Part shown: positions 1 to 64,000 of the stretch, in pieces
How the letters are laid out: each line of letters begins with the position of its first letter
Numbering within the stretch: position 1 is the first letter of the stretch
NCBI GenBank assembly: GCA_003225495.1
Contig: QIAJ01000007.1
Span: 22,167-86,166 of the forward strand
DNA from: Acidobacteriota bacterium
GTDB lineage: Bacteria > Acidobacteriota > Terriglobia > Terriglobales > Acidobacteriaceae
Reading direction: 5' to 3'
DNA length: 64,000 nucleotides
Notes under the pieces: model-generated
Databases searched by the model: none
Seen by the model: the letters and a program-made list of their open reading frames with translations, nothing else
Told to the model about the DNA's origin: nothing
Program-made: the position numbers and the translations under genes

Positions 1-332
1 CACTTCGCTTCTTCGGCCTGCGTTTTGGCGTAGAAGCCAGTCTTCATGTAGTCGGTGCCCTCTTTACTCATCTTCTGAATGCAGTCGGCGCCGACGTGAT
101 GATTCGTGAAGGTCAGGCCATTGGCCGAGACGAACGAGCCCGAGCCGCCGCTGTTGAAGCGCACTGAGGATTGGCGAACATGGTCGAGCCATTGTTGGGT
201 CGGAACGAAGCCGTACTGGACTTTCACTTTGTCTTTGGGAAATGCATTGAAGAGCCACATCCCCTCGTCGGCGAACGCTAGCGGTGCCGCCCAGGTCAGA
301 ATTAATGCGAGAATCAGGCCTTGCGTTTTCAT
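1..332 (-). CDS. Peptidase family S46 (dipeptidyl-peptidase 7/11-like), N-terminal fragment
   Basis: Reading leftward from ATG at 332, the first ~110 residues show a signal peptide (MKTQGLILALILTWAAPLAFA) and then the S46 hallmark DEGMW, followed by RFNSGGSGSFVS and TNHHVGADCIQ. The latter holds the His expected in the chymotrypsin-like triad. S46 enzymes are periplasmic or outer-membrane serine dipeptidyl-peptidases that remove N-terminal dipeptides during peptide utilisation. GGAGAAG lies 6 nt before the ATG. Only the N-terminus is inside the window; the gene continues past base 1, so the Asp and Ser of the triad cannot be checked. Family assignment is confident, specificity (DPP7 versus DPP11) is not determinable. 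Confidence 0.85.
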   Translation of the reverse strand, partial: MKTQGLILALILTWAAPLAFADEGMWLFNAFPKDKVKVQYGFVPTQQWLDHVRQSSVRFNSGGSGSFVSANGLTFTNHHVGADCIQKMSKEGTDYMKTGFYAKTQAEEAK

Positions 333-535
333 TTACTTCTCCAAATCATCCAGAATTCTGCGGGAGAGCACACGGGCTTCATCAGCAGGGAGCAAACTCT
401 TTAATATACGCCTGATTGGGGTCGGGACCAAGCTGTCCATATGGAAACTGCGGGTACTTTGGCGTATAAAAGAGAGTTGCTCAGCCGCGGATTTTGGAAG
501 CAACCGGCACTCATAAACCCAGCAAGCGAGGAAAC

Positions 536-1678
536 ATGTCCAGTGTCACCTCTACCCACGGCACCAAGGGACTGGAAGGGGTAGTCGCAACTACCTCCAG
601 CATTTGCTACATCGATGGCGATCAGGGAGTTCTCGCGTATCGCGGGTATGACATTCACGACCTTGCGGATCACTCCACTTTCGAGGAAGTCTGCTACCTG
701 CTCTGGTTCGGACGGCTGCCCAAAGACGATGAACTCAAATCGCTGAAACAAAGGCTGGCGGAGGAACGGAAACTGGATCCCGCCATCCTCAAGTTTTTGC
801 AATTGGTGCCCAAACACACGTTGCCAATGGATGTGCTGCGTACAACGGTGTCAGCGCTCTCTTATTATGATGCGGAGTACAACAAGAACGATCACGACGC
901 AAACGTCAATAAGGCGATTCGCTTGACGTCGCAGATCGCGATGATCGTGGCGAATTATGACCGTGTTCGCAAAGGTAAGCCGATCGTCGAACCGGATCGC
1001 AGCCTCTCGCACTCGGCCAATTTTCTGCTGATGTTAAATGGTACGGCGCCCTCGGAGACAGCCGAACGCGCGCTGGATATAGCGTTAATCTTGCACGCTG
1101 ACCACGAATTGAATGCCTCAACATTCGCGGCGCGCGTGACGGCGGCTACTCTTTCGGATATGCACTCCGCGATCACGTCGGCGATCGGTGCGCTGAAAGG
1201 GCCGCTGCACGGGGGCGCGAACGAAGCGGTATTCAAGATTCTCAAAGACATCGACTCCAAAGCGGCAGACCCGGTTCAGTACGTCAAGGAAATGCTGTCT
1301 CAAAAGAAAAAAGTGCCGGGCTTCGGGCACCGCGTCTATCACACCGAAGATCCGAGAGCGACGCATTTGCGCGTCATGTCGCGAGATCTCGGACGTAGCA
1401 GCGGGAATCCCAAGTGGTACGACTATTCCCACAAGATTGAAGAGTTCGTGAAGGGTGACAAGAAGCTCAATGCCAATGTGGACTTCTATTCAGCGTCAAC
1501 GTATCACACGCTAGGCATTGATGTGGATTTGTTCACACCCATATTCGCGGTCTCGCGAGTCAGCGGTTGGACGGCGCACGTTATCGAGCAGCTGGATGAT
1601 AACCGGTTGATCCGTCCGCGTGCCGACTACGTTGGCGGAAGGTATCCGCAAAAGTATGCGGGGATTGAAAAGCGCTAG
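536..1678 (+). CDS. gltA: Citrate synthase
   Basis: Condenses acetyl-CoA and oxaloacetate to citrate at entry to the TCA cycle; cytoplasmic. The 380-residue protein has the family motifs in order: HADHELNAS (first catalytic His region), GPLHGGANE, GFGHRVY followed by DPRA (oxaloacetate-binding His and Arg), and VDFYSAS (catalytic Asp region). Length matches the short bacterial (type I, CitZ-like) form rather than the ~427-residue NADH-inhibited enterobacterial form. An upstream in-frame TTG exists at 494, but ATG 536 is preferred because GAGGAAAC directly precedes it and the conserved region begins a few residues later. It is monocistronic and divergent from the S46 gene across about 200 bp. 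Whether it acts on propionyl-CoA as a methylcitrate synthase cannot be excluded from sequence alone. Confidence 0.95.
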   Translation: MSSVTSTHGTKGLEGVVATTSSICYIDGDQGVLAYRGYDIHDLADHSTFEEVCYLLWFGRLPKDDELKSLKQRLAEERKLDPAILKFLQLVPKHTLPMDVLRTTVSALSYYDAEYNKNDHDANVNKAIRLTSQIAMIVANYDRVRKGKPIVEPDRSLSHSANFLLMLNGTAPSETAERALDIALILHADHELNASTFAARVTAATLSDMHSAITSAIGALKGPLHGGANEAVFKILKDIDSKAADPVQYVKEMLSQKKKVPGFGHRVYHTEDPRATHLRVMSRDLGRSSGNPKWYDYSHKIEEFVKGDKKLNANVDFYSASTYHTLGIDVDLFTPIFAVSRVSGWTAHVIEQLDDNRLIRPRADYVGGRYPQKYAGIEKR

Positions 1679-1860
1679 AAGGCCTCCCAAAAGGCCAGTG
1701 CACCACTGTGATTTGCAGCCTGTTTGTCTTTCCATCTAAGCTCACGGAAAGGTAGTTTTCGTTATGGCGGAGAGGATCGCGTTCCTACTCTGCTGGTCCG
1801 CTGCCCCAGTAAATACGATTTCAGCGTCGCAGCCGATGTTCAAAGGCTGCAAGGTTGTGA

Positions 1861-2700
1861 ATGATGAATTCCCGCGGCATCGCTTGGGTGATGTTTGCAG
1901 CGTTGCTATCCCCACAGTTGTGCGCCGCGCAAGGCAGCACCTATCGCGTCACCGCAGTGCAGGACGGGGGCACGATCAAGGGTTCTGTGCAATGGCAAGG
2001 CCCTCTCCCACATCTTGTTGCTTCACAAATTAACAAAGACGCTCAGATCTGCGATCCAGACGGCCAGAAACAACGCGACCTAGAGCGTCTGGTCGTGGGC
2101 GCCAACAAAGGCGTCGCTAATACCGTGGTGTATCTCAAAGACATTAAGCAGGGAAAAGCGCTGGATCTGCCCGCTCCACGTCAGTTCCTCAACCAACGCA
2201 GTTGCCGGTACGAACCCCACATTCTTTTGGTCCCGCTTCAAGGCGATCTGCAGGTGAACAGCAGCGACCCGACGCTGCACACGGTGCACATGTCGGGTGC
2301 CGCCGATTACAACCTGCCGTTTCCTTTCAAGGACCAAGTGTCGCGACGCAGCATGAACCGAGAGGGACTCGTCGACATCCGCTGCAATGCCGGTCACGTT
2401 TGGATGAACGCCGAGATGATGGTCGTACGGCATCCGTACTATGCCGTCACCGACGGGGACGGCAACTTCGAGATGACGCAAATCCCTGCAGGCGATTATG
2501 AAATTGTTGCCTGGCATGAAGGATGGAAGGTGGTAGGCGAGAGCGCGCTCTATGACGTCATGACCCAGTTGCGCGTCAAGCGTCCGGTCTTTTCTGCTCC
2601 CGTCAACTGGAGCAAGCACGTCAGGGTTCCCGCCCATGACACAGTCGAAGTGACCTTCACGTTAAGCGAGCGCACCACACAGGTAGCATCGGCGGAATAG
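1861..2700 (+). CDS. Secreted protein with carboxypeptidase-regulatory/cupredoxin-like domain
   Basis: A 279-residue exported protein with a signal peptide (residues ~1-24, ending CAAQ). The C-terminal half has RCNAGHVWMNAEMMV, HPYYAVTDGDGNFEM and IPAGDYEIVAWHEGW. The last two fit a carboxypeptidase-regulatory-like (transthyretin-like beta-sandwich) domain. The Cys/His/Met-rich stretch before it is reminiscent of a cupredoxin copper site, but I cannot confirm metal binding. Two ATGs are adjacent (1861 and 1864) and no strong Shine-Dalgarno is present. It stands alone between citrate synthase and a GT39 gene; about 60 bp separate it from the latter. Function unknown; a periplasmic binding or electron-transfer role is only a guess. 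Confidence 0.8.
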   Translation: MMNSRGIAWVMFAALLSPQLCAAQGSTYRVTAVQDGGTIKGSVQWQGPLPHLVASQINKDAQICDPDGQKQRDLERLVVGANKGVANTVVYLKDIKQGKALDLPAPRQFLNQRSCRYEPHILLVPLQGDLQVNSSDPTLHTVHMSGAADYNLPFPFKDQVSRRSMNREGLVDIRCNAGHVWMNAEMMVVRHPYYAVTDGDGNFEMTQIPAGDYEIVAWHEGWKVVGESALYDVMTQLRVKRPVFSAPVNWSKHVRVPAHDTVEVTFTLSERTTQVASAE

Positions 2701-2761
2701 GCGCGCCCCCACTTTCCCGCCACACACAGATTCTGCCAGGATTGGTAGTATTTTGTGATCT

Positions 2762-4294
2762 ATGGCTCCGCAAGGCGCGCCGCAAACTTCTACCACAACG
2801 TCCAGCTCTCCATGGTCCAGCGACACCGCCGTTTTAAGTTACGTGGCGGCAGCGACGGTCATCATTCATCTAGTCATCGGCGGCCGCTATGGCTTCCATC
2901 GCGATGAACTGGCAACACTGGACGACGCGCGCCATCTGGCATGGGGGTATGTTGCTTACCCGCCGATTACGCCTCTTTTTGGCCGCATTTCTCTGACACT
3001 ATTCGGAACTTCTTTGACCGGTTTTCGCTTCTTCGCGGCGATTGCGCAGGCGACTGCGGTAGTTCTCACGGGCCTCATGGCGCGGGAGATGGGCGGTCGC
3101 CGCGGCGCCCAACTGGTCGCTGCGGCCGCGGCGGTGCCATTTTGTCTAGCGGGCGGGGCGCTCATGCAGTACGTTTCGTTTGATTACCTGTTCTGGGTGC
3201 TGACTTCGTATTTCGTAGTTCGAATGCTTGCGCGCGATGAACCGCGGTGGTGGCTCGCTATCGGCAGCTCGCTCGGCCTCGGGATGATGGCGAAATATGG
3301 CATCGGGTTTTTCGCCATTGGAATTGTGGCAGCAGTACTTCTAACCGATGCGCGACGATATTTGGCCAGCAAATGGCTATGGTGGGGCGTTGCTTTGTCG
3401 ATCGTCGTGTTTCTGCCGAACCTCATCTGGCAGGCACAAAATCACTTTATATCTCTCGATTTTCTGAAACATATCCATCAGCGCGACGTTCGGATCGGCC
3501 GCACGAAGAACTTCTTGCCGGAACAACTCGAGATTACTCTTCTGGGCTTCGTGCTCGCCCTTGCCGGGCTTTACTACAGCCTGATTTCGAACGCTGGCCG
3601 CCGTTTCCGGATGCTGGGTTGGATGTTTCTTGTGCCGCTGCTGCTCTTTGTGATCGCCAAAGGACGGGGTTATTACCTCGCGGGAGCTTACCCGATGCTC
3701 TACGCAGCAGGGAGCGTGTGGGGCGAACGATGGATTGCATCCTTGCGAGGTTCCGTGCGATGGCCCGTACGCTTCTTGGTGTGGACCACGCTCATAGCCG
3801 ACATTGCCGTCATGGGTGCTCTTACGTTGCCCATTGCGCCGTTGGGTTCCGAGTGGTTCAAGCGCGCGGCAAAAATTCAAGGGGACTTCGTGGAAGAACT
3901 CGGATGGCCCGAACTGGTTCAAGCGGTCGCCGAAATCCGGGATTCTCTTCCAATGCGGGATCGAGCGCGTTTAGCGGTACTGGCCGGGAACTATGGAGAA
4001 GCGGGGTCGGTCAATCTCTACGGTACCAGGTACGGACTGCCACAGGCCATCAGCGGCGTGAATTCTTTCTGGCAGCGCGGATATGGCAATCCTCCTCCTG
4101 AAACCCTGATTGTCCTGGGCATCTCGCGCGATTTCCTGGAGAGAAAGTTTTCTTCATGCGTGGTGGCGGGACATACTCCGAACCCTTTCAACATCGAGAA
4201 CGAAGAAACGAGCGATCATCCTGATATTTATGTCTGTCGAGGACTACGGGAGAGTTGGCCGGAGTTCTGGAAGGACTTCCGGTATTACGGGTAA
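2762..4294 (+). CDS. GT39/ArnT-like polytopic glycosyltransferase
   Basis: A 510-residue inner-membrane protein with about 11-12 hydrophobic segments. The first loop contains YGFHRDELATLDDARHLAWG, whose acidic residues sit where the GT-C catalytic Asp/Glu of PMT_2/ArnT-like transferases is found, followed by YPPITPLFGR. Such enzymes move a sugar from a polyprenyl-phosphate donor to lipid, protein or polysaccharide on the periplasmic side. The C-terminal ~120 residues are soluble (NYGEAGSVNLYG and a Cys-containing end). Donor and acceptor are unknown and no other glycan gene is adjacent. A weak ribosome site precedes ATG 2762. Confidence 0.85.
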   Translation: MAPQGAPQTSTTTSSSPWSSDTAVLSYVAAATVIIHLVIGGRYGFHRDELATLDDARHLAWGYVAYPPITPLFGRISLTLFGTSLTGFRFFAAIAQATAVVLTGLMAREMGGRRGAQLVAAAAAVPFCLAGGALMQYVSFDYLFWVLTSYFVVRMLARDEPRWWLAIGSSLGLGMMAKYGIGFFAIGIVAAVLLTDARRYLASKWLWWGVALSIVVFLPNLIWQAQNHFISLDFLKHIHQRDVRIGRTKNFLPEQLEITLLGFVLALAGLYYSLISNAGRRFRMLGWMFLVPLLLFVIAKGRGYYLAGAYPMLYAAGSVWGERWIASLRGSVRWPVRFLVWTTLIADIAVMGALTLPIAPLGSEWFKRAAKIQGDFVEELGWPELVQAVAEIRDSLPMRDRARLAVLAGNYGEAGSVNLYGTRYGLPQAISGVNSFWQRGYGNPPPETLIVLGISRDFLERKFSSCVVAGHTPNPFNIENEETSDHPDIYVCRGLRESWPEFWKDFRYYG

Positions 4295-4454
4295 TCTTGT
4301 TCAGCCGGGAGATGGTGCGCCGTTCTGAGCCTCGGACCCCTGAAGGTGCCAGTATAAAGAGGTCTGATTGCGGTGACCCGCGTCGTCGAGTTGTGCGAAT
4401 TTGAGTCTGGCTTGGTTGAAAGCGTATGATCCGCGAGATCTAAAAAAGGAGCAC

Positions 4455-5555
4455 ATGGCCAAACAGGTACGAAAACTCAACGTCGCCATGATCGGTTACG
4501 GATTCATGGGGAGAGCTCATTCCAATGCCTTCATACAGGTTGGGCATTTTTTCGATTTGCCTCATGACCTCAAACTCAAGGTGATGTGCGGACGCAAACG
4601 TTCCGCGGTAGAAGCAATGGCGTCGCAGTGGGGATGGGAAGAGGCGCAGACCGATTGGCAATCCGTTGTGACCAGAAAAGATATTGATGTTGTGGATATC
4701 TGCGCTCCGAACCACCTCCATGCCCAGATCGCCATCGCGGCGGCGGAAGCTGGGAAAATTGTGCTTTGTGAAAAGCCGCTGGCGATGAACGTTGTCGAAG
4801 CGCAGGCAATGGCGAATGCTGCACACAGCGTTCCGAATCTTGTCTGGTTTAACTATCGCCGCGTGCCGGCAATCGCTTTAGCGAAAGAACTGATCGAACA
4901 GGGCAAAGTAGGGAAGCCGTACCACTATCGAGCAACCTACCTGCAAAGCTGGGGGGCCAATCCGCAAAGTCCGGACGCGTGGAGATTTCGGAAGGTTGAG
5001 GCCGGCTCAGGCGCTATGGGCGATCTGCTCTCTCATTCATTGGATCTGGCTCTCATGCTGAATGGCCCGATCAGTGAATTGACAAGTCTCATACACACTT
5101 TCACCCCGAATCGAGAAGTCGATGATGCGGTGATTGCTTTGACTCGCTTCGCCAACGGAAGCATCGGGACATTCGAGGCCACGAGATTCGCAATTGGCTG
5201 TCAGAATCGAAACTATTTTGAGATCCACGGTGAAAAAGGATCGATTCGATTCAACCTCGAGGACCTTAACCGCTTGGAAGTGTTCGATCGAAACGATGCG
5301 ACTGAGATCCAGGGCGGCCACCAGGTGCTAGTCACGGGACCGGGACATCCCTACACAAGCCATTTCTGGCCCCCGGGGCACATCATCGGTTATGAGCACA
5401 CGTTCATTGCGACCTTGGCGGATTTCTTGAACTGCTTTGCGAAAAATGAGGCGTTTCATCCCAACTTCGATGACGCGGTAGACGTTCAAAAACTCCTCGA
5501 AGCCGTTGAGACTTCAGCACAGAAAGGAACATGGACGAAGGTTCTCGGGAGTTGA
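4455..5555 (+). CDS. Gfo/Idh/MocA family NAD(P)-dependent oxidoreductase
   Basis: 366 residues. The N-terminal Rossmann fold starts with VAMIGYGFMGRAHSNAF (GxGxxG-type dinucleotide loop); then come DICAPNHLHAQIA and the family motif CEKPLA, whose Lys contacts substrate and cofactor. The C-terminal alpha/beta domain (GAMGDLLSHSLDLALMLNG) fits GFO_IDH_MocA_C. Members oxidise or reduce sugar or inositol hydroxyls. ATG 4455 is chosen because AAAAAAGGAGCAC sits just upstream; the longer frame from 4401 lacks a ribosome site. An aldehyde dehydrogenase follows 84 bp downstream on the same strand, so a small catabolic operon is possible. The substrate cannot be named. Confidence 0.92.
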   Translation: MAKQVRKLNVAMIGYGFMGRAHSNAFIQVGHFFDLPHDLKLKVMCGRKRSAVEAMASQWGWEEAQTDWQSVVTRKDIDVVDICAPNHLHAQIAIAAAEAGKIVLCEKPLAMNVVEAQAMANAAHSVPNLVWFNYRRVPAIALAKELIEQGKVGKPYHYRATYLQSWGANPQSPDAWRFRKVEAGSGAMGDLLSHSLDLALMLNGPISELTSLIHTFTPNREVDDAVIALTRFANGSIGTFEATRFAIGCQNRNYFEIHGEKGSIRFNLEDLNRLEVFDRNDATEIQGGHQVLVTGPGHPYTSHFWPPGHIIGYEHTFIATLADFLNCFAKNEAFHPNFDDAVDVQKLLEAVETSAQKGTWTKVLGS

Positions 5556-5639
5556 TTGCGTAGTTCGGCTGTCGTAGATTGACGCGGATCATTCACCGGT
5601 ACCATGGTGAGAATGACAATCGGGAGGAAAATGTGAATC

Positions 5640-7004
5640 ATGGCGATCGCAACTACAAATCCTGCCACCGGTGAAGTGCTGAAGACTTTTGAAGCTCTCA
5701 CTCCCGAGCAAATCGAGTACAAACTTCAGTTGGCGAGTTCCGCTTTCCAGTCGCATCGTCGGACCTCGTTTGCCGAACGCGCCCAGATGATGATGAAAGC
5801 TGCAGACATTCTCGAAAACGAGAAGAATGAATGCGCGCGGCTGATGACATTGGAAATGGGAAAAACTCTCAGGTCGGCGGTTGCCGAAGCGTCGAAGTGC
5901 GCGGCAGGATGCCGCTTTTACGCGGAGAATGCCGAACGCTTTCTCGCTGATGAAGTAATCGAAACCGGAGCTAAGCGCAGCTTCATTCGATATTTGCCGT
6001 TGGGCCCGGTCCTCGCAATCATGCCGTGGAATTTTCCGTTCTGGCAGGTGTTCCGTTTTGTTGCGCCGGCACTGATGGCCGGCAATGTTGGGCTTCTGAA
6101 GCACGCCTCCAATGTGCCGCAGTGCGCGCTGAAAATTGAAGACATCATCCGGCGGGCCGGATTTCCGGAAGGAGTTATACAGACGCTGCTCATCGGATCT
6201 GGCCCCGTCGACGGAATTCTAAATGACCCGCGAGTGGCGGCCGCGACTCTTACCGGAAGCGAACAAGCAGGCATTCAGGTAGGAGTGTCCGCGGCAAAAC
6301 GCATAAAGAAGGTGGTGCTGGAGCTCGGTGGGAGCGATCCCTTCATCGTTATGCCGAGCGCCGATTTAGAGGCTGCTGTTGCCACCGCAGTGGAAGCCCG
6401 AATTCAGAATAATGGACAGTCCTGCATTGCGGCGAAGCGTTTTATTGTGGCCGATTCGATCGCGGATGATTTCGAGAAAAAATTTGTGAGCCGGATGCAA
6501 GGATTGCAGATCGGCGATCCCTTTGACGAAAAAACTCAACTCGGACCGCTCGCCAATGCCGAGGCGGTAATGTCGCTTGATGCAGACGTGCAGAAAAGTG
6601 TCTCTGCCGGCGCCCGGTTGTTGACGGGCGGGCATCCGCTCAACCGCGTGGGTAATTACTATGCCCCAACCGTGCTCGCAGATATTCCTAAGGATTCTCC
6701 CGCATATAAGGAAGAATTTTTCGGGCCGGTGGCTTCCATCTTTCGTGTCAAGTCGGTAGACGACGCGATTCGAATCGCCAATGATAGCCGCTTCGGACTG
6801 GGCGCTAGTGCCTGGACGAATGATCCGGGGGAGACCGAGCGTTTCGTCAACGACCTCGAAGCGGGAATGGTCTTCCTGAATAAGATGGTTGCTTCGGATC
6901 CGCGGATTCCGTTCGGAGGCGTCAAGCATTCGGGCCACGGACGCGAACTTTCGGTGCAGGGTATTCGCGAGTTTGTAAATATCAAGACCGTCTGGTTGCA
7001 GTAG
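5640..7004 (+). CDS. NAD(P)-dependent aldehyde dehydrogenase, succinate-semialdehyde type
   Basis: 454 residues, the compact length of the Sad/YneI and cyanobacterial succinate-semialdehyde dehydrogenase group. Key sites in order: MPWNFPFWQ (cofactor-pocket Asn), TGSEQAG, LELGGSDPFIV (general-base Glu), NNGQSCIAAKRF (catalytic Cys) and EEFFGPVAS. It oxidises an aldehyde to a carboxylate; succinate semialdehyde from GABA or a 2-oxoglutarate bypass is the family's usual substrate, but this is an inference. AATCGGGAGGAAAATGTGAATC precedes ATG 5640, giving a Shine-Dalgarno GGGAGGA about 13 nt away. It lies downstream of the Gfo/Idh gene and may be co-transcribed with it. Confidence 0.9.
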   Translation: MAIATTNPATGEVLKTFEALTPEQIEYKLQLASSAFQSHRRTSFAERAQMMMKAADILENEKNECARLMTLEMGKTLRSAVAEASKCAAGCRFYAENAERFLADEVIETGAKRSFIRYLPLGPVLAIMPWNFPFWQVFRFVAPALMAGNVGLLKHASNVPQCALKIEDIIRRAGFPEGVIQTLLIGSGPVDGILNDPRVAAATLTGSEQAGIQVGVSAAKRIKKVVLELGGSDPFIVMPSADLEAAVATAVEARIQNNGQSCIAAKRFIVADSIADDFEKKFVSRMQGLQIGDPFDEKTQLGPLANAEAVMSLDADVQKSVSAGARLLTGGHPLNRVGNYYAPTVLADIPKDSPAYKEEFFGPVASIFRVKSVDDAIRIANDSRFGLGASAWTNDPGETERFVNDLEAGMVFLNKMVASDPRIPFGGVKHSGHGRELSVQGIREFVNIKTVWLQ

Positions 7005-7065
7005 GGGAGCTAGCAGTAGTAGACCGCTCAAATTGACCTGGCGATGGAAACGTCGCGCACAATAC

Positions 7066-7101
7066 CAAAAAATTAAGGTCCCGGCGTGTTCACCGGGACC
7101 T
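7066..7101 (-). terminator. Rho-independent terminator of the 52-aa gene
   Basis: A perfect 9-bp inverted repeat AGGTCCCGG (7076-7084) / CCGGGACCT (7093-7101) with an 8-nt loop, followed on the minus strand by TAATTTTTT. It sits 19 bp past the stop of the small minus-strand gene. Confidence 0.85.
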
Positions 7102-7119
7102 CAATCGCAAAGACAAATA

Positions 7120-7278
7120 CTACGACGCGCGGCGTTGGCCGCCCTGCTGGTCGAGTTCTTCGTCCTGGCGGCTGGGATTCCTCTTTGAGGGATCCTGTTG
7201 GTCTTTCTGACGTTGCTCGGGGTTTTGCCCCTGTTGTCCAGATTGTTGATTAGGATTCTTGTTCGGATCGTCTGCCAT
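7120..7278 (-). CDS. Small Gln/Asn/Asp-rich hydrophilic protein (52 aa)
   Basis: Reads MADDPNKNPNQQSGQQGQ and ends QQGGQRRAS. About a quarter of residues are Gln, with no hydrophobic core, so it is probably disordered. It is real rather than chance because AAGGAG lies 7 nt before its ATG, a stop is followed at once by a strong terminator, and codon use is regular. It is an independent transcription unit between the aldehyde dehydrogenase and a histidine kinase. Similar short Gln-rich hydrophilic proteins accompany stress-response genes in other bacteria, but I recognise no named family. Confidence 0.75.
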   Translation of the reverse strand: MADDPNKNPNQQSGQQGQNPEQRQKDQQDPSKRNPSRQDEELDQQGGQRRAS

Positions 7279-7347
7279 GAAGTGCTCCTTAGGCGACGCG
7301 CCTGATGACGCGTTGCAGAGATTTGCAGCGGAGTTTGGTTGCAGGAA

Positions 7348-9240
7348 TTACTTCTTCAGGTTGTCTGGGGGCGGGTGGGCGGCAACGATTCTTGAATTGC
7401 GATAGATCTCGGTGGGGGTCGCCGAGCTTTCCACCAACGGAATGATCGCGGTCACAGTTGTACCTTTAGCGGTAGAGGAAAGTTCAAGCCTTCCCCACAA
7501 TTGCTGCATGCGTTCATTCATTCCTCGCAATCCAACCCCGGGCGCGCCCATCCAGTCCTGAGCTAAGCGCGCCAGAAGGGCGGGCTTGAGGCCCTTTCCC
7601 TGATCCTGGATTTCGAGGAAAACCATCCCGTCCTTTTGTCTGAGTCGAACCAGGGCGGTTGGGCTTCCGGAATGGCGGTGTATGTTGGTGAGACTCTCCT
7701 GCAGCACTCGGAAGAGCGCCAATTCACCGTCGGGATACAGACGATCGAAGCTATCTTCAACCTCAAAAGTGATGGCAATTTCGCTGCGGGAGGAGAATCC
7801 ATCCAGATACCAGGAAATCGCCGCTTTCAGACCCATCTCCTCCAACATCGGCGGATACAGCAGGTAGGATATGGTTCGAACCTCTTTGATGCCCGTTTCC
7901 GCGAGTTGAACACATTCCGAGACCTTTTGTCCTGCCGCCCCTTCTGCGTCGACCAGCGAACAAAGAGCATCAAGGTTGATCTTCATCGCTGCCATTGATT
8001 GGCCGAGACTGTCGTGCAATTCGCGTCCGATCCGCCTGCGTTCCTCGTCCTGCGTGCGAAGCAAGTGCTTGGAAAGCTGCCGCAGTGATTGCTCCGAATC
8101 AGAGAGTTTGCGCTGAATTTCTCTTCTGTCGTTGATTTCCTGACGCAGAGCCTCCTGAGTCCGCATCCGTTCCGTGAAGTCACGTGTGACTTTGGCAAAT
8201 CCGATCAATTTGCCGGATTCGTCACGAACTGCGGTGATGATCACGCTGGCCCAAAATCTGGAACCGTCTTTGCGAATGCGCCAGCCTTCGTCTTCAAAGC
8301 GGCCGTCCTTCGCTGCTATTTCAAGCTCCCATCGAGGCTTGTCATTTTTCAAATCGTCAGGCGGATAAAAGCAGGAAAAATGCTTACCGATAATCTCCGC
8401 ACCCTGATATCCCTTGATCCGTTGCGCGCCGTTATTCCAACTGATGATATGCCCATTGGTGTCGAGCATGAAAATGGCGTAGTCCTGCACGGCTTCAACG
8501 AGCAGGCGGAATCGTTCCTCACTCTGCCGCAACTTAAGAGCATGCTCGAGTGCCCTCGTTCTCTGCTGAAGGTCTGCGATCGTGCGGAGTCGCTCTTCTA
8601 TGGTGCTCAGTCCCACATAACTTTCGCTGGGCACGATTCCCGAATGCTGGGCGCACATCTTCAGGAAAGGCTCGATATGGCGATCGTTATCGAATCCGGT
8701 GATGGGATAGGCGCAAAGCAGTGAGAAATGATGCTTTTGTCCCAGATTATTCCACAGCTGTTCAACCCGCAGCGCTTCCTCCGCTTTACCGCCAGCCCAC
8801 AATAATGCGACCAGTTCTCCGAACACTGCAATACGGGAATCGGGGCACTCGGAAGCGGAACGAACCCGCGTTAAAAGCTCACCAACAATCTCATTAAAAC
8901 GGGCTTCATCAACCTGCCCGCCCGACATGATCCTTGGCAAAGTCTCTGCCGCGTCCACTGGGATGTAACGTCCCTGATCGATTGCAGTGGTTGTATCAAA
9001 GCCTTTTGCTTTGAGGCGTGAGTCGAGTCCTTCAAGATGAGCCTTGGTGGCGATGACGATGCCGCCATCGCCAACCGCGATAGCTCCGCCCATGAATCGG
9101 CAGAGGACATCCAGAAGAAGCCCATCATCCGAGTAGAGTTGGACAAGGTGGGCCTCGTGGGCGTGCGGCGGACTGATGGCGGCCGGGCTGCCCGTAGCTT
9201 CCAGGCCGGCGAGAGATGGGCTCTTCATGTTCAGTTCCAT
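7348..9240 (-). CDS. Hybrid-input sensor histidine kinase (MEDS-PAS-HisKA_3-HATPase)
   Basis: About 630 residues from ATG 9240. Domains: MEDS/DcmR-like sensory domain (~28-180, starting HEAHLVQLYSDDG); PAS domain (~240-360, with FMLDTNGHIISWNNGAQRI); HisKA_3 dimerisation helix with phospho-His in GRELHDSLGQ (~409); HATPase_c (~500-600: ESLTNIHRHSG N-box, DQGKGL, GVGLRGMNERM). No transmembrane segment, so it is a cytoplasmic NarL-class kinase. The open frame extends to 9384, but those residues would overlap the palindrome-bearing upstream region and lack a ribosome site; the start is uncertain (9240 or 9228). A second kinase lies upstream on the same strand and a LuxR-type regulator is divergent beyond it. 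Confidence 0.9.
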   Translation of the reverse strand: MELNMKSPSLAGLEATGSPAAISPPHAHEAHLVQLYSDDGLLLDVLCRFMGGAIAVGDGGIVIATKAHLEGLDSRLKAKGFDTTTAIDQGRYIPVDAAETLPRIMSGGQVDEARFNEIVGELLTRVRSASECPDSRIAVFGELVALLWAGGKAEEALRVEQLWNNLGQKHHFSLLCAYPITGFDNDRHIEPFLKMCAQHSGIVPSESYVGLSTIEERLRTIADLQQRTRALEHALKLRQSEERFRLLVEAVQDYAIFMLDTNGHIISWNNGAQRIKGYQGAEIIGKHFSCFYPPDDLKNDKPRWELEIAAKDGRFEDEGWRIRKDGSRFWASVIITAVRDESGKLIGFAKVTRDFTERMRTQEALRQEINDRREIQRKLSDSEQSLRQLSKHLLRTQDEERRRIGRELHDSLGQSMAAMKINLDALCSLVDAEGAAGQKVSECVQLAETGIKEVRTISYLLYPPMLEEMGLKAAISWYLDGFSSRSEIAITFEVEDSFDRLYPDGELALFRVLQESLTNIHRHSGSPTALVRLRQKDGMVFLEIQDQGKGLKPALLARLAQDWMGAPGVGLRGMNERMQQLWGRLELSSTAKGTTVTAIIPLVESSATPTEIYRNSRIVAAHPPPDNLKK

Positions 9241-9384
9241 ATTAGCGTGATGGGGGGTAATACCCATAGTGTGGGTGTTAGCTGACAGCCAAAAAGTCGG
9301 CTTGGAGCTACCCTGCCAGAAATTATGCCCGGGCGACAGGTCTAAAGCGACTCTATAGAATCCCTTACGATGAGCCAAGTGCAC

Positions 9385-9404
9385 AATACAGAATAAACTG
9401 TATT
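9385..9404. promoter_or_regulatory. Palindrome AATACAG-N6-CTGTATT, site A
   Basis: Arms 9385-9391 and 9398-9404, spacer AATAAA; the symmetry extends one more base pair on each side (C...G). It lies about 145 bp upstream of the likely start of the MEDS-PAS kinase, in the short gap after the second kinase gene. The same motif recurs at 17663, 38841 and 56493. Likely a dimeric-regulator binding site; the regulator is unknown. Confidence 0.5.
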
Positions 9405-9429
9405 GACGAAACAGAATTGGCAGCTCGAG

Positions 9430-10974
9430 CTACGCTGCTGATGCGCCTGGACGGCCGCTATTTTCTTGGTTTTCTTCTGAGGTGGGGGAATTTTCGGTAT
9501 CAAAGTCGGAAGCCTCAATATCTTCAGAAAGCGGAATGGTGACGGCGAGAGTCGTTCCCCGAACGGCGGAAGTTATCTCAAACAAACCGCCTAATTCGCG
9601 GACTCGCTCGCTCATCCCAGCGAGGCCAACGCCGGTGGTTGAACCGTCCTCCCTCATGCGACGCAGGCGCTGTTCTGGAATTCCCTTGCCATCGTCACTG
9701 ATTTGAAGATGAACCTGCTCCGCGTCTACTTCCAATCTGATCGTGACCCTGGATCCGCCTGAATGCCGGTGAACATTCGTGAGCCCTTCCTGTAAGATGC
9801 GGAACAGAGTTGTTTCCACGTCGCGATCGAGCCGACCCATCTCCGGTGGAAGTTCAAGTTCAACCTGAATCTTGCTACGATCTGCGAATCCTTCACAGTA
9901 CCAGCGAGCCGCGGAAGCGAACCCAGCTTCATCGAGCAGAGGAGGGTGAAGGAGATGCGAAATCGTACGAGTCTCGGAAATACATGCTTCTACAGCATTC
10001 AAGCAATCGGACAAAAGCTCATTTTCTCGAGTCCCGTTCACCAGCGTCGATAAAAGATCAAGATTGACCTTCACGCTGACCAAATATTGGCCCAGACTAT
10101 CGTGAAGTTCGCGGGCAATTCTTCTACGCTCATCGTCTTGAAGACTCAGGATGCGGCCGCTCAGCCGTCGAGCAGCTGTCTCGGCGCGCTTGCGGAGAGT
10201 GACATCGGTGTTAATTTCGAGCCATCCGGCAAAGTCTCCGTTGCGATCCCGTAGAGTGGTCCAACGGCTGGCGACGGTAATCCGCGCGCCGTCGCGCTGA
10301 ATCTGAAGCAGTTCTCCCTGCCAGCGCTCCGTCTTTTTAATCTCTGACAAAGGGACGGGGAATTCTGTATGTAGCAGTTCATGCGTTGACCGGCCAAGGG
10401 CTTCTTCTTTTTTCCAACCGTAAAGCCGTTCCGCACCTTCATTCCAGTACGAAATTCTGTCGTTAGCGGTGCGAACGAAAATCGCATCATTGGCGAGGTC
10501 CAATAGCCGCGCTTGATAGAGGGTTTGTTCCGTTTTGCGGTGCAGTTCGGCGGTGTGCCGTTCAATCTCGTTCTGTTTTTCTTGCGCACTTTCGCGCAAG
10601 GCATGCTCGATTTCATCCCGCTTAGTTATCGAACGGCGCGTCGCTTCTCCGAAAGCAATAATGACACCTGAGAAAAGGAGAAAGGCGATCAGGCCGAATA
10701 TTTCCGATTGATCAAGAGAATTATGGCCCGGAGCGAGGATCCATAACCAAATGCCCACCCACGACGTCGCAACGGTCAGAATGGCCGGCAGCAGACCTAG
10801 ATATCGAGCTGCGAACATCAGGGTTGCAAAGATCGTTACGTAAGGAGTCCGATCGCCCAAAAACGGCGTCAACCATACGCGCACGCCGACTGCGAACACG
10901 CCAAGCAAGGCGCCGATACCGCAGCGCACAGTTGCGCTCGTCAAAAAGTGTTTGACCGAGGGGCTTCGCGCCAT
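9430..10974 (-). CDS. Membrane sensor histidine kinase (DUF4118-like TM, PAS, HisKA_3)
   Basis: 514 residues. The N-terminal ~115 residues carry three to four membrane helices resembling the DUF4118 module of KdpD-type sensors (VRVWLTPFLGDRTPY, FAARYLGLLPAI). A coiled-coil (EHALRESAQEKQNEIERHT) leads to a PAS domain (YWNEGAERLYGWKKEEALG), then HisKA_3 with phospho-His in ARELHDSLGQ, and HATPase_c (EGLTNVHRHSGGS, DDGKGIP, GVGLAGMSERV). It should autophosphorylate and donate to a NarL/LuxR-class regulator. The divergent regulator at 11245 is the natural partner, across a 270-bp gap. The MEDS kinase lies downstream on the same strand. Sensed signal unknown. Confidence 0.92.
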   Translation of the reverse strand: MARSPSVKHFLTSATVRCGIGALLGVFAVGVRVWLTPFLGDRTPYVTIFATLMFAARYLGLLPAILTVATSWVGIWLWILAPGHNSLDQSEIFGLIAFLLFSGVIIAFGEATRRSITKRDEIEHALRESAQEKQNEIERHTAELHRKTEQTLYQARLLDLANDAIFVRTANDRISYWNEGAERLYGWKKEEALGRSTHELLHTEFPVPLSEIKKTERWQGELLQIQRDGARITVASRWTTLRDRNGDFAGWLEINTDVTLRKRAETAARRLSGRILSLQDDERRRIARELHDSLGQYLVSVKVNLDLLSTLVNGTRENELLSDCLNAVEACISETRTISHLLHPPLLDEAGFASAARWYCEGFADRSKIQVELELPPEMGRLDRDVETTLFRILQEGLTNVHRHSGGSRVTIRLEVDAEQVHLQISDDGKGIPEQRLRRMREDGSTTGVGLAGMSERVRELGGLFEITSAVRGTTLAVTIPLSEDIEASDFDTENSPTSEENQENSGRPGASAA

Positions 10975-11244
10975 GTCAAGTCACCATCCTACGATCATTT
11001 CAGCGGCTCTATTGTAGGGTAAACGACATTCTTTTGGACTGCCGGATAACAAATCCCGGATTGGGCTTATTGTGACCGAAGATCCTTACCTATCTCAATG
11101 TTGACGCCAAAGGAGTGTACAGCTTTCTCAGTATGTACATCGCGACTGGCGAACATTACAAAGGACGTGGCCTTGTCGAGTCTGACTACGACTCCAATGG
11201 AAACGACTATCAAATTGCAGTGTCTCTTGTCGGGGGAGTAATCA

Positions 11245-11967
11245 TTGTCCAACCTTCGCATCCTGATCGCCGACGACCACGAAATTGTGCGGCAAGGACT
11301 CCGCTTCCTCGTGGAATCCCATGCTGGCTGGGAAGTGTGCGGCGAAGCGGTCGATGGATGGGACTCGGTTCAAAAAACTCGGGAATTGAGACCTGACGTC
11401 ATAGCGCTCGACATCGGCATGCCGAACCTGAACGGTCTCGATGCAGCCCGCGAAATTCTCAATGAGAATCCCAAGACCAAGATTCTGTTTCTGACGATTT
11501 ATGACACTGAACAAGCTGTGAAAACCGCAGTGCAGGTTGGCGCGAAGGGTTTGATCCTAAAGTCTGATGCGGCCCGTGAACTAGTGACAGCAGTCGAAGC
11601 CATTCAAAGAAATACGACTTATTTCTCTTCGCAGACCAGCCAGGCGGTATTGCGGCCCGATCTCCGCGGCCACCGCCGATCGGCGGAGAAGGAAACTCTC
11701 ACGAAGCGCGAGAGACAGGTCGTCCAGTTGCTCGCGGAAGGGAAGAGCACAAAGGAAGTTGCGTCATTGCTGGATTTGAGCGTCAAGACCGCAGAGACTC
11801 ATCGCAGCAACATTATGAGCAAGCTGGGTCTGCACTCGGTGAGCGAATTGGTCTTGTATGCAGTACGGAACAATATTGTCAAAGCGTTTGCTTCGCCAAC
11901 GGAAGGTGCTGCTGTCGATGCTGGTGAGGAAGAATCAAAGCTGCCTCCGGACCCAACCCTGGTATAA
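11245..11967 (+). CDS. NarL/FixJ-family response regulator
   Basis: 240 residues. Receiver domain (~4-120): acidic pair ADDHE, phospho-Asp in ALDIGMPNLNGLD, switch Thr in LFLTIYD, Lys in LILKSDA. GerE/LuxR helix-turn-helix (~150-212): LTKRERQVVQLLAEGKSTKEVA and SVKTAETHRSNIM. A non-conserved acidic tail follows. The start is a TTG at 11245 behind GGGGGAG, the only start that keeps the receiver intact. It diverges from two HisKA_3 kinases, which are likely partners. A close paralogue lies at 57122-57787. Confidence 0.93.
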   Translation: MSNLRILIADDHEIVRQGLRFLVESHAGWEVCGEAVDGWDSVQKTRELRPDVIALDIGMPNLNGLDAAREILNENPKTKILFLTIYDTEQAVKTAVQVGAKGLILKSDAARELVTAVEAIQRNTTYFSSQTSQAVLRPDLRGHRRSAEKETLTKRERQVVQLLAEGKSTKEVASLLDLSVKTAETHRSNIMSKLGLHSVSELVLYAVRNNIVKAFASPTEGAAVDAGEEESKLPPDPTLV

Positions 11968-12111
11968 ATACTCGCCTTCAGAGAAAAGGACTTCTACCCC
12001 ATCCTACTCCCGCGATCTAGGGCGTCTATGGGATACCAACCCGCGGCGGAAGCTCCGACACTAAAAACTGTATTTCAAATTCGCGTCATCAATATTTTGA
12101 GGAGACTTCAA

Positions 12112-12657
12112 ATGGATGGAAGAATCAGTGTATTGAGTTGCTTGCTGCTCTCAGGGATGGCGATCTCGGCTGTCGCGCAGACGGCTACGCCCTCCACACA
12201 AACAGCCTCTCCGACGCCGCAGACAGCGACGCCAGCTGGTCAGACAGCATCCCCCACACCCCAGACCGCGACGCCTCAGGCACAAACCGCGTCTCCGACG
12301 CCGCAAACAGCGACACCACCTGCAACGGCCGCGACGCCGGCACCTCAAAGCACAACTCCGAGTACCGTTCCGTGTGATCCAGCTGCAAGCGGGACGAGCA
12401 CAACCTCGAGCACGACGCCGAGCACCGCCACAAATACAACCAGCGCGGCCAACACCGGTGCGACATCGTCCACGAGCCCGACAACCAGCGCCTCGTCAAG
12501 CACATCGACCACGTCGCCAAGCAGCACGAGCGCCACCACAGCGGCCGCTACTCCGACGGGGAGCACTTCGACGAGCTCTATGCCTGGAAATCCTTGTCCG
12601 GCTCCCGGTCAGCCCATAACGCCGCAGGCAAGCTCTAACCCTAATCCCCACCGGTGA
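12112..12657 (+). CDS. Secreted low-complexity Thr/Ser/Pro/Ala protein with QTATP/QTASP repeats
   Basis: 181 residues from ATG 12112 (TTTTGAGGAGACTTCAA upstream; earlier in-frame starts lack a ribosome site). A signal peptide (LSCLLLSGMAISAVAQ) is followed by at least six near-repeats alternating QTATP and QTASPTP, then a Ser/Thr-rich segment with TTSSTTPSTATN-type sequence and two Cys (VPCDP, GNPCPAPGQ). Composition suggests an extended, extracytoplasmic linker or stalk-like protein. No enzymatic domain is visible. It is flanked by a response regulator and a stress protein, in the same orientation. Confidence 0.75.
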   Translation: MDGRISVLSCLLLSGMAISAVAQTATPSTQTASPTPQTATPAGQTASPTPQTATPQAQTASPTPQTATPPATAATPAPQSTTPSTVPCDPAASGTSTTSSTTPSTATNTTSAANTGATSSTSPTTSASSSTSTTSPSSTSATTAAATPTGSTSTSSMPGNPCPAPGQPITPQASSNPNPHR

Positions 12658-12687
12658 CGGATCTCAATTCGGGCATAAGGAGTCCGC

Positions 12688-13263
12688 ATGGCAGGAAAAA
12701 ACACCGCTGTATTCGGTATTTACCCTCAGATCGCGAATATAGAGAATGCACTTAATGAGCTGAAACAGGCGGGTTTTCGGCACGAAGACATTTCTGTTCT
12801 TTTTCCCGAGAATCTGGGTTCGAAGGAACTCACAACCGTTAAAGCCAGCAAGGCACCGGAAGGAGTCGCGGCGGGCGCAAGCTCCGGCGCTGTGGTCGGT
12901 GGAGCGCTCGGATGGCTGGCGGGAATCGGCGCATTAGCGATTCCAGGAATTGGCCCCTTCATCGCGGCCGGTCCGATTGTCGCTGCACTGGCTGGCTTGG
13001 GCGTGGGAAGCGCTGTCGGTGGAATTACAGGCGGTTTGGTGGGACTAGGCATTCCCGAGTTCGAAGCCAAGCGGTACGAAGGGCGGGTGATGAAAGGCGG
13101 GATTTTGCTCTCAGTTCATTGCGATGATTCGAAGTGGACGAAGCTGGCGAAGCAGATCCTTCAGCAAACGGGAGCGCAGGACATCGCATCCACGGGCGAG
13201 GCCACGGCCGATTACGAAAAAAGTGACCGTCCGTTGCCTGTAACCGGAACGTACGGACGCTAG
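12688..13263 (+). CDS. Glycine-zipper membrane protein, general-stress YflT/17M-like
   Basis: 191 residues. An N-terminal alpha/beta part (AVFGIYPQIANIENALNEL, FRHEDISVLFPEN) resembles the general stress protein 17M/YflT-like fold. A long Gly/Ala hydrophobic hairpin (GAVVGGALGWLAGIGALAIPG, AALAGLGVGSAVGGITGGLVG) would insert in a membrane, followed by a second alpha/beta strand set (GGILLSVHCDD) and a polar tail. AAGGAG precedes ATG by 8 nt. Similar proteins are induced by general stress; the molecular role is unknown. Confidence 0.8.
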   Translation: MAGKNTAVFGIYPQIANIENALNELKQAGFRHEDISVLFPENLGSKELTTVKASKAPEGVAAGASSGAVVGGALGWLAGIGALAIPGIGPFIAAGPIVAALAGLGVGSAVGGITGGLVGLGIPEFEAKRYEGRVMKGGILLSVHCDDSKWTKLAKQILQQTGAQDIASTGEATADYEKSDRPLPVTGTYGR

Positions 13264-13410
13264 GTTCAATTCCCCACAACGCTGGTGGGCGGTTGGGCCT
13301 TCGGCTTTTTCTCTTCTCTTTGAGGATAGTAAAAGTTGAAGGCCTTTTGTTTTGCCCTAATACCAGGTTCGAGCGGGGAGTTAAGGAGTTCTGAAGAGGA
13401 AGCTGAAGAA

Positions 13411-13449
13411 AAGAAAAAAGGGGCGAAAGAGAAAAAACTCTTTTGCCCC
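13411..13449 (-). terminator. Rho-independent terminator of the BON-domain gene
   Basis: A 12-bp stem (13420-13431 with 13438-13449, one G-T pair), 6-nt loop, followed on the minus strand by TTTTTTCTTTTC. It begins 9 bp beyond the stop of the BON gene. Confidence 0.8.
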
Positions 13450-13457
13450 GGTCATTC

Positions 13458-13979
13458 CTACCGCCTTACGTCGAGTTCGTTCAGGACCTGCTGAACATTG
13501 GGCACGTTCTGCGCAAGCTGTTCGGCTTCTTTCCGCTGCGAGGCAGTTTTCACAGTGCCCTTTAGCTTGAGAACGCCATTCTTTGCGTCGAACCGGATGT
13601 GTTCCTTGTCCAGTCCTTTGGAGACAAGGGCGGCCTTGAAATTATTCTCGATGCCGTCGTCGAGATTCGAAGCGACCTTCTTGGCCTCCGATTCCTGACC
13701 CACGGGTTGGACGCTAACCTCGTTCACGACGATCCGGGTTCCAGCGTTGGCCTTCGCGACATCGGCTGCATTCTGCTTGGCATCTTCAGAGTGCAGTGTG
13801 CCTCCCAGCGTGATCGTGTTCTTGTCGGTATCCTCGCTGACCGTTACGTCCTTCAAATCCGCTTGCTCGAGAGCGGTCTTGACGGAATCCTTATACGTGC
13901 GATCCGGCTGTTTCGAGCATGCGCTCGCAGCCAGGAAGAGGGTAATGGCAACGGCTACTGTCATAACTTTCAATTTCAT
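13458..13979 (-). CDS. BON-domain lipoprotein (OsmY-like)
   Basis: 173 residues. The signal peptide ends in a lipobox (FLAASACSK, Cys acylated). Two BON modules follow: ~28-95 (VKTALEQADLKDVTVSEDTDKN) and ~108-170 (GLDKEHIRFDAKNGVLKLKG, NVPNVQQVLNELDV). BON domains bind phospholipid or outer-membrane surfaces; OsmY-type proteins protect the periplasm under osmotic stress. ATG 13979 is chosen over the longer frame because TTCTGGAGGATAGAGCC precedes it and the signal peptide starts there. Single-gene transcript with its own terminator. Confidence 0.9.
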   Translation of the reverse strand: MKLKVMTVAVAITLFLAASACSKQPDRTYKDSVKTALEQADLKDVTVSEDTDKNTITLGGTLHSEDAKQNAADVAKANAGTRIVVNEVSVQPVGQESEAKKVASNLDDGIENNFKAALVSKGLDKEHIRFDAKNGVLKLKGTVKTASQRKEAEQLAQNVPNVQQVLNELDVRR

Positions 13980-14516
13980 GGCTCTATCCTCCAGAAAACG
14001 TTCCGTTTGTGTAAGACACACATCATGAAAACGATATGCGTTGGCGTTCCATTGAGCGATCCATCGTATGCTGCACTGCCTCTGGGGACGATGCTGGAAA
14101 CGAACTAGAGATGACCCTGTAGTTTCTCGGTGAGAGATTCGATGTTTCAATGCACAACAGTGAGTTGGCAGGGAGAAGATGCGTGACTCTCCTGGCGCCG
14201 TTCCGCTTCGGACGAGTCTAGGACAGGGAAACGGCAAAAACCTTGTGCCGCGTCTTCCCACTGCCCACTGCCGGACGTTTGAAAGCCTAAACGCGCGGCG
14301 CGCCGTCTCTCATCGGGTCGTTCGTATATATCGCGCAATTTCTGGCTGTATCAGGTTGCTTTCCATTGACGGGAGGGGGAGTTATTTCATCATTGGCGGA
14401 TACCGTACCTCAAATCCCTTAAAACAACTTACTTCCAACGATATTCACGGCTGCACAAACCTGCAGAGGTTAGACCTTCTCCGTTCGTTTGCATCTCAGT
14501 GGTCGTGGAGATTAAA
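13980..14516. other. Long intergenic region, no supported gene
   Basis: About 540 bp between the divergent BON-lipoprotein and Crp/Fnr genes. Open frames here lack ribosome sites and recognisable protein features. It should hold both promoters; I could not assign one with confidence. Confidence 0.5.
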
Positions 14517-15287
14517 TTGTCGACCCTTCCCCAACGACCGGGAACCGGAGAAGCTGAGCTTTTCTTGGCTGGCGAGCGAACCAATGGCGAGGGTAAGCCA
14601 GTCGGCAATCGCATTCTTTTGGGTCTTCCGGAATCCGAATATCGATCAATGCGTCCTTTCTTGAGTTTCGTGCAGATGCCTCACCATGCCAGCTTGCACG
14701 AGCCCGGCGAAAAGATTGAATTTGCCTACTTCCCAAACAGGGGTCTGGTCTCCCTCGTGGTGGCGATGAAAGAGGGGAAGACCGTCGAAGTTGGTGTTGT
14801 GGGGAGCGAAGGCTTAATTGGAACCGCAGCTGCCGTCGGTTTGAATCGAAGTCCACACCGCGCGGTTGTCCAGATCGCTGGCGACGGCCACCGTATTCGC
14901 ACCGACGCTTTGCGGAACCTGCTACCGACGATGCCGGAACTCCAATTCAGTGCGAGCCGTCATGCTGTCATCCAGGGCATGCAGGCAGCGCAGTCGGCTG
15001 CTTGCAACCGGCTGCACGGAATTGAGCAACGCCTAGCGCGGTGGCTGTTAATCATGCAGGACCGCGTGGACGAGGGCTTGCTTCGAATCACTCACGATTT
15101 CCTCGCGACCATGCTAGGGACTGACCGGCCAAGCGTCAGCCTCGCCGCGGGCATCCTCCAGAAGAAGGGGACGATCGAATATACCCGCGGTGCGGTGAGA
15201 GTCCTCAATCGCAAGAAACTGGAAGAATGCGCCTGCGAGTGCTATGCGGTGATGCAGCACTTCAACGGTCCGTTAGGACTTAAGTAA
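14517..15287 (+). CDS. Crp/Fnr-family transcriptional regulator
   Basis: About 256 residues. A cyclic-nucleotide-binding-like beta roll (~40-150: LHEPGEKIEFAYFPNRGLVSL, VVGSEGLIG) and a C-terminal winged HTH (~185-250: LRITHDFLATMLGTDRPSVS, GTIEYTRGAVRVLNRKKLEE). The FYFP-type loop lacks the Arg/Ser pair of cAMP-binding CRP and there is no N-terminal Cys cluster of FNR, so the ligand is unknown. Starts: TTG 14517 has GGAG 7 nt upstream and is preferred; GTG 14499 is an in-frame alternative. Monocistronic. Confidence 0.9.
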   Translation: MSTLPQRPGTGEAELFLAGERTNGEGKPVGNRILLGLPESEYRSMRPFLSFVQMPHHASLHEPGEKIEFAYFPNRGLVSLVVAMKEGKTVEVGVVGSEGLIGTAAAVGLNRSPHRAVVQIAGDGHRIRTDALRNLLPTMPELQFSASRHAVIQGMQAAQSAACNRLHGIEQRLARWLLIMQDRVDEGLLRITHDFLATMLGTDRPSVSLAAGILQKKGTIEYTRGAVRVLNRKKLEECACECYAVMQHFNGPLGLK

Positions 15288-15437
15288 ACTCGATCGCATT
15301 GCGCGTGTGCGGCAAGTTTTAAACTCAGAAATCTTACCCCAAAAGTGATGTCGAACTACAGCTTGGACCCGATGGTGCCCTCGTCTTGCCGCGTTATGCT
15401 GAATCGGGCGAGATGAAGGAGCCTGCAAGGAGGCGAG

Positions 15438-15611
15438 ATGCTTTATTGGGCGGCGGTGTTTTTAGTGATTGCATTGATCGCAGCGTTTCTGGGCTTCGCC
15501 GGAGTGGCAACTGCAGCGGCGGGTATCGCGAAAATTCTGTTCTACGTGTTCCTGGTCGTCTTCTTGGTGACCTTGATCATGGGTGTGAGCCGGCGCGGCA
15601 CAAGAGTCTAA
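15438..15611 (+). CDS. DUF1328 family small membrane protein (57 aa)
   Basis: [19 protein letters not shown] begins a protein of two membrane helices separated by [12 protein letters not shown] and ending VSRRGTRV, which matches the DUF1328/YtjA family in length and pattern. AAGGAGGCGAG directly precedes ATG. Function is unknown; family members are often stress-induced. The stop is 8 bp before the next ATG, so it is co-transcribed with the glycine-zipper protein downstream. Confidence 0.9.
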
Positions 15612-15619
15612 AGGATGCC

Positions 15620-16291
15620 ATGAGAATGCTTCAAATCTTGTGCCTGTCGCTGGCGGCTGCCTTACCGCTGTCCGCGCAGGACACAACTCCCCCACCAAAT
15701 GACACTGGCAAGGATCACCCGCAAGTTGGCGAACGGCCGGCTGAAACCAACGACACGCTTGCGCCGATGGTGGTGCCAGTTGGAGCTGAGATCGTCGTCC
15801 GTACAAACGAAGCGATCGATTCCACAACTGCTAGTGAGGGCCAATTTTTCTCGGGAACGGTGCAGGAGCCGGTAATCAATTCCGACGGTCAGGTATTGAT
15901 TCCGAAGGGCTCGGATGTGAACCTGGTAGTTCGACGTGAATCGACGGGTGGGTCGACGGGCAGCCCGGAACTGGCGCTGGGCCTAGATTCCATCACAATC
16001 CGCGGACATCGCTATTTTGTAAATACCGATGCGGTTGAACATGGCAACGATCAGGGAATTGGGAAGAACCGCCGTACCGGAAAGTACGTCGGGGGCGGCG
16101 CGGTGCTGGGAACCCTCCTGGGCGCGATCGCAGGCGGGGGCAAGGGTGCCGCGATCGGAGCCGCCGTGGGTGCGGCTGCCGGAGGAACCGCGCAGGTTCT
16201 GACGAGAGGAAAGGAAGTTCGGATCCCAGCCGAGACAACCCTGAAGTTCCGATTGGACGATGCTCTGAGTCTCAGAGCATCGGATCGTTAA
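15620..16291 (+). CDS. Exported glycine-zipper protein
   Basis: 223 residues from ATG 15620 (AAAGGATGCC upstream). Signal peptide (LQILCLSLAAALPLSAQ), a beta-rich region (VPVGAEIVVRTNEAIDSTT, LIPKGSDVNLVVRR) and a glycine zipper near residues 150-185 (GGGAVLGTLLGAIAGGGKG, AAIGAAVGAAAGG), then IPAETTLKFRLDDAL. The N- and C-terminal beta segments resemble the conserved parts of periplasmic TrbI/VirB10-like beta barrels, but no conjugation gene is near and I do not claim that function. It follows DUF1328 in a two-gene operon that ends at a clear terminator. Confidence 0.8.
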   Translation: MRMLQILCLSLAAALPLSAQDTTPPPNDTGKDHPQVGERPAETNDTLAPMVVPVGAEIVVRTNEAIDSTTASEGQFFSGTVQEPVINSDGQVLIPKGSDVNLVVRRESTGGSTGSPELALGLDSITIRGHRYFVNTDAVEHGNDQGIGKNRRTGKYVGGGAVLGTLLGAIAGGGKGAAIGAAVGAAAGGTAQVLTRGKEVRIPAETTLKFRLDDALSLRASDR

Positions 16292-16318
16292 AATCTCTCC
16301 TTGGCGAACAAAACTGAT

Positions 16319-16350
16319 AAGGCGCTTCTTAACCGGAGCGCCTCTTTTTT
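16319..16350 (+). terminator. Rho-independent terminator after the glycine-zipper gene
   Basis: Stem AGGCGCT (from 16320) with AGCGCCT (to 16343), 10-12 nt loop, followed by CTTTTTT. Confidence 0.75.
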
Positions 16351-16495
16351 GCCAAAGAGTCTTTTGAGCAGAGCCGCCGCTTGCCGCGTCTCCCAAGAGG
16401 CATGACCACTGCCCATCACGGAGGCAGGTCCACCTTTTCTCGATGGCTTGCTCGATTCTGCATGGGAACTGACAAAGACGCTCTAGAAGTGTCCG

Positions 16496-16536
16496 TCAGG
16501 GCTCCAGATAATGGCTGGGGAAATCTGGAGCCCTGA
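16496..16536. repeat. 14-bp inverted repeat downstream of the DUF5818-like gene
   Basis: Arms 16496-16509 (TCAGGGCTCCAGAT) and 16523-16536 are perfectly complementary, loop 13 nt. It lies 25 bp past the stop of the minus-strand gene but has no T-tract, so it may be an RNA-stabilising or weak terminator hairpin. Confidence 0.5.
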
Positions 16537-16561
16537 TGGAGTGGGCGCGGCCCGAGGGATA

Positions 16562-17077
16562 CTACTTGTGGTTGGGATTCGGCTTGCTGTTGTTATCAGT
16601 CTCTTTATCTTTCGTCTTTCCCTTGTCCCCGCTGCAGGTCTCTGAAACCATGTCGATTTTGGAAACCATGAACTGCTGGCCGGACGAGGCCGACATACCA
16701 CTATTGGAAGCGGTTGCTGACGGAGTATCCGATCCGCTGCCATAGGTTCCATGAACAGTCACCGTGTGACCAACATGCGAGGCCAAATCGGCCGAGCCTG
16801 CCAATGCTACATCCTTGCCATGCTTATCTTGCAGGACGTACTTGCCGCCCTCTGATTGAATGCAGCCCTTCAGTTTCTTCTCGCCCCTGGTCTCGCTGGC
16901 AGCCGTGTTCTGGTTTCCTGTGTTGCTCATATCGCCAGAAGTTGAGGGAGTAGTTGAAGGCTGAGTTGACGGGTTGGTACCTTGCGGCATGGTTTGTTGA
17001 CTGCCCGGCGTGGTCTGGGCAACTGCTGCTAGTCCAAACACCAAGGCAAAGACAGTTGCGATAACAATGTTTCTCAT
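16562..17077 (-). CDS. Secreted DUF5818-like protein
   Basis: 171 residues. Signal peptide (NIVIATVFALVFGLAAVAQ), a Thr/Ser/Pro/Gln linker (~22-65), then a small beta domain: LKGCIQSEGGKYVLQDKHG, LAGSADLASHVGHTVTVHG, a Ser-rich insert, and FMVSKIDMVSETCSG. Two Cys (GCI and ETC) bracket the domain and may pair. The charged tail is KDKETDNNSKPNPNHK. The same GC...Y.L.D...L.GS...VGH.V.V.G...VS...V...CS pattern is present in the LPXTG protein at 22712. AGTGAGGAGCC precedes the ATG. Function unknown. Confidence 0.8.
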   Translation of the reverse strand: MRNIVIATVFALVFGLAAVAQTTPGSQQTMPQGTNPSTQPSTTPSTSGDMSNTGNQNTAASETRGEKKLKGCIQSEGGKYVLQDKHGKDVALAGSADLASHVGHTVTVHGTYGSGSDTPSATASNSGMSASSGQQFMVSKIDMVSETCSGDKGKTKDKETDNNSKPNPNHK

Positions 17078-17094
17078 CAGTATTGGCTCCTCAC

Positions 17095-17514
17095 TTAGTG
17101 ATTAGACGAGGGCGTGAAAATCGATAGGGGCTCGAGCACATGCGCCGCGTTCTTGAGTGCGAGCCGCTCAATGGTATTGAGAAGCTCCCGTCGAGGACTG
17201 CCCTTCGCGCAAACTGCGTCCACCGAGTGATGTGCAGTGGAGGGTATGCTCGTGCTTCCGGAGTGCAAAATCACGGGGAACATCGGATAACGGTCCTTGA
17301 TCAGGGAAGCCAGCATCCCGCCATCCATTTCTGGCATGTCATAGTCCAGAATCGCCAGGTCAGCTTCGCCCGACGAGACAAGTTGTAAAGCCTCTGCTGG
17401 AGATGAAGTTGCCAGGATCTGAAATCCCAGTTGTTCAAACCCGGATTTGTAAAGCGAAAGCAGCATGCTGGAATCGTCCACCCAGAGTATCCGGCGGCAG
17501 GCCCAGGGCAGCAT
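17095..17514 (-). CDS. REC-only response regulator
   Basis: 139 residues from ATG 17514, which has GGGAGTTA immediately upstream; the longer frame to 17607 has no ribosome site. Receiver features: RRILWVDDSSM (acidic pocket), phospho-Asp in LAILDYDMPEMDGGM, Ser in VILHSGSTS and Lys in AVCAKGSPR. There is no output domain, so it should work as a phosphate shuttle or protein-interaction switch. It lies 17 bp downstream of the stop-to-start side of the DUF5818-like gene on the same strand and has a palindrome (17663-17682) upstream. Confidence 0.85.
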   Translation of the reverse strand: MLPWACRRILWVDDSSMLLSLYKSGFEQLGFQILATSSPAEALQLVSSGEADLAILDYDMPEMDGGMLASLIKDRYPMFPVILHSGSTSIPSTAHHSVDAVCAKGSPRRELLNTIERLALKNAAHVLEPLSIFTPSSNH

Positions 17515-17662
17515 TAACTCCCGACTGCCTAAGGCTCGGACCTGCGATCCACCAATAGGGATGCCGGGTGAGATCTCCGCGGCGGTAGTCGGCTGATATT
17601 GGTCCATGAACTTTAAATCTTTCGCTCCCGCTATAACTTAGGCTGAAGCCCCTAGAGCGAAC

Positions 17663-17682
17663 AATGCAGGGAATCCTGTATT
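17663..17682. promoter_or_regulatory. Palindrome AATGCAG-N6-CTGTATT, site B
   Basis: Arms 17663-17669 and 17676-17682, spacer GGAATC, one mismatch from perfect symmetry. It is about 150 bp upstream of the REC-only gene. Confidence 0.45.
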
Positions 17683-17755
17683 TTTCGCGTGTAATCCGTG
17701 AGCGACCAATATCAAATCGCCCGACAGTGGGGCTCCGCTCCATGCGCAAGGGAAA

Positions 17756-17908
17756 CTACAGACGACCTGTCAACAACAGGACCACCACGATCAGGACGAT
17801 CAACCCTAGGCCACCGCTCGGGTAGTATCCCCATCCGCTGCTGTAAGGCCAGGTGGGCAGGGCACCGATTAACAGCAACACCAGGATAATGATCAGAATC
17901 GTCGACAT
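17756..17908 (-). CDS. DUF3309 family small membrane protein (50 aa)
   Basis: MSTILIIILVLLLIGALPTW, then PYSSGWGYYPSGGLG and a second hydrophobic helix ending LLLTGRL: exactly the length and layout of DUF3309 proteins. TAGGAGGAAATAC precedes the ATG. Two short helices with an aromatic Gly/Tyr/Ser loop predict an inner-membrane hairpin. Function unknown. Confidence 0.9.
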   Translation of the reverse strand: MSTILIIILVLLLIGALPTWPYSSGWGYYPSGGLGLIVLIVVVLLLTGRL

Positions 17909-18059
17909 GTATTTCCTCCTAACGTTTACTAGCCTATTGGTGCAAGCGGATCTTCAGATGCGAGGAGAGCATGAACGTATGTCCTGAGTGACGAGGCATG
18001 TTTCGCGTAGGAGGCTCGGGTGAAGACTGTAAAGCAGCATGGCGGTTCGGAGCTAACTG

Positions 18060-18766
18060 CTAGATGTCGAATACGCGGTAGGCGGCTTTCGGATCCTGAG
18101 ATTGCAACAAGGTGATCGCTACGTTATGAACAGGGATTCCCGCTGTTGTCTTTCCGTCCATTGTGCCGTGATGCGCGTGTCGGTGGACGATCAGGTCGGC
18201 TCCATGCCGGTCGACCACTTCAGCCAAACGCGAACTGCCGAGGTATGGGAAGATCTCGGGAGTTTCTCCGATCACGGTTGCAGCAATGGGGGCGTAGTGG
18301 AGCACTACGACCCGTTTTGGCGTGCGCAACTGAGACATGGCTCGCTCCAACTTCAAAGCTTCATCAATGGAAGCCTTCACGAAAGCCTTAATTTCGGGCT
18401 CTCCGAATGCAGTAAGCACTCCCCGACCGAAACCCCGATAAAGCCCTTCGTTCCGGCAAAGCCGACCCCGTCTCTTTCGTAGCCGGTTCCATCGAGGACC
18501 TTAATCCCTTCGGTGGTCATCATGCGAATAAGTTCGGTTTCCTTGCCGCACTCGTAATCATGATTGCCGAGCACCGCAATGGTCGGAATCCGGAGGCGTA
18601 CAAGAACGTTGAGCAGCGGTTCCATTTCCTCCGGCCGTCCGAAATTTGTCAGGTCGCCGGCGACCACCAGGACGTCGGCCTCTTCGCGAACGTGGCCGAA
18701 CTGTTCCTTGAGGATGCCCAACGTCTGGGCGGAATAGTGCAGATCGGCGGTGGCGGCAACTCTCAT
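18060..18766 (-). pseudogene. Calcineurin-like metallophosphoesterase, single frameshift
   Basis: Two overlapping frames together give one complete metallophosphoesterase of about 235 residues. The first (18766 to 18377) carries ATADLHYS, VVAGDLTNFG and VLGNHDYE, three metal-binding blocks, and runs to FAGTKGFIG. The second (to 18060) continues in the adjacent frame with FGRGVLTAFGEPEIKAF, then VLHYAP and VHRHAHHG, the remaining metal blocks. The join is at a CCCC run, 18433-18436 (GGGG on the coding strand); one extra G restores GFIGGFGRG. It is either a recent inactivating mutation or an assembly error. The start lies 6 bp after the stop of the upstream nucleotidyltransferase gene, so the two are coupled. 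Confidence 0.8.
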
Positions 18767-18772
18767 CGATGA

Positions 18773-19606
18773 CTAGGCGGCACCCTTCTCTGCTTCTACG
18801 GGAGCCGGCGTCCAGTGAATCTTATTTGCCCTGGTAGAGCGGTACTGCGAAAGCAAATCATCAAGCCCCCATTCGTTGACATCTATGGCGAACATATTGT
18901 CGTCGACGAGGCTGCCGCGAAACCGATCCGCCGGATCCGGATTAAGCAAACGGAACATGAGACGGTTCATCAACTGGGTCCATATCAACATGGGTACAAA
19001 CTGAGCCTGTCCAGGATAAATGTAACGAAACAAGACGAGCGCCCACAGCAACATCTCCCAGTGAATGCCTGCGAGCTCGAGAATGCGGTCCCAGTCGAGC
19101 CGCCCGCCGGTGGCGTAAATGATGTGAGCGATGTCGGCGCCGTCAAATCTCTCGCGACGCACGACGAATAATTTTGAGGCAAGCAACTCCTCTGGCGCGA
19201 GAATTCGGGTTGGTAACCCCAGGATGAGTGCCGGGCGCGCTCGGGTGATCCATGAGTCGGTCACTGTCAGAGCGGCATTGCTCATCCCGGTAATGAAATC
19301 CACGAAGTAATCATCGCGGTGGACTTTCGCGAGCCACACCGGATCGCACACTTCGCAGAGGTAACCGTTTTGGCTCAAGAGTTCCAGCGCGTGGGAAGCA
19401 CTCTCCGAGGTGAGGAATACGTCCAGATCCTTGGCGGGGCGGTGCACCCCGGTGTGCTGCTGCAAGGCGAACGCCCCGCTGACCGCGTAGGGAACGCAAT
19501 GGTTGGTAAGGAAGGTGAGGATGTCCTGGTAGAGGCGCTCCTGGTTCGCCTCGAGTTCAGGCGGCGCCGACGAACTCACGGGAAAGTTGTTTCCTTCCAT
19601 TACCAT
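18773..19606 (-). CDS. Nucleotidyltransferase-fold protein
   Basis: About 277 residues from 19606. The core is VPYAVSGAFALQQHTGVHRP followed by KDLDVFLTS, i.e. a GA/GS helix then a DxD-type pair characteristic of Pol-beta-like nucleotidyltransferases (AbiEii/MNT-like group). A later acidic pair appears in DDYFVDFITG. The C-terminal half is helical (WEMLLWALVLFRYIYPGQ). The open frame extends to 19726, but that would leave only 20 bp to the divergent antiporter gene, so an internal start (19606 or 19600) is more plausible; no site has a good Shine-Dalgarno. Coupled to the metallophosphoesterase downstream. Target of nucleotidyl transfer unknown. Confidence 0.75.
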   Translation of the reverse strand: MVMEGNNFPVSSSAPPELEANQERLYQDILTFLTNHCVPYAVSGAFALQQHTGVHRPAKDLDVFLTSESASHALELLSQNGYLCEVCDPVWLAKVHRDDYFVDFITGMSNAALTVTDSWITRARPALILGLPTRILAPEELLASKLFVVRRERFDGADIAHIIYATGGRLDWDRILELAGIHWEMLLWALVLFRYIYPGQAQFVPMLIWTQLMNRLMFRLLNPDPADRFRGSLVDDNMFAIDVNEWGLDDLLSQYRSTRANKIHWTPAPVEAEKGAA

Positions 19607-19746
19607 AGCGGCGTGATTGGATGTGAGGGTATGGAATAACGGTTGTTTAGCAGACTGGATAAAGACGGTCATAGGATTACCCGGTTCTCGCCGCACCCTC
19701 CGCAAACCCTTGCTCCTGAAAGGCATCCTAAGTCGGGGAGTGCCCT

Positions 19747-21042
19747 TTGTCGAACTCGGATTTGACCTCGATTCTCTTCGTACTCTTGCTGCTTGTGGGC
19801 CTGGCCCAACTGCTCGGATATCTCTTCACGCGCTTGCGCCAGCCGAAGGTTGTCGGCGAAATTATGGCAGGCATTGTGCTGGGTCCCGCGCTGCTGGGAC
19901 GGGTGCCGGCTATGTCGCGACTCATGGAGGTGACCCGGCACCAGGAAAGCATTCTTACCTTTGTGTACTGGCTTGGATTGTTGCTGCTGATGTTCCTGTC
20001 GGGAGCCGAAACTCGCCAGCTTTTCGGCCGCGAGGAACGCCGCGAAGTCGGGTGGCTCACCATCGTCGGTACGGGTATCCCATTTCTGCTGGCTCTGGGG
20101 CTGGGTCCATGGCTGATCCGGCCGGCACTGGCTGGACCGAACGGCAACCGCATCTCACTGATCATCATTCTAGCCGTCGGTGTGGCAGTCACCTCGGTTC
20201 CGGTCGTCTCAAAGATTTTTGCGGATCTGAAAGTACTCCACACCCGCTTTGCCCGTCTGGTTCTGGGCGTGGCGGTGCTCGAAGACATCGTCCTCTGGCT
20301 AGCGCTAGCGGTAGCCACCGCGATGGCAGGGAAGACTGCGATGAACGTGCGGGAAATGTCGTATCACCTGATCACAACAATCGGATTCTTCGCATTAGCT
20401 CTAACTATCATTCCCAGAGGGATTAAGCGAATCAATAAATCTCAGTTCAATGTTTTCGCGCAACACTCTCCTATTGCCTATGCGATGGCGGTTCTCCTTG
20501 GATATTGCGTAGTTGCAGGAGCGATCGGCGTCAGTGTAGTCTTCGCAGCCTTCCTGGCCGGCTTCGCTGTCATACACAAGAAGCGCCGCCTCTTCGCTGA
20601 GGCTCTCGACGCAATTGGGAAAGTTTCATTTGCATTTTTTATTCCTGTGTACTTCGCGCTCGTCGGTTTGAAACTGGATCTGATCCGGGGGCTGTCGCTG
20701 CGCATGATCGGTGCGTTCCTAGTGGGCAGCTGCCTGGTCAAAATTCTTTCAGTATCACTGGCTGGGCGGCTTGCAGGATTCCGTGGTTTGGATCTGGTCA
20801 ACCTCGCGATTACCACCAACGCGCGAGGTGGACCCGGTATTGTCCTGGCGAGTGTCGCGTTCGAAGCGGGGATTATCAGTTCAGAATTTTATACAACCCT
20901 TGTCGTGGCGGCAGTCCTCACGTCACAGATAGCGGGCGCGTGGCTCGACTACGTACTGCGTAAGGGATGGCCGCTGCTAGCGGTATCTGCGCCAACCGAA
21001 CTGGCCATCGTGGCGGCGCAGGAATCTCCATCGGCGGCATGA
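19747..21042 (+). CDS. CPA2-family cation:proton antiporter
   Basis: 431 residues with about 12-13 membrane helices. RQPKVVGEIMAGIVLGPALLG is the CPA2/Kef entry motif; VAVTSVPVVSKIFADL and VLGVAVLEDIVLW contain the helix-5 region with the ED pair expected at the ion site. There is no TrkA/RCK domain at the C-terminus, unlike KefB/C. It exchanges Na+ or K+ for H+ at the inner membrane. The start is TTG 19747 behind GGGGAGTGCCC. Monocistronic. Confidence 0.9.
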   Translation: MSNSDLTSILFVLLLLVGLAQLLGYLFTRLRQPKVVGEIMAGIVLGPALLGRVPAMSRLMEVTRHQESILTFVYWLGLLLLMFLSGAETRQLFGREERREVGWLTIVGTGIPFLLALGLGPWLIRPALAGPNGNRISLIIILAVGVAVTSVPVVSKIFADLKVLHTRFARLVLGVAVLEDIVLWLALAVATAMAGKTAMNVREMSYHLITTIGFFALALTIIPRGIKRINKSQFNVFAQHSPIAYAMAVLLGYCVVAGAIGVSVVFAAFLAGFAVIHKKRRLFAEALDAIGKVSFAFFIPVYFALVGLKLDLIRGLSLRMIGAFLVGSCLVKILSVSLAGRLAGFRGLDLVNLAITTNARGGPGIVLASVAFEAGIISSEFYTTLVVAAVLTSQIAGAWLDYVLRKGWPLLAVSAPTELAIVAAQESPSAA

Positions 21043-21137
21043 TGCGATCGGCGATACGCAGAAACACCAAAACGCGGTGGTATCCGGGGGAAGGATGACC
21101 GCACCGCGTCTGGTGAACCGAAAAGCAGAGCTACAAG

Positions 21138-21872
21138 TTAGTGTTTTGGAACTTCGACAGCTCCTCGTTCTGTTCTGGCCTCTGCCGAATATTTGCTCAC
21201 AGTGGAGACAAATTTCTGCGTACCCTCGGGAGGTCGGACGCGTCCAGTCAGAATATCTTTGAACGGCACCTCTTTGCCATAGAGGTGACGGGTGTCATCA
21301 TCATCTTGTTTGACCACTGCACCATTCAATTCCAGGCCAGCCAAAATTCCTCGTGCCCGGGAATAGCTCAAAACTTCCGCCCGCATCTTCCAGTCGGTAT
21401 TGGCTTCCGTCTGGCGTCCCACTGGACCTGCAGCGACTGAACCTTCGGCTCCGAGTTTGAATTTGCTCGAAAGCAAGTGCTCCATGCCCTTGTCATTCAT
21501 AACCAGCATGACAAGGTCGACCGCTTCTCCACCAAATTGCAGTCCCCAACTTCCGCCCGCAATGGTGATAGGAGCCGGCGCGCTCCAACCCGCACTGGTG
21601 CGGCAGGTCGCGACGCCTTTGCCATAACGGGCTCCGACAATGAAACCGCCCTTAATCATCGAAGGCACAACCGCCACGCATTTCGCCTTTTCAAAAACTT
21701 CTTGTGGAATGCCTTTGTCGGGCGCACCCATGATCTCGTCGAGCACGTTGGCAGCGGAATTGATACGCTTCACCTCTTCTGAAGTCTTCTCTTCACTGTC
21801 CTTGGCGTACATTCCGACGCTCATGGCGCCAAGCATTACGCCAATAGCCGTCAATTTACTCAATAGCTTCAT
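21138..21872 (-). CDS. SYLF-domain (Ysc84-like) lipid-binding protein
   Basis: 244 residues with a signal peptide (AIGVMLGAMSVGMYA). The SYLF domain is clear: KGIPQEVFEKAKCVAVVPS, IKGGFIVGARYGKGVATCR, SWGLQFGGEAVDLVMLVMN, and SKFKLGAEGSVAAGPVGR. SYLF proteins bind phosphoinositide-like or membrane lipids; bacterial members are exported and poorly understood. AGAGAGGTTTT precedes ATG 21872. Not in an operon. Confidence 0.92.
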   Translation of the reverse strand: MKLLSKLTAIGVMLGAMSVGMYAKDSEEKTSEEVKRINSAANVLDEIMGAPDKGIPQEVFEKAKCVAVVPSMIKGGFIVGARYGKGVATCRTSAGWSAPAPITIAGGSWGLQFGGEAVDLVMLVMNDKGMEHLLSSKFKLGAEGSVAAGPVGRQTEANTDWKMRAEVLSYSRARGILAGLELNGAVVKQDDDDTRHLYGKEVPFKDILTGRVRPPEGTQKFVSTVSKYSAEARTERGAVEVPKH

Positions 21873-21970
21873 AAAACCTCTCTCCGTTTGGATTGCGACC
21901 GCCTTAATGGTGACGGATGAGCTGCGGGAAAACCATCAAGCGGACACTGTAGGAATTGGCAGATCGTCCA

Positions 21971-22702
21971 TTAAGGGGTTGCGGGTAGAGATGAAGAGGT
22001 TTTGGCGAAAAGACGTTGCGGTGCATGCTCGGGTATGGCCTGTTGCAGCGTTGCCACCACAATCAGGCGTTTCGGCGCAGGCCCGATGTAATAGGTGGGA
22101 TAGCAAGTTATTAGAGTAAGCCGAGCATCCGCGGCTGGCAATGTAACAGACAGATCGGATGGACTTACTATTGTTTTGCTCGAAACGAAGTAGTGAAATC
22201 GGCGATGCCCACGTGTGACAAGGATCTCGTCCCCATTCTGTAGTTCGTTGAGGCGTCTAAAAAACGTGTCACGATGTCCGGCAATTACGGAGTTCCCCGC
22301 ATCACCAGGCCAAGCCGTTTTCTCCACATGTCCCGGTGCAAGTAGAAGAGATTTCTTTGTGGTGCTCTCGAGAACTGCGGCTTCCAGTTTTATCTTGGGA
22401 ATCGACAGAACGGTGACGTCTTGTCCAGCACTCGTCGCGGATGTCTCCGTGACTAGCGATCGCTGGCGCGCCATCAGACGTTCTTGCTCCCGATGCATCC
22501 ACCGATAAGCGCCGCCGGTTAGAAGCATGAGTGAGACGCCAGTAGAAATCAGAAAGACCGATGCCTGCCGCCGCATTCGGTTACGCGCCACAGGGCCGCC
22601 CACCCGAATTGTTACGTAGGTACAAAATTGATTGAACGAGGGCAAATACGGCCTCCAGAAATACAGACGAAGTGCTCGCGCAACCAATTTGCCCGGGACC
22701 AA
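21971..22702 (-). CDS. Class D sortase
   Basis: Sortase catalytic features: VIAGHRDTFFRRL (catalytic His), LTLITCYPTYYIGPAP (TLxTC motif with catalytic Cys), then KRLIV with the Arg. One N-terminal membrane helix (SVFLISTGVSLMLLTGGAY) anchors it in the inner membrane. Sequence after the Cys (YPTYYIGPAP) fits the class D/E group. The maximal frame starts at TTG 22702; the first ~37 residues look unprotein-like, and GTG 22591 preceded by GGGCGGCC is a credible alternative. The gene directly follows the LPATG protein on the same strand, separated by 9 bp at most, indicating an enzyme-substrate pair. Confidence 0.88.
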   Translation of the reverse strand: MVPGKLVARALRLYFWRPYLPSFNQFCTYVTIRVGGPVARNRMRRQASVFLISTGVSLMLLTGGAYRWMHREQERLMARQRSLVTETSATSAGQDVTVLSIPKIKLEAAVLESTTKKSLLLAPGHVEKTAWPGDAGNSVIAGHRDTFFRRLNELQNGDEILVTRGHRRFHYFVSSKTIVSPSDLSVTLPAADARLTLITCYPTYYIGPAPKRLIVVATLQQAIPEHAPQRLFAKTSSSLPATP

Positions 22703-22711
22703 CCCCGACTG

Positions 22712-23641
22712 TTACTTCCGGATGTAGAGACCGGCCGCCAGAGAACCGAATCCCAGTAATCCAAGCAGCGGAAGCTCAGAACCAGTAGCCGGCAGTGACC
22801 GGTTCGACGCAACTTCACTTTCCTTGGCTGGTGTAGCTTCGGTAGCAGTCTTGCTCCGCTCAGGCTGGCCGGCGGTGACCGACGCTGGCTGATCGGATGA
22901 CGGCGTTACATTTGCGGAAGCGGACGAGCTCGGAGTAGAAGAAGGCGAGCTGCTGGCTGTCTCTCCCGCGGTCGGAGCAGTTGCCGGAGCAGTAGTGGTC
23001 GCCGCCGTCGAAGTGTCAGATTTCGGTGCCTCGGTCGTAGTGGTGGTGGTAGTCGTTGTGGAAGTCGTCGCTGCACTCGGCTGAGTCGAACTTGCGGTTG
23101 CGGAAGACTGCGCCGTTGCTGGCGCCGCCGTCATGCCGTCCGGCGTAGCGGTTGCCGACGTCGTCGGCGCGTTGGATGCGGCGGACGATCCTGAGCCGCT
23201 ATTCGAGCAGTGGTCAGCCACGTCCGTTACATTGCTAACCTGGAGAGCATTAGTGTTCGCGGCAGTCGAAGCATTTGAATTGGACATTGCGCTGCTTGAG
23301 TTTGTGTCGGTCGAGCTGGGAGTAGATGCGCTGCTCGTGCTACTTGCCGAACTCGCGAGCTGGCCGGAGACCTCTACTTCGTGGCCTACTTTCCCGCCGA
23401 GATTGTCGACGCTCCCAGTCAGGTGATAAACCGTGCCAGTTCGGTCATCCGTCAGGGTGTAATTCCCGGTCATCCCGCCGAGACAGCCACGCATGGTGCT
23501 CGTCGACTGGTCGCTGGGTGTAGCGCTAGTCGTGGGAGAAGGTGTGGAAGTTTGGGGCGCCGCACTGCCCGATGTGTCCTGCGCGACTGCAAATGCCGCT
23601 GCCAGGCTCATCACCGATAACGACAGAATTATCCTTTTCAT
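22712..23641 (-). CDS. LPXTG-anchored Ser/Thr-rich surface protein with DUF5818-like domain
   Basis: 309 residues. Signal peptide (RIILSLSVMSLAAAFAVAQ), Thr/Ser/Pro linker, a DUF5818-like domain (MRGCLGGMTGNYTLTDDR, LGGKVGHEVEVSGQL, then QVSNVTDVADHCS after a Ser/Ala insert), a long Ser/Thr/Ala region with a run of nine Thr/Ser, and a C-terminal sorting signal: LPATG, hydrophobic LLGLLGFGSLAAGLY and RK tail. This tripartite end is what a sortase cleaves between Thr and Gly. GGAGGCTTCCATC precedes ATG 23641. Its only local enzyme candidate is the adjacent class D sortase. Outer-envelope topology of the anchored product is unknown. Confidence 0.88.
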   Translation of the reverse strand: MKRIILSLSVMSLAAAFAVAQDTSGSAAPQTSTPSPTTSATPSDQSTSTMRGCLGGMTGNYTLTDDRTGTVYHLTGSVDNLGGKVGHEVEVSGQLASSASSTSSASTPSSTDTNSSSAMSNSNASTAANTNALQVSNVTDVADHCSNSGSGSSAASNAPTTSATATPDGMTAAPATAQSSATASSTQPSAATTSTTTTTTTTTEAPKSDTSTAATTTAPATAPTAGETASSSPSSTPSSSASANVTPSSDQPASVTAGQPERSKTATEATPAKESEVASNRSLPATGSELPLLGLLGFGSLAAGLYIRK

Positions 23642-23731
23642 GATGGAAGCCTCCGAAGGTTGTAGTCTCAGCTACTCTAGGCACTACAGGCCTCAAGACC
23701 AATCCAGCCGATTCCCTACCTTTTGGTAAGC

Positions 23732-23751
23732 CTTACAGTAGAAAGTGTATC
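23732..23751. promoter_or_regulatory. Degenerate palindrome CTTACAG-N6-GTGTATC, site E
   Basis: Keeps the TACAG...TGTA core of the AATACAG-N6-CTGTATT motif with the same 6-bp spacer (TAGAAA), and lies 91 bp upstream of the LPXTG gene. Weaker than sites A-D. Confidence 0.3.
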
Positions 23752-23784
23752 GAGATCTAAGGCGGGTAATTCCAGAGTAAGTGC

Positions 23785-25965
23785 TCAACGCGGCCAGCGA
23801 ACGAGGACTTCGACTTCTCCACGCTTCTCCATAATCTCGACGCGAACCGCATTGTCCTTACGCTCGAAATACAGATCGATAGAACCGGAGCCCACCTCCA
23901 GTCGCCGTATCCAAAGTTGTTGGAGTACGGGTGGAAGGTAGGGCTGTTCCAGGATCAACTGCTTGTTTGGGGCGTCGATCGACATTCCCAGGCATGATTC
24001 GAGCAACATGAATGCGGCACCTGCCGCCCACGCCTGCGGCGCACAAGCCACAGGATAGAGAGTCGGGCCTTCGCCGGAGCGGCGCTCTAACCCGCAGAGC
24101 AGTTCCGGCAGACGATGCAGTTCGACGTTAGCGCTGACGTCCATAAAGCTCGAAAGAATGCGCGCTGCCAGATCGCGGAAGCCGTAATTGGAAATCCCCA
24201 GCGCAACCATAGCGTTGTCATGTGGCCATACCGATCCGTTGTGATACGAGACGGGATTGTAGCGAGCTTCGGAGACGGCGACGGTACGCACGCCCCATCC
24301 ACTGAAGAAATCTGGCGAGAGCAAGGTCCGCGCGATGCGATGAGCGTGATCGCGGCTGGCGATACCGGTATAGAGGCAGTGGCCCGGATTGGATGTCCGC
24401 ACCCGGCACGGTCTCTTCGAGCCGTCGAGAGCGAGTGCGTACATTTCCAGATCAGGGCACCAGAAGCTCTCTTCAAACTGAATCTTCAAATTGCGAGCTT
24501 GAAGCTCCAGTGCATTCGCTTTATCGTGCCGGCCAAGAATCGCCGCCAATTGGGCGGCGGCCCGTTTGGCGGCATACACATATCCTTGCACTTCGCAAAG
24601 CGCAATTGGAGGCTCGGCAATCGTACCGTCGGCGTGAAACACCGAATCATTCGAGTCTTTCCACCCTTGTTGTACGAGACCCCTGTTTGTGCGGCGGCAA
24701 TATTCAACGAAACCGTCTTGATCACGATCACCATAGCGCTCAATCCATTCCAGCGCCGCTTCGATATTCGGCCAGATCGATTGAATGAAGCCGAGATCGG
24801 CGGTGCGCTGATAATAAGCGCCGGCGAGGAAAATGAATAATGGTGTCGAATCGATTGAGCCGTAGTAGCGTCCGAAAGGGATTTCACCCAGCCTTGCCAT
24901 CTCTCCCCCGCGCGCTTCATGCAGAATCTTGCCAGGCTCGGCATCGGATTCGGGAATCACTTCGGTCGCCTGGTTCGCCGCCAGATATTTCAGAACGCCC
25001 TTCGCAATCCGCGGATTCATCCACAAACATTCCAGCGCGGTAATGATGCCATCGCGCCCGAACACCGTGCTGAACCACGGCACGCCCGCGTAAGGATAGT
25101 CAGTTTCAGGATTGCCGACCGTCATCATTCGTATGTCCGCGCCTGACCGCCTCAGCCAGTCGTTAAATTGTTCGTTGGACGAATGAACGTAGCAGCCGCC
25201 ATTGGAGCCCGAGGTTCGCATCTCCTCGGAAACCGCTTCGAGCGCTGTAACGAAATCGTCTTTTCGTTCGGCACATGATCCACACAGGCAGGCGACAACG
25301 ATCTCTACTACAATCTCCTGCTTGGGCTGCAGAACGATGTCGAATTCGCACCCCTGCGAAGAAATGCGTTCCGGCGCAGGTGTGCAGCGGATATTTGTAG
25401 ATCGCACGAGGTCGTCAAGGCCGCGGTACGATAAAGCGACACTGTCACGCTTAACCTGTGGCTCGAGATGCTGGCCCTTGCGTGCGCGCTTGGTGCCACG
25501 GACCTCAAACAGGTCCGCAAAGTCAGCACTGAATTGAACAGTGATCGGGATCGAGATAGCAGACAGGGCGTAGCTGGAAATACGCAGCTGTTCATAACAA
25601 GCGCCACGCCACAGTGTCTTGGAACGCGTGACGTGAACGGTTCCGCGAGGAATTACCACCTGGCCATCTCGAGTGATGTCGACGTTGGTGAGGTCGGCCG
25701 TGAACAGCGAATTGTCTTCGCGGACTGTTGAACTCAGCAGCAGCGGCCGCTGGTTGCCAATGTAGAGGGCGAGTTCAGAAAGGAAACGCGTCCCCTCGGA
25801 GAAGATGCCCTCTTCGCCGAGTCCGACACGTTCGATATCACCGAAGCGGTCGAAGACAGCGAACATCTTTCCGTACTTGAGAACCCGGTTGCGTTCGTCA
25901 GCAGGCGGAGATTTCGTCGCAATATAAAATTGCGTGGGTTTCACATCATGCAACGGACACCCCAT
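23785..25965 (-). CDS. Amylo-alpha-1,6-glucosidase / glycogen debranching-type enzyme
   Basis: 726 residues. The N-terminal ~220 residues form a beta-sandwich of the GDE_N_bis type (VFDRFGDIERVGLGEEGIF, FLSELALYIG). The (alpha/alpha)6 catalytic part has GVPWFSTVFGRDGIITAL, GRYYGSIDSTPLFIFL, GLVQQGWKDSNDSVFHADG and HNGSVWPHDNAMVALG, the acidic clusters typical of the GDE_C/GH133-like fold. It hydrolyses alpha-1,6 branches of glycogen-type glucan or a related oligosaccharide in the cytoplasm. The start overlaps the end of the upstream GT4 gene by 20 bp, so both form one operon. Confidence 0.92.
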   Translation of the reverse strand: MGCPLHDVKPTQFYIATKSPPADERNRVLKYGKMFAVFDRFGDIERVGLGEEGIFSEGTRFLSELALYIGNQRPLLLSSTVREDNSLFTADLTNVDITRDGQVVIPRGTVHVTRSKTLWRGACYEQLRISSYALSAISIPITVQFSADFADLFEVRGTKRARKGQHLEPQVKRDSVALSYRGLDDLVRSTNIRCTPAPERISSQGCEFDIVLQPKQEIVVEIVVACLCGSCAERKDDFVTALEAVSEEMRTSGSNGGCYVHSSNEQFNDWLRRSGADIRMMTVGNPETDYPYAGVPWFSTVFGRDGIITALECLWMNPRIAKGVLKYLAANQATEVIPESDAEPGKILHEARGGEMARLGEIPFGRYYGSIDSTPLFIFLAGAYYQRTADLGFIQSIWPNIEAALEWIERYGDRDQDGFVEYCRRTNRGLVQQGWKDSNDSVFHADGTIAEPPIALCEVQGYVYAAKRAAAQLAAILGRHDKANALELQARNLKIQFEESFWCPDLEMYALALDGSKRPCRVRTSNPGHCLYTGIASRDHAHRIARTLLSPDFFSGWGVRTVAVSEARYNPVSYHNGSVWPHDNAMVALGISNYGFRDLAARILSSFMDVSANVELHRLPELLCGLERRSGEGPTLYPVACAPQAWAAGAAFMLLESCLGMSIDAPNKQLILEQPYLPPVLQQLWIRRLEVGSGSIDLYFERKDNAVRVEIMEKRGEVEVLVRWPR

Positions 25966-27016
25966 CGTCCAGGAGCAGCACCTCTCGGGTCGCCCGGCGA
26001 GTTAATCGTTCATACAAAGTGAGATAGTCCTGCGCCATTCGAGTTGCGCTGAAACGTTCTTCAAAGGTCCGGCGACACTCTTCACGGCTCAGTTGTGATA
26101 CGTGTGCTACCGCTTTCGCCGCCTGCTGGACATCGTTCACGAAGAATCCTGTGCGGCCCTCTTCGAGCACTTCAGGGACGGAACCCGAGGGATAAGCGAT
26201 CACCGGCGTCCCGCATGCCATGGCTTCGATCATAACCAGCCCAAAGGGTTCCGGCCAATTGATCGGAAAAACAAGAGCCATTGCATTTCCGAGAAAATCA
26301 CTTTTCTCCGGATAACCGATTTCTCCAATGAAGTCAACCAGCGGACTATTTAAAAGTGGCTTTATTGCCGTTTCGTAATATTCCTGATCTGCGCGATCCA
26401 CCTTGGCCGCAATCTTAAGCGGTACTCCGGATTGAGTGGCAATCTCAATGGCTCGGTCCACACCCTTCTCAGGCGAAATCCGGCCGAGAAAAGCTAAATA
26501 CTTGCCCGGCGCACCGTGAAACTTGTATCGGTCCATTGGCAGGCCGTGGTACACGGTCGCCTGCCAGTTCGCATTCGGCAGAGGTTCACGTTGAGAGTCC
26601 GAAATGGAAATGACCGGCATTTCTGCGAATCGGCGGTAGAGCGGTTGCAGGTCCGGAATGTCCAAGCGGCCATGAAGCGTCGTTAGGTTGGGAATATTCT
26701 CCCTGCGTGAAAGAGGAAAGTGCAAGTAATCGATGTGAAAATGGACAATGTCAAAATTATCCTTCTGACTGAACAGTTCTTCCAGCATTACGATGTGGTG
26801 CGCGAGGTGATCGATGGCAGTTGTATTCAAACGTAACGCCTCGGGACAAACGGAAACGAGATGAGCGCTGGTTTCGGAATCTCCGCTGGCAAAAAGCGTG
26901 ACGTCATGTCCGAGACGAACCAGTTCTTCGGTCAAAAAGGACACGACACGTTCTGTGCCGCCGTATAGTTTTGGCGGAACACTCTCAAACAGAGGCGCGA
27001 CTTGAGCAATTCTCAC
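25946..27016 (-). CDS. Family 4 glycosyltransferase
   Basis: 356 residues. N-terminal VRIAQVAPLFESVPPKLYGG plus TERVVSFLTEELVRLGH is the GT-B donor-side opening; the C-terminal half has FLGRISPEKGVDRAI and PEPFGLVMIEAMACGTPVIA, the ExxxxxxE nucleotide-sugar motif. GTG 27016 is the start, behind GAGGAACAGACACT; the longer frame to 27082 adds unrelated residues. It is co-transcribed with the debranching enzyme, which suggests an alpha-glucan or maltosyl product. Cytoplasmic, retaining mechanism by family. Confidence 0.92.
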   Translation of the reverse strand: MRIAQVAPLFESVPPKLYGGTERVVSFLTEELVRLGHDVTLFASGDSETSAHLVSVCPEALRLNTTAIDHLAHHIVMLEELFSQKDNFDIVHFHIDYLHFPLSRRENIPNLTTLHGRLDIPDLQPLYRRFAEMPVISISDSQREPLPNANWQATVYHGLPMDRYKFHGAPGKYLAFLGRISPEKGVDRAIEIATQSGVPLKIAAKVDRADQEYYETAIKPLLNSPLVDFIGEIGYPEKSDFLGNAMALVFPINWPEPFGLVMIEAMACGTPVIAYPSGSVPEVLEEGRTGFFVNDVQQAAKAVAHVSQLSREECRRTFEERFSATRMAQDYLTLYERLTRRATREVLLLDDGVSVA

Positions 27017-27175
27017 AGTGTCTGTTCCTCGGGGTAGAGATAGTTCTAAACTTCCGCCAAAACCAACGGAGGTGATGAACAACTCAGTTGTTAAGTATGG
27101 CGATGAGCGTTCGCTGGAATGCTACCCATCCGCCGAAGTCAGGTCGAAGGACTAAAAAACCAATCCCACTTGAGC

Positions 27176-27197
27176 AGTGTAGAAATTTGTTTACACT
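27176..27197. promoter_or_regulatory. Inverted repeat AGTGTA-N10-TACACT upstream of the GT4/debranching operon
   Basis: Arms 27176-27181 and 27192-27197 with a 10-bp A/T-rich spacer, about 160 bp upstream of GTG 27016 in an otherwise empty gap. Possible operator. Confidence 0.35.
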
Positions 27198-27259
27198 TCC
27201 TCCATCCGGTAGTTGCTGTACTGCACTTATCATTTCGCCGGAGAGGAAACCGGAACGCT

Positions 27260-28378
27260 TCACCAGATGCCCTTGTCATTTCCTGTAAGGCTGTGAGCCA
27301 CGAGTGCGGAAATCGCCAGGGGCGGCAGGAGAGGAAGTCGAAGTAAGGCCCGCACGTCACGGTGCCGTCCCGCGTGCATGAGCTGCGAGCCGTAGAGGCC
27401 GGCGCCCGTCAGTTTCGACACCCTGAGGAATCCGTTTCCAAATTGGACGTTGTCGCTTCGGGAATAAGCCGCGTCTGTGACTTCTTGCGGAAGAGCGATG
27501 TTGCCACCATAACTTCGGATATAACTCTGAATGAGACAAAGAAAAGTAGCGACGCCGGGCCAAATACCCGCCGCGTCGGCGGCATTCTTCAACTCAGCGA
27601 GATTAAGCGGCTCACTCTGCAATAACAGCGTCGCGTCAATCATGTCGCACAGCCGAAAATAGAAGTGCCGGTACACTCTCTGCAACGTTGAGATCACAAT
27701 GCGCTCTTCGGCTGCCGGTACATGAAAGTCGCGGCCTCCGATGGCTTTTCGAACACGGCGGTCAATCACTCGCTTCGCCATCTGTGCATGTTCGCCCGTC
27801 TGTCCGAGAAACTGGACATGGATCTCCACCAGCTCTGGCAGGCCAGGCACGCTGTAGTTCCACTTGTGGGCTAACCGGTCTCCCCAACTGCGCTCAACCG
27901 GGTGGGCGTTGAATTCCGCGCGCATTATTTTTTGTACGCGATCTTGATTCGCGGAAGTGTAGAGATCAAGATCAGATCCAAGATCAGGCCAGTGATCCAG
28001 GGACTTGATAACCGTCACTTTGCAACCGTGCGATTCGAGCGCATTGCAGATTGATCGCAGCATGTGGATGGCATTGTCGATGCGCGCTCTTTCTTTTGAA
28101 ACGGAAGTCTCACACCACTCGGCAATCCGGTTGTCTTTCAGAGCTACGGCCGCGTTTTGAAGAATAGTTAGGGCACGAACAACCACATGATTTGAATCCG
28201 CGAGCTCACGAAACTCCGCTAACTGCGCGGCAGTCAAGCCGCTAACGTAGTTGAGATCGTCGTTCAGATGCTTGAGATCCTCGGGTGCTGTCGCACGACT
28301 GTTTTCGGAATATGCACGAACCATTAACCGGGAGAGCGTTTCCATGTGGCGTTCGGACTGACGTGCCGCAGCATTCAC
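27260..28378 (-). CDS. NTP_transf_5-like nucleotidyltransferase family protein
   Basis: 372 residues. The core KVTVIKSLDHWPDLGSDLDLYT has the Gly-Ser-Asp-x-Asp signature of the Pol-beta nucleotidyltransferase superfamily in the uncharacterised NTP_transf_5 group. A further acidic/His region (LVEIHVQFLGQTGEHA) follows, then a helical C-terminal half. Such genes accompany exopolysaccharide and exosortase loci. It is divergent from the sugar-nucleotidyltransferase-like gene at 28621, sharing a 240-bp promoter region. Substrate unknown. Confidence 0.8.
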   Translation of the reverse strand: MNAAARQSERHMETLSRLMVRAYSENSRATAPEDLKHLNDDLNYVSGLTAAQLAEFRELADSNHVVVRALTILQNAAVALKDNRIAEWCETSVSKERARIDNAIHMLRSICNALESHGCKVTVIKSLDHWPDLGSDLDLYTSANQDRVQKIMRAEFNAHPVERSWGDRLAHKWNYSVPGLPELVEIHVQFLGQTGEHAQMAKRVIDRRVRKAIGGRDFHVPAAEERIVISTLQRVYRHFYFRLCDMIDATLLLQSEPLNLAELKNAADAAGIWPGVATFLCLIQSYIRSYGGNIALPQEVTDAAYSRSDNVQFGNGFLRVSKLTGAGLYGSQLMHAGRHRDVRALLRLPLLPPLAISALVAHSLTGNDKGIW

Positions 28379-28620
28379 TGTTTTCTACCTCTTACGTGAG
28401 AGTTCTAGACCGTCACTTCGATGTGAGCAGCACCATGCAGTTTGCTCAGCAAACATGCGCCGAATAACACTCGGCAATCTACAGAGAAGACCCTATCTGA
28501 ATATTTCAAATCTCCCATTATCGTTACTGAAATGTTTACTATCGCACACAGTGACGCTGGACACTCGACCAACGTTTTTGACATGGGGATCATCGAAATA
28601 GAGTTTGAAGGAGTGATAGC

Positions 28621-29700
28621 GTGCGTGTAAGTGCGATCGTTGTTATCAATGACGGGCCCTCTCCGACCGGAGCGCTCGACGGTGCTTCGCAGCAAAAGCG
28701 CGAACCGTCGAGGGGCTCAATCACGTGTTCTGACATTTTGGGGCAGTCAGTTCTGGATCGCACCCTTGTGCGTCTTCGTACGGCCGGGATTCGGACCGTT
28801 TCAGTGATTGGACCGCCGAACCTCTCCTCATTGCCATCGAACCGGGAGACAGAATTTATTCCGGCTGGCAATTCCTTTGCACGCTGGCCAGCAGCGCAAC
28901 GCAAAATGAGGGAACACGGTGGGCAGGGCATCGAGACTGTTTTGATGATTGGTCTGGGCGCTTACATGGAGTTGGATGTCGCCGAAGCGGTCAAGTTCCA
29001 TCGCGCCAAGGGAAAACCACTCACTCAGTTGGAAGACAGCAATGGGGCGCTTGATTTCTGGGTGGTTGACTCGAAGTGGTTTAACACTGCCGCAAACGGC
29101 TGCACTCTGCCGTTTCGCTACGGCGAATTTCCCGGCTTGCCTGTGCCTTGCCGCATGAAAGGATATGTGAACTGGCTGGCCGAAGCCCGCGATCTGCGCC
29201 GGCTAGTGCTGGACGCTTTTCTCTGCCGCTGCGAACTAAAGCCAAAGGGCAGGGAAGTACGGCCTGGTGTTTGGGCCGCCGAAGGAGCGCGTATCCACAA
29301 ATTGAGCCGTCTTGTGGCTCCGGTTTATTTGGGCTCCAACACTAGAGTCGGACCATCCGCCGTTATCACGCGCTTCAGCAATCTGGAACGGAATAGTCAG
29401 GTGGGTGCCGGTACCGTTGTGGAATCCACATCAGTGTTGCCCCATACCGTGCTCGGCCGTGGCCTGGATGTCTCGCACGCAGTAGTGGACGGAAACAAGT
29501 TTCTGGATGTGAAGCGGAATGTGGCTTTGGTGATCGACGATCCAAAATTGATTCGGGACACCGCCCCCCGCAGTTGGCGCGCCTCCATCAGTCGAGCCAA
29601 CGAACTGTCAAACCATGCGAGCGAAGCGTTCGAATTTGAATATTCACAGTATCTCTCTCGTGCTGCCGGCAGACTTTCAGGAGTGCTTTTCAAAGGATAG
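28621..29700 (+). CDS. Sugar-nucleotidyltransferase-like protein with left-handed beta-helix end
   Basis: 359 residues. Residues 1-100 (VSAIVVINDGPSPTGALDG, SVLDRTLVRLRTAGIRTVSV) keep the overall layout of NDP-sugar pyrophosphorylases, but the GGxGTRLxPLT loop is not intact, so catalysis is doubtful. Residues ~225-300 carry hexapeptide repeats (GAEGARIHKLSRLVAPVYL, GSNTRVGPSAVI, GAGTVVESTSVLPHTVL). Start GTG 28621 has GAAGGAG 9 nt upstream. It begins a four-gene run with STAS, membrane and kinase genes, spacings 3, 51 and 6 bp. Likely a polysaccharide-related scaffolding or regulatory protein; function inferred only. Confidence 0.75.
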   Translation: MRVSAIVVINDGPSPTGALDGASQQKREPSRGSITCSDILGQSVLDRTLVRLRTAGIRTVSVIGPPNLSSLPSNRETEFIPAGNSFARWPAAQRKMREHGGQGIETVLMIGLGAYMELDVAEAVKFHRAKGKPLTQLEDSNGALDFWVVDSKWFNTAANGCTLPFRYGEFPGLPVPCRMKGYVNWLAEARDLRRLVLDAFLCRCELKPKGREVRPGVWAAEGARIHKLSRLVAPVYLGSNTRVGPSAVITRFSNLERNSQVGAGTVVESTSVLPHTVLGRGLDVSHAVVDGNKFLDVKRNVALVIDDPKLIRDTAPRSWRASISRANELSNHASEAFEFEYSQYLSRAAGRLSGVLFKG

Positions 29701-29703
29701 GGA

Positions 29704-30102
29704 ATGTCCAATTGCAGAACTGTTGTGGTCAAAAAGTTGCCGGAAAGCGTGAGCATCAATGAGGCTCACCAGCTTTTTCGCGAGTTGGCGCCGTTACTTA
29801 GCGGTGATCGTCCCTGTCTTGTCTTTGATTTTTCCGATGTCCGCCAACTGGACAGCGCCGGCATCGAAGTATTGCTTCGTTGCATGGAAGAGGCAATGAA
29901 GCGGAACGGCGATGTGAAACTCGCCGCAGTTACTCCTCAGGCGGCGGTAATCCTGCAACTAACGCGCGTTGACCGGCTGTTTGAGATCTTCGAAAATCCG
30001 TCGGACGCGGTTGAGAGCTTCCATCGCTTCCCAGTTCAGGCGTTCCGGCAGGCCCCAGCCTCTACTGCGGGTTTTGCGAGTGAAGGCTCTGACGCGATTT
30101 AG
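29704..30102 (+). CDS. STAS-domain protein (anti-anti-sigma type)
   Basis: 132 residues. STAS fold with FDFSDVRQLDSAGIEVLLR; the Ser in DSAG is the phosphorylatable residue of SpoIIAA/RsbV proteins. The last ~30 residues are a Pro/Ala-rich tail. In polysaccharide loci, STAS proteins can control synthesis rather than sigma factors; no cognate anti-sigma kinase is in the window. It starts 3 bp after the preceding stop, so it is translationally linked. Confidence 0.88.
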   Translation: MSNCRTVVVKKLPESVSINEAHQLFRELAPLLSGDRPCLVFDFSDVRQLDSAGIEVLLRCMEEAMKRNGDVKLAAVTPQAAVILQLTRVDRLFEIFENPSDAVESFHRFPVQAFRQAPASTAGFASEGSDAI

Positions 30103-30153
30103 CACTAACCCTCACACGACTGCGTGCATCTAAGGCCACGTCTGGAGAAAACC

Positions 30154-30789
30154 ATGAGGCCGAAACAGGGCATGCAAGCCCGGATCATTGCCGGCAGTGT
30201 CGTTCTCGCGTTGACGCTTTCCCCTCTCGCTGGTGCACAGGATGCTGTTTCGCCGCAGTCGGCAAGTTCGTCCGCCAATCAGTCGTCGCCAAGCCCGTTG
30301 CCAGATAGTCCCGGCGCTATCCAGTCGAGGTCAAATCATTTACAAGAAGTTGCGACGATGTCTCCCCAAGAGAACAGTAGCCCAATCTCTCAACCGGACC
30401 AGGCACAGTCGCCGGCGGCGAATGCCGCGACCGATCCTTCGCCTACAGCGAGTTCGCCCCAGTCTGATTCGCCTCAATCCAGCGAACCGAGTCCCGCGCC
30501 GCCGTCCCAGTCCAACCAAGCCGGCGCTCAACCACCCACTCAGACTCAGCCGCAGGCGCCGCCGAAACAGGCTCCTCGAGAACCGGTCGGCACGGCCGCA
30601 GCAGAATCGATTCAAACGACAGGAGTAGCCGCTTCCCGGCCTGCGGGTGCAGCCGTCGCTCCTGCAAAGCAACGTCGCATGCGTTCTATCCTGATCAAGG
30701 TCGGTGCGTTGGTCGGAGTAGGTGTGGCTGTCGGGACCACTATGGCTCTCTCGAAAGGCAGCCCCAGCAAACCGCCGGGCGCGAACTAG
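30154..30789 (+). CDS. Exported Pro/Ser/Gln-rich protein with C-terminal membrane helix
   Basis: 211 residues from ATG 30154 (GGAGAAAACC upstream; the frame opens at 30124). Signal peptide (GSVVLALTLSPLAGAQ), about 130 residues of Pro, Ser, Gln and Ala with QPPTQTQPQAPPKQAPRE, then a basic stretch (APAKQRRMRS) and one hydrophobic segment (ILIKVGALVGVGVAVGTTMA). Low-complexity periplasm-spanning architecture. No family recognised. Between the STAS and kinase genes. Confidence 0.75.
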   Translation: MRPKQGMQARIIAGSVVLALTLSPLAGAQDAVSPQSASSSANQSSPSPLPDSPGAIQSRSNHLQEVATMSPQENSSPISQPDQAQSPAANAATDPSPTASSPQSDSPQSSEPSPAPPSQSNQAGAQPPTQTQPQAPPKQAPREPVGTAAAESIQTTGVAASRPAGAAVAPAKQRRMRSILIKVGALVGVGVAVGTTMALSKGSPSKPPGAN

Positions 30790-30795
30790 TGCACT

Positions 30796-31533
30796 ATGGC
30801 AGACAAGCAAAAGCCAGGTAGATCAAAATATACCTCTGCGCGACGGCCCTTGCTCGTGAGCTTTTCGGGCGTCGATGGGTCCGGCAAGACAACGCAAATC
30901 GAGGCGCTGCTTGCCTGGTTACGTGATGCCGGCCTCACAGCGCGCGTCCTTCGTTTCTGGGACGATATCGCCGTGCTGGGCAGTATGCGCGAAACCATGA
31001 GCCATACACTGTTCAGAAGCGAGAAGGGAATTGGCGCTCCCGGCAAGCCAGTAAAGCGACGCGACAAGAATATTCGCGGCTGGTATATGACTGCGTCGCG
31101 AATGTATCTCTATTTCCTGGATGCCGCTCGATTAGCTTTAACAATGGCAACTGCATTTCGAAGAAACGTGGACGTCGTGATATTCGATCGCTTTCTATAT
31201 GACGAACTCGCCAACCTGGATCTCTCGACTCGATTGGGGCAAGAATATTCCAGACTGCTGCTGGGAGCGGTTCCACGGCCGGATGTTGCGTTTGTGCTCG
31301 ATGCAGAGCCGGCGCAGGCGCAGGCCCGAAAGCCAGAGTACCCACTGGATTTTATTGAGAGCAATCGCGCTGCTTACCTGACTCTTGTCAAACTGACTGA
31401 AGGGGTGACGCTCATCGAGCCTCTGGCGGTGCAGGATGTATCTGACCGTATCCTGCGCGTAGTCGCCAAAGCTCTCGAGGAGCGTTCACCGTCCCCCGAT
31501 CTATCGCCCGAGCAGCCGATGCTTCACAGCTGA
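30796..31533 (+). CDS. Thymidylate-kinase-like P-loop kinase
   Basis: 245 residues. Walker A FSGVDGSGKTTQ and the kinase-like VVIFDRFLYDELANLD correspond to the DR motif of TMP kinases. The region between (RRDKNIRGWYMTASRMYLYFLDAARLAL) replaces the usual dTMP-binding helix, and the C-terminus is extended and Ser/Pro-rich. It therefore belongs to the TMPK-like family found in glycan loci and probably phosphorylates something other than dTMP. Last gene of the 28621 run, 6 bp after the preceding stop, and convergent with the lectin-like gene 13 bp beyond. Confidence 0.82.
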   Translation: MADKQKPGRSKYTSARRPLLVSFSGVDGSGKTTQIEALLAWLRDAGLTARVLRFWDDIAVLGSMRETMSHTLFRSEKGIGAPGKPVKRRDKNIRGWYMTASRMYLYFLDAARLALTMATAFRRNVDVVIFDRFLYDELANLDLSTRLGQEYSRLLLGAVPRPDVAFVLDAEPAQAQARKPEYPLDFIESNRAAYLTLVKLTEGVTLIEPLAVQDVSDRILRVVAKALEERSPSPDLSPEQPMLHS

Positions 31534-31546
31534 TCGGTGCTCAGAC

Positions 31547-32833
31547 TCACCAGTACGTCAGGCTGAATTTGTCCACATATACCGAGTGGGCGGCCTGCTT
31601 GTAGTTTCCATCCATCTGGTAGTTTGCGGTTACACCGTACCAATTGCCAACTCCGAACGGTGGGAAATACTTGTCGATCACAGTGGTCTTTCCGTTGAGA
31701 GAAATAGAGTGATAGCGGAGTTTGTTGTCGGGTGTCCGTTGGACTTCAAGGGTGAGATGGTTCCACGAATTGCTGACCGGATTGCAAGGAACACCCGTCG
31801 GCACCCAGTGCCAGTTCACGTTGTCCCAGACGTCGAACTGATGTCCGCCCGCGATGCGGCACTGATGTCCCCAAGTGAAGCCCATACTGTTGAAGTACTG
31901 GTTGATATCGAACTCCAGCACCTGCGAAAGTTCCAGGTTGGTGCCAAAAAAATAAAGATCGTACGTGAATCCGTGCAGGTTCGGGATGATCTTGTGATCG
32001 CTGTCAGGCATGCCTTGCGATGAGTAGGTGCCGATGAGAGGATTCGTCCAAAGGACGTCAGAATAGGGATGTGTTCCCCCGATCGAGAACTTGGTCGCGT
32101 TTCCGCTAAGCGATGGCGAAGAAACATGCTGGCCCATCGACCAGGTCACGCCCCCGCCGCAATTCGTGCAGATGTCGTACTTCGGAGGATATTCGCCATA
32201 TCCCTTCCAGCCCCCGCTGGCCTGCAGGTTAGTGAAGGACTTGCCACTTCCATTAACGGTGACCTTCACGTGCTTGTAAGCGCTTCCGCCGCAGCGATCC
32301 CATTCCTGCACCACGGTGTCGTACGCGCCGGCACTCAGGGTAATGCTGGTATTGAGTTTTGCGCCGTTGACTACGTAGTTGAGTTTGTTGTTGACGTATA
32401 CGCCCATCGATGCGACACCTTGCGCACAGGTCGAAGTGGCAGTGGCCGCATAGTTAACGGGAGAACTGACGCCTGATCCGTCAGCGGGGGATGTGACGTT
32501 GACTCCGCTCTGACTTCTCACCGTGATCGCCACCTTGGTGTAGCTGGCCCCGCCACAGTAGTCCCATTCTTCGACAACGGTATTGTGGCTTCCAGCACCG
32601 ATCGTCAGATTTGTATTGAGAGTTTTTCCGTTGACTACATAAATCAGCTGGTTGTCTACATAGACGCCCATCGAAGCCACGCCCTTGGAACAACCAGTGG
32701 TTGCGGACGCGACATAATTAACAGGGGACCCAAGAACGGCCCCATTGCCGGGGGCGTTCACGTTGACACTGGCGAAGGCGGCTGCCCCGAGCGTCAGAAT
32801 GCAGGTGATACGGATCAGGTTTTGGCAATTCAT
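31547..32833 (-). CDS. Secreted protein with two Ig-like repeats and a lectin-like domain
   Basis: 428 residues from ATG 32833 (CAGGAGAAGTGTTA upstream). Signal peptide, then two ~85-residue repeats, each with SPVNY, KGVASMGVYVDNQLIYV or AQGVASMGVYVNNKLNYV, and VVEEWDYCGG or VVQEWDRCGG: cysteine-containing Ig-like beta-sandwiches. The C-terminal ~230 residues have VLEFDINQYFNS, WGHQCRIAGGHQFDVWD, HLTLEVQR and VYVDKFSLTYW, a concanavalin-A/LamG-like beta-sandwich. A relative with one Ig-like unit lies at 38955. Extracellular carbohydrate binding is inferred from fold only. Promoter region shared with the divergent phosphoesterase. Confidence 0.85.
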   Translation of the reverse strand: MNCQNLIRITCILTLGAAAFASVNVNAPGNGAVLGSPVNYVASATTGCSKGVASMGVYVDNQLIYVVNGKTLNTNLTIGAGSHNTVVEEWDYCGGASYTKVAITVRSQSGVNVTSPADGSGVSSPVNYAATATSTCAQGVASMGVYVNNKLNYVVNGAKLNTSITLSAGAYDTVVQEWDRCGGSAYKHVKVTVNGSGKSFTNLQASGGWKGYGEYPPKYDICTNCGGGVTWSMGQHVSSPSLSGNATKFSIGGTHPYSDVLWTNPLIGTYSSQGMPDSDHKIIPNLHGFTYDLYFFGTNLELSQVLEFDINQYFNSMGFTWGHQCRIAGGHQFDVWDNVNWHWVPTGVPCNPVSNSWNHLTLEVQRTPDNKLRYHSISLNGKTTVIDKYFPPFGVGNWYGVTANYQMDGNYKQAAHSVYVDKFSLTYW

Positions 32834-33191
32834 TAACACTTCTCCTGATTAGGTTGGTTCTTGCCACTACGAACTGCTCGATGGGCGAACGAACGGGCCG
32901 GGCAACCGTGGCTCGGACTGATCGGAGTCACAAATTGAAGAACCTCAGACGCCATTTGGAAGCAGTAACCGGAGGGTAATACCCTGTTTTACTGATGTCA
33001 AAACCCGTAAGGGCACTTTGGGCTGCTATTACGTAGCTATTACGTTGAACCGCAGTTATGTAGTGAACACGACGCGAATTCGGACAGTTACAGGAAGGTA
33101 TGTAGGTGAGCCTACTGAGGATCAGCCAACATGGAAGTCTCATTTTGCCATCTCAACGCCGCTTGAAGAGAGCAGGTCTTGAGGGATGTTG
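32834..33191. other. Divergent intergenic region
   Basis: About 360 bp between the lectin-like gene and the phosphoesterase. No gene is supported. It should contain both promoters. I looked for a riboswitch-like fold in 32880-32990 and found none that I could defend. Confidence 0.5.
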
Positions 33192-34730
33192 ATGAGTGAT
33201 GCGACTGTCGCCTTGCCTATGCGGAATGCCGGACTGAAAAAACTACTCCTTCCCATGCTGGGAATCCCATTAATGTTGTTGGCCGGATGCCGCGGCATAG
33301 GTACGGACCCGACGCAGCCACCACCACCGCCCCCGCCACCTGGTGATATTACACAGCTCAACCACATCATCATCCTGGCGCAAGAGAACCGCGGATTTGA
33401 ACACTACTTCGGGTCTCTGCGCCAATATTGGGCTGCCAATGGTTACCCGGACCAGTCCTTTGACGGTCTTCCGCAATTTAACCCTGCTTCCGGAGCGGCT
33501 CCGCTGCAGGGCCCGGCGCCCACCAATCCGGGATGCGATCCGGCATTTCCAGCGCCAGGCAATGACTGCACAATCAATGCCAATAGTCCGGCGGTCGAGT
33601 CGTTCAAGATGACTTCTATGTGTGAAGAGAATCCAAGTCCTTCGTGGAACGAGAGCCATGTGGATTGGAATCTCAAAGATCCCTTGTTCCCGACGGCGAC
33701 GCTGGACGGTTTCTTGTGGACGGCAGCCCACGACGCCAGGGCCAACGGTTTCTTTGATGTCGATGGCAAGCGGGCCATGAGCTACTACGACGGAAGCGAT
33801 CTTCCGTACTACTACTTCATGGCGTCGAATTTCGCGACTTCGGATCGCTGGTTCTCGCCGGTGATGTCTCGAACGCAGCCCAACCGGATGTTTATGCTGG
33901 CCGCTACTTCCGGCGGGCACGTGTATCCGCTCCGATCCGGAGATCCACCGCTAGCCGACCCGACCATTTTCGACTTGCTTCAGGCGGCGAATATTTCGTG
34001 GAAGGTATATGTTACAGACCTGACCGATGCCAAGAATCCGGTTCAGGATAGCGCCTTGAATTTCTTTGCCACTGCGGCAAAATATCCCGATCACATCGTC
34101 GGCGTCGATCAATACTTCGCCGACTTGACGGCGGGAACGCTCCCATCGGTGGGCTACATTGAGCCGGGCTACAACGGCGGACTCGACGAGCATCCGGGCG
34201 TGGATGACAACGTTCCGGGCGCGAATATCCAGGCCGGCGCAAAATATGTCTCCACTCTCATTAACGGGCTTATGCAGAGCTCGTCATGGAAGGATTCAGT
34301 CTTCATCCTGACATTCGACGAGTTTGGTGGGTTCTATGACCATGTGGCTCCGGTGCCGGCGGTGAGCCCGAATCCCAATGTCAAGCCGATTGATATCAAG
34401 CCCGGGCCGCCGCCAAATGGCCCAGACATTTGCGCTCCCCCAAACAATACCGATCCAAAATGCGATTTCCTTTATACCGGTTACCGCATTCCGTTGATCG
34501 TCGTTTCTCCATTTGCGAAAAAGAATTTTGTCTCGCACACTCCAGCGGACATGACGGCGTGGCTGAAGTTTGTGGAGACTCGATTCAAGCTTTCAAGCTT
34601 GACTCAACGGGACGCAGCGCAGATGGACATGACGGAATTCTTCGACTTCCCGAATCCACCGTGGATGACGCCGCCCACGCCACCCGAGCAGCAGACAACG
34701 GGCGCGTGCTATGTGAATCAGTTGCCTTAG
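33192..34730 (+). CDS. Phosphoesterase-family (PF04185) lipoprotein, phospholipase C/acid phosphatase-like
   Basis: 512 residues from ATG 33192 (GAGGG 6 nt upstream; ATG 33186 is in frame). Lipoprotein signal with lipobox MLLAGC, a run of eight Pro, then the alkaline-phosphatase-superfamily fold: NHIIILAQENRGFEHYFG (metal Glu-Asn), SPSWNESHVDWN, DHVAPVPAV (Asp-His metal site), SPFAKKNFVSHTPAD. It hydrolyses phosphodiester or phosphomonoester bonds, typically of phospholipids, outside the inner membrane. Its close paralogue is convergent at 34891. A terminator follows at 34778. Confidence 0.92.
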   Translation: MSDATVALPMRNAGLKKLLLPMLGIPLMLLAGCRGIGTDPTQPPPPPPPPGDITQLNHIIILAQENRGFEHYFGSLRQYWAANGYPDQSFDGLPQFNPASGAAPLQGPAPTNPGCDPAFPAPGNDCTINANSPAVESFKMTSMCEENPSPSWNESHVDWNLKDPLFPTATLDGFLWTAAHDARANGFFDVDGKRAMSYYDGSDLPYYYFMASNFATSDRWFSPVMSRTQPNRMFMLAATSGGHVYPLRSGDPPLADPTIFDLLQAANISWKVYVTDLTDAKNPVQDSALNFFATAAKYPDHIVGVDQYFADLTAGTLPSVGYIEPGYNGGLDEHPGVDDNVPGANIQAGAKYVSTLINGLMQSSSWKDSVFILTFDEFGGFYDHVAPVPAVSPNPNVKPIDIKPGPPPNGPDICAPPNNTDPKCDFLYTGYRIPLIVVSPFAKKNFVSHTPADMTAWLKFVETRFKLSSLTQRDAAQMDMTEFFDFPNPPWMTPPTPPEQQTTGACYVNQLP

Positions 34731-34777
34731 CGCACTGATTGCCGTCGGTGGCGGGCGAGGAACACGGTGAAGGACAG

Positions 34778-34807
34778 ACCCACAGCGAAAGCTGTGGGTT
34801 TTTATTT
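34778..34807 (+). terminator. Rho-independent terminator after the phosphoesterase lipoprotein
   Basis: Perfect 9-bp stem ACCCACAGC/GCTGTGGGT, GAAA tetraloop, then TTTTATTT. Confidence 0.92.
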
Positions 34808-34890
34808 GGGGCTCGTGAGACGTACCTCGGGCATGCCGCAGGGCCCCCGAGAATGTGGTCAACCACATGAATGAAATTACGGCGGTGCAA

Positions 34891-36402
34891 TCACGGCAAC
34901 TTATTCAGATAGCAAGGAGCATTCGTGCTCTGCACTGGCGGAGTTGGCGGGGTGACCCACGGAGGAGCGGTGAAGTTGAAGAACTCTGACATATCCATTT
35001 GGGCCGAATCCCGTTGGGTTAGCGACGACAGCCCAAAACGAGTTTCAATCAGCTTTAAGATCGCTGTGTAGTCGGCCGGCGTGTGTGAGACATAGTGTTT
35101 TTTCGCGAAGGGTGAGATCACGATCAGCGGAACCCGATAGCCGGTGTATTTGAAGTCGCATGTCGGCCCACTATCGTTCGGAGGTGTGCAAATATCGCCC
35201 TGAAACAGATCCTTAGGACGTATTCCGTCCGGGGAGACGGTTGCGGCTGGAGACAGATGATCGTAAAGTGCGCCACCTTCGTCATAGGTCAGAATGAATG
35301 CCGAATCCTTCCAGGAAGAACTCGCCATTATCGAGTTGATGATCGAAGCGACATAGGCTGCACCAAACTGCGTCCGGCTGGGCGCCAGATCGGAGTTGCT
35401 CGGGTGCTCGTCGAGTCCAGCGTTGCTGGCTGGTTCGATCTGGACGACCTGGGGCAGCGTTCGATTCTTCAGATCATTGTCGAAATCGGAGTTTGGAATC
35501 CCAATCGTCCCAATATTATTCGGAAAATTTGTGGGTATTGTTTGTCCCCACTGAAACTGCTTCACGTAACTGCTTTCCAGAAGGCATGAGGGCGCATATG
35601 GAGGCCCACTGCATCCGCTGTTGGTGGGATTGACGTAGATTTTCCAGGTGATGTTGGCGGCTTGCAGCTCTTGAAAAATTGTTGTGGCGGTGAGTGGTTG
35701 GCTGTCATGGCTGTTCGAGCCAATCGGGTACACATACCCCTGCGACGTCGCCCCGATCAGGTATTCACGATTCGGATGGGTACGAGTCATGACTGGGCTG
35801 AACCACCGGTCCGACGTCGCGAAGTTCGAAGCCATGAAGTAGTAGTAGTTCAAATCGCTGCCGTTGTAGTACCCCATTGCGCGGCGGCCGCGCTTGTCGT
35901 GATAGCCGATGATTCGTCCATCATGGGCGGCGGTATAAACAAAGCCGTTCAGTTGTGCTGGCAAGTTTCCGGTCGGATCATTGAGTCCCCAGTCAACATG
36001 AGATTCGTTCCAGGAAGGGCTGGTGTTCTCCGAGCACTGCGTCAGGAGTTTGAAGGATTTTATTTTGGGGCTCTGGCTGTCAATGGTGCAGTCATTAGGA
36101 GCAGGAAACGCGGGATCGCATCCGGGGTTGGTCGGGGCCGGATGATGCAGCGGCGGGATGCCAGTTTTCGGATTAAATTGCGGCAAGCCGTCAAACGACA
36201 CATCTGGATATGCGTTCTGCGCCCAGTACTGTCGAAGGGCTCCAAAGTAGTGATCGAAGGAACGGTTCTCCTGAACCATGAAGATGATGTGATTGATTTG
36301 CCCGAGTCCCTGCGATGCTGTCGGCGTTGAACTCTGTCCAGACGCAAGTAGCGCCATGGCGACAATCGAGCCGGTCAGAATAAGCGGAAGTTTCCCTTGC
36401 AT
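34891..36402 (-). CDS. Phosphoesterase-family (PF04185) secreted protein, paralogue
   Basis: 503 residues. A cleavable signal peptide (ILTGSIVAMALLASGQ, no lipobox Cys) precedes the same catalytic order as the gene at 33192: NHIIFMVQENRSFDHYFG, SPSWNESHVDWG, YDHLSPAATV, SPFAKKHYVSHTPAD, and FFNFTAPPWVTPPTPP. So one copy is membrane-tethered and this one is released. The two are convergent, 160 bp apart, and plainly duplicates. It follows a DUF5666 gene by 38 bp on the same strand. Confidence 0.92.
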   Translation of the reverse strand: MQGKLPLILTGSIVAMALLASGQSSTPTASQGLGQINHIIFMVQENRSFDHYFGALRQYWAQNAYPDVSFDGLPQFNPKTGIPPLHHPAPTNPGCDPAFPAPNDCTIDSQSPKIKSFKLLTQCSENTSPSWNESHVDWGLNDPTGNLPAQLNGFVYTAAHDGRIIGYHDKRGRRAMGYYNGSDLNYYYFMASNFATSDRWFSPVMTRTHPNREYLIGATSQGYVYPIGSNSHDSQPLTATTIFQELQAANITWKIYVNPTNSGCSGPPYAPSCLLESSYVKQFQWGQTIPTNFPNNIGTIGIPNSDFDNDLKNRTLPQVVQIEPASNAGLDEHPSNSDLAPSRTQFGAAYVASIINSIMASSSWKDSAFILTYDEGGALYDHLSPAATVSPDGIRPKDLFQGDICTPPNDSGPTCDFKYTGYRVPLIVISPFAKKHYVSHTPADYTAILKLIETRFGLSSLTQRDSAQMDMSEFFNFTAPPWVTPPTPPVQSTNAPCYLNKLP

Positions 36403-36440
36403 TGAAGAAGACCTCAGCGAGTTTTTATGTTGGCCTTAAA

Positions 36441-37358
36441 TTACTTGGCGACGGGCGAATTCACGGCAATTTCGCGGCTTTGGTACCGCCGCCCGTCAAA
36501 TGTCGCCTGCACAGTGACGTTCGAACCTTGTTGCAGATCGCGCGCCAGATGCCGAGCGCTCGGATCGAAATAAACTTCGTAGCTTTTGTTGTCGCGCGGG
36601 TCGACTACCACCAACAGGCCGCGACGGAGATCGAGATGCTCGACCCGGCCTGAGAACACGAAGGATGCTCCTGGCAAGGCGAGAATCGAAATCTGCCGCA
36701 CGACTGGGGCCTCGCCATTGCCCGGCGTAAATGCCAGGCTCACGAGCGTGCCGGGTTTCAATTCGGCGGAGCCAACGGTGCGGTCGCCTTGAAGGACCAC
36801 CGCATTTCCTGCCAGCTTCATTTTTACGGGCTCAGGAGAAATGGAGTCGCGGACGATAAGCATGCCGGTATCTGGGCGGTAGGCGACAATCTGCCCGCTG
36901 CTCTGGCCAGTGGGCATTTTTCCGGCGATGCGGATATTCCTCGCAAAAATCTGAGTGCCGGCCAACGTCGTATCCACGTAGGTGCGCTCGCCGTCTTTCA
37001 GATCATCCAATGTGCCGCCTCTGCCATCCAGGAACACGCGTGTGCGCTCGTCAAAGAGGACAGCAGTGCGTCCTCCGCCAAATACTTGAAGCGTTAAGCG
37101 ATCGCGGATGTGATCGACTTTTTGAATTGTTCCGCCCAGCAAGGTAACCTTCCCTCCCGGCATCGGTGGGATCACGTTCATGGCGGGCGGCAGAGGACGC
37201 ACCGCGTCCACGCCACCGGGGCTGATGGTGTTCGACCGCATCGGGTTGACGCCCCCGGACGCCTCAGTGCTACGATTCGCCGCTAATTGTGCAGACGGAA
37301 CAGATTGCGCCCATGCCAAACTCGTTAGAATCGCCAGACTCCAAAGCAATCGAATCAC
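36441..37358 (-). CDS. Secreted DUF5666-domain protein
   Basis: 305 residues. Start GTG 37358 with GGGGGAGGTCTGCCC upstream. Signal peptide (LLWSLAILTSLAWA) and a chain of OB-like beta units: GTIQKVDHIRDRLTLQVF, GKMPTGQSSGQIVAY, SFVFSGRVEHLDLRRGLLVV. DUF5666 domains are repeats of this GxVxxxD..... type found in exported proteins. Function unknown. It heads the phosphoesterase transcript at 36402. Confidence 0.85.
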   Translation of the reverse strand: MIRLLWSLAILTSLAWAQSVPSAQLAANRSTEASGGVNPMRSNTISPGGVDAVRPLPPAMNVIPPMPGGKVTLLGGTIQKVDHIRDRLTLQVFGGGRTAVLFDERTRVFLDGRGGTLDDLKDGERTYVDTTLAGTQIFARNIRIAGKMPTGQSSGQIVAYRPDTGMLIVRDSISPEPVKMKLAGNAVVLQGDRTVGSAELKPGTLVSLAFTPGNGEAPVVRQISILALPGASFVFSGRVEHLDLRRGLLVVVDPRDNKSYEVYFDPSARHLARDLQQGSNVTVQATFDGRRYQSREIAVNSPVAK

Positions 37359-37516
37359 GGGCAGACCTCCCCCTACGCGTCACTTACGATGCCTTTTACA
37401 GCTTGAGGGTAGCCTGCACCCTGGGGCCCGAATGGTACCGAATCGGCCTGTCGGTTGGCAGCGCAACCGGGGGGTCGTGCATCCAAAGAAGGCCCAAAAT
37501 TGCCTGGAAGGATGAC

Positions 37517-38671
37517 ATGGCTAACTGCTGGAAACGACTGCTGATCGCTGCATTACTAGCCTTTTGCGTGAGCGCCAGTGCGCTCGCTGGAGACTTGCGG
37601 ATCAACATCCCGAAGCGCAGTCATCTGACTCCGGTGCAGCGGTTGAATCGCGCAGGCGTCGAAGCAGTCCGCAAGAATCAGTACAACAAAGCCAAAGAGT
37701 TCTTCTACAGAGCCTATCTTTTTGATCCAGGCGATCCTTTCACCTTGAACAATCTCGGATACATCGCCGAGCTGGAAGGGCAACTGGAACGGGCGCAAAC
37801 TTTCTATAGTCTGGTGGCGGGACAACCGACCGAGGCACTCATCGATCAGGCGAGCACAAAGAAGTTAAAGGGTGAGTCCCTGCAGGCCGCGATCAGCGCC
37901 GTTCAGGACACATCGATGCAGATCAATCGCGCCAACGTTGCTGCTGTTCGGTTACTCGCGGAGGGTCGCACCTGGGAGGCGGAGAAGCTCTTGCAAAGTA
38001 CGCTTGCTCTCGATCCAAAAAACGGGTTCACGCTGAACAATTTGGGCGTCACGAAAGAAGCACAGGGGGAGTACCTCGAGGCATTGAAATATTACGGGGA
38101 AGTAGCTAACTCCCACACAGACGACACCGTGGTTGTCACCATGAGCACAGCTTGGAGAGGGAAGCCGGTCAGCGAAATGGCGGCTGCCAGTGCGAAGAGA
38201 CTGCGCAATCGTATGGAAACGCTGCAGAGCCCCGAGTCCCAAATGGCCCTCGCTAATTTGCGAGGCGTCTCCGCGATGAATCGCAATGACTGGCAGGCGG
38301 CATGGCAGAATTTCTCACGGGCTTACAAACTTGGCCCCAATAATGCCTTTTCGCTGAATAATCAGGGATATATGGCTGAGATGAACGGCGATCTTGAAAC
38401 CGCACAAGAGTTTTATCGTGAGGCTCAGAGAGCGGGGGAAGCAGGGGCCCGTGTCGGTCTCGCAACCCGGCGTGATGCTGAAGGTGTGAGGCTGTACTCT
38501 GTCGCAAATGGCAGCGAGGCAGAAGTTTCTGGAGTGATGGAGTCCGCGAACCGTGCGCGGCGCCGCAACCCACCGCCGATCCAACTCAAACGCCGTGATG
38601 GAACACCTGTGACCGATTCCGAGCCAGCTCCGGCCGCTGAGCCGGTTGCTAACCCCTCATCCTCCCGGTAG
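37517..38671 (+). CDS. Secreted tetratricopeptide-repeat protein
   Basis: 384 residues from ATG 37517 (TGGAAGGATGAC upstream; the frame to 37289 has no ribosome site). Signal peptide (LLIAALLAFCVSASALAG), then three pairs of TPR helices: AKEFFYRAYLFDPGDPFTLN, AEKLLQSTLALDPKNGFTLN and AWQNFSRAYKLGPNNAFSLN, each followed by NLGY/NQGYxAE. A Pro/Ala-rich tail ends the protein. It should act as a periplasmic protein-binding scaffold. Divergent from the DUF5666 gene. Confidence 0.85.
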   Translation: MANCWKRLLIAALLAFCVSASALAGDLRINIPKRSHLTPVQRLNRAGVEAVRKNQYNKAKEFFYRAYLFDPGDPFTLNNLGYIAELEGQLERAQTFYSLVAGQPTEALIDQASTKKLKGESLQAAISAVQDTSMQINRANVAAVRLLAEGRTWEAEKLLQSTLALDPKNGFTLNNLGVTKEAQGEYLEALKYYGEVANSHTDDTVVVTMSTAWRGKPVSEMAAASAKRLRNRMETLQSPESQMALANLRGVSAMNRNDWQAAWQNFSRAYKLGPNNAFSLNNQGYMAEMNGDLETAQEFYREAQRAGEAGARVGLATRRDAEGVRLYSVANGSEAEVSGVMESANRARRRNPPPIQLKRRDGTPVTDSEPAPAAEPVANPSSSR

Positions 38672-38840
38672 ACCATTCTCATCCCTGCGATTTGTAACCA
38701 CGGCGGTCTCCAATTTGCCGTGCCCTCACAATACCCGCGGGTCTCCAGAGCCCACAATCGTGGCGTCACAGCAACTTGCTTGTCGGTAGGATAAACAACG
38801 TAGAAGCCCTGAAGTAATCAGTGGTTTGCCTAATTGCGTC

Positions 38841-38860
38841 AATACAGGATTCGCTGTATT
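38841..38860. promoter_or_regulatory. Palindrome AATACAG-N6-CTGTATT, site C
   Basis: Perfect arms 38841-38847 and 38854-38860, spacer GATTCG. 95 bp upstream of the lectin-like protein start. Confidence 0.55.
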
Positions 38861-38954
38861 TTCTCGGGGCAGATCCATTAAATCTTACATTGCGTTGTTC
38901 CTTTCTGCGTTCATGCGCTTTTCGGAAGGGAATAAGCGCACGGAGGCGACTTTG

Positions 38955-40115
38955 TTGAAAAAAAGTTTTTGCCTTTTCCCCTATGATCATTTCGCACGTC
39001 TTATCTCTTATCTCCCACAGCTTCTGATCACGATCTCATTAATCGCCAGCAGTACTCTCGCAGTTGCTGCAGTGAACGCAGTCTCCATCCAGTCCCCCAA
39101 TCTTTCGGTTACCAGCACGACCAACCTGGTATCTCCTATCCATTTGCAGGCTACTGCCGAGGACACCATCACCATCACCGGATATGTCGTGTACGTTGAT
39201 GGCGCAAATGTCTTCCGCAATTTCAGCCCATCGATTGACGCCTGGATCACCCTGCCCCCAGGTCCACACACACTTTACGTAAAGGCCTGGGACTCACAGA
39301 GCAACAAGGCTACGCAGGCCTATAAGATCAACGTCGTAGGTTTCGCACCGCCCACACCTCCTGTGCACGCCCACCGTCTCCTGAATATCGACAATGGCAC
39401 CTGGACGGTAGACAATGATCCCGGCGTTGGCGGGACTTGCAATCACGGGAGCATCGCGCCTTTTTCCAGCAACGGTGACCCCAACACGAACAACCTGCCG
39501 GCGTTTGACGGAAACGGCCAGCATTTCATGGTAACCAGCGGCTGCAAATACGACGACAGTCTCTTCTACCGTAAGTTCAGCAAGGATTCCGGAAGGTATG
39601 CGGGGCACACAAATTTCCTCTGGGATTTCTGGTTCTACATTCCGACGACTACCCAGAGCAGCAACATACAAGCCATGGAGCACGACATGTTCCAGGCAGT
39701 GCAGCTCAGCGATGGCGTGCATGAATTCATGTTCGGCTCCCAATGCAACTACATTACGAACCAGTGGCAACTCTGGCTCCCTGCAGGGGGAAATTTGACT
39801 TGGGTTAACGCCGGATTATCACCGTGTCGATTCTCGACCGGCGCGTGGCACCATGCAACTTATTTTGTGCAGCGTGTGACGAGCAGCGGCTATCAGGAGA
39901 TTCCGACCAATTTTAGTCCCGCAACTGACCGCAACGTCAGCTTGCGGTATGGCACGCTGACTATTGATGGTCAATCCATGTATCTCGGCGGAACGGCATG
40001 GTCTACTAAACCAGGCTGGTCTCCAACGCTGGGCGTGCAGCACCAACTGGATAGCTCGGCGACGGGAGTGATTCTTGAAGAATATATAGACGGAGAATCG
40101 CTGATCTCGTGGTAA
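38955..40115 (+). CDS. Secreted protein with one Ig-like domain and a lectin-like domain
   Basis: 386 residues from TTG 38955 (GGAGG 8 nt upstream). Signal peptide (LPQLLITISLIASSTLAVAA), one Ig-like unit (SIQSPNLSVTSTTNLVSP, VYVDGANVF, LPPGPHTLYVKAWDS) and a C-terminal beta-sandwich (NFLWDFWFYIPTTTQSSNIQ, GVHEFMFGSQCNY, GAWHHATYFVQR, EYIDGESLISW). The layout parallels 31547-32833, which has two Ig-like units. Inferred extracellular glycan binding. Convergent with the GT4 gene, separated by 4 bp. The upstream region has a perfect AATACAG palindrome. Confidence 0.82.
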   Translation: MKKSFCLFPYDHFARLISYLPQLLITISLIASSTLAVAAVNAVSIQSPNLSVTSTTNLVSPIHLQATAEDTITITGYVVYVDGANVFRNFSPSIDAWITLPPGPHTLYVKAWDSQSNKATQAYKINVVGFAPPTPPVHAHRLLNIDNGTWTVDNDPGVGGTCNHGSIAPFSSNGDPNTNNLPAFDGNGQHFMVTSGCKYDDSLFYRKFSKDSGRYAGHTNFLWDFWFYIPTTTQSSNIQAMEHDMFQAVQLSDGVHEFMFGSQCNYITNQWQLWLPAGGNLTWVNAGLSPCRFSTGAWHHATYFVQRVTSSGYQEIPTNFSPATDRNVSLRYGTLTIDGQSMYLGGTAWSTKPGWSPTLGVQHQLDSSATGVILEEYIDGESLISW

Positions 40116-40119
40116 GCAA

Positions 40120-41523
40120 CTAGGTACCACTGCTCGATTCACGAACAGGCGCAATTTCATTCCGGGCGCCGGCACCCTCCGGCGCCAGTCTTTCCTCCAG
40201 TGAAGTGTTATCGCGAATTCCCCAATCGCCCAGCGCGTCCGGTGGCAGGCCATGGAGGGCAGACCGCAACGACCGACGGCGCCAGCGGTTGAGAAACCTG
40301 GAGCGGCTTGAAAAATCGAATGTCCGCTTACGCCTCTCCAGTTCGAACCACCGCAGATAGTGACGAACGACGTGCGGCATCGTCATTCGGATTGCCGCGG
40401 AATAATTCTGCTCAGCGGCCCAGCGCTGCGCCTCGGCAGAGTCCAGCAGCGCTATCAGTTGTGTGGCTAGATCTACTGGATCGCCAACTTTGTAAAAACT
40501 GATCGCCATACTTTCGTCGGCCGCCATATCGCGGAAATCGCCAATGTCCGCCGAAACTACTGGTACTCCATATTCACAGGCCTGATGCGCCGGACCGCTC
40601 GACCCAGTCGCCGAGTCATACGGAAGAACGACCACGCTGGTAGTTTTGAAAAGGTCAGGAACTTCTTCTTCCGCAACATAGCCTCGGAATTCAATTCGCT
40701 TGTTCGCGCCATATTTGTCGCGGATCGATTCCCAGTATCCCGGCTTGGTGTGGTGATTCGCTCCCGCGATCACCAGTTTTGCATTGGGCACCCGTTGCAA
40801 AACTGCAGGAAATGCCTCCATCAAAGTTTCCAGGCGTTTGTAAGTTCCCCAGTGGCCGATGGCGAGAACGCGTTGATCTGGGTTGCCCCGAAGAGAGAAG
40901 TCCGGGGGACTGGGACAAGCTGCAAAAGTACCGTGCGTTCCGAGCAGAACGTTCTGCGCCGCATATTTCGACATTAGAGTGCGCCGGTACCCCGAGAGCA
41001 GGACCGAAACGGAATTGGCTCGTAGCAAAGCGCGAGTCGCCATTTCGCTGCCCAGGCGGAAAATGCGCTCCTGCTTCATGCCTGCTCCGGCAAAATCAAC
41101 ATGCTCAAGAATGTGGTGCAGTGTGACATGCGTAAAGTAACCCATCGAGCGCGTAAGCGCCGGGATGCACAGTCCCGCAAATGCAGCGACCGGGTGTTCC
41201 TGGGTCGCGAAAGTCGAGTAAACGAGATTGAACCAGACCACATCCGGTTTCAGGCGGCGGACCGAGCGCGCGATGTTCATTGGTGCCGCCAAGCTGTTCG
41301 AGTCCCAGCATCGTTCGACGTGAAAGCCTTTCAGTTCCTGCTGCGCCTCCTGGCTCAGCGGTTTCCCATCTTTATCAGTTGCCCACTCGTAGTTGGTGAG
41401 TTTGTCACCGAGAATGGTGAGATTGACCAGCGGATTTCGCTGGAGTTCGCGCGCCAAATGAAATCCATATTCGTTCAACTGGCGGCCGCTGGGTGGGAAA
41501 GCTGTGACCAGACAAATCTTCAT
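40120..41523 (-). CDS. Family 4 glycosyltransferase of the exopolysaccharide locus
   Basis: 467 residues, GT-B fold. KICLVTAFPPSGRQLNEYGF opens the N-terminal domain; C-terminal donor domain has RVLAIGHWGTYKRLETLMEAF, GYVAEEEVPDLFKTTSVVVLP and SGPAHQACEYGVPVVSA. The last ~60 residues are basic and Arg-rich. It is downstream of the TPR/barrel gene on the same strand with a 36-bp gap, so probably co-transcribed. It would transfer a sugar to a lipid-linked intermediate on the cytoplasmic face. Confidence 0.9.
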   Translation of the reverse strand: MKICLVTAFPPSGRQLNEYGFHLARELQRNPLVNLTILGDKLTNYEWATDKDGKPLSQEAQQELKGFHVERCWDSNSLAAPMNIARSVRRLKPDVVWFNLVYSTFATQEHPVAAFAGLCIPALTRSMGYFTHVTLHHILEHVDFAGAGMKQERIFRLGSEMATRALLRANSVSVLLSGYRRTLMSKYAAQNVLLGTHGTFAACPSPPDFSLRGNPDQRVLAIGHWGTYKRLETLMEAFPAVLQRVPNAKLVIAGANHHTKPGYWESIRDKYGANKRIEFRGYVAEEEVPDLFKTTSVVVLPYDSATGSSGPAHQACEYGVPVVSADIGDFRDMAADESMAISFYKVGDPVDLATQLIALLDSAEAQRWAAEQNYSAAIRMTMPHVVRHYLRWFELERRKRTFDFSSRSRFLNRWRRRSLRSALHGLPPDALGDWGIRDNTSLEERLAPEGAGARNEIAPVRESSSGT

Positions 41524-41559
41524 GAAGGCCCGACTCTCACTATCTCAACTCTCTCTTTT

Positions 41560-44500
41560 CTAGAACAAGCTGATGCGAACAAACGGCCGGAACTGCTGAT
41601 TGTTTCCGCCGCTGAAATTGAAAAAGCTTTCCTGCTGCACCCCCGCCGAGAAACGTATCGGATAGCGCAAGGGAAGCGGCTGACCGTTTTCTTCAAAGGT
41701 GCGGCGGAATGGCATGGCGTATGAGACGCTGAACCCGCTCTCCACCGCGTCATAGAGGTGAAAACCCATATTGCGCGAGTACGCGACAGATGCTTCCACG
41801 GTCCAGTTTTTCTTGAACGAATACTCGACATTCGCCGCCGGACGAAACGCCTGCGCAATCGCAAACTGCTGGCCCTCAACGCGCCACGAGCGCAGATATT
41901 CGCCGATCGCGCGCAGCCGCAGGTTCTCAGAAAACTTCTCTTCGATCCCGCCATAAGTGGAGGTGTAGTAGAATTCGCGGATTACCGGGAAGAATTGCTC
42001 ATCCCGCGCTCCCCATCCCGTAACAAAAGCTGTCCTGCCCCACGGCCTCCCGACCCGGAATTCCAGCGCGGCGGCAAGGTCTCGAGAACGAAGATTGCTC
42101 TCGGTGAACGGGCCGGCTTCTCGAATTGCGTATCCCCTAACCGAAACCCAGTTGAAGAAGGAACTCGTCGACAAATAAATGAATTGCCGGAAGAGATTCT
42201 GGTTCATGTGCAGCGGGTCTTCCGAGTCTCTGCGCAGGGTCTTCTGCAGGCCGGCACTCAAGCTGAATACGTTGTCGCCCAGCCGGAACGTCGGGTTCAC
42301 CGCGAAATTAAACGAATAGTCGGTGGTGTCGCGATTGGTGATCGTGTTATCGCTGGGCAGCGAAATTACGCCACGGGCATTTCGAATCTGGAAGAATCCG
42401 CCCACATCGGGCATACCCTGCAAGTGCAGACGATATCCTGTGGTCCACTGCGTCTCGATCGACGAGCGTGGTGTCGGCAACAAACCCTGCGGTGCGCCGA
42501 TGAGCTGCGCGTCCAACGCATATACTGTCGTGTTTTCGAAGATCGGCGCCACCGAAAAATCCGAATGCATGCTAAGCGTGTGATTAATACGGATGCCTTC
42601 GTCGCCACCCGCACGGAGCAATTCGCGTTCCGCTGTCGGATCGTCACCGGCTGCCTGCGAAGCCAGGGCAAACGCCGAGAGCGCCTGCGCATTCTGGTGT
42701 TGTTGGCGATAGATGGCGGCCTTGGTCAGAAGAAACTGGTAACTGGCGTCAGAATCGTCCAGATGGCGGCTGATTGCATTGACCTGGCCTTCTGCGCGCG
42801 GCGTATCGCCCAGCGCCAGGTAGGTATTCGCGAGACCAAGCCGAACGCTGGTTTCGCTCGCTCCTCCTGCCAGCGCCCGCTGAAAATAAGTTTCGGCGAG
42901 TTCATATTCATGCATGGCGAGAAACAGGTCCGCCGCCTCCAGCAATTGCATGCCGGTCGGAGGAGGTGTACGCCCACCTGCCGATTCCATCAATGACAGA
43001 GTGATCTGCCGGCGCGCGTCATCGGTATCGCCTTTCTTCATCATGAGCTGTGCGACTGCCAATCGCACGCTGGTGCGGTCGCTGTCGGGAGCCGTAAGAG
43101 CTCGCTCGAAGCGCTCCATCGCAGCGGTCTGCTCGCCAAGCAGCGTCAAGGCTTCGCCCGTGGAAAGATAAATCGTGCTCGGCCCCAGCTTCTCCGCCTG
43201 AGCGATGTACTCCATGCTCTTTTCGCGGTCGCCCAACTGAGCGTAAGCCCGCGCCAGCTGCGCATAGACAGCACTGTTATTCGGCGCCAATTTGTCCGAC
43301 GCCTGAAGCTCGTCAATCGCTTCATGGAACTCATGCAAGTCGTACAACGTATTGGCCAGCGCCAGGTGCAGCGCCGCGTCGTTGGGAGCGCTCTTCAATG
43401 CAATGCGGTATTCCGACGCCGACTGTTTCAGCATCCCTTCGTCGCCATAGGCGGTGCCCCGGATCAAATGCAGCGCCATTGAATCGCCCAGTTCTTTCTC
43501 GGCGAGCTTCGCCTGCTGTAACGCAATCTGTGGACGATGCAAGTCCAGATTGGCATAAGCGAGTCCGAGATGGGCCTCGCCATTCTTCGGTTCGATGCGA
43601 AGAGCTGCCTCAAAGTCCGCAGCCGCTTCCGCGCCTTTGCGGAGATCGTGCAACACAAACCCACGATTCACATACGCGGTCGCTATCTTGGGATCGCGCT
43701 CGAGTGAACGAGTAAAAGCCGCCTGTGCCTGCTCCAGATCTCGATTGTGTTTGTGCACATATCCAGCCAACAAAGGGAGCGTCGGCTCCTTGAGCAGAAT
43801 CTCTTCATATTTCGTAGTCAGCTGCAACAGTTCGTCGTACTTCTCGAGGTGAAGCAAGTCGTATCCGTAATAGACCACGACGTCGCGATCGCGAGGCAGT
43901 TTCTGAATCGCAACCTGCGCGACTTCGGCAGACTCCTGATATTTGCCGGTCCACATCAGATAGCGTTCTTTTTCCCGCATTACTTGCGGATCCTGCTGCA
44001 TCTGTGGATTGGCGCGGCTCAACCACTGCGCTGCGAGAGGGAATTGCTTGCCTTCGATTCCGGCATTCATGCCGCCGGCAATAATCAGGCTATTGGTGGG
44101 GGCAAATTCATAAGCCTTCCGATATTCGGCCTCGGCCTTCGCAAAATCTCGGCGCGAAGTGTACATGTCGCCCAGAGCCAGATAGGGAACATAGAGCCGC
44201 GGGTAAGCAGCCTTTAGTCTTTGAAAATATTTCTCCGCTTCGCGATCTTGACCCAGGACACGCGACACCGATCCGAGAGACGTTAGTGCCTGGCGGTTCA
44301 CGGGATCGATAACCAGGATTTTTTTGTAGACGCGGACTGCATCGTCCCCGCGCCCCATTTTGGCCAGCACGTCTCCGCTCAGTTGCAACGCATTTGGATC
44401 CTTGGCGTTCAGATCTAACGCGGCGTTGACATCCTTCAAGGCGCCTTCCGAGTCGCCTGCGGCCAGTTTGATCATCGCGCGAAGCCGCAGAAAATCCTCT

Positions 44501-45738
44501 TGCCCATGACCGCGCACATTGAGGGTCGCAATCTGCGATTGCGCGATTCCCAACTGGCTCTTGGCCGCCGCGTCGTCGTGCAGGCGCTCATAGAGTTCCA
44601 TCAGGTTCATGTGAAGCTGGATCGGATATAGCATGCCTTCGGGCGGTGACTGTGGCAGATTGCTAAGAGCGGCGTTGTATTCCTGAACCGCATCTTGATT
44701 TCGCTCTTCCATGCGCGCCACTTCACCCTGAATCGCGTGCAGACGGTAGTTCTGCGCGTCCAATCCGGCGGCGCGTTTGAGAAATCCTTTAGCTGCTTCC
44801 GTGGACCCGGCGCCAAGCTGCGCCTGCGCGGCAGACAACTGCAGGTTCAAGTCCTGCGGCGCAGCCTCCGCCGCCTCGGAATAAAGCTTCGCCGCCTCTT
44901 CCGGCTTGCCGGACAGTTGATACGTGTAAGCTAACTCCGCTTTCACATCAGGTCCTGGACTCCGAATTCCTTTGAGAGCAGTGATAGCGGCGGAATAGTT
45001 TCCCGTTTCCCGATAGAACCCTGCCAGCGATCTGAGCACTTCCGGATTGTTCGGCGAACGCTTCTTGGCAATCTCCAGATAATGCTTCGCATCATCGAAC
45101 TTCTTCATTCGTTGATACGTCAAGGCCAGCAGTAGTTCCGAGCGTGCCGCTGGTTGTAGCCGTTCTGCGCGATCCAATGGGGCGATAGCCTGATCATATT
45201 GCCCCGTTTGCAGAAAGATTTCGCCGAGCAGCAGCAGATCATTGGTCCGCTTCGGATCGGCCGCCAGCACACGATTCAAGATCGCCTCGGCTTCATCCTT
45301 CCGTCCCATCGCGCTGTAAGTCTGTGCCAGTCCTGACATGCCTTCGAGCGACGACGGATTCGTCCGCAACCCGTGGTTGTAAGCATCCACCGCAAGTTGC
45401 GATTTGCCCGCGAGCCGCGCTGCATAGCCCAGGAGAAACCAGAGCTGAGCGTCGTTCGGTGCCGACTCCGCAGCGCGCTGCGCGAAGTCAACCGCCGCGG
45501 CGTAGTTGTGACTCTTCAGCGCATTTTCCGCAGCGCGCGCCAATCGCGCGTTCTGAATATTGGATCCCCAACCCAATTCCTTCTGAGACGATTCTGATTG
45601 CTGACGCTTTTGGGCAGGCGTCTGCGGCCGCGCCGTTTCCGTCTGCGGTTGCGTCGATCCCGAATTTATTTTGTACGTTTGGTCTTGCCCAGTTGCAGTT
45701 GTCACCGCGAGGGCAGCCAAAACAAACCAATATTTCAT
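41560..45738 (-). CDS. TPR-rich outer-membrane protein, BcsC/PgaA/PelB-like exporter
   Basis: About 1392 residues from ATG 45738 (TTG 45759 is an alternative). Signal peptide (WFVLAALAVTTATG), then roughly 25-30 TPR units over ~1000 residues (for example WFLLGYAARLAGKSQLAVDA, YNHGL; AYVNRGFVLHDLRKGAEAAA). The last ~340 residues are an amphipathic beta-strand region (YRLHLQGMPDVGGFFQIRNA, WTVEASVAYSRNMGF) ending in FRPFVRISLF, with a terminal Phe typical of outer-membrane barrels. This is the layout of exopolysaccharide export porins. It diverges from the membrane-protein operon at 45921. Confidence 0.88.
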   Translation of the reverse strand: MKYWFVLAALAVTTATGQDQTYKINSGSTQPQTETARPQTPAQKRQQSESSQKELGWGSNIQNARLARAAENALKSHNYAAAVDFAQRAAESAPNDAQLWFLLGYAARLAGKSQLAVDAYNHGLRTNPSSLEGMSGLAQTYSAMGRKDEAEAILNRVLAADPKRTNDLLLLGEIFLQTGQYDQAIAPLDRAERLQPAARSELLLALTYQRMKKFDDAKHYLEIAKKRSPNNPEVLRSLAGFYRETGNYSAAITALKGIRSPGPDVKAELAYTYQLSGKPEEAAKLYSEAAEAAPQDLNLQLSAAQAQLGAGSTEAAKGFLKRAAGLDAQNYRLHAIQGEVARMEERNQDAVQEYNAALSNLPQSPPEGMLYPIQLHMNLMELYERLHDDAAAKSQLGIAQSQIATLNVRGHGQEDFLRLRAMIKLAAGDSEGALKDVNAALDLNAKDPNALQLSGDVLAKMGRGDDAVRVYKKILVIDPVNRQALTSLGSVSRVLGQDREAEKYFQRLKAAYPRLYVPYLALGDMYTSRRDFAKAEAEYRKAYEFAPTNSLIIAGGMNAGIEGKQFPLAAQWLSRANPQMQQDPQVMREKERYLMWTGKYQESAEVAQVAIQKLPRDRDVVVYYGYDLLHLEKYDELLQLTTKYEEILLKEPTLPLLAGYVHKHNRDLEQAQAAFTRSLERDPKIATAYVNRGFVLHDLRKGAEAAADFEAALRIEPKNGEAHLGLAYANLDLHRPQIALQQAKLAEKELGDSMALHLIRGTAYGDEGMLKQSASEYRIALKSAPNDAALHLALANTLYDLHEFHEAIDELQASDKLAPNNSAVYAQLARAYAQLGDREKSMEYIAQAEKLGPSTIYLSTGEALTLLGEQTAAMERFERALTAPDSDRTSVRLAVAQLMMKKGDTDDARRQITLSLMESAGGRTPPPTGMQLLEAADLFLAMHEYELAETYFQRALAGGASETSVRLGLANTYLALGDTPRAEGQVNAISRHLDDSDASYQFLLTKAAIYRQQHQNAQALSAFALASQAAGDDPTAERELLRAGGDEGIRINHTLSMHSDFSVAPIFENTTVYALDAQLIGAPQGLLPTPRSSIETQWTTGYRLHLQGMPDVGGFFQIRNARGVISLPSDNTITNRDTTDYSFNFAVNPTFRLGDNVFSLSAGLQKTLRRDSEDPLHMNQNLFRQFIYLSTSSFFNWVSVRGYAIREAGPFTESNLRSRDLAAALEFRVGRPWGRTAFVTGWGARDEQFFPVIREFYYTSTYGGIEEKFSENLRLRAIGEYLRSWRVEGQQFAIAQAFRPAANVEYSFKKNWTVEASVAYSRNMGFHLYDAVESGFSVSYAMPFRRTFEENGQPLPLRYPIRFSAGVQQESFFNFSGGNNQQFRPFVRISLF

Positions 45739-45920
45739 GTGGTGAATCCGGGAGCTCAAGGCGCCTCCGCCGAACTGACTGGATTGCGCTTACTTCGATT
45801 CGTAAGTGGGTCTGTGCGTTGGCTGACCTACTTCTGTTCCACACAACTGGTTCGCTCGGTAGGATTCCAAGCAACCGCCTGCCCGCCGGGATAATCCAAG
45901 GTCCCGACCGGAGGATCTCT
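45739..45920. promoter_or_regulatory. Divergent promoter region of the exopolysaccharide locus
   Basis: 182 bp between the TPR/barrel gene and the GTG-initiated operon. No clear -35/-10 pair was assigned, but both transcripts must start here. Confidence 0.45.
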
Positions 45921-47711
45921 GTGCAAAGGCTTGGCTTCATGGAACGTGGAGCACCACCTATTCCGCTTGGCCTGATCTTTTTAGGGGCCTTCCTCATTCA
46001 TGCGCCGCTGCTGCTCATGAAACTTCCGCTGAAGTCCTACGACACAAACTTTCACATCTTCTTCGCGTCGCATTACTCGCACCACTGGTTTGATCCGTGG
46101 AACGCGAAATGGTACGCCGGCTTTTCGCAGACAACCTATCCGCCTCTTCCCCAGCAGTGGGTAGCGATCGTTTCCCGTCTGATTGGGCTGGACATGGCCT
46201 ATATGCTGGTTCAGTTCGCCGCCATTGTGCTTTTGACGCTGGGCGTGTACCGCTTTTCGAAGTTGTGGGTGGGAGCGCGGGCCGCCGGCTACGCTGCTCT
46301 GGCGAGCATTCTTCTCGGATCGGAAGCATTCCTGGTTTATTCGGCCGGACAACTGTCAACCACCTTCGCCGCGCCCCTTTACCTAAACTCGCTTCCGTAT
46401 CTCTATGAATGGATGCGCTGGCGCAACTGGCGTTCCTTGCTGAAAGGATCCGCGCTCGCGGTCGCGGCCGCGGCGGCTCACCACGCCACGCTTCTCTTCG
46501 GATCGTTTCTGTTCGCGATTCCAATTGTTGCGCTCGCGATCATCGATGTCCGCGAAAGCCGCCTAGCCCATGTGGGCAGCTTCATCATTCGTACGATCTT
46601 CGTGACCGCGCTCGTGGGCACCATGATCGCTGTGGTGCTGTTGCCATTCTGGATCGCGCTCATCAATTACCCGGTTACCCAGGTTCCCATTCCCCATCCG
46701 AGCCGCTCGAATTACATCTTGAATCCGCAGTGGGGAGTGAACTTTTTTCTCGTTCCTTACGGTGCGATGATCCTCGCCCTGCCGTTTATTTTCATGCGGG
46801 GGTCGTCGAGCCCTCGACTTCGCCCTCTACTCCTGGGCTTCTGGGTTGCATTCCTTCTAGGACTGGGCGGAACCACTCCGGTCGCAAGGATGCTTCTAGG
46901 CCGCGCGTTCGAAGTGCTCACCATGGAGCGCTTTGCCTACTGGGCAACTTTGCTAGCGTTGCCCTTTATCGGATTGCTGGCAGAGGAACTCATCGATCGC
47001 TACAAGTGGCGAGCGGTCGCGGGATTGACGCTAGCCGCCGGAATGACCTGCGCTGTGGCAGTTTCCTGGGCGAGCTTCCGTCCAGCCGACGCCGAAGATT
47101 TCAAAGTAGAGTCCGTAGCCGGATGGCTCAATCGCGACGGTCACGATAGATACCGGTACGTCACTCTGGGCTTCGGCAATAAGATTGCGCGCCTGGCGGT
47201 ACTCACGAACGCGAGTAGTGTCGATGGCGAATGGAACTCGGGCCGCATGCTGCCCGAACTGACTGAACACGGCGCTGGCGCTCTCACCAGTTCCAAGTAT
47301 TTCGGCAAAAACGGTCTCGACGCCCTGAGTGCAATTCTTCAACACGCCGACCGCTATGGATTGAAATGGGTTTTCATGAAGGATCCGTACTACGAGCCTT
47401 TGCTCGTTTTCTCGGGCTGGCGAAAAGTGGATGACCTCGAGAACCGGACGATCACAGTCTGGAGCAAAGAGGCGGTACCGCCCGCCACGCCGATCGACTC
47501 GCCGCAGCGCCCGCTGGCGTGGGAAGGCGTGTTATGGGGCATTCTGCCGATCGGGAGCAGTATTCTCGCGATGTTGCTGGTGCTCATCCCCGATCGCCGC
47601 TGGGCGGGCCAGACCGTTGTTAGCGATTCCGACAAAGCCGCGACCATGCCGAGCGCTGGCAGTGAATCATCGCCTGCCAACGATGATCTGGTTCTTGGGA
47701 GGATCTCTTGA
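45921..47711 (+). CDS. Polytopic membrane protein, GT-C / PTPS-related type
   Basis: 596 residues from GTG 45921 (GGAGGATCTCT immediately upstream; the frame is open far upstream to 45324 but overlaps the divergent gene). About 11 membrane helices. The first loop HAPLLLMKLPLKSYDTNFHI with YDTNFH, and HWFDPWNAKWYAGFSQTTYPP, are GT-C-like features with conserved acidic residue near the first loop. A soluble C-terminal part includes KWVFMKDPYYEPLLVF. Probable polyprenyl-linked sugar transferase or polymerase. It starts an operon of five genes; the next overlaps by 4 bp. Confidence 0.82.
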   Translation: MQRLGFMERGAPPIPLGLIFLGAFLIHAPLLLMKLPLKSYDTNFHIFFASHYSHHWFDPWNAKWYAGFSQTTYPPLPQQWVAIVSRLIGLDMAYMLVQFAAIVLLTLGVYRFSKLWVGARAAGYAALASILLGSEAFLVYSAGQLSTTFAAPLYLNSLPYLYEWMRWRNWRSLLKGSALAVAAAAAHHATLLFGSFLFAIPIVALAIIDVRESRLAHVGSFIIRTIFVTALVGTMIAVVLLPFWIALINYPVTQVPIPHPSRSNYILNPQWGVNFFLVPYGAMILALPFIFMRGSSSPRLRPLLLGFWVAFLLGLGGTTPVARMLLGRAFEVLTMERFAYWATLLALPFIGLLAEELIDRYKWRAVAGLTLAAGMTCAVAVSWASFRPADAEDFKVESVAGWLNRDGHDRYRYVTLGFGNKIARLAVLTNASSVDGEWNSGRMLPELTEHGAGALTSSKYFGKNGLDALSAILQHADRYGLKWVFMKDPYYEPLLVFSGWRKVDDLENRTITVWSKEAVPPATPIDSPQRPLAWEGVLWGILPIGSSILAMLLVLIPDRRWAGQTVVSDSDKAATMPSAGSESSPANDDLVLGRIS

Positions 47712-48838
47712 CTGGCAGCCGGCTGCTCGGAATCATTCTCATCATTGCCACGGTCGTACTGGTGGTGATGGGCACCATTCACCCGAATCAGTCCGGCGCA
47801 ATGATTGCTGACTCTCGCGCCCGATTGATAGGCTCCGCCTCGTCGCCTCAGGACGCGGTCAACAACCTGATGCAGCAGATTGGCCGTCGCACCTGGGAGG
47901 CTGCTTACGCCAGCCTTGCTAATAAAGGCGAGTTCACGGAGACCGAATTTGTTCGCGATTTGAACGGCAACTACGGCAGTCTTCGCAGCTACGCAAACCT
48001 CGACGGCTTCGATTCTCAACCCCTTCGCGCTTCGGGAGACGAAGCCCAAGTGCGCGCCCGGATGCGATGGGCGTCAGTAGTTGGGATCTTCGAAGACTCG
48101 CGCGACCTGCGCGTCGTTCGAAATGGAAGCCAATGGGAAGTCGCTTGGCCAATTGTTAGGGAAGCGAAGGTGCCACCGCAGGTAATTCCCGTGAACTACT
48201 TGCGCTGGGACGTTGTCTACCGGGGAGCCGAGGACGACTGGGGCGCCCAGGACGTTGAGGCGCCCCATGTTCGAATCATTGCCATGCATCCGGTCGACCG
48301 CGGCGGCGGAGTGGTGATCCTGGGAGAGGTTCTCAATGAAGATGTCGTTCCCGCTTTCGTGACCGTCAAGGCTAGTCTGCTTGGCAGCAACGGATCCACC
48401 CTCGCGACCGAAGACAGCTTCGACAAGATCTCCCACATTCTTCTGCCGAAGCAAGTTTCTCCGTTCCGCATCGATTTTCGGAACGTGAGGCTTTCCCAGG
48501 TGGATAGCGTGCGCATCCAGCCTTCCGCGAATCTGGTTGCGGCTTCTGCCGACCCAGTAATCGGAATCGAAGGACAGAAACTTACTCCGCTGCCGGATTC
48601 TTCTTTAACCGGGTCGCTCGTCAATCAGAGCGGACAAGTCGTGAACGTGGCTCACGTCATCGGCACTTTCTACGACAACAAAGGACAGATCGTCTGGGTT
48701 GCCGACCAGTATCCCAGCCGGGCATTGCTGCCACAAACGCCGGTTCCGTTCACGATTTCACTCCCGGCAGATGTTTCCAACAAAGTTGGAAGCTATCGAG
48801 TAGTCGCAAGCACCTATAGTTCGAGTCGTTTTCAATGA
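47708..48838 (+). CDS. Membrane-anchored periplasmic protein of the export operon
   Basis: 376 residues, TTG 47708 overlapping the previous stop (GGGAGGATCTC upstream). One N-terminal helix (LLGIILIIATVVLVVMG), then an NTF2-like segment (AVNNLMQQIGRRTWEAAY, WEVAWPIVRE) and C-terminal beta-rich part (GVVILGEVLNEDVVPAFVTVKA, NVAHVIGTFYDNKGQIVWVA) resembling FxLYD-type sandwiches. No named family. Coupled translation with its neighbours argues for a role in the same export machine. Confidence 0.8.
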   Translation: MTGSRLLGIILIIATVVLVVMGTIHPNQSGAMIADSRARLIGSASSPQDAVNNLMQQIGRRTWEAAYASLANKGEFTETEFVRDLNGNYGSLRSYANLDGFDSQPLRASGDEAQVRARMRWASVVGIFEDSRDLRVVRNGSQWEVAWPIVREAKVPPQVIPVNYLRWDVVYRGAEDDWGAQDVEAPHVRIIAMHPVDRGGGVVILGEVLNEDVVPAFVTVKASLLGSNGSTLATEDSFDKISHILLPKQVSPFRIDFRNVRLSQVDSVRIQPSANLVAASADPVIGIEGQKLTPLPDSSLTGSLVNQSGQVVNVAHVIGTFYDNKGQIVWVADQYPSRALLPQTPVPFTISLPADVSNKVGSYRVVASTYSSSRFQ

Positions 48839-49734
48839 GAAGCTGGGTCACACTTCTGTGCGCATTGATTGTTGTCGTGACTGTGCCCGGTCTGGCGGGC
48901 CACGCCTCGGCGCAGGCGTCAGATCTGCGCTTTCCTCAGAAAGTGGAAGCCGGAACAGCGTTCTCTGTGTCCACCACCGGCTCTGGCAGCGCTACGCTGT
49001 ACATCATTGGCCCCGGAGACACGATTCGCCGCGTGGTGCATCTGGGTGAAAGCATCTCCTTCGGTCCTGATGATCTGCACAACGCCGGGCACTACGTGGC
49101 GTTTCTGGTGAGTGGATCATCGACCCAGAATGCGCAGTTTGAAGTGACCGCCTCCCATCAAGCTGCAACCCTAAGTTTTCTGGCGAAGCCCTCCCGCTTA
49201 CCCGTGAATCTTCCCAATGGAGTGAGCGGTGTCGCCTACGTGTTCGACATTTTCCGCAATCTCATCTTGCAGCCGCAGCAGATATCTTTCGAGCTCTCCG
49301 ATTCCTCCGGTCGCGCTCAAATCCGTTCCGCCACCAGCCGCGATGGAGTGGCGTGGGTGAAGATGAACTCCGCCGCCAAGGCAGGTCCTGCCCAGTTTCA
49401 GGCGGAGGTCGCCAGCGTTCGCAACAAGAGGGTGATTCAGCAGGTACCCGGCGATCCGTGTTCAATCAGGATGACCGCTCACGGATTGGGCCAAAAAGAT
49501 AAAGCAAGAGTCGCTCTCGAGACGGAGCCTGTGCGCGATTGCAACGGCAATCCGGTGCCCGACGGCACAATCGTCACCTTCACGGAGACTTACCAGGGCG
49601 GTCAATCCATGGTGGACGTACCGCTGAAGCGCGGAGTAGCGAAGACCGAGCTGCCTTCTCACAACGGTGCGGTTATTTCCGTCGCTTCGGGCGTCGTGAT
49701 GGGCAATGAAATTCGCTGGAGCGGCGGATTATGA
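48835..49734 (+). CDS. Secreted Ig-like protein of the export operon
   Basis: 299 residues, ATG overlapping the previous stop (ATGA). Signal peptide (LCALIVVVTVPGLAGHASAQ), then three Ig-like beta-sandwich regions (FPQKVEAGTAFSVSTTGSG, FELSDSSGRAQIRSATSRD, VPDGTIVTFTETYQGGQ). The middle unit resembles bacterial Ig-like invasin domains. Function unknown; conserved context suggests a surface or periplasmic partner for polysaccharide export. Confidence 0.78.
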   Translation: MRSWVTLLCALIVVVTVPGLAGHASAQASDLRFPQKVEAGTAFSVSTTGSGSATLYIIGPGDTIRRVVHLGESISFGPDDLHNAGHYVAFLVSGSSTQNAQFEVTASHQAATLSFLAKPSRLPVNLPNGVSGVAYVFDIFRNLILQPQQISFELSDSSGRAQIRSATSRDGVAWVKMNSAAKAGPAQFQAEVASVRNKRVIQQVPGDPCSIRMTAHGLGQKDKARVALETEPVRDCNGNPVPDGTIVTFTETYQGGQSMVDVPLKRGVAKTELPSHNGAVISVASGVVMGNEIRWSGGL

Positions 49735-50243
49735 CTCCGACCTCCGTAGCTCGCAAAACACTTCTGGCCGCGGTCCCACTTCTCGCCGCTCTATTCCTGT
49801 CCGCTGCAGGGCAGCCGACTGTACACGTCGCTCCGATGGATTCGGTTGGCCCGCGCCCGGTTGAGCAGCAAACTCGATCCTCGATCGTCCGCGATTACCT
49901 GCAAGCATGGCAGAGCATGGGCACTGCTCTGGGCGAGAATCGCCCCGACCTGCTCGATGCTTCGTTCGTAGGCCTTGCAAAAGACAAATTAGCGGACACG
50001 ATTCGCGAGCAACGAAGCCTCGGAATTGCAAGCAGCTATCGCGATCAGTCTCACGATCTCCAGGTCGTCTTCTACTCTCCCGAAGGACTCTCGATTCAAC
50101 TCCTCGATACCGTCGAATACGACGTTGAAGTCCGCGACCACGGAAAGACCGTGGGTACGCAGCATGTCCGCACACGCTACGTTGCTGTCCTTACTCCCAC
50201 GGAGTCCCGATGGAAAGTGCGTGTCTTCCAAAGCGGAAGCTGA
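49731..50243 (+). CDS. Small exported protein of the export operon
   Basis: 170 residues, ATG overlapping the previous stop. Signal peptide (KTLLAAVPLLAALFLSAAGQ), then an NTF2-like alpha/beta domain (IVRDYLQAWQSMGTALGE, YDVEVRDHGKTVGTQ, RWKVRVFQSGS). No enzyme motif. Fourth member of the coupled set; the GT2 gene starts 90 bp later. Confidence 0.78.
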   Translation: MTPTSVARKTLLAAVPLLAALFLSAAGQPTVHVAPMDSVGPRPVEQQTRSSIVRDYLQAWQSMGTALGENRPDLLDASFVGLAKDKLADTIREQRSLGIASSYRDQSHDLQVVFYSPEGLSIQLLDTVEYDVEVRDHGKTVGTQHVRTRYVAVLTPTESRWKVRVFQSGS

Positions 50244-50333
50244 TCGTAGGAGGAAAAAGAAAGATTTATCCAGAAAAGCCTGCATTGAAGGAAGCAGCGT
50301 TTACTTCTTTAATACGACCCCAGGGAGCTTCGA

Positions 50334-51329
50334 ATGATCTCAGTAGTGATTCCAATCTACAACGAAGAAGAAATCATCTCGTTACTTCATCGCGCACTGT
50401 CCGATGCCATGGACAAGGTGGACGACAACTGGGAAGTCGTATACGTTAATGACGGTTCGGACGATTCCTCTCTTGACCTGCTGCGGCAATTGCAGTCGGA
50501 CGATTCTCACGTCGTGGTAGTCGATCTGTCGCGCAACTGGGGACACATGGGAGCGCTGCACGCCGGTCTGCAAACGGCCCGCGGCGACGCAATCGTTCTC
50601 ATGGATGGGGACCTGCAGGATCCGCCTGACATTGTGCCCAAGATGGTTGCAGCCTGGCGCGGCGGCGCGCAGGTGGTCACCGCGGTGCGCAGAAGTCGCC
50701 AGGAGAGCCGTAAAGCGCTGGCTATGCTCTTCCCGCTGTTTTACAAGATTCTGGGAGCGATCTCGGACTATCCGATTCCTCTCAACGCCGGAATTTTCGG
50801 GCTAATCGATCGTCAGGCTCTGGACTCCATCAACTCCTTACGCGAAGGTAACCGCTATCTGCCTGGCCTCCGAGCTTGGGTTGGATACCGGACCGCCGTC
50901 GTGTACTACGACCGCCAGGATCGCGTCGGTGGCGAAGGCAAGCTAAGCTTCATCAGCCGCATCAAGTATGCGATGGATGCGATCACCAGCTTCAGCTACA
51001 AGCCTCTCCGCCTGAGTTTCGTTCTTGCGGGCATCGCAGTCTTCATCGCCGCAGTTATGGGAGTTCTCGGATTACTCTCCGACTCCAATGCGATGGAGTA
51101 CGGCCTCTTCGCCGCCATTTTCTTCATGACCAGCCTGCCGCTCTTCTGTGTTGGGATTCTCGGGGAATATCTGGGTCGCGTTTATGACGAAGTCAGGCAG
51201 CGGCCTCTCTCGATAATCAATCGCGTGTATCGCACCGACCAGATGTTTACCACGCAGCAGTTGGATTCGGAAAAGATGCGCGCTGCGATGCACGACACCG
51301 TGCTCGATAAACTTTTTCCAGCTGCCTGA
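50334..51329 (+). CDS. Family 2 glycosyltransferase, polyprenyl-phosphate type
   Basis: 331 residues. GT-A core: VVIPIYNEEEIISLL, YVNDGSDDSSLDLL, MDGDLQDPPDIV (DxD region). Two C-terminal membrane helices (FVLAGIAVFIAAVMGVLGLL and LFAAIFFMTSLPLFCVGILG) give the GtrB/ArnC/DPM layout, i.e. transfer of a hexose from a nucleotide sugar to undecaprenyl phosphate. GGGAGCTTCGA precedes ATG. It ends the operon and is convergent with the GH99-like gene. Confidence 0.93.
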   Translation: MISVVIPIYNEEEIISLLHRALSDAMDKVDDNWEVVYVNDGSDDSSLDLLRQLQSDDSHVVVVDLSRNWGHMGALHAGLQTARGDAIVLMDGDLQDPPDIVPKMVAAWRGGAQVVTAVRRSRQESRKALAMLFPLFYKILGAISDYPIPLNAGIFGLIDRQALDSINSLREGNRYLPGLRAWVGYRTAVVYYDRQDRVGGEGKLSFISRIKYAMDAITSFSYKPLRLSFVLAGIAVFIAAVMGVLGLLSDSNAMEYGLFAAIFFMTSLPLFCVGILGEYLGRVYDEVRQRPLSIINRVYRTDQMFTTQQLDSEKMRAAMHDTVLDKLFPAA

Positions 51330-51351
51330 GCCGGTTCTTCCCCGGCCCGCC

Positions 51352-52326
51352 TCAGCGTCCAGAAGACCCTGCGGCGGGCTTGCATTTTTCCAGACCGCGT
51401 TCAATGGCAGTGCTCTCTTCGTAGTCATTCCAGGTTGCAATCAGGAGGAAGGGAAGGGGATTGTTCGCGGGATAGTAGTCACGACGCAGCTTCATAGTGT
51501 CCTGAAACGTCTCTCCGCAGCGCTGCGACATGTAGCGGTTCAGGCTCCACGAAGCCTTTCGATCATCGAAGCCAGGCCAGGCGGCACCCACCGCAATTTT
51601 GTCAGGATACTTGCTCTGCATCGTCTGATAAAAGTAGCGCAGGTAGTCTTCGCCCCAGTTGCTTCCATCCGGAGACCAGCCTTTTTTGCCTGGATTGATC
51701 CACGCATAGAAGCCGTCAAATGATTTCTCGGACGGTCCCGGAGAAAATTCATGAATCAACAGCGGCGGTGGATTCCACGAGTTCGTCTGCTCCCGCACTC
51801 GATTCCAATCCGTGTGGCCGCCCTTTGGAAATATGAAGATCACGGGCCGCCCGCGATACTCGAGATAAGCCTTCCGGCCGCGGGAATCGACCGCGAGATA
51901 TTTCTGATGAAATGTTTCGAAAGCCGAGAGGGCGTCATCGGTCGACTGATCGGGGCTTTGATTCGATTCATCAAACATCATGGCTACACTGAAATTCTGT
52001 TCGGCCGCAATTGATTGGATTAGGGCATAGCTTTTGTCCAGAAAAGGCTCTCGATCTCCGTACCAGTCGATGACAAATCCCGTAATACCCAGGTTTTTGG
52101 CAGCCGCAATCTGCTTCTTGATGACCACTGGATCCTGCGAGGAGTAACCGACGTCGATGTGCCGGGGGTGCCCAAACCACGGCTCGTAGACGGCAAGGAC
52201 CTTCGTCGGCGTAGTATTGGCCTCTGAATTCTGGTGCAGAGAGCGGTGCAGGCTGTTCTGGGAGCAGCCCTGATGGAAAAACAGCAATATCAGGGCAGCG
52301 AAGCTGAATCGGTAGTCATTTGCCAT
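51352..52326 (-). CDS. GH99-like/DUF lipoprotein hydrolase
   Basis: 324 residues. A lipoprotein signal (LILLFFHQGCS; Cys acylated), then a TIM-barrel pattern: VLAVYEPWFGHPRHIDVGY, ITGFVIDWYGDREPF, VAMMFDESNQ, VGAAWPGFDDRKASW and LIATWNDYEESTAIE. The last block, WNDYEEST, fits the active-site Glu region of GH99/GH71-type glycosidases. It may trim or degrade the local exopolysaccharide. No adjacent same-strand gene. Exact specificity unknown. Confidence 0.82.
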   Translation of the reverse strand: MANDYRFSFAALILLFFHQGCSQNSLHRSLHQNSEANTTPTKVLAVYEPWFGHPRHIDVGYSSQDPVVIKKQIAAAKNLGITGFVIDWYGDREPFLDKSYALIQSIAAEQNFSVAMMFDESNQSPDQSTDDALSAFETFHQKYLAVDSRGRKAYLEYRGRPVIFIFPKGGHTDWNRVREQTNSWNPPPLLIHEFSPGPSEKSFDGFYAWINPGKKGWSPDGSNWGEDYLRYFYQTMQSKYPDKIAVGAAWPGFDDRKASWSLNRYMSQRCGETFQDTMKLRRDYYPANNPLPFLLIATWNDYEESTAIERGLEKCKPAAGSSGR

Positions 52327-52522
52327 GTCTTTAGACTTAATTAGAGGCGCCAGACGCCAGCCCGGGTTGTAGTTATGACGTCTCCTTTAAGAAGCCGCCA
52401 ACGAGCAGCCTGCCGTTCGTTACCGGCATCTGAGAACTAACTCTTTTGGTGATCGGCATTTGCAGGTCTCCAAGCAGAATGGGGTTACTTAACAGCAACC
52501 CTCCTCCGGAGCGGAGTCTGAA

Positions 52523-54541
52523 GTGCCACAGAGTACAACGCCACAACTCGAAGCAGTAGCCTCGACGCCCACCCATCGAGTCCTCAGCGGCAGTGCCATT
52601 ATGCTGACCGGCTTGGGCCTCGTGACCCTGATCAATTTTGGCTACAACATTGCCGTCGCGCGATTCCTTGGCCCGACCGCTTTCGGCCACACTACCGCTG
52701 TCTACACGCTGCTCATTCTCATCTCCTCGGTCACACTGTCGTTTCAGATTCTCACCGCGAAGATGGTGGCGCAGCAAGCATCTCCCCAGGCGCAAGCTAC
52801 CGTCTATAAGGCATTTCATTGGCGAGGGTGGATTGCCGGCGCTGTAGTCGCTTTGCTGCTTCTTGTCTTTCGGCACGCAGTCACCGACTATCTCAATCTT
52901 CCGGATACGCTTCTGATCGAACTGCTGGCAATCGGAACGGCGTTTTACGTTCCGCTCGGAGCGCGCCGAGGCTATATCCAGGGAGTCTGCCGTTTCCGAC
53001 ATCTAGCTTCCAATCTGGTTCTCGAAGGCGTTGTCCGGTTCGTGGGATCTTTGGCGCTCATCGTGGCGGGTGCCGGCGTGAAAGGCGTAATTGCCGCCAA
53101 TGCGGCCGCTGTGGTGGGGGCTTATTTCCTGGCGCGGCCGAAGCTTATGACTTCGTCGAAGGATGCGCCCGAGGTGCCCATCGCTTTTCGGGAGGGGTTG
53201 CAAGCGGCGGTATTCTTCGCTGGACAAGTGGTCATTAACAACTGCGACATCGTGGTAGTGAAACATTTCTTCCCGTCAGAGTCGGCCGGAATTTATGCTG
53301 CGGTCGCCATGGTCGGACGGGTCGTGTTTGCTTTCTCCTGGGCGGTGGTCAGCAGCATGTTTCCGATAGTTGCTGAAACGAGCAGCCGGAAACAACGTGA
53401 AGACTACGGCGTTCTGGGGACCTCTCTGCTGTTGGTCATGGCCATCTGTCTGCTGTTCGTCGTGACCCTCTCACTCGCCCCGGGTCAACTATGGACATGG
53501 CTCTTTGGTAGCCAGTTCGCAACTGCCCATGGCATAGCTTTCTCCAACCTGTTGACGCTCTATGCAGTTTCAACCGGAATTTACGCCCTGAGCGTCGTTA
53601 TCATCGCGTACGAAATGTCGCGCAAGATCGCCAATACTGGATGGTTCCAGCTGCTGATCAGCGGCGTCGTAATTGCCGGAATCTACTTCTTCCACTCGTC
53701 ACTGGCGCAAGTGATCTGGGTTCAAGTGATCACGATGATTTTCCTGCTTCTCTGCGTGGCGATTCCATTCTTGGTCTCGTGGGCGAAGCGGCACCACGAC
53801 GCCGAACGTTTCACGTTCCCTGGCTTCGTCCGTCTTCGCCGCCGTGTCTCGGAAGACGAAGTCATTGCGGAATTTCTGAAAAGCGATTTCCAGTGTCCGG
53901 AGTTTGAAGACTATCAGGAAGCTACGGGCCGCATTGTGACTTCCCCGGCTCTGCAAGATGCCGACGAGAACAAAGTCCGTCGAGCTCTCCTGTTCATTCG
54001 CCACGGATCTCTCTGGAGAGAACTTCCCCGTGGAACACAATGGTTCGAAGCTGAAATTGGACTTGATGACCTTCAACGGATTCGAGTATTTCCGCGCGCC
54101 CACTGGCGGAAGCTCGCTGTTGGTGATTTCAGCATCACGCAGGTCGCTGAGAGAATTACAGATGAGCGTTTTCGAAACCGCACTCCGGAAGCATTTCGCG
54201 CGAAAATTCACGATCTACGGGCACAACTTCAGTTGGACGACAGTCCCATCGCTGGTGCTGTCCTTCTAATCGGGATCGACGAAACCGGGCCTTTCACAAT
54301 CCTGGACGGTAATCATCGGCTATTAGCCGCTATGCTGGCAACGCCGGAAGCCGTGGATCGCCTCACATTCTATTGTGGTTTATCTCCGAGGATGGCGCAA
54401 TGCTGCTGGTATCAGACGAACGTCCTCACCTTGGCTCGCTACGCACGCAACTTGGTCCGCCATTTCATACACGATCCGGACAGAGAGCTGGTCCGGCTTT
54501 TGCACCATACGGACAGTCAACGCCAAAACATGGTGGCATAG
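52523..54541 (+). CDS. Wzx-like oligosaccharide flippase fused to a ParB-like domain
   Basis: 672 residues, GTG 52523 (GGAG ~10 nt upstream). Residues 1-425 are a 12-14-helix MATE/polysaccharide-transporter protein (LTGLGLVTLINFGYNIAVAR, FLGPTAFGHTT, VVVKHFFPSESAGIYAAVAM). From residue ~430 (base 53810) a soluble segment of ~243 residues follows in the same frame, with FRAKIHDLRAQLQLDD and PFTILDGNHRLLAAML; DGNHR is the signature of ParB/sulfiredoxin-like nucleotide-binding folds. The flippase should move a lipid-linked oligosaccharide outward. The fused domain's role is unknown; a cytoplasmic kinase-like or nucleotidase control is speculation. Confidence 0.85.
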   Translation: MPQSTTPQLEAVASTPTHRVLSGSAIMLTGLGLVTLINFGYNIAVARFLGPTAFGHTTAVYTLLILISSVTLSFQILTAKMVAQQASPQAQATVYKAFHWRGWIAGAVVALLLLVFRHAVTDYLNLPDTLLIELLAIGTAFYVPLGARRGYIQGVCRFRHLASNLVLEGVVRFVGSLALIVAGAGVKGVIAANAAAVVGAYFLARPKLMTSSKDAPEVPIAFREGLQAAVFFAGQVVINNCDIVVVKHFFPSESAGIYAAVAMVGRVVFAFSWAVVSSMFPIVAETSSRKQREDYGVLGTSLLLVMAICLLFVVTLSLAPGQLWTWLFGSQFATAHGIAFSNLLTLYAVSTGIYALSVVIIAYEMSRKIANTGWFQLLISGVVIAGIYFFHSSLAQVIWVQVITMIFLLLCVAIPFLVSWAKRHHDAERFTFPGFVRLRRRVSEDEVIAEFLKSDFQCPEFEDYQEATGRIVTSPALQDADENKVRRALLFIRHGSLWRELPRGTQWFEAEIGLDDLQRIRVFPRAHWRKLAVGDFSITQVAERITDERFRNRTPEAFRAKIHDLRAQLQLDDSPIAGAVLLIGIDETGPFTILDGNHRLLAAMLATPEAVDRLTFYCGLSPRMAQCCWYQTNVLTLARYARNLVRHFIHDPDRELVRLLHHTDSQRQNMVA

Positions 54542-54576
54542 AATTCCCGCAGCCTGACGTAGGAAAACAAATAGTT

Positions 54577-54621
54577 CGAAAAAATCGAGCCACCAGCGTA
54601 TGTCGCATTCGCTGGTGGCTC
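54577..54621 (-). terminator. Terminator shared between the flippase and sigma-factor genes
   Basis: Perfect 12-bp stem (54587-54598 with 54610-54621, GAGCCACCAGCG), 11-nt loop. On the minus strand it is followed by GATTTTTTCG, terminating the sigma-factor gene. Confidence 0.88.
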
Positions 54622-54671
54622 ATTTGCTTCACAGGAGTTACTTCTGAATTTCGCTATCGGAACCGCAACAT

Positions 54672-55385
54672 CTATGCAGCTGCTTCGCTGGCGGATTCCC
54701 ATGTCTGCGCTTCAACCGGCTGAAGCCGTGAAATAGCATCGGCAGCTGCCAGTGTCTCAAGTGCGACAGCAGTCTTTTGTTGCCCTGCGCTTCGGGACGC
54801 TTCAGCTCTTTGCAAGCCCAGCAACTCACGCATTCTGGCCTTGGCCTTGTGGAGTTGAGACTTGGAATTTCCAACTGAACATCGTAGCAAGCGGGCAATT
54901 TCGTGATGCTCGTAGCCCTTCACTTCATGCAGCAGGAAGATCGTCCGATAGCCTACCGGCAGTTCTTTCATTGCGCGGGTAAGAGCGATCCGGTCAATGG
55001 AGGTCGAAAGCCGTTCGTCGACTTTGCCATGTTCGCGCTTCGGCGCCCCAGTTTCTCTATTCGCGGGCTCTTCGAGCGACACCTGGCGCAGGCCTTTCTT
55101 GCGAAAGTGCATGAGAACCGTATTCACGGCGACTCGATAGAGCCACGTCGAAAGCGCCGAGTCTCCACGGAAGGTCCCGAGCTTACGGAATACTTGGAGG
55201 AAGGCGTCCTGGGTCAGATCTTCCGCCTCTGCCGTATTGCTCGTCATTCTCAGACAGAGAGAATAGACCTTGGTCCGATGAGCATTGAATAACGTGGCAA
55301 AAGCATCTTCATTACCTTCAAGGGCAAGGCGAACCAGGTCAGCGTCCGACTTGCGCTGGGCTGAGATGTTCAGATCGTTTGTCAC
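54672..55385 (-). CDS. ECF RNA polymerase sigma factor
   Basis: 237 residues, GTG 55385 behind GAAGGAGCCATCTG. Region 2: LFNAHRTKVYSLCLRMTSN, AEDLTQDAFLQVFRKLGTF, ALSTWLYRVAVNTVLMHFRK. Region 4: LPVGYRTIFLLHEVKGYEH, HEIARLLRCSVGNSKSQLHK. A ~45-residue Ala-rich extension after region 4 is unusual for the family. No anti-sigma gene is adjacent, so the control mechanism is not visible. It ends at a strong terminator. Confidence 0.93.
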   Translation of the reverse strand: MTNDLNISAQRKSDADLVRLALEGNEDAFATLFNAHRTKVYSLCLRMTSNTAEAEDLTQDAFLQVFRKLGTFRGDSALSTWLYRVAVNTVLMHFRKKGLRQVSLEEPANRETGAPKREHGKVDERLSTSIDRIALTRAMKELPVGYRTIFLLHEVKGYEHHEIARLLRCSVGNSKSQLHKAKARMRELLGLQRAEASRSAGQQKTAVALETLAAADAISRLQPVEAQTWESASEAAA

Positions 55386-55856
55386 CAGATGGCTCCTTCA
55401 GTTCGGTTTCTTACGTCGCATGCACACAGTAAAATCCCTCGGGCGTCCGGTAAATAAGGTCCTGCCAGTAGCCGATTTGAATACTTGCTGTAAAACTCCC
55501 AAGGGAGAAACCAAAAGATGGGGCACAAACCCGCGCCAAATAGCGAATTCCGTTCAACTTTCGCATTGCGACCGCAGCAATTTCGACGTTTTAATCGAAA
55601 GGGCAACCCCTACGGAAAGTCTGAGAACGATCTACAGCGCTGGCGGGATTGTCCAAACTATTCGCACTGCCTATGCTCACCGCAGTAAATATGTTCCCTC
55701 AGATACCCACCCCCCCAGGCAGGTGCCGGAAGTCCGAAAGGACTGGATCGGCACTTGCCTCTCGCCTTTTTCGGAAGCGCGGCCGGGTTGGATAATTTAG
55801 CGAAGTACCCAATTTCTAGTTTGTTCTGAACGGACTACATCCTACGGAGGTTTCAG
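55386..55856. other. Long intergenic region, no supported gene
   Basis: About 470 bp between the divergent sigma-factor and DUF892 genes. Frames here lack ribosome sites. It must hold two promoters; none assigned. Confidence 0.5.
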
Positions 55857-56435
55857 ATGACCACGAATTCATTGCAAGAACTGTACGTCGAACAATTACA
55901 GGACCTTTACAGCGCTGAGCAGCAGATCATCAAGGCTTTGCCCAAAATGATCGAAGCAAGCCAGTCGGACGAGCTCAGCAGCGCTTTGAAGGAACACCTT
56001 GAAGTGACTAAAAAACAGGCCAATCGGATCGAAACCATCTGCCAGGAGCTTGGAGAAGAACCGGAGAATGAAAAGTGCAAGGGAATGGAAGGCGCTTTGA
56101 GAGAAGGAAGCGATCTGGTAAAAGATGTCGCCGAGGAAGTCCGAGATGCCGCCATCATCGCTGCTGCTCAGCGTGTGGAGCATTACGAGATGGCGGGTTA
56201 CGGTACAGCTCGCACGTATGCAAATCTTCTCGGTTTCGAAGAAGCAGCCAGCATGCTCGAACAAACTCTGGAAGAGGAGAAAGAAGCGGACCAGACGCTG
56301 TCCGATTTGGCTGAAGAGCTGAACGTAGAGGCCCTCGAAGCCGGGCGATCAGCGGAAGGCGAAGAAACTGAGCAGGGAACTGAACGGGGCGCCCGGGCCA
56401 AGAAATCAGCCAGCCGTGGCAAGCGCGCAGCCTGA
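55857..56435 (+). CDS. yciF: Ferritin-like DUF892 (YciF-type) stress protein
   Basis: 192 residues. Four-helix ferritin-like core: LYVEQLQDLYSAEQQIIKAL, HLEVTKKQANRIETICQ, VEHYEMAGYGTARTYANLLG, LEQTLEEEKEADQTL, with Glu and Glu-x-x-His residues as in YciE/YciF. The C-terminal ~35 residues are Glu/Lys/Ala-rich. These proteins are stress-induced and may bind iron. TACGGAGGTTTCAG precedes ATG. Single gene. Confidence 0.92.
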   Translation: MTTNSLQELYVEQLQDLYSAEQQIIKALPKMIEASQSDELSSALKEHLEVTKKQANRIETICQELGEEPENEKCKGMEGALREGSDLVKDVAEEVRDAAIIAAAQRVEHYEMAGYGTARTYANLLGFEEAASMLEQTLEEEKEADQTLSDLAEELNVEALEAGRSAEGEETEQGTERGARAKKSASRGKRAA

Positions 56436-56492
56436 TTTAGCCTGATAACGGCGGCCGGAACGGATTACGCCCTCGGCCGCCTATTCTTCCGG

Positions 56493-56512
56493 TATACAGG
56501 GGAAACTGTATA
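56493..56512. promoter_or_regulatory. Palindrome TATACAG-N6-CTGTATA, site D
   Basis: Perfect arms 56493-56499 and 56506-56512, spacer GGGAAA; 71 bp upstream of the secreted protein at 56583. Confidence 0.5.
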
Positions 56513-56582
56513 GACTCGGCAAACAGCGGCCCTGTAATCTTTTACCAAGTGCCGCCGCCGCTTCGCCAGAAGGATCACCCCC

Positions 56583-57041
56583 ATGAAGTTTCTGTCGTTT
56601 ACGAAGGTTATTGGCTGTGTCGCGATTTGTGCGTCGCTGGCAAGTGCGGACTCGTTACAGCTTCGCAATGGGCGTCATCTACAGGGTAGGTATATAGGCG
56701 GCACCACCAATGCGATCGGTTTCATGACGGCCGGAGCGGTTGAGTATTTCGCTACAACCGACGTGCTGGTGCTGATCTTCGACAACAACGAATCTCCATT
56801 GGGTGGTTTACAACCGAGCCCGATGAAAGGGCAATCGGTGTCTCAGCCTCGCGTTCGACAGATTGGCTCCTCAGCGCGGGTTCGTGCTCGCTTGCCTCAA
56901 ATACGAGCAACCGTTATCTCGACGTCGTCCCGGACATCAATTGCGTCGGATCATCAGAAAATTGCGGGGCGAGAGTCGGAACTGGTCGAACACAAAGTTT
57001 TGCTGGTTGATAGCGCGGGAACCGCTTCGTCCCTCCGTTAG
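56583..57041 (+). CDS. Secreted protein of unknown function (152 aa)
   Basis: Signal peptide (VIGCVAICASLASA), then a conserved-looking beta segment SLQLRNGRHLQGRYIGGTTN and AIGFMTAGAVEYFATTDVLV, giving a ~55-residue small barrel-like unit. The rest is Ser/Arg-rich and looks unstructured. Palindrome D lies upstream. It is convergent with the LuxR-type regulator across an 80-bp gap containing a 12-bp inverted repeat. I do not recognise the family. Confidence 0.72.
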   Translation: MKFLSFTKVIGCVAICASLASADSLQLRNGRHLQGRYIGGTTNAIGFMTAGAVEYFATTDVLVLIFDNNESPLGGLQPSPMKGQSVSQPRVRQIGSSARVRARLPQIRATVISTSSRTSIASDHQKIAGRESELVEHKVLLVDSAGTASSLR

Positions 57042-57046
57042 GCAGT

Positions 57047-57094
57047 GGAGGCAGATCGCTTAATTCCCCCATTTTTCCTAATCGATCTGCCTCC
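57047..57094. repeat. 12-bp inverted repeat between convergent genes
   Basis: Arms GGAGGCAGATCG (57047-57058) and CGATCTGCCTCC (57083-57094), 24-nt loop containing CCCCCATTTTT. It may act as a bidirectional transcript end for the secreted-protein and regulator genes, although the loop is long. Confidence 0.55.
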
Positions 57095-57121
57095 CGCCGC
57101 GGATCATTCATCGGGTGGGTA

Positions 57122-57787
57122 TTAAAGCGTGGGCTGAACTACGTGGACAATATTGTTGCGGACTGCGTATAGAACAAGGTCGCTCACCGAGTGCAGTTCA
57201 AGTTTGCGCATGATGTTGGACCGGTGAGTCTCCGCAGTTTTCACACTCAGACCCAAAGCGACCGCTACTTCTTTGGAACTCTTTCCCTCTGCCAGAAGCT
57301 GCACGATCTCGCGTTCCCGAGGTGTGAGGCGGCTGCGCATCGGTGGCTCAGGAGCGGCACCATCTTTGCGCAGGAAACCGTCCAAGACCATCGCTGCAAC
57401 CTTGGGAGTGAAATAGATTTTGTCGCGGCGAAGCGCATCCACTGCGGCGACGAGGTCGCGGGCGGCATCCGTCTTTAACAGGAACCCGCGCGCTCCCGCA
57501 TTCAAAACCTCCTGCACGACCTGATCGGAATCGTGCAAGGTGAGAATGAGGACTTTGACCTGGGGGTTTGTTTTCAAGATCTGGCGGGTCGCCTCCAGCC
57601 CGTTAAGGTTGGGCATTCCGATGTCCATAATGACGACATCAGGCTTGAGGCTCAGAACTCTGACCACGGCTTCGCGGCCATCAGCTGCCTCGCCACAAAC
57701 TTCCCATTCAGGCTGGTTGCGCAAAAGAGCGCAGAGACCGCGTCGGACGACCTCATGGTCGTCTGCCACTAGAATTCGAAAAGGCAC
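57122..57787 (-). CDS. NarL/FixJ-family response regulator (paralogue)
   Basis: 221 residues, GTG 57787 (TTGGAAGGTGATCC upstream). Receiver: VADDHEVVRRGLCALLR, phospho-Asp in VIMDIGMPNLNGLE, Thr in LILTLHD, Lys in FLLKTDA. HTH: LTPREREIVQLLAEGKSSKE and SVKTAETHRSNIM. Highly similar to the regulator at 11245 but without its acidic tail. No kinase is adjacent, so it may be served by the HisKA_3 kinases at 7-11 kb or by others outside the window. Confidence 0.93.
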   Translation of the reverse strand: MPFRILVADDHEVVRRGLCALLRNQPEWEVCGEAADGREAVVRVLSLKPDVVIMDIGMPNLNGLEATRQILKTNPQVKVLILTLHDSDQVVQEVLNAGARGFLLKTDAARDLVAAVDALRRDKIYFTPKVAAMVLDGFLRKDGAAPEPPMRSRLTPREREIVQLLAEGKSSKEVAVALGLSVKTAETHRSNIMRKLELHSVSDLVLYAVRNNIVHVVQPTL

Positions 57788-58191
57788 GGATCACCTTCCA
57801 AACCAGGTTGCCTCAAAAAACGGGGCGTGCTTTGGATGCACAATCAAGATCAACGGCTTACCGTATTCTTCCGATAGGAATTCGGAATTGAATACCCCTG
57901 CTTTACAGGCCAATGAGCTATTTCAACACAGAAGCCATGGACCCAAATGTATGTATCAGATAACACAAGGGATACAGGTGGTACTTCTGACGGCGAGGCT
58001 TTAGGCATATTTTTCCGACCCACTCTGGCGCGGTATCGCGACCTGAGTGAAACCGGAATACGCCAGATGTTCTTTATTCAAAGTTTACCTGTGGGTGATC
58101 TAGGTTGTGGTCTTACAGCCATCACCTGATCGAAGGTCGCTATTTCATCCCTTAGCATCCCGAACAGGTTTCATTTAGGGAGGCAACGTAA
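57788..58191. other. Intergenic region, no supported gene
   Basis: About 400 bp between the divergent regulator and CsbD genes. A 60-codon frame at 57947 has no ribosome site and no family features. A CCTG-N5-CAGG palindrome occurs near 57900. Confidence 0.45.
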
Positions 58192-58431
58192 ATGAACTCA
58201 GATGAGATGAAAGGCAAGTGGAAACAACTTAAAGGCTCCGTTCGGGAACGTTGGGGCAAATTAACAGACGATGACGTAGATATCATTAACGGTCAAAACG
58301 AACAACTCGTAGGGAAGATCCAGGAAAAATATGGGATCGCAAAAGACGAGGCACAACGGCAGGTCGACGATTGGATGCGAGCCGATCGACAGGCGCACGA
58401 TACCGACGTTGAGAGACGTCGCGCCAGCTAA
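58192..58431 (+). CDS. CsbD-family stress protein
   Basis: 79 residues: MNSDEMKGKWKQLKGSVRER, WGKLTDDDVDIINGQ, LVGKIQEKYGIAKDEAQRQV. This is the CsbD fold, a small helical general-stress protein. GGGAGGCAACGTAA precedes ATG, and a strong terminator follows 16 bp after the stop. Role unknown. Confidence 0.95.
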   Translation: MNSDEMKGKWKQLKGSVRERWGKLTDDDVDIINGQNEQLVGKIQEKYGIAKDEAQRQVDDWMRADRQAHDTDVERRRAS

Positions 58432-58446
58432 CCCGTCTCGCTTGTG

Positions 58447-58476
58447 AGAAGGGGAGCCATCGGCTCCCCTTTTCTC
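58447..58476 (+). terminator. Rho-independent terminator of the CsbD gene
   Basis: Stem AAGGGGAGCC/GGCTCCCCTT (58449-58458, 58462-58471) with a 3-nt loop and TTTCTC tail. Confidence 0.9.
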
Positions 58477-58622
58477 TGCCTGCATCCTCATTTGTTCCGC
58501 ATTTTGTTTGTCGGTTTTCAGAGACAGTTACTGCGACAGCTGTATTGAATTAATTCACATGGACAACAACAATCGGACCCAAGAGTTTCGCGAGACAGCA
58601 CCGAAAAAAAGGGGGTTAGGAA

Positions 58623-59057
58623 ATGTCGACTCGCATCTTGATCGCTGATGACAGCCCGATTATTCGCCACTGTATGGGGCAACTACTGGGAGATCGTACC
58701 GGTTGGGAGGTATGTGGCGAAGCGACTGACGGTGACGAAGCTGTTTGCAAAGCGAAAGAACTTGATCCCGATTTGGTAGTTTTGGACTTTCTGATGCCAC
58801 GCAAGAATGGAATCGACGCCGCCCGAGAAATTGGCGAACGGTCTCCGAGCACTCCCATCTTGCTCTGTACGATCTGTTTGACGCCTCAACTTGTCGATAT
58901 GGCGCGGGGGGCAGGTGTTTCGGGCACCCTACCCAAAGGCGAGCTCAATAAGGTTGTGACTTGTTGCGAAACCTTGCTGCGTGGGGAATCCTTCTTTTCT
59001 ACGCAACAAAATCGGCAAAAGATTCCCCGTTTATCCCCCGCAGTATCTGACAGATAG
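58623..59057 (+). CDS. REC-only response regulator (NarL-type receiver)
   Basis: 144 residues: TRILIADDSPIIRHCMGQLL, phospho-Asp in LVVLDFLMPRKNGID, Thr in LLCTICLTPQ, Lys in TLPKGELNK. The WEVCGEATDGDEAV stretch is almost identical to the two LuxR-type regulators here, but no HTH follows; the tail is TQQNRQKIPRLSP. Likely derived from a NarL-type regulator by loss of the output domain. GGGGGTTAGGAA precedes ATG. Monocistronic or linked to the YtxH gene 120 bp downstream. Confidence 0.88.
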   Translation: MSTRILIADDSPIIRHCMGQLLGDRTGWEVCGEATDGDEAVCKAKELDPDLVVLDFLMPRKNGIDAAREIGERSPSTPILLCTICLTPQLVDMARGAGVSGTLPKGELNKVVTCCETLLRGESFFSTQQNRQKIPRLSPAVSDR

Positions 59058-59177
59058 TTCTGTACCCACATCCTTTTGCGCCTCTACATAAGTCCACTGA
59101 TAGTCGCACCTGCGCTTACGCACTACATTCGAAGTTTGAACTTCTATTTTGAACTCACTACCCATGAGGAGGGAATG

Positions 59178-59600
59178 ATGCGCAACTTTAGATCACGAAA
59201 CTCAGCCAAAGATTGGGCTCGTCTCGCTGCCAAATTAGGGCTCCTGTTCACCGACCCAAAGATTCGGGCAGCGGTTGCCGACAATTTCAAGGATGGAGTG
59301 GATCACGTCACCGACACCGTTTCGAGCACTTATGAAGACGCCGTGGACCGCTTCGCAGCCGCGGGAGAAGCTTTTCGCGGAAGAAGCCATTGGTCGGAAG
59401 TCACCGGATTTTTAATCGGCGTTGGAGTGGGGGCTGGGTTGGGGCTATTGCTGGCACCTGCGGCGGGAAGCGAGACGCGCGAAGCAATCCGCGATAAGGC
59501 AGTTGATATCAAGAATCGGGTTGTCGACTCGGCATCCGGAGAAACTGGCAGAGTGCGTAACTCAGTCAGAAGTATGCCCTCGACGGGCACAGAAGGCTGA
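59178..59600 (+). CDS. YtxH-like stress protein
   Basis: 140 residues (ATG 59178, GAGGAGGG upstream; ATG 59175 in frame). One Gly-rich membrane helix (VTGFLIGVGVGAGLGLLLAP), followed by AAGSETREAIRDKAVDIKNR, which is the YtxH end. The N-terminal ~80 residues are polar and helical. YtxH proteins are general stress-associated membrane proteins of unknown activity. Followed by an outer-membrane barrel gene 36 bp later. Confidence 0.82.
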   Translation: MRNFRSRNSAKDWARLAAKLGLLFTDPKIRAAVADNFKDGVDHVTDTVSSTYEDAVDRFAAAGEAFRGRSHWSEVTGFLIGVGVGAGLGLLLAPAAGSETREAIRDKAVDIKNRVVDSASGETGRVRNSVRSMPSTGTEG

Positions 59601-59636
59601 TCCAATTTCACAAGCCACGAGGAGAAAATAGACACT

Positions 59637-60221
59637 ATGCGATCTGTAATTGTTGTAGTCATCCTGGCGCTGTTTATGTGCTGTACGCCAGCATTATTGG
59701 CCCAGGGCGATCACATCGAGATCGGCGCTTTCGCCGATTATTTCAATCTGAGCCGCACAACGCCGAACATCAACTATGTCGGCCTGGGGGGACGTGTAGG
59801 TTTCAATGTTCGTCCCACGGTGCAGATTGAGGCGGAATTAAGTTACGCCTTCGAGCGTAACTTCACCAGCGTCTTTTCCGATGGCATCAACACCCAGTTT
59901 GTGCGAAGCCACACCCGCCCAATCACGGGGCTTTTCGGCCCGAAGTTCATGACTAGCGGGGGACCGTTCCGGGCTTTTGGAACGTTCAAAGCCGGGTTCG
60001 TCAGCTTCAGCACCAGCAACCAGGATGTCCCATCAGGGTTTGTGGGTGGTTTAGGGAGCGTCACCGAGGGCAACACCCGGGCCGCAATCTACCCGGGTGT
60101 CGGAGTCGAGGGCTTCTGGGGTCCGTTCGGCTTGCGACTCGACGGCGGAGACGAGATCTACTTCGACCACGGGGCGCGCAACAATCTCAAAGTGACTTTT
60201 GGGCCAGCAATCCGCTTCTAG
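59637..60221 (+). CDS. Small outer-membrane beta-barrel protein
   Basis: 194 residues. Signal peptide (VVVILALFMCCTPALLAQ), then alternating amphipathic strands: HIEIGAFADYFNLSRT, VGLGGRVGFNVRPTVQIEAE, LSYAFERNF, GFFSFS-like stretch and VTFGPAIRF, ending in Phe. This is the layout of an OmpA/OmpX-like 8-strand barrel. Ribosome site GAGGAGAAAATAG is about 12 nt from ATG. A strong terminator follows. Confidence 0.85.
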   Translation: MRSVIVVVILALFMCCTPALLAQGDHIEIGAFADYFNLSRTTPNINYVGLGGRVGFNVRPTVQIEAELSYAFERNFTSVFSDGINTQFVRSHTRPITGLFGPKFMTSGGPFRAFGTFKAGFVSFSTSNQDVPSGFVGGLGSVTEGNTRAAIYPGVGVEGFWGPFGLRLDGGDEIYFDHGARNNLKVTFGPAIRF

Positions 60222-60256
60222 TGAAAGCTGGACGAAGTTAGATTAGTATTTGGTCG

Positions 60257-60289
60257 CTGAAGCCGTGTCCCGCACGGCTTCAGTTTTTT
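60257..60289 (+). terminator. Rho-independent terminator of the barrel gene
   Basis: Stem CTGAAGCCGTG/CACGGCTTCAG (60257-60267, 60273-60283), 5-nt loop, then TTTTTT. Confidence 0.93.
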
Positions 60290-60344
60290 GTCTATACGTG
60301 CGTCCGCGACGCCAATTACGCGATATCCTTGCCACCCGCTGAGA

Positions 60345-61466
60345 TCAAGCTGCTTTTCCACCGGGCGACATGGTTTTGACTGTCTTCGGCATTCCATGGG
60401 CCGGCTGGTGAATCTCCTGCTGAAGGTTAGGCCGGCGCTTGTCGAGGAAAGGTGCCAGCGCGATTAGCTGCTGCGCATCCGCGGACTGGTAAATCGCTTC
60501 CACGACCCGCACATCGGCCAGTCCTTCGAAGCCGGATGGCTCGGGCTCCTTATTTTTCAGAATGCATTCCGAGAAGTACTCTACTTCAGCGGCGAATTGA
60601 TCGCGCTTCGGGAAGTTTTGCACCCGGGTCTTCTCGTCAATCGTGATATGCAGGCGAATCTTATCTGAGTACCCGTAAGCGGGATCCGCAGTCAAGACTC
60701 CCTTGCTACCTACAAGCGTATAGCGGCTGATATCCGCTGCGCCAAAACTTGCGGTAAAGGTCGCCAACCGCTCGCCCGGAAACTTCAGCGTCACGCTTGT
60801 CATCTCTTCTGCATTGCGAAAGCGGGCTTCGTTCTTGCTGGCGCTACATGCTAGAACATGGGTCGGCTCGGCCCCGAACAAATAGCGTGCGGCATTGATA
60901 CAGTAGACGCCCATGTCGTAGATCGGGCCGCCGCCTTCTTCCACGTCCTGTGACAGCCGGATGTTGTTCTTCACAACCTGTTGAGCGAACTCCGACGTAA
61001 AGAATCTCAACTCCCCAAGCTTGCCGCGGCGCGCCATGGCGATCGCTTCCAGATTTCCTTTCTCGAAATGCAGCCGGTAAGCAATCATTAGTTTGCGGTT
61101 GTTCTTTTCGGCCGCCCGAATCATCGATTCGCAGTCTTCTTCCGTGACCGCCATCGGCTTCTCGCACAACACGTGCACGCCAGCATCGAGCGCGCGCACC
61201 GTGAATTCTTTGTGAAGGTGATTCGGCAGCACAATGTAGACGGCGTCCACCCCATTTGAAAGACACTCCTCGTATCGATCGTAGGAGTAAACCTTGTCTA
61301 TTCCATACTTGGCGCCGAGCTTTTTCTGTTTTAGAGGATCGCCTGAGACCAGCGCCACCAGTTCGGCATTTGGACACTGTTTAAACGCAGGTAGCACTGC
61401 AATCTGTGCCAGATGGCCCAATCCAGCCACTGCATACCTTACTCTTTGCCCCTTTTTTGATTTCAT
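60345..61466 (-). CDS. Gfo/Idh/MocA family oxidoreductase (glucose-fructose oxidoreductase-like)
   Basis: 373 residues. Rossmann entry RYAVAGLGHLAQIAVLPAF, then AVYIVLPNHLHKEF and LCEKPMAVTEEDC (EKP motif). C-terminal domain with GGGPIYDMGVYCINAARYLF, like glucose-fructose oxidoreductase and related dehydrogenases. AAGGAGCAGCACA precedes ATG. NAD(P)-dependent sugar oxidoreductase; substrate unknown. It is unlike the 4455 protein in detail, so not a recent duplicate. Confidence 0.9.
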   Translation of the reverse strand: MKSKKGQRVRYAVAGLGHLAQIAVLPAFKQCPNAELVALVSGDPLKQKKLGAKYGIDKVYSYDRYEECLSNGVDAVYIVLPNHLHKEFTVRALDAGVHVLCEKPMAVTEEDCESMIRAAEKNNRKLMIAYRLHFEKGNLEAIAMARRGKLGELRFFTSEFAQQVVKNNIRLSQDVEEGGGPIYDMGVYCINAARYLFGAEPTHVLACSASKNEARFRNAEEMTSVTLKFPGERLATFTASFGAADISRYTLVGSKGVLTADPAYGYSDKIRLHITIDEKTRVQNFPKRDQFAAEVEYFSECILKNKEPEPSGFEGLADVRVVEAIYQSADAQQLIALAPFLDKRRPNLQQEIHQPAHGMPKTVKTMSPGGKAA

Positions 61467-61521
61467 TGTGCTGCTCCTTATTCACATATGAATAGTGATG
61501 GGCATCTTGCTTCGCAATGAC

Positions 61522-61953
61522 TCAGTTCGCCGGCAAAAGTTGTCGCCAAATGAACCATGCCAAGACAGAAATGCCGCACCAAGCCATGGTAGCGAGAAAG
61601 AGCGTTAGCGTCGTCGAGATGCGAAGCAACATCTGCCATGTGATGACGGCGAAAGCCACCAAGCCTATGCATCCTAATGCCGCCCCCGCCGCGTCAATTC
61701 CGGCCATCCGTCGTCCTCGCCGCTTCCCGGAGATTCCGGCTCTCTCTCCCTTCTCGCTTTCATGTTTTTCGATCAGGGTAGCGCTCGCCGGAAAAATGGC
61801 GGGAAAAGCCAAAAACAATCCCGCGAAAACCGCTCCAAATTCCTTGGCGATCAGCCCCGTTAAAACTGTGACCAATCCTCCGAAAAGAAAACGTGATGCG
61901 TACTCATACCATCGCGTCTGCCGCAATACGCCGAGTTCCGCCCGAATCAGCAT
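61522..61953 (-). CDS. DUF3147 family membrane protein
   Basis: 143 residues, four helices in two pairs: FLFGGLVTVLTGLIAKEFGA, VFAGLFLAFPAIFPASATL, ALGCIGLVAFAVITWQMLL and MAWCGISVLAWFIW. Matches the DUF3147 pattern. It follows another DUF3147 gene by 9 bp. Function unknown. Confidence 0.85.
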   Translation of the reverse strand: MLIRAELGVLRQTRWYEYASRFLFGGLVTVLTGLIAKEFGAVFAGLFLAFPAIFPASATLIEKHESEKGERAGISGKRRGRRMAGIDAAGAALGCIGLVAFAVITWQMLLRISTTLTLFLATMAWCGISVLAWFIWRQLLPAN

Positions 61954-61962
61954 GCCTTTCCC

Positions 61963-62304
61963 TTATCGAAGCGCGATGTACCAGATGCCTAGCGTGCAAG
62001 CTGTCCAAAGCAGCAGCGAAAAACTTGCCACGGGGAGGGCGGGCCACGCCCCTCTCAGCATCACGCGGCTAACTACGCACGAATAGACGAAAAACGAAAC
62101 CGCCCCTACGATCATGGACCGAGCTTCCATCGCCGCGTAAGGCGCGCCGTCTTTGACTACCGTAAGGCTGATCGTCGCCAGAGCCACCGAAGGCGCCGCG
62201 CCGAATACGCCGGCAAAACTCTTCGGCTTTAGCATGTCCGACAGAAGCGCGAAGGCGGAGACCACCAGCCCGCCGACCACAAACCGGATTAAGATCTCCG
62301 CCAC
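61963..62304 (-). CDS. DUF3147 family membrane protein
   Basis: 113 residues, GTG start. Helices: IRFVVGGLVVSAFALLSDML, VFGAAPSVALATISLTVV, SMIVGAVSFFVYSCVVSRVM and LLLWTACTLGIWYIALR. Pairs with the following gene; two DUF3147 proteins probably form a hetero-oligomer. Upstream is the Nramp transporter. Confidence 0.85.
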   Translation of the reverse strand: MAEILIRFVVGGLVVSAFALLSDMLKPKSFAGVFGAAPSVALATISLTVVKDGAPYAAMEARSMIVGAVSFFVYSCVVSRVMLRGAWPALPVASFSLLLWTACTLGIWYIALR

Positions 62305-62347
62305 GCGAGCGAACCTCGTACCATGCTATTTAACTGATGTGAGTCGC

Positions 62348-63685
62348 CTACTTCCAGGTTGCAAGCATCCCTAAGCAGACGCACACCATGACCATCGTGG
62401 CTAACCAGCCCACCACACGCAGATAGCGAGGAATACAAAATTTCCCCATCACTTTCGGACTGCAAGCCATCAACATGATCACCACCATCAGCGGAGCCGC
62501 GACCATTCCATTCAATACCGCGGACCAATACAGAGCTTTGATCGGGTCGATGCCATAGAAATTGAGTGCCCCGCCCACCATCGTGGCGACGACAATTGCG
62601 CCATAGAATCGGATGGCTTCCCGGGGCTTGCGTTCCAGGCTGGTTCGCCAGCGCTGAGCTTCTCCGATCCCATACGCCGCCGATCCCGCCAGCACGGGCA
62701 CCGCGAGCATGCCCGTACCCAAAATGCCGCATACAAACAAAAGGAACGCGTAGCGCCCCGCCAGCGGTTCGAGCGCAAGCGCCGCCTGCGCCGAACTCGA
62801 GACATCATTAATTCCATGAGCGTGCAGGGTCGCCGCCGTGGTCAGGATGATAAAGAATGCCACCACATTCGAAAATGCCATCCCGACGTAAGTATCCACG
62901 CGAATTCTTTCGAGTTGGAATCGCGCCTGTCGTGGAGCCTTCTTTAGCGCCTCCTCGCCCGGATTATTCTTAACCTCCTCAACCTCCTGTGATGCCTGCC
63001 AGAAAAACAAATATGGACTGATGGTCGTCCCCAGCACAGCGATCAACGCTGTCAGGTACTCACGGTTTAGCTCGAGTTTCGGAATCAATACTGCATGCAT
63101 GACCTCGCTCCACCGGAGATGGACATAAAAAGCGGTTCCAACGTAGGCGAAGAGAGAAAGAGTAAGCCACTTCAAATACCTCGAATAATCTGAATAGGGA
63201 ATGAATAGCACCGCCAGCACGGATATGATCCCGAAAATGAGAACATAAACCTTTGTGTTCCACGGCAAAATCAGGTGTGCCGCCGCCCCCATTGCACCGA
63301 GATCGGCTCCCAAGTTAAAAGTGTTCGCGACAGCCATCAGAGAGAGCACCGAGTAGAGAAGCCACTTTGAATAATGCCGGCGAAGGTTCGCCGCGAGGCC
63401 ACCTCCTGTAACCCGACCGATGCGAGCGCAGACTTCCTGAAATGCGGCCATCAGTGGGTAGGAAAAGAACATCGTCCAAAGCATTCCGTATCCGAAGTGC
63501 GCTCCCACCTGGGAATAGGTCGCAATTCCACTCGGATCGTCATCGGACGCTCCCGTAACCAACCCCGGTCCAAGTTGTCGAAAAATGTTTTTTACCGCGG
63601 AGGCTTTCGACTGGTTAGGCTTCTGATCTCTGACAGGCGAACGAGGAATCTCTGGGCCCGCATGTCGATCGGCAGCACTAGCCAT
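62348..63685 (-). CDS. Nramp-related divalent metal transporter with atypical metal-site motifs
   Basis: 445 residues, about 11 helices, LeuT-fold Nramp family. The first helix reads GPGLVTGASDDDPSGIATYS where classical Nramp proteins have DPGN; the sixth helix reads GMLAVPVLAGSAAYGIGEAQ where they have MPH. The changed residues normally contact Mn2+ or Fe2+, so metal specificity is probably different (Nramp-related Mg2+ or another cation). The first ~35 residues are a polar cytoplasmic tail. The two DUF3147 genes follow closely. Confidence 0.88.
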   Translation of the reverse strand: MASAADRHAGPEIPRSPVRDQKPNQSKASAVKNIFRQLGPGLVTGASDDDPSGIATYSQVGAHFGYGMLWTMFFSYPLMAAFQEVCARIGRVTGGGLAANLRRHYSKWLLYSVLSLMAVANTFNLGADLGAMGAAAHLILPWNTKVYVLIFGIISVLAVLFIPYSDYSRYLKWLTLSLFAYVGTAFYVHLRWSEVMHAVLIPKLELNREYLTALIAVLGTTISPYLFFWQASQEVEEVKNNPGEEALKKAPRQARFQLERIRVDTYVGMAFSNVVAFFIILTTAATLHAHGINDVSSSAQAALALEPLAGRYAFLLFVCGILGTGMLAVPVLAGSAAYGIGEAQRWRTSLERKPREAIRFYGAIVVATMVGGALNFYGIDPIKALYWSAVLNGMVAAPLMVVIMLMACSPKVMGKFCIPRYLRVVGWLATMVMVCVCLGMLATWK

Positions 63686-63755
63686 AGCGAAAAGCCTTCA
63701 GTGCGCTCGGATCGAATTGCCCGAGGCATGTTCATTCCGTGAAAAGCCTTCACGA

Positions 63756-64000
63756 TCAAATCAATTCTCGAACCTTGTCGGACAATGCGGTCAAGGCAAT
63801 TTTCGTGCGGTTCGGCTCGCCGCGAGCCAGGGACTCCGCAAACTTCAATGCCTGCTCAGCCGTGACTTTAGCGGGACGGGGCGGCTCCAGCGGATCTACC
63901 ACAGCCTCCAGCAGCGCGGGGCCTGGGGAGCTTAGGAACTCTGTGACCAACCGCTGACAGTCCGCAGGATCCTCAACCGTGAGGCCCACGCCACCGCAAG
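63756..64000 (-). CDS. Thiamine-pyrophosphate-dependent enzyme, C-terminal fragment (PoxB/ALS-like)
   Basis: The visible ~80 codons read CGGVGLTVEDPADCQRL, then GPALLEAVVDPLEPPRPAKV and TALSDKVRELI. This is the C-terminal segment of the TPP-binding domain of pyruvate oxidase or acetolactate-synthase-type enzymes, just before the stop; PLEPPRP resembles PoxB-type proteins. The gene enters from beyond the right edge and its catalytic parts are not in the window. Confidence 0.72.
   Translation of the reverse strand, partial: CGGVGLTVEDPADCQRLVTEFLSSPGPALLEAVVDPLEPPRPAKVTAEQALKFAESLARGEPNRTKIALTALSDKVRELI

Follow-up and report, generated by a model that had tools for sequence, protein, structure and literature searches.

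Sortase biology rests nearly entirely on Gram-positive bacteria, and the locus described here raises the question of what such an enzyme does in a bacterium with an outer membrane: does it serve the protein encoded beside it, and to what would it attach that protein? The window that we analysed is a stretch of 64,000 nucleotides from the assembly of a soil acidobacterium (GCA_003225495.1, contig QIAJ01000007.1). A sequence-only reading had pointed to a sortase gene with the motifs TLITC and HRDTF and, directly upstream, a gene for a protein ending in LPATG, a hydrophobic stretch and RK. Both reading frames were recovered where that reading had placed them, and the gene order on the minus strand is as follows.

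25946-27082, minus strand: GT4 glycosyltransferase, a conserved member of the locus
23785-25965, minus strand: glycogen-debranching-type enzyme (GDE), conserved upstream neighbour, used as a syntenic marker and not claimed as a part of the system
22712-23641, minus strand: LPATG-tailed substrate of 309 amino acids (homologue comparison; tail HMM, E 7.9e-14)
21971-22702, minus strand: class D-like sortase reading frame, 243 amino acids from TTG (PF04203 match; NCBIfam class D models best)
21138-21872, minus strand: SYLF (Ysc84) domain protein (PF04366, E 5.6e-38), downstream neighbour and syntenic marker

The sortase and its class

The sortase matches PF04203 (Pfam) with an E value of 7.4e-32 and 110.2 bits against a cut-off of 26.6, which places it in the sortase superfamily. 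To follow its conservation, 93 sortase loci were collected, a tree was built and 95 family sortases were aligned. The tree has three groups: a GN-type group (4 loci), clade A (45 members, including the window sortase) and clade B (46, including the second sortase of the genome). The 15 loci nearest to the type of the window form sub-clade A1. The motifs HRDTF, TLITC and PKRLI of the window sortase are the sites of His143, Cys200 and Arg212, numbered on the 243-residue frame from TTG.

22505-22567, minus strand: N-terminal transmembrane helix, about residues 46-66 (sequence; helix 37-85 in the structure model)
22274-22276, minus strand: codon of the catalytic His143, invariant in 95 of 95 family sortases
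22103-22105, minus strand: codon of the catalytic Cys200 (TLITC), invariant in 95 of 95 family sortases
22067-22069, minus strand: codon of the catalytic Arg212, found in 94 of 95 family sortases, the remaining one being truncated

The earlier reading had named a missing Cys, His or Arg in the family, or a pair scattered in related genomes, as grounds for abandoning it; the three residues are conserved in the family, and so is the pair in the relatives. In the AlphaFold model, a single membrane helix at the N-terminus precedes the barrel. The true start of the sortase is probably GTG 22591 or ATG 22576 rather than TTG 22702, since it is from there on that the family alignment is conserved and the structure model confident. 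With either of these starts the gap between the two reading frames is about 120 bp, while the substrate lies 10 bp upstream of the frame that starts at TTG. No sigma-70 promoter or terminator patterns were found in the region of the pair, a result which is weakly informative for Acidobacteriota.

As to the class, the sequence-only reading had called the enzyme a class D sortase. Class D is indeed the top-ranked NCBIfam class for it, and the PDB structure nearest to the AlphaFold model is that of C. perfringens SrtD (4d70), with class E chains close behind; the scores, however, stay below the cut-offs of both the class D model NF033746 (121.4 bits against 165) and its LPxTATN sub-model NF058671 (130.5 bits against 140). 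Because class D scores best yet falls under these curated cut-offs, the enzyme is class D-like and is not filed as a class D member. The class D models of NCBIfam match all 39 aligned clade A sortases, and in the other clade several sortases pass the NF058671 cut-off (L093 with 150.2 bits, L086 with 147.1 bits). Other classes fit less: the enzyme reaches 88.6 bits with the marine class GN model TIGR03784 (cut-off 158) and 91.9 bits with class E, which is defined by 160 bits and an LAXTG target, whereas the target here is LPATG. Judged from its sequence, the adjacent LPATGS tail would qualify as a class D signal of the LPNTAS/LPQTGS type encoded in the same operon.

The substrate protein

The reading frame at 22712-23641 is made up of an export signal, one small domain, a long stalk and a tail.

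23582-23641, minus strand: signal peptide MKRIILSLSVMSLAAAFAVAQ, about residues 1-20 (sequence; LLAAAxAxAQ pattern kept in homologues)
23198-23506, minus strand: DUF5818-like domain, predicted OB-fold barrel with the Cys pair GCL...DHC (PF19135 in homologues; structural matches weak)
22796-23206, minus strand: low-complexity stalk of 137 residues, 77% Ser/Thr/Ala/Pro (composition)
22781-22795, minus strand: LPATG box with predicted Thr-Gly cleavage (LP-T invariant in the 15 sub-clade tails)
22715-22780, minus strand: remainder of the sorting signal, a hydrophobic segment and the terminal RK (sequence; kept family-wide)

The C-terminal end of the frame reads NRSLPATGSELPLLGLLGFGSLAAGLYIRK, and the stretch 22712-22795 thus holds the C-terminal LPXTG, the hydrophobic segment and the basic end of an LPXTG sorting signal. 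PF19135 (DUF5818) matches 20 of the 22 aligned homologues at E values of 0.5 or lower (best 1.5e-7), and the window protein scores 13.2 bits against a gathering threshold of 27. The Cys pair of the domain is invariant in the homologue alignment. No function was assigned to the domain, since the structural matches of its model are weak and only of a generic OB-fold kind (Foldseek E 0.056 or worse; VIA Z at most 8.2). The genome encodes at least eight DUF5818 proteins and, according to the tail model described below, only the one adjacent to the sortase carries this tail. A DUF5818 protein lacking an LPXTG tail is encoded within the window at 16562-17077.

Pairing within the genome and across the family

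The genome has exactly two sortases, and a tail model made from relatives gave exactly two matches in it, each adjoining one sortase. The genome-wide search that the sequence-only reading had proposed therefore added one tail, LPKTG, beside the second sortase and outside the window; within the window, the neighbour scan found no LPXTG tail other than that of the 22712-23641 protein, in agreement with the first account. The second pair lies on contig C236 (L002:585-1382 and L002:1417-2226), with the LPKTG protein directly downstream of the sortase; this protein has a proline-rich linker and cannot be placed clearly in a Pfam family (DUF1344 matches weakly, E 0.0012). A search of the genome with TIGR01167 at E values up to 10 returned neither real tail, and its weak matches (E 0.1-1.4) were dismissed as noise, the model also matching E. 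coli and archaea.

Among the relatives, which include acidobacterial subdivision-1 metagenome genomes, Candidatus Angelobacter and Candidatus Korobacter, a gene with an LPXT[AGS][ST] tail lies immediately upstream of the sortase in 15 of 15 A1 loci, and position 6 of the signal is Ser or Thr in every one of these tails. Tail-bearing reading frames make up 52 of 1976 within 1.5 kb of family sortases but 2 of 4600 farther off, so that the proximity of sortase and tail is not due to chance. In the first 201 genomes, 69 had both sortase and tail, 3 a tail only, 4 a sortase only and 125 neither. The co-occurrence was retested in unused genomes, because the tail model had come from sortase neighbours in those 201; in the genomes outside model building the corresponding numbers were 59, 1, 8 and 131. 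Over all 399 family genomes, 128 had both, 4 a tail only, 12 a sortase only and 255 neither (16 discordant); the Fisher p-values are tiny but overstate independence, the genomes being related. Seven of the eight sortase loci that were read from sortase-only genomes have an adjacent tail that falls below the genome-wide threshold; in several of them the box is unusual, for example MPDSGS or MPAAGT. The pattern holds in the genus of the window as well, where most sampled genomes have neither sortase nor tail.

As a caution, two LPXTG-type tails were seen in genomes of this genus on contigs that carry no sortase: a second tail of G490 on the short contig C112 (L278), the sortase of this genome lying elsewhere, and a tail on contig C156 (L277) of G570, a genome that is 75% complete. 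As regards the flanking genes, 10 of 15 A1 loci have the SYLF gene as the next one after the sortase. SYLF proteins are also encoded at most 6 kb from eight clade B sortases (e.g. L096, L097, L092 and L100), and a functional link between the SYLF protein and the sortase is possible.

Natural losses of the enzyme

In two genomes from different genera, G073 (L172) and G041 (L174), the order GT4-GDE-substrate-SYLF is kept and the sortase gene is missing. A tblastn search for a sortase remnant in both genomes gave no trace (best E 0.007, unconvincing). G073 is 68% complete, though its locus is contiguous. In these sortase-less genomes the LPXT box, LPQTAT-like elsewhere, has decayed to NPQNAT and SPRKTA, whereas LP-T is kept in 15 of 15 sortase-bearing A1 loci. 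The hydrophobic part of the tail, LPLLGL(V/I)G, is kept in both. Loss of the sortase was thus accompanied by decay of the box, which is suggestive and, with two cases, not proof.

The tail is found once per sortase in this genome, it is adjacent in all A1 loci, it co-occurs almost perfectly with the enzyme across the 399 genomes and its LPXT box has decayed in the two genomes where the sortase is gone; the proposal of a dedicated enzyme-substrate pair is therefore strongly supported. The system has one adjacent target per enzyme, present or absent jointly with it; the one qualification is that two sortases are encoded in the genome.

The sister clade A2 and GN-type loci

In A2 loci the substrates are mostly remote from the sortase, with several per genome. 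In some of them (e.g. L072, L076, L054 and L048) the gene just upstream of an intact sortase encodes a tail that has Gly, Ala or Ser in place of the Thr (LPEGGS, LPNGGS, LPAASS) but keeps the hydrophobic part; the true LPQTAS substrates of these genomes are encoded elsewhere. The A2 protein adjacent to the sortase may act as a partner that the enzyme does not cleave. Many A2 tails were overlooked by the regular-expression scan of neighbours, and reading the neighbours showed tails that are degenerate, not absent. Directly after the sortase, 23 of 30 A2 loci have a gene for a ThiO-like FAD-dependent oxidoreductase (DAO, PF01266) at a median distance of 44 bp. The family also contains genuine class GN sortases (L129, L130, L132 and L133), with a VIT/VWA target ending in GAPATGTAD...; the VIT/VWA domains were confirmed for the target of L133.

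Proposed mechanism and anchor site

The system is probably a one-enzyme, one-substrate sortase system of an outer-membrane bacterium whose product is tethered to the periplasmic peptidoglycan. Its computed basis consists of the catalytic residues, the tripartite tail, the conserved pairing, the co-occurrence and the decay of the motif after enzyme loss; the cleavage site, the acceptor, the final location and the biological role are inferred. Retention in the membrane by the tail is established for LPXTG proteins. The substrate would be exported by Sec and its N-terminal signal peptide removed, after which the hydrophobic tail and the RK end would arrest it in the inner membrane. The sortase would be held there by its N-terminal helix with the barrel facing the periplasm. 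Cys200, assisted by His143 and Arg212, would then attack the Thr-Gly bond of LPATG to form a thioacyl intermediate, from which the substrate would be transferred to an amine; the most probable one is on the side chain of meso-DAP, either in peptidoglycan or in its precursor. The mature protein is predicted to carry its small OB-fold domain on a long, flexible stalk rich in Ser and Thr and to be covalently bound by its C-terminus to the periplasmic peptidoglycan.

The diderm nature of the host is indicated by LptD, found in its own genome (PF04453, 44.1 bits against a cut-off of 22.4); among the controls, this model matches only E. coli and Caulobacter. The presence of meso-DAP is read from the MurE proteins of relatives: those of eight, four of them from the same genus, have the DNPR motif, which marks MurE enzymes that add meso-DAP (PMC3829189). 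In the 91.6% complete assembly of the window itself no MurE scored above the cut-off and paralogues reached at most 68 bits. The probable reason is a gap in the assembly, MurE being present in 12 relatives. Periplasmic peptidoglycan, which the sequence-only reading had named as one possibility, would be the best-supported and most likely acceptor, because a periplasmic meso-DAP amine is available and class D enzymes of other bacteria anchor their substrates to peptidoglycan.

Discussion

The pair may be real and yet use an acceptor other than peptidoglycan: the substrate could be joined to itself or to some other periplasmic or lipid-linked amine, or be released by hydrolysis to the periplasm or the medium. 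Such an outcome has something in its favour, for behind an outer membrane, as marked by LptD, wall anchoring would not give the usual display of the protein, and two diderm systems, GlyGly-CTERM/rhombosortase and exosortase, process tails of this kind without known wall anchoring (PMC3237569). We nevertheless consider it unlikely: the features of class C are absent and the best models are those of class D, neither a pilin-type lysine motif nor partner genes were seen, and the known class D enzymes attach proteins to peptidoglycan (PMC3208642).

It is much less plausible that the two genes are neighbours merely through shared descent of the locus, the sortase mainly serving other substrates in the genome. 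The A2 loci lend some weight to this, since their mostly remote substrates imply that adjacency is not required for function; against it, the tail model finds only the two sortase-adjacent tails in the genome of the window and only one tail among its DUF5818 proteins, and where the sortase has been lost, the gene next to it has lost its box as well. Least of all do we expect the locus to be a decayed, inactive remnant from a Gram-positive donor. The sortase-free state of most sampled genomes of the genus might suggest such an origin, but the catalytic residues are invariant, the clade is deep with 45 members and intact reading frames, and LP-T has been kept wherever an A1 sortase is present. 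The preferred reading thus remains a dedicated pair whose product would be bound to periplasmic peptidoglycan.

Known class D sortases use LPNTAS and LPQTGS signals, and their operons include the substrate (PMC4498605, PMC3208642). The Firmicutes operons of this class, B. anthracis SrtC/SrtD-BasI and C. perfringens SrtD with its LPQTGS protein, provide the best NCBIfam and PDB matches to the window sortase and share with the window pair an LPxT[AG]S hexapeptide and a substrate in the same operon; a class D locus of Metabacillus (L250) even has the same order, with an LPDTAS substrate directly upstream of the sortase. In contrast to those operons, the window sortase scores below the class D cut-offs, its host has an outer membrane, its substrate carries an OB-fold domain on a Ser/Thr stalk and there is no link to spores. 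The window system is a diderm variant of these known sortase-substrate operons.

Class GN (TIGR03784; PMC3237569) likewise already provides the concept of a Gram-negative sortase dedicated to the product of a neighbouring gene. Like the window pair, it has a single dedicated target beside the enzyme in a diderm, but the window sortase belongs to another clade and its target is not a VIT/VWA protein. Exosortase/PEP-CTERM and rhombosortase/GlyGly-CTERM resemble the present system in their tripartite C-terminal tail and co-distributed processing enzyme, whereas their enzymes are unrelated to the window sortase and their signature motifs differ. In those systems a lone target is adjacent and many targets are remote (PMC3237569), a pattern that A1 and A2 mirror here.

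The literature search, which covered few subscription journals, gave no paper on Acidobacteriota sortase-LPXTG pairs; all that it gave was the number of sortase genes in Solibacter. As far as the literature searched goes, the class D-like family of Acidobacteriota, the substrates with an OB-fold on a stalk and the two losses of the enzyme with their decayed motifs are new.

A broader idea, which we put forward tentatively and think rather doubtful as yet, is that the sortases of this phylum build a covalent periplasmic layer of OB-fold domains on stalks, fixed to a thin peptidoglycan and perhaps reaching or crossing the outer membrane. If so, the sortases may do envelope-tethering work of the kind that L,D-transpeptidases perform with Braun's lipoprotein; to our knowledge, no sortase has been shown to act in this way. 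The conserved one-to-one pair, found in a phylum that has an outer membrane and is common in soil, allows the attachment site of a sortase to be tested where there is no thick wall. The two natural enzyme losses predict which residues matter, and the comparison of A1, with its single adjacent substrate, and A2, with several remote substrates and a degenerate adjacent tail, offers a handle on how sortase specificity drifts.

Follow-up and report, generated by a model that had tools for sequence, protein, structure and literature searches.

A Wzx-type flippase of Acidobacteriota in obligate pairing with a soluble domain of likely ParB/sulfiredoxin-like fold

How bacteria match the flipping of lipid-linked sugars to the supply of their precursors is, to our knowledge, poorly understood, and we know of no cytosolic sensor in Wzx-type flippases. 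One gene in the window (the whole stretch of 64,000 nt analysed here) raises the question of whether a flippase might carry such a module in its own polypeptide. At 52523-54541 on the plus strand, a single open frame of 672 aa, with a GTG start at 52523 and a stop codon at 54539-54541, runs through a polytopic flippase into a soluble domain. Its parts are:

52523-53797, plus strand: Wzx/MOP-type polysaccharide flippase part, residues 1-425, with 12 predicted helices and N and C termini predicted to be cytoplasmic (PF01943, hydropathy, positive-inside count)
53804-54538, plus strand: C-terminal soluble domain, residues 428-672 (around 245 residues), of likely ParB/Srx-like fold (AF2, Foldseek, alignments)
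54305-54319, plus strand: DGNHR motif, residues 595-599, whose GxxR corresponds to the P motif (Box II) of ParB (sequence)

An earlier note, made from the letters of the DNA, had described one frame encoding a flippase of around 425 residues followed by a soluble domain with DGNHR at residues 595-599, and this architecture is confirmed as first stated. The flippase part belongs to the known Wzx/MOP family: PF01943 (Polysacc_synt) covers residues 22-286 with 34.0 bits against a cut-off of 28.2, and the protein is a predicted translocator of lipid-linked glycan. It has no sequence relative in the PDB. Simple hydropathy gives 12 helices, the last ending at around residue 418, and a similarly simple positive-inside count finds positive charge in alternate loops and just past the last helix. 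Both termini should therefore be cytoplasmic, and the C-terminal domain is predicted to lie on the cytoplasmic side of the membrane.

The same fusion, sought in related genomes, is present there. The domain is encoded in 52 of 200 relatives, with all matches confined to the window's own family of soil Acidobacteria, and from these relatives we extracted 41 distinct loci in which it is fused in frame to the same flippase; a search of the phylum yielded two further fused copies, one of them in a single-contig genome (G427). Members of the fusion with names are Candidatus Sulfotelmatobacter and another Acidobacteriota MAG. A contig scan with exact 8-residue patterns of one sequence returned two loci only, both from Acidobacteriota, and such a scan gives no measure of other phyla. 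In plasmid, phage and viral collections we found no flippase-linked copy, and the resemblance of a viral locus (L076) to the domain is limited to the GNHR segment.

A split form also occurs. In 13 intact loci a separate gene for the domain follows that of the flippase, with an exact 4-base overlap (ATGA in 12 loci and GTGA in 1) that places the start of the domain inside the stop codon of the flippase. Together, the 41 in-frame fusions and the 13 pairs coupled through ATGA or GTGA argue for matched translation of the two parts. The split loci make up a single supported branch of the domain tree (99/95), and the difference between fused and split requires a single change. When 120 relatives were sampled, the flippase was found in 30 and the domain in the same 30, neither occurring alone; these genomes share ancestry and are not independent events, and the pairing had no exception among them. 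The flippase and the domain are thus in fixed, obligate 1:1 pairing, usually fused.

These loci also bear on the objection that the earlier note had raised against itself, that a sequencing or assembly error joined two neighbouring genes. Such an error would fit the relatives in which the two parts are separate, overlapping genes, but it is contradicted by the 41 distinct fused loci and the two additional ones, including that in the single-contig genome, and by the restriction of the split form to one supported branch. We reject it as the source of the fusion; the chance that it is nevertheless correct seems to us vanishingly small.

We then consider the fold of the domain. A single-sequence AlphaFold model was unusable (pLDDT 36), and the AF2 model from a 58-sequence alignment was taken instead (pLDDT 93.6, pTM 0.88). 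Compared with the PDB by Foldseek, this model gave sulfiredoxin or Noc, a ParB relative, at all of ranks 1-11 (best E 0.96, probability 0.60), several of these entries being chains of one complex and not independent. In a viral library (best E 0.064), many top matches carried the name ParB, ParB/sulfiredoxin or DNA-sulfur modification; counts by superfamily are based on these entry names. No single match was significant in either library, and TM-scores normalised on the query were only 0.1-0.3. The domain consists of an N-terminal helical extension, a ParB/Srx-like core at around residues 506-620 and a C-terminal segment with CWYxTN and two helices, the last of these being specific to the flippase-linked form in our alignments. 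Within the core, a strand is followed by a loop with PR, a helix, a strand, a strand-GxxR-helix unit and a final strand, which is the ParB/Srx order.

Sequence comparison was less informative. The domain had no match in searches of Pfam, NCBIfam, PHROGs or PDB sequences, and a weak ParB-like PHROG match (E 0.043) was obtained for a distant relative (L073) only. None of 57 domain copies matched PF02195, and a single one of the 57 matched the DndB/DGQHR family profile, with an E of only 0.032, which does not make the domain a member of that family. When profiles were compared with eight ParB sequences, the same places came into register, as did the helix at 132-145 (domain numbering), and P was initially 0.018; the comparison was dropped because, under the settings of the control, 15 of 200 column shuffles reached an equal score.

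The ParB-like character proposed in the earlier note is partly supported, by the fold matches, with sulfiredoxin and Noc at PDB ranks 1-11 and ParB/Srx names in the viral library, but not by any significant match or sequence profile; the model, when run in Foldseek, did not prove unrelated to ParB/Srx folds. We regard a ParB/Srx-like fold as likely, with good confidence although not as proven, and the domain as likely, again short of proof, to be a new branch of this fold. The opposite reading, in which the assignment is wrong, the alpha/beta fold of the domain is new, its GNHR turn arose by convergence and its role in export has nothing to do with nucleotides, can point to the lack of a significant structural or sequence match, to the low query-normalised TM-scores and to a ParB profile comparison no better than shuffles. 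That the first 11 PDB ranks and many viral top matches belong to one superfamily, and that the core elements follow the ParB/Srx order, argues against it, and we judge it quite improbable.

The DGNHR motif and its setting are compatible with this fold. The motif reads DGNHR in 29, EGNHR in 30 and EGHCR in 1 of the 60 loci that contain the site, a count that includes two loci fetched twice. G169 and R172 (domain numbering, used for all residues in this paragraph) are invariant in 57-58 aligned copies, and the residues kept also in distant relatives are E17, E19, F24, L25, R59, P75, W80, W101, G169, R172 and A175. A strand (164-168) and a helix (170-179) flank the GxxR turn in the AF2 model, as they do the P motif in Box II of ParB, which PMC12704722 defines as GxxR. 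Box III is not recognisable in it.

Some copies of the domain lack a flippase. Two genomes encode second copies with no adjoining flippase, in which a short hydrophobic stretch is followed by the domain (L051:6563-7561 and L057:6534-7580); in both genomes, this paralogue lies beside aroA. The two copies are near the fused copies L031 and L040 in the domain tree, and the linker LIVPA of L057 is also found in L031. This common linker and the tree position suggest that both copies probably derive from a fused protein whose first helices were lost.

More distant relatives, 20-24% identical and without a flippase, stand alone in L063, in L073, which is from an acidobacterial family other than the window's, and in Streptomycetaceae plasmids. 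The latter are plasmids of Streptantibioticus and Kitasatospora (L127 and L128), which place stand-alone relatives in Actinomycetota; together with L073 they represent a small protein family for which Pfam has no model. The L063 relative (6225-6845) carries EGHCR and is antisense between murD- and ftsW-like genes in a peptidoglycan cluster. The CWYxTN segment and two further helices of the flippase-linked form lie beyond the point at which the distant relatives end, and these helices may therefore be the flippase-specific part of the domain. The expectation that stand-alone homologues would occur near glycan genes was borne out for the split-gene lineage, but not for the distant relatives in L063, L073 and the Streptomycetaceae plasmids.

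The flippase-domain gene is the end of a conserved cluster that occupies around 28.6-54.5 kb of the window (28621-54541). Its other main genes are:

28621-29700, plus strand: sugar nucleotidyltransferase/hexapeptide-type protein
29704-30102, plus strand: STAS-domain protein (PF01740, 51.9 bits)
30796-31533, plus strand: thymidylate-kinase-like (TMK-like) P-loop protein (PF02223, 42.5 bits), co-occurring with the flippase-domain protein
40120-41523, minus strand: GT4 glycosyltransferase
41560-45759, minus strand: 1399-aa TPR protein with a barrel-like C-terminal part ending in F, a candidate PgaA/BcsC/PrsT-like export porin and a conserved neighbour (40 loci)
45924-47711, plus strand: polytopic membrane protein, family not recognised, a conserved neighbour (20 loci)
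47708-48838, plus strand: conserved cluster protein with a DUF3426-like C terminus (below cut-off)
48835-49734, plus strand: conserved secreted cluster protein
49731-50243, plus strand: conserved small secreted cluster protein
50334-51329, plus strand: GT2 polyprenyl-phosphate-type glycosyltransferase, a conserved neighbour
51352-52326, minus strand: GH71/GH99-like secreted hydrolase, a conserved neighbour of the flippase gene (21 loci) and in most cases encoded on the opposite strand

The cluster also encodes a proline-rich secreted or anchored protein and TPR proteins. These gene families point to an exopolysaccharide, with a flippase step in its synthesis and export through the TPR-barrel porin, and from them we infer a cluster of the exopolysaccharide synthesis and export type. 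The cluster genes that were scanned include no parA. Two related secreted phosphoesterase-like proteins with the motif ENR[GS]F[ED]HYFG are encoded on opposite strands inside the cluster (33186-34730 and 34891-36402), and genes akin to this pair lie near the cluster in other genomes too.

The TMK-like and STAS genes are the distal part of the cluster and belong with the flippase-domain gene. The TMK-like gene is present in 31 of 120 relatives, among them every one of the 30 that have the flippase-domain protein; in the remaining genome (G067:C13:113346-113993), no flippase or domain was found, which may reflect an assembly gap or a reduced cluster. STAS homologues adjoin the flippase gene in other genomes. 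A phospho-switch serine of the STAS protein was considered as a target of the domain and rejected, as the DSxG serine is not kept in the STAS homologues of other clusters.

What the domain does for the flippase can be read in several ways. The reading that we put forward, tentatively and as plausible rather than probable, is that it is a cytosolic ligand-binding module that gates or couples the flippase. The flippase would move a lipid-linked oligosaccharide within the conserved acidobacterial exopolysaccharide synthesis and export cluster; the domain would use its strand-GxxR-helix turn to bind a ligand of the cytosol that contains phosphate, most likely a nucleotide or nucleotide sugar; and it would gate the flippase or couple it to precursor supply. 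The earlier note had suggested that the domain may couple flipping to a nucleotide or phosphorylation state. Ligand binding, the identity of the ligand and gating are steps that we infer only. They are consistent with the invariance of G169 and R172 in the turn and with the standing of the ParB fold as a documented CTP-, ATP- or GTP-binding module that is often reused in fusions (PMC12704722), although 17 of 28 purified ParB-fold proteins in the same survey bound no NTP, and the domain itself has no significant fold match, no sequence family and no recognisable Box III. The flippase-free copies L051 and L057, which keep the domain on a short membrane anchor, also count somewhat against a pure gate. 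It is more doubtful that the protein is a flippase with a built-in switch or kinase, a nucleotide-responsive module of ParB/Srx fold, such that the state of nucleotides in the cytosol would gate flipping and the co-conserved TMK-like and STAS proteins would feed or control it.

The same membrane-anchored copies would suit an enzyme better than a gate. The domain could be a SerK-like small-molecule kinase or a phosphatase that modifies, ahead of flipping or while it proceeds, the flippase substrate or a protein of the cluster, with a sugar, a lipid phosphate or a protein as possible target and the flippase merely as its membrane holder. The ParB/Srx fold does include SerK (PMC5120207) and sulfiredoxin, and the invariant polar residues E17, E19 and R59 lie outside the GxxR turn and are retained even in the stand-alone relatives of 20-24% identity; yet no SerK or Srx catalytic residue set was identified in the domain, the cysteine of GCHR is asparagine in 59 of the 60 loci with the site, and no metabolic context indicates a substrate, and we consider such an activity unlikely. 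Somewhat less likely still, the domain could be a scaffold without catalytic activity, on which the GT4, STAS and TMK-like proteins dock to the flippase, its fold inherited and its ligand binding lost. The obligate 1:1 pairing, the strong co-occurrence with the TMK-like gene (30 of the 31 genomes that have it), the STAS neighbours and the flippase-specific C-terminal helices missing from the stand-alone relatives would all agree with docking, for which the scaffold use of the fold in PadC offers a precedent (PMC12704722), but a pure scaffold would have no need of a putative phosphate-binding turn, GxxR, that is invariant across a very diverse set.

If the domain does bind a nucleotide or nucleotide sugar, it would provide a direct case of a ligand-controlled flippase, and membrane transport would be added to the uses of the ParB/Srx fold. 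Ordinary genetics and binding assays could test these proposals, given the obligate pairing, the lineage with split genes and the small number of invariant residues.

The protein can be compared with several known systems. With Wzx/MOP flippases it has in common 12 predicted helices, predicted cytoplasmic termini, a polysaccharide cluster setting and a Pfam match, above the cut-off yet low at 34 bits; it differs in carrying, or being obligately paired with, a 245-residue domain, predicted to be cytosolic, and in being without a sequence relative in the PDB. The domain resembles ParB and Noc (PF02195) in its top fold matches, which include Noc, in the strand-GxxR-helix turn of Box II and in the order of the core. 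Unlike these proteins, it has no PF02195 match, no DNA-binding part and no recognisable Box III, has three extra helices before the core and two after it, and is membrane-attached in a glycan cluster. A canonical ParB was rejected, with no ParB-type DNA-binding match in Pfam or NCBIfam and no parA among the scanned cluster genes. The best PDB fold matches are sulfiredoxins (6ky4, 3cyi and 1xw4), but the catalytic cysteine of GCHR is replaced (GNHR) in all but one of the loci with the site and there is no peroxiredoxin context, and sulfiredoxin activity was likewise rejected. The fold class also includes SerK, of which we take PDB 1vk1 to be a Pyrococcus relative. SerK itself, an archaeal ADP-dependent serine kinase that shows that the fold can be a kinase (PMC5120207), is a weak Foldseek match (rank 20), and the domain differs from it in having no serine-metabolism context; equivalents of its catalytic residues were not identified in the domain.

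The PgaA/BcsC and XrtA/PEP-CTERM PrsT export systems have a counterpart in the TPR protein of the cluster, which scores with the PgaA, BcsC and PrsT models, all below cut-off; the cluster differs from them in its Wzx-type flippase with a ParB/Srx-like domain and in its STAS and TMK-like proteins. Finally, a 2025 survey of the ParB-CTPase fold, based on PF02195, describes many fusions, with partners that include CBS, methyltransferase, DUF3850, HNH and sigma70 (PMC12704722). Flippases, polysaccharides and transmembrane partners go unmentioned in its main text, and the domain studied here would escape its PF02195 query. Judging from the open papers that we searched, the combination of a flippase with such a ParB/Srx-like domain seems not to have been described. 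The flippase protein and the fusions of that survey nonetheless have a principle in common, the reuse of a ParB-like fold by joining it to another domain.
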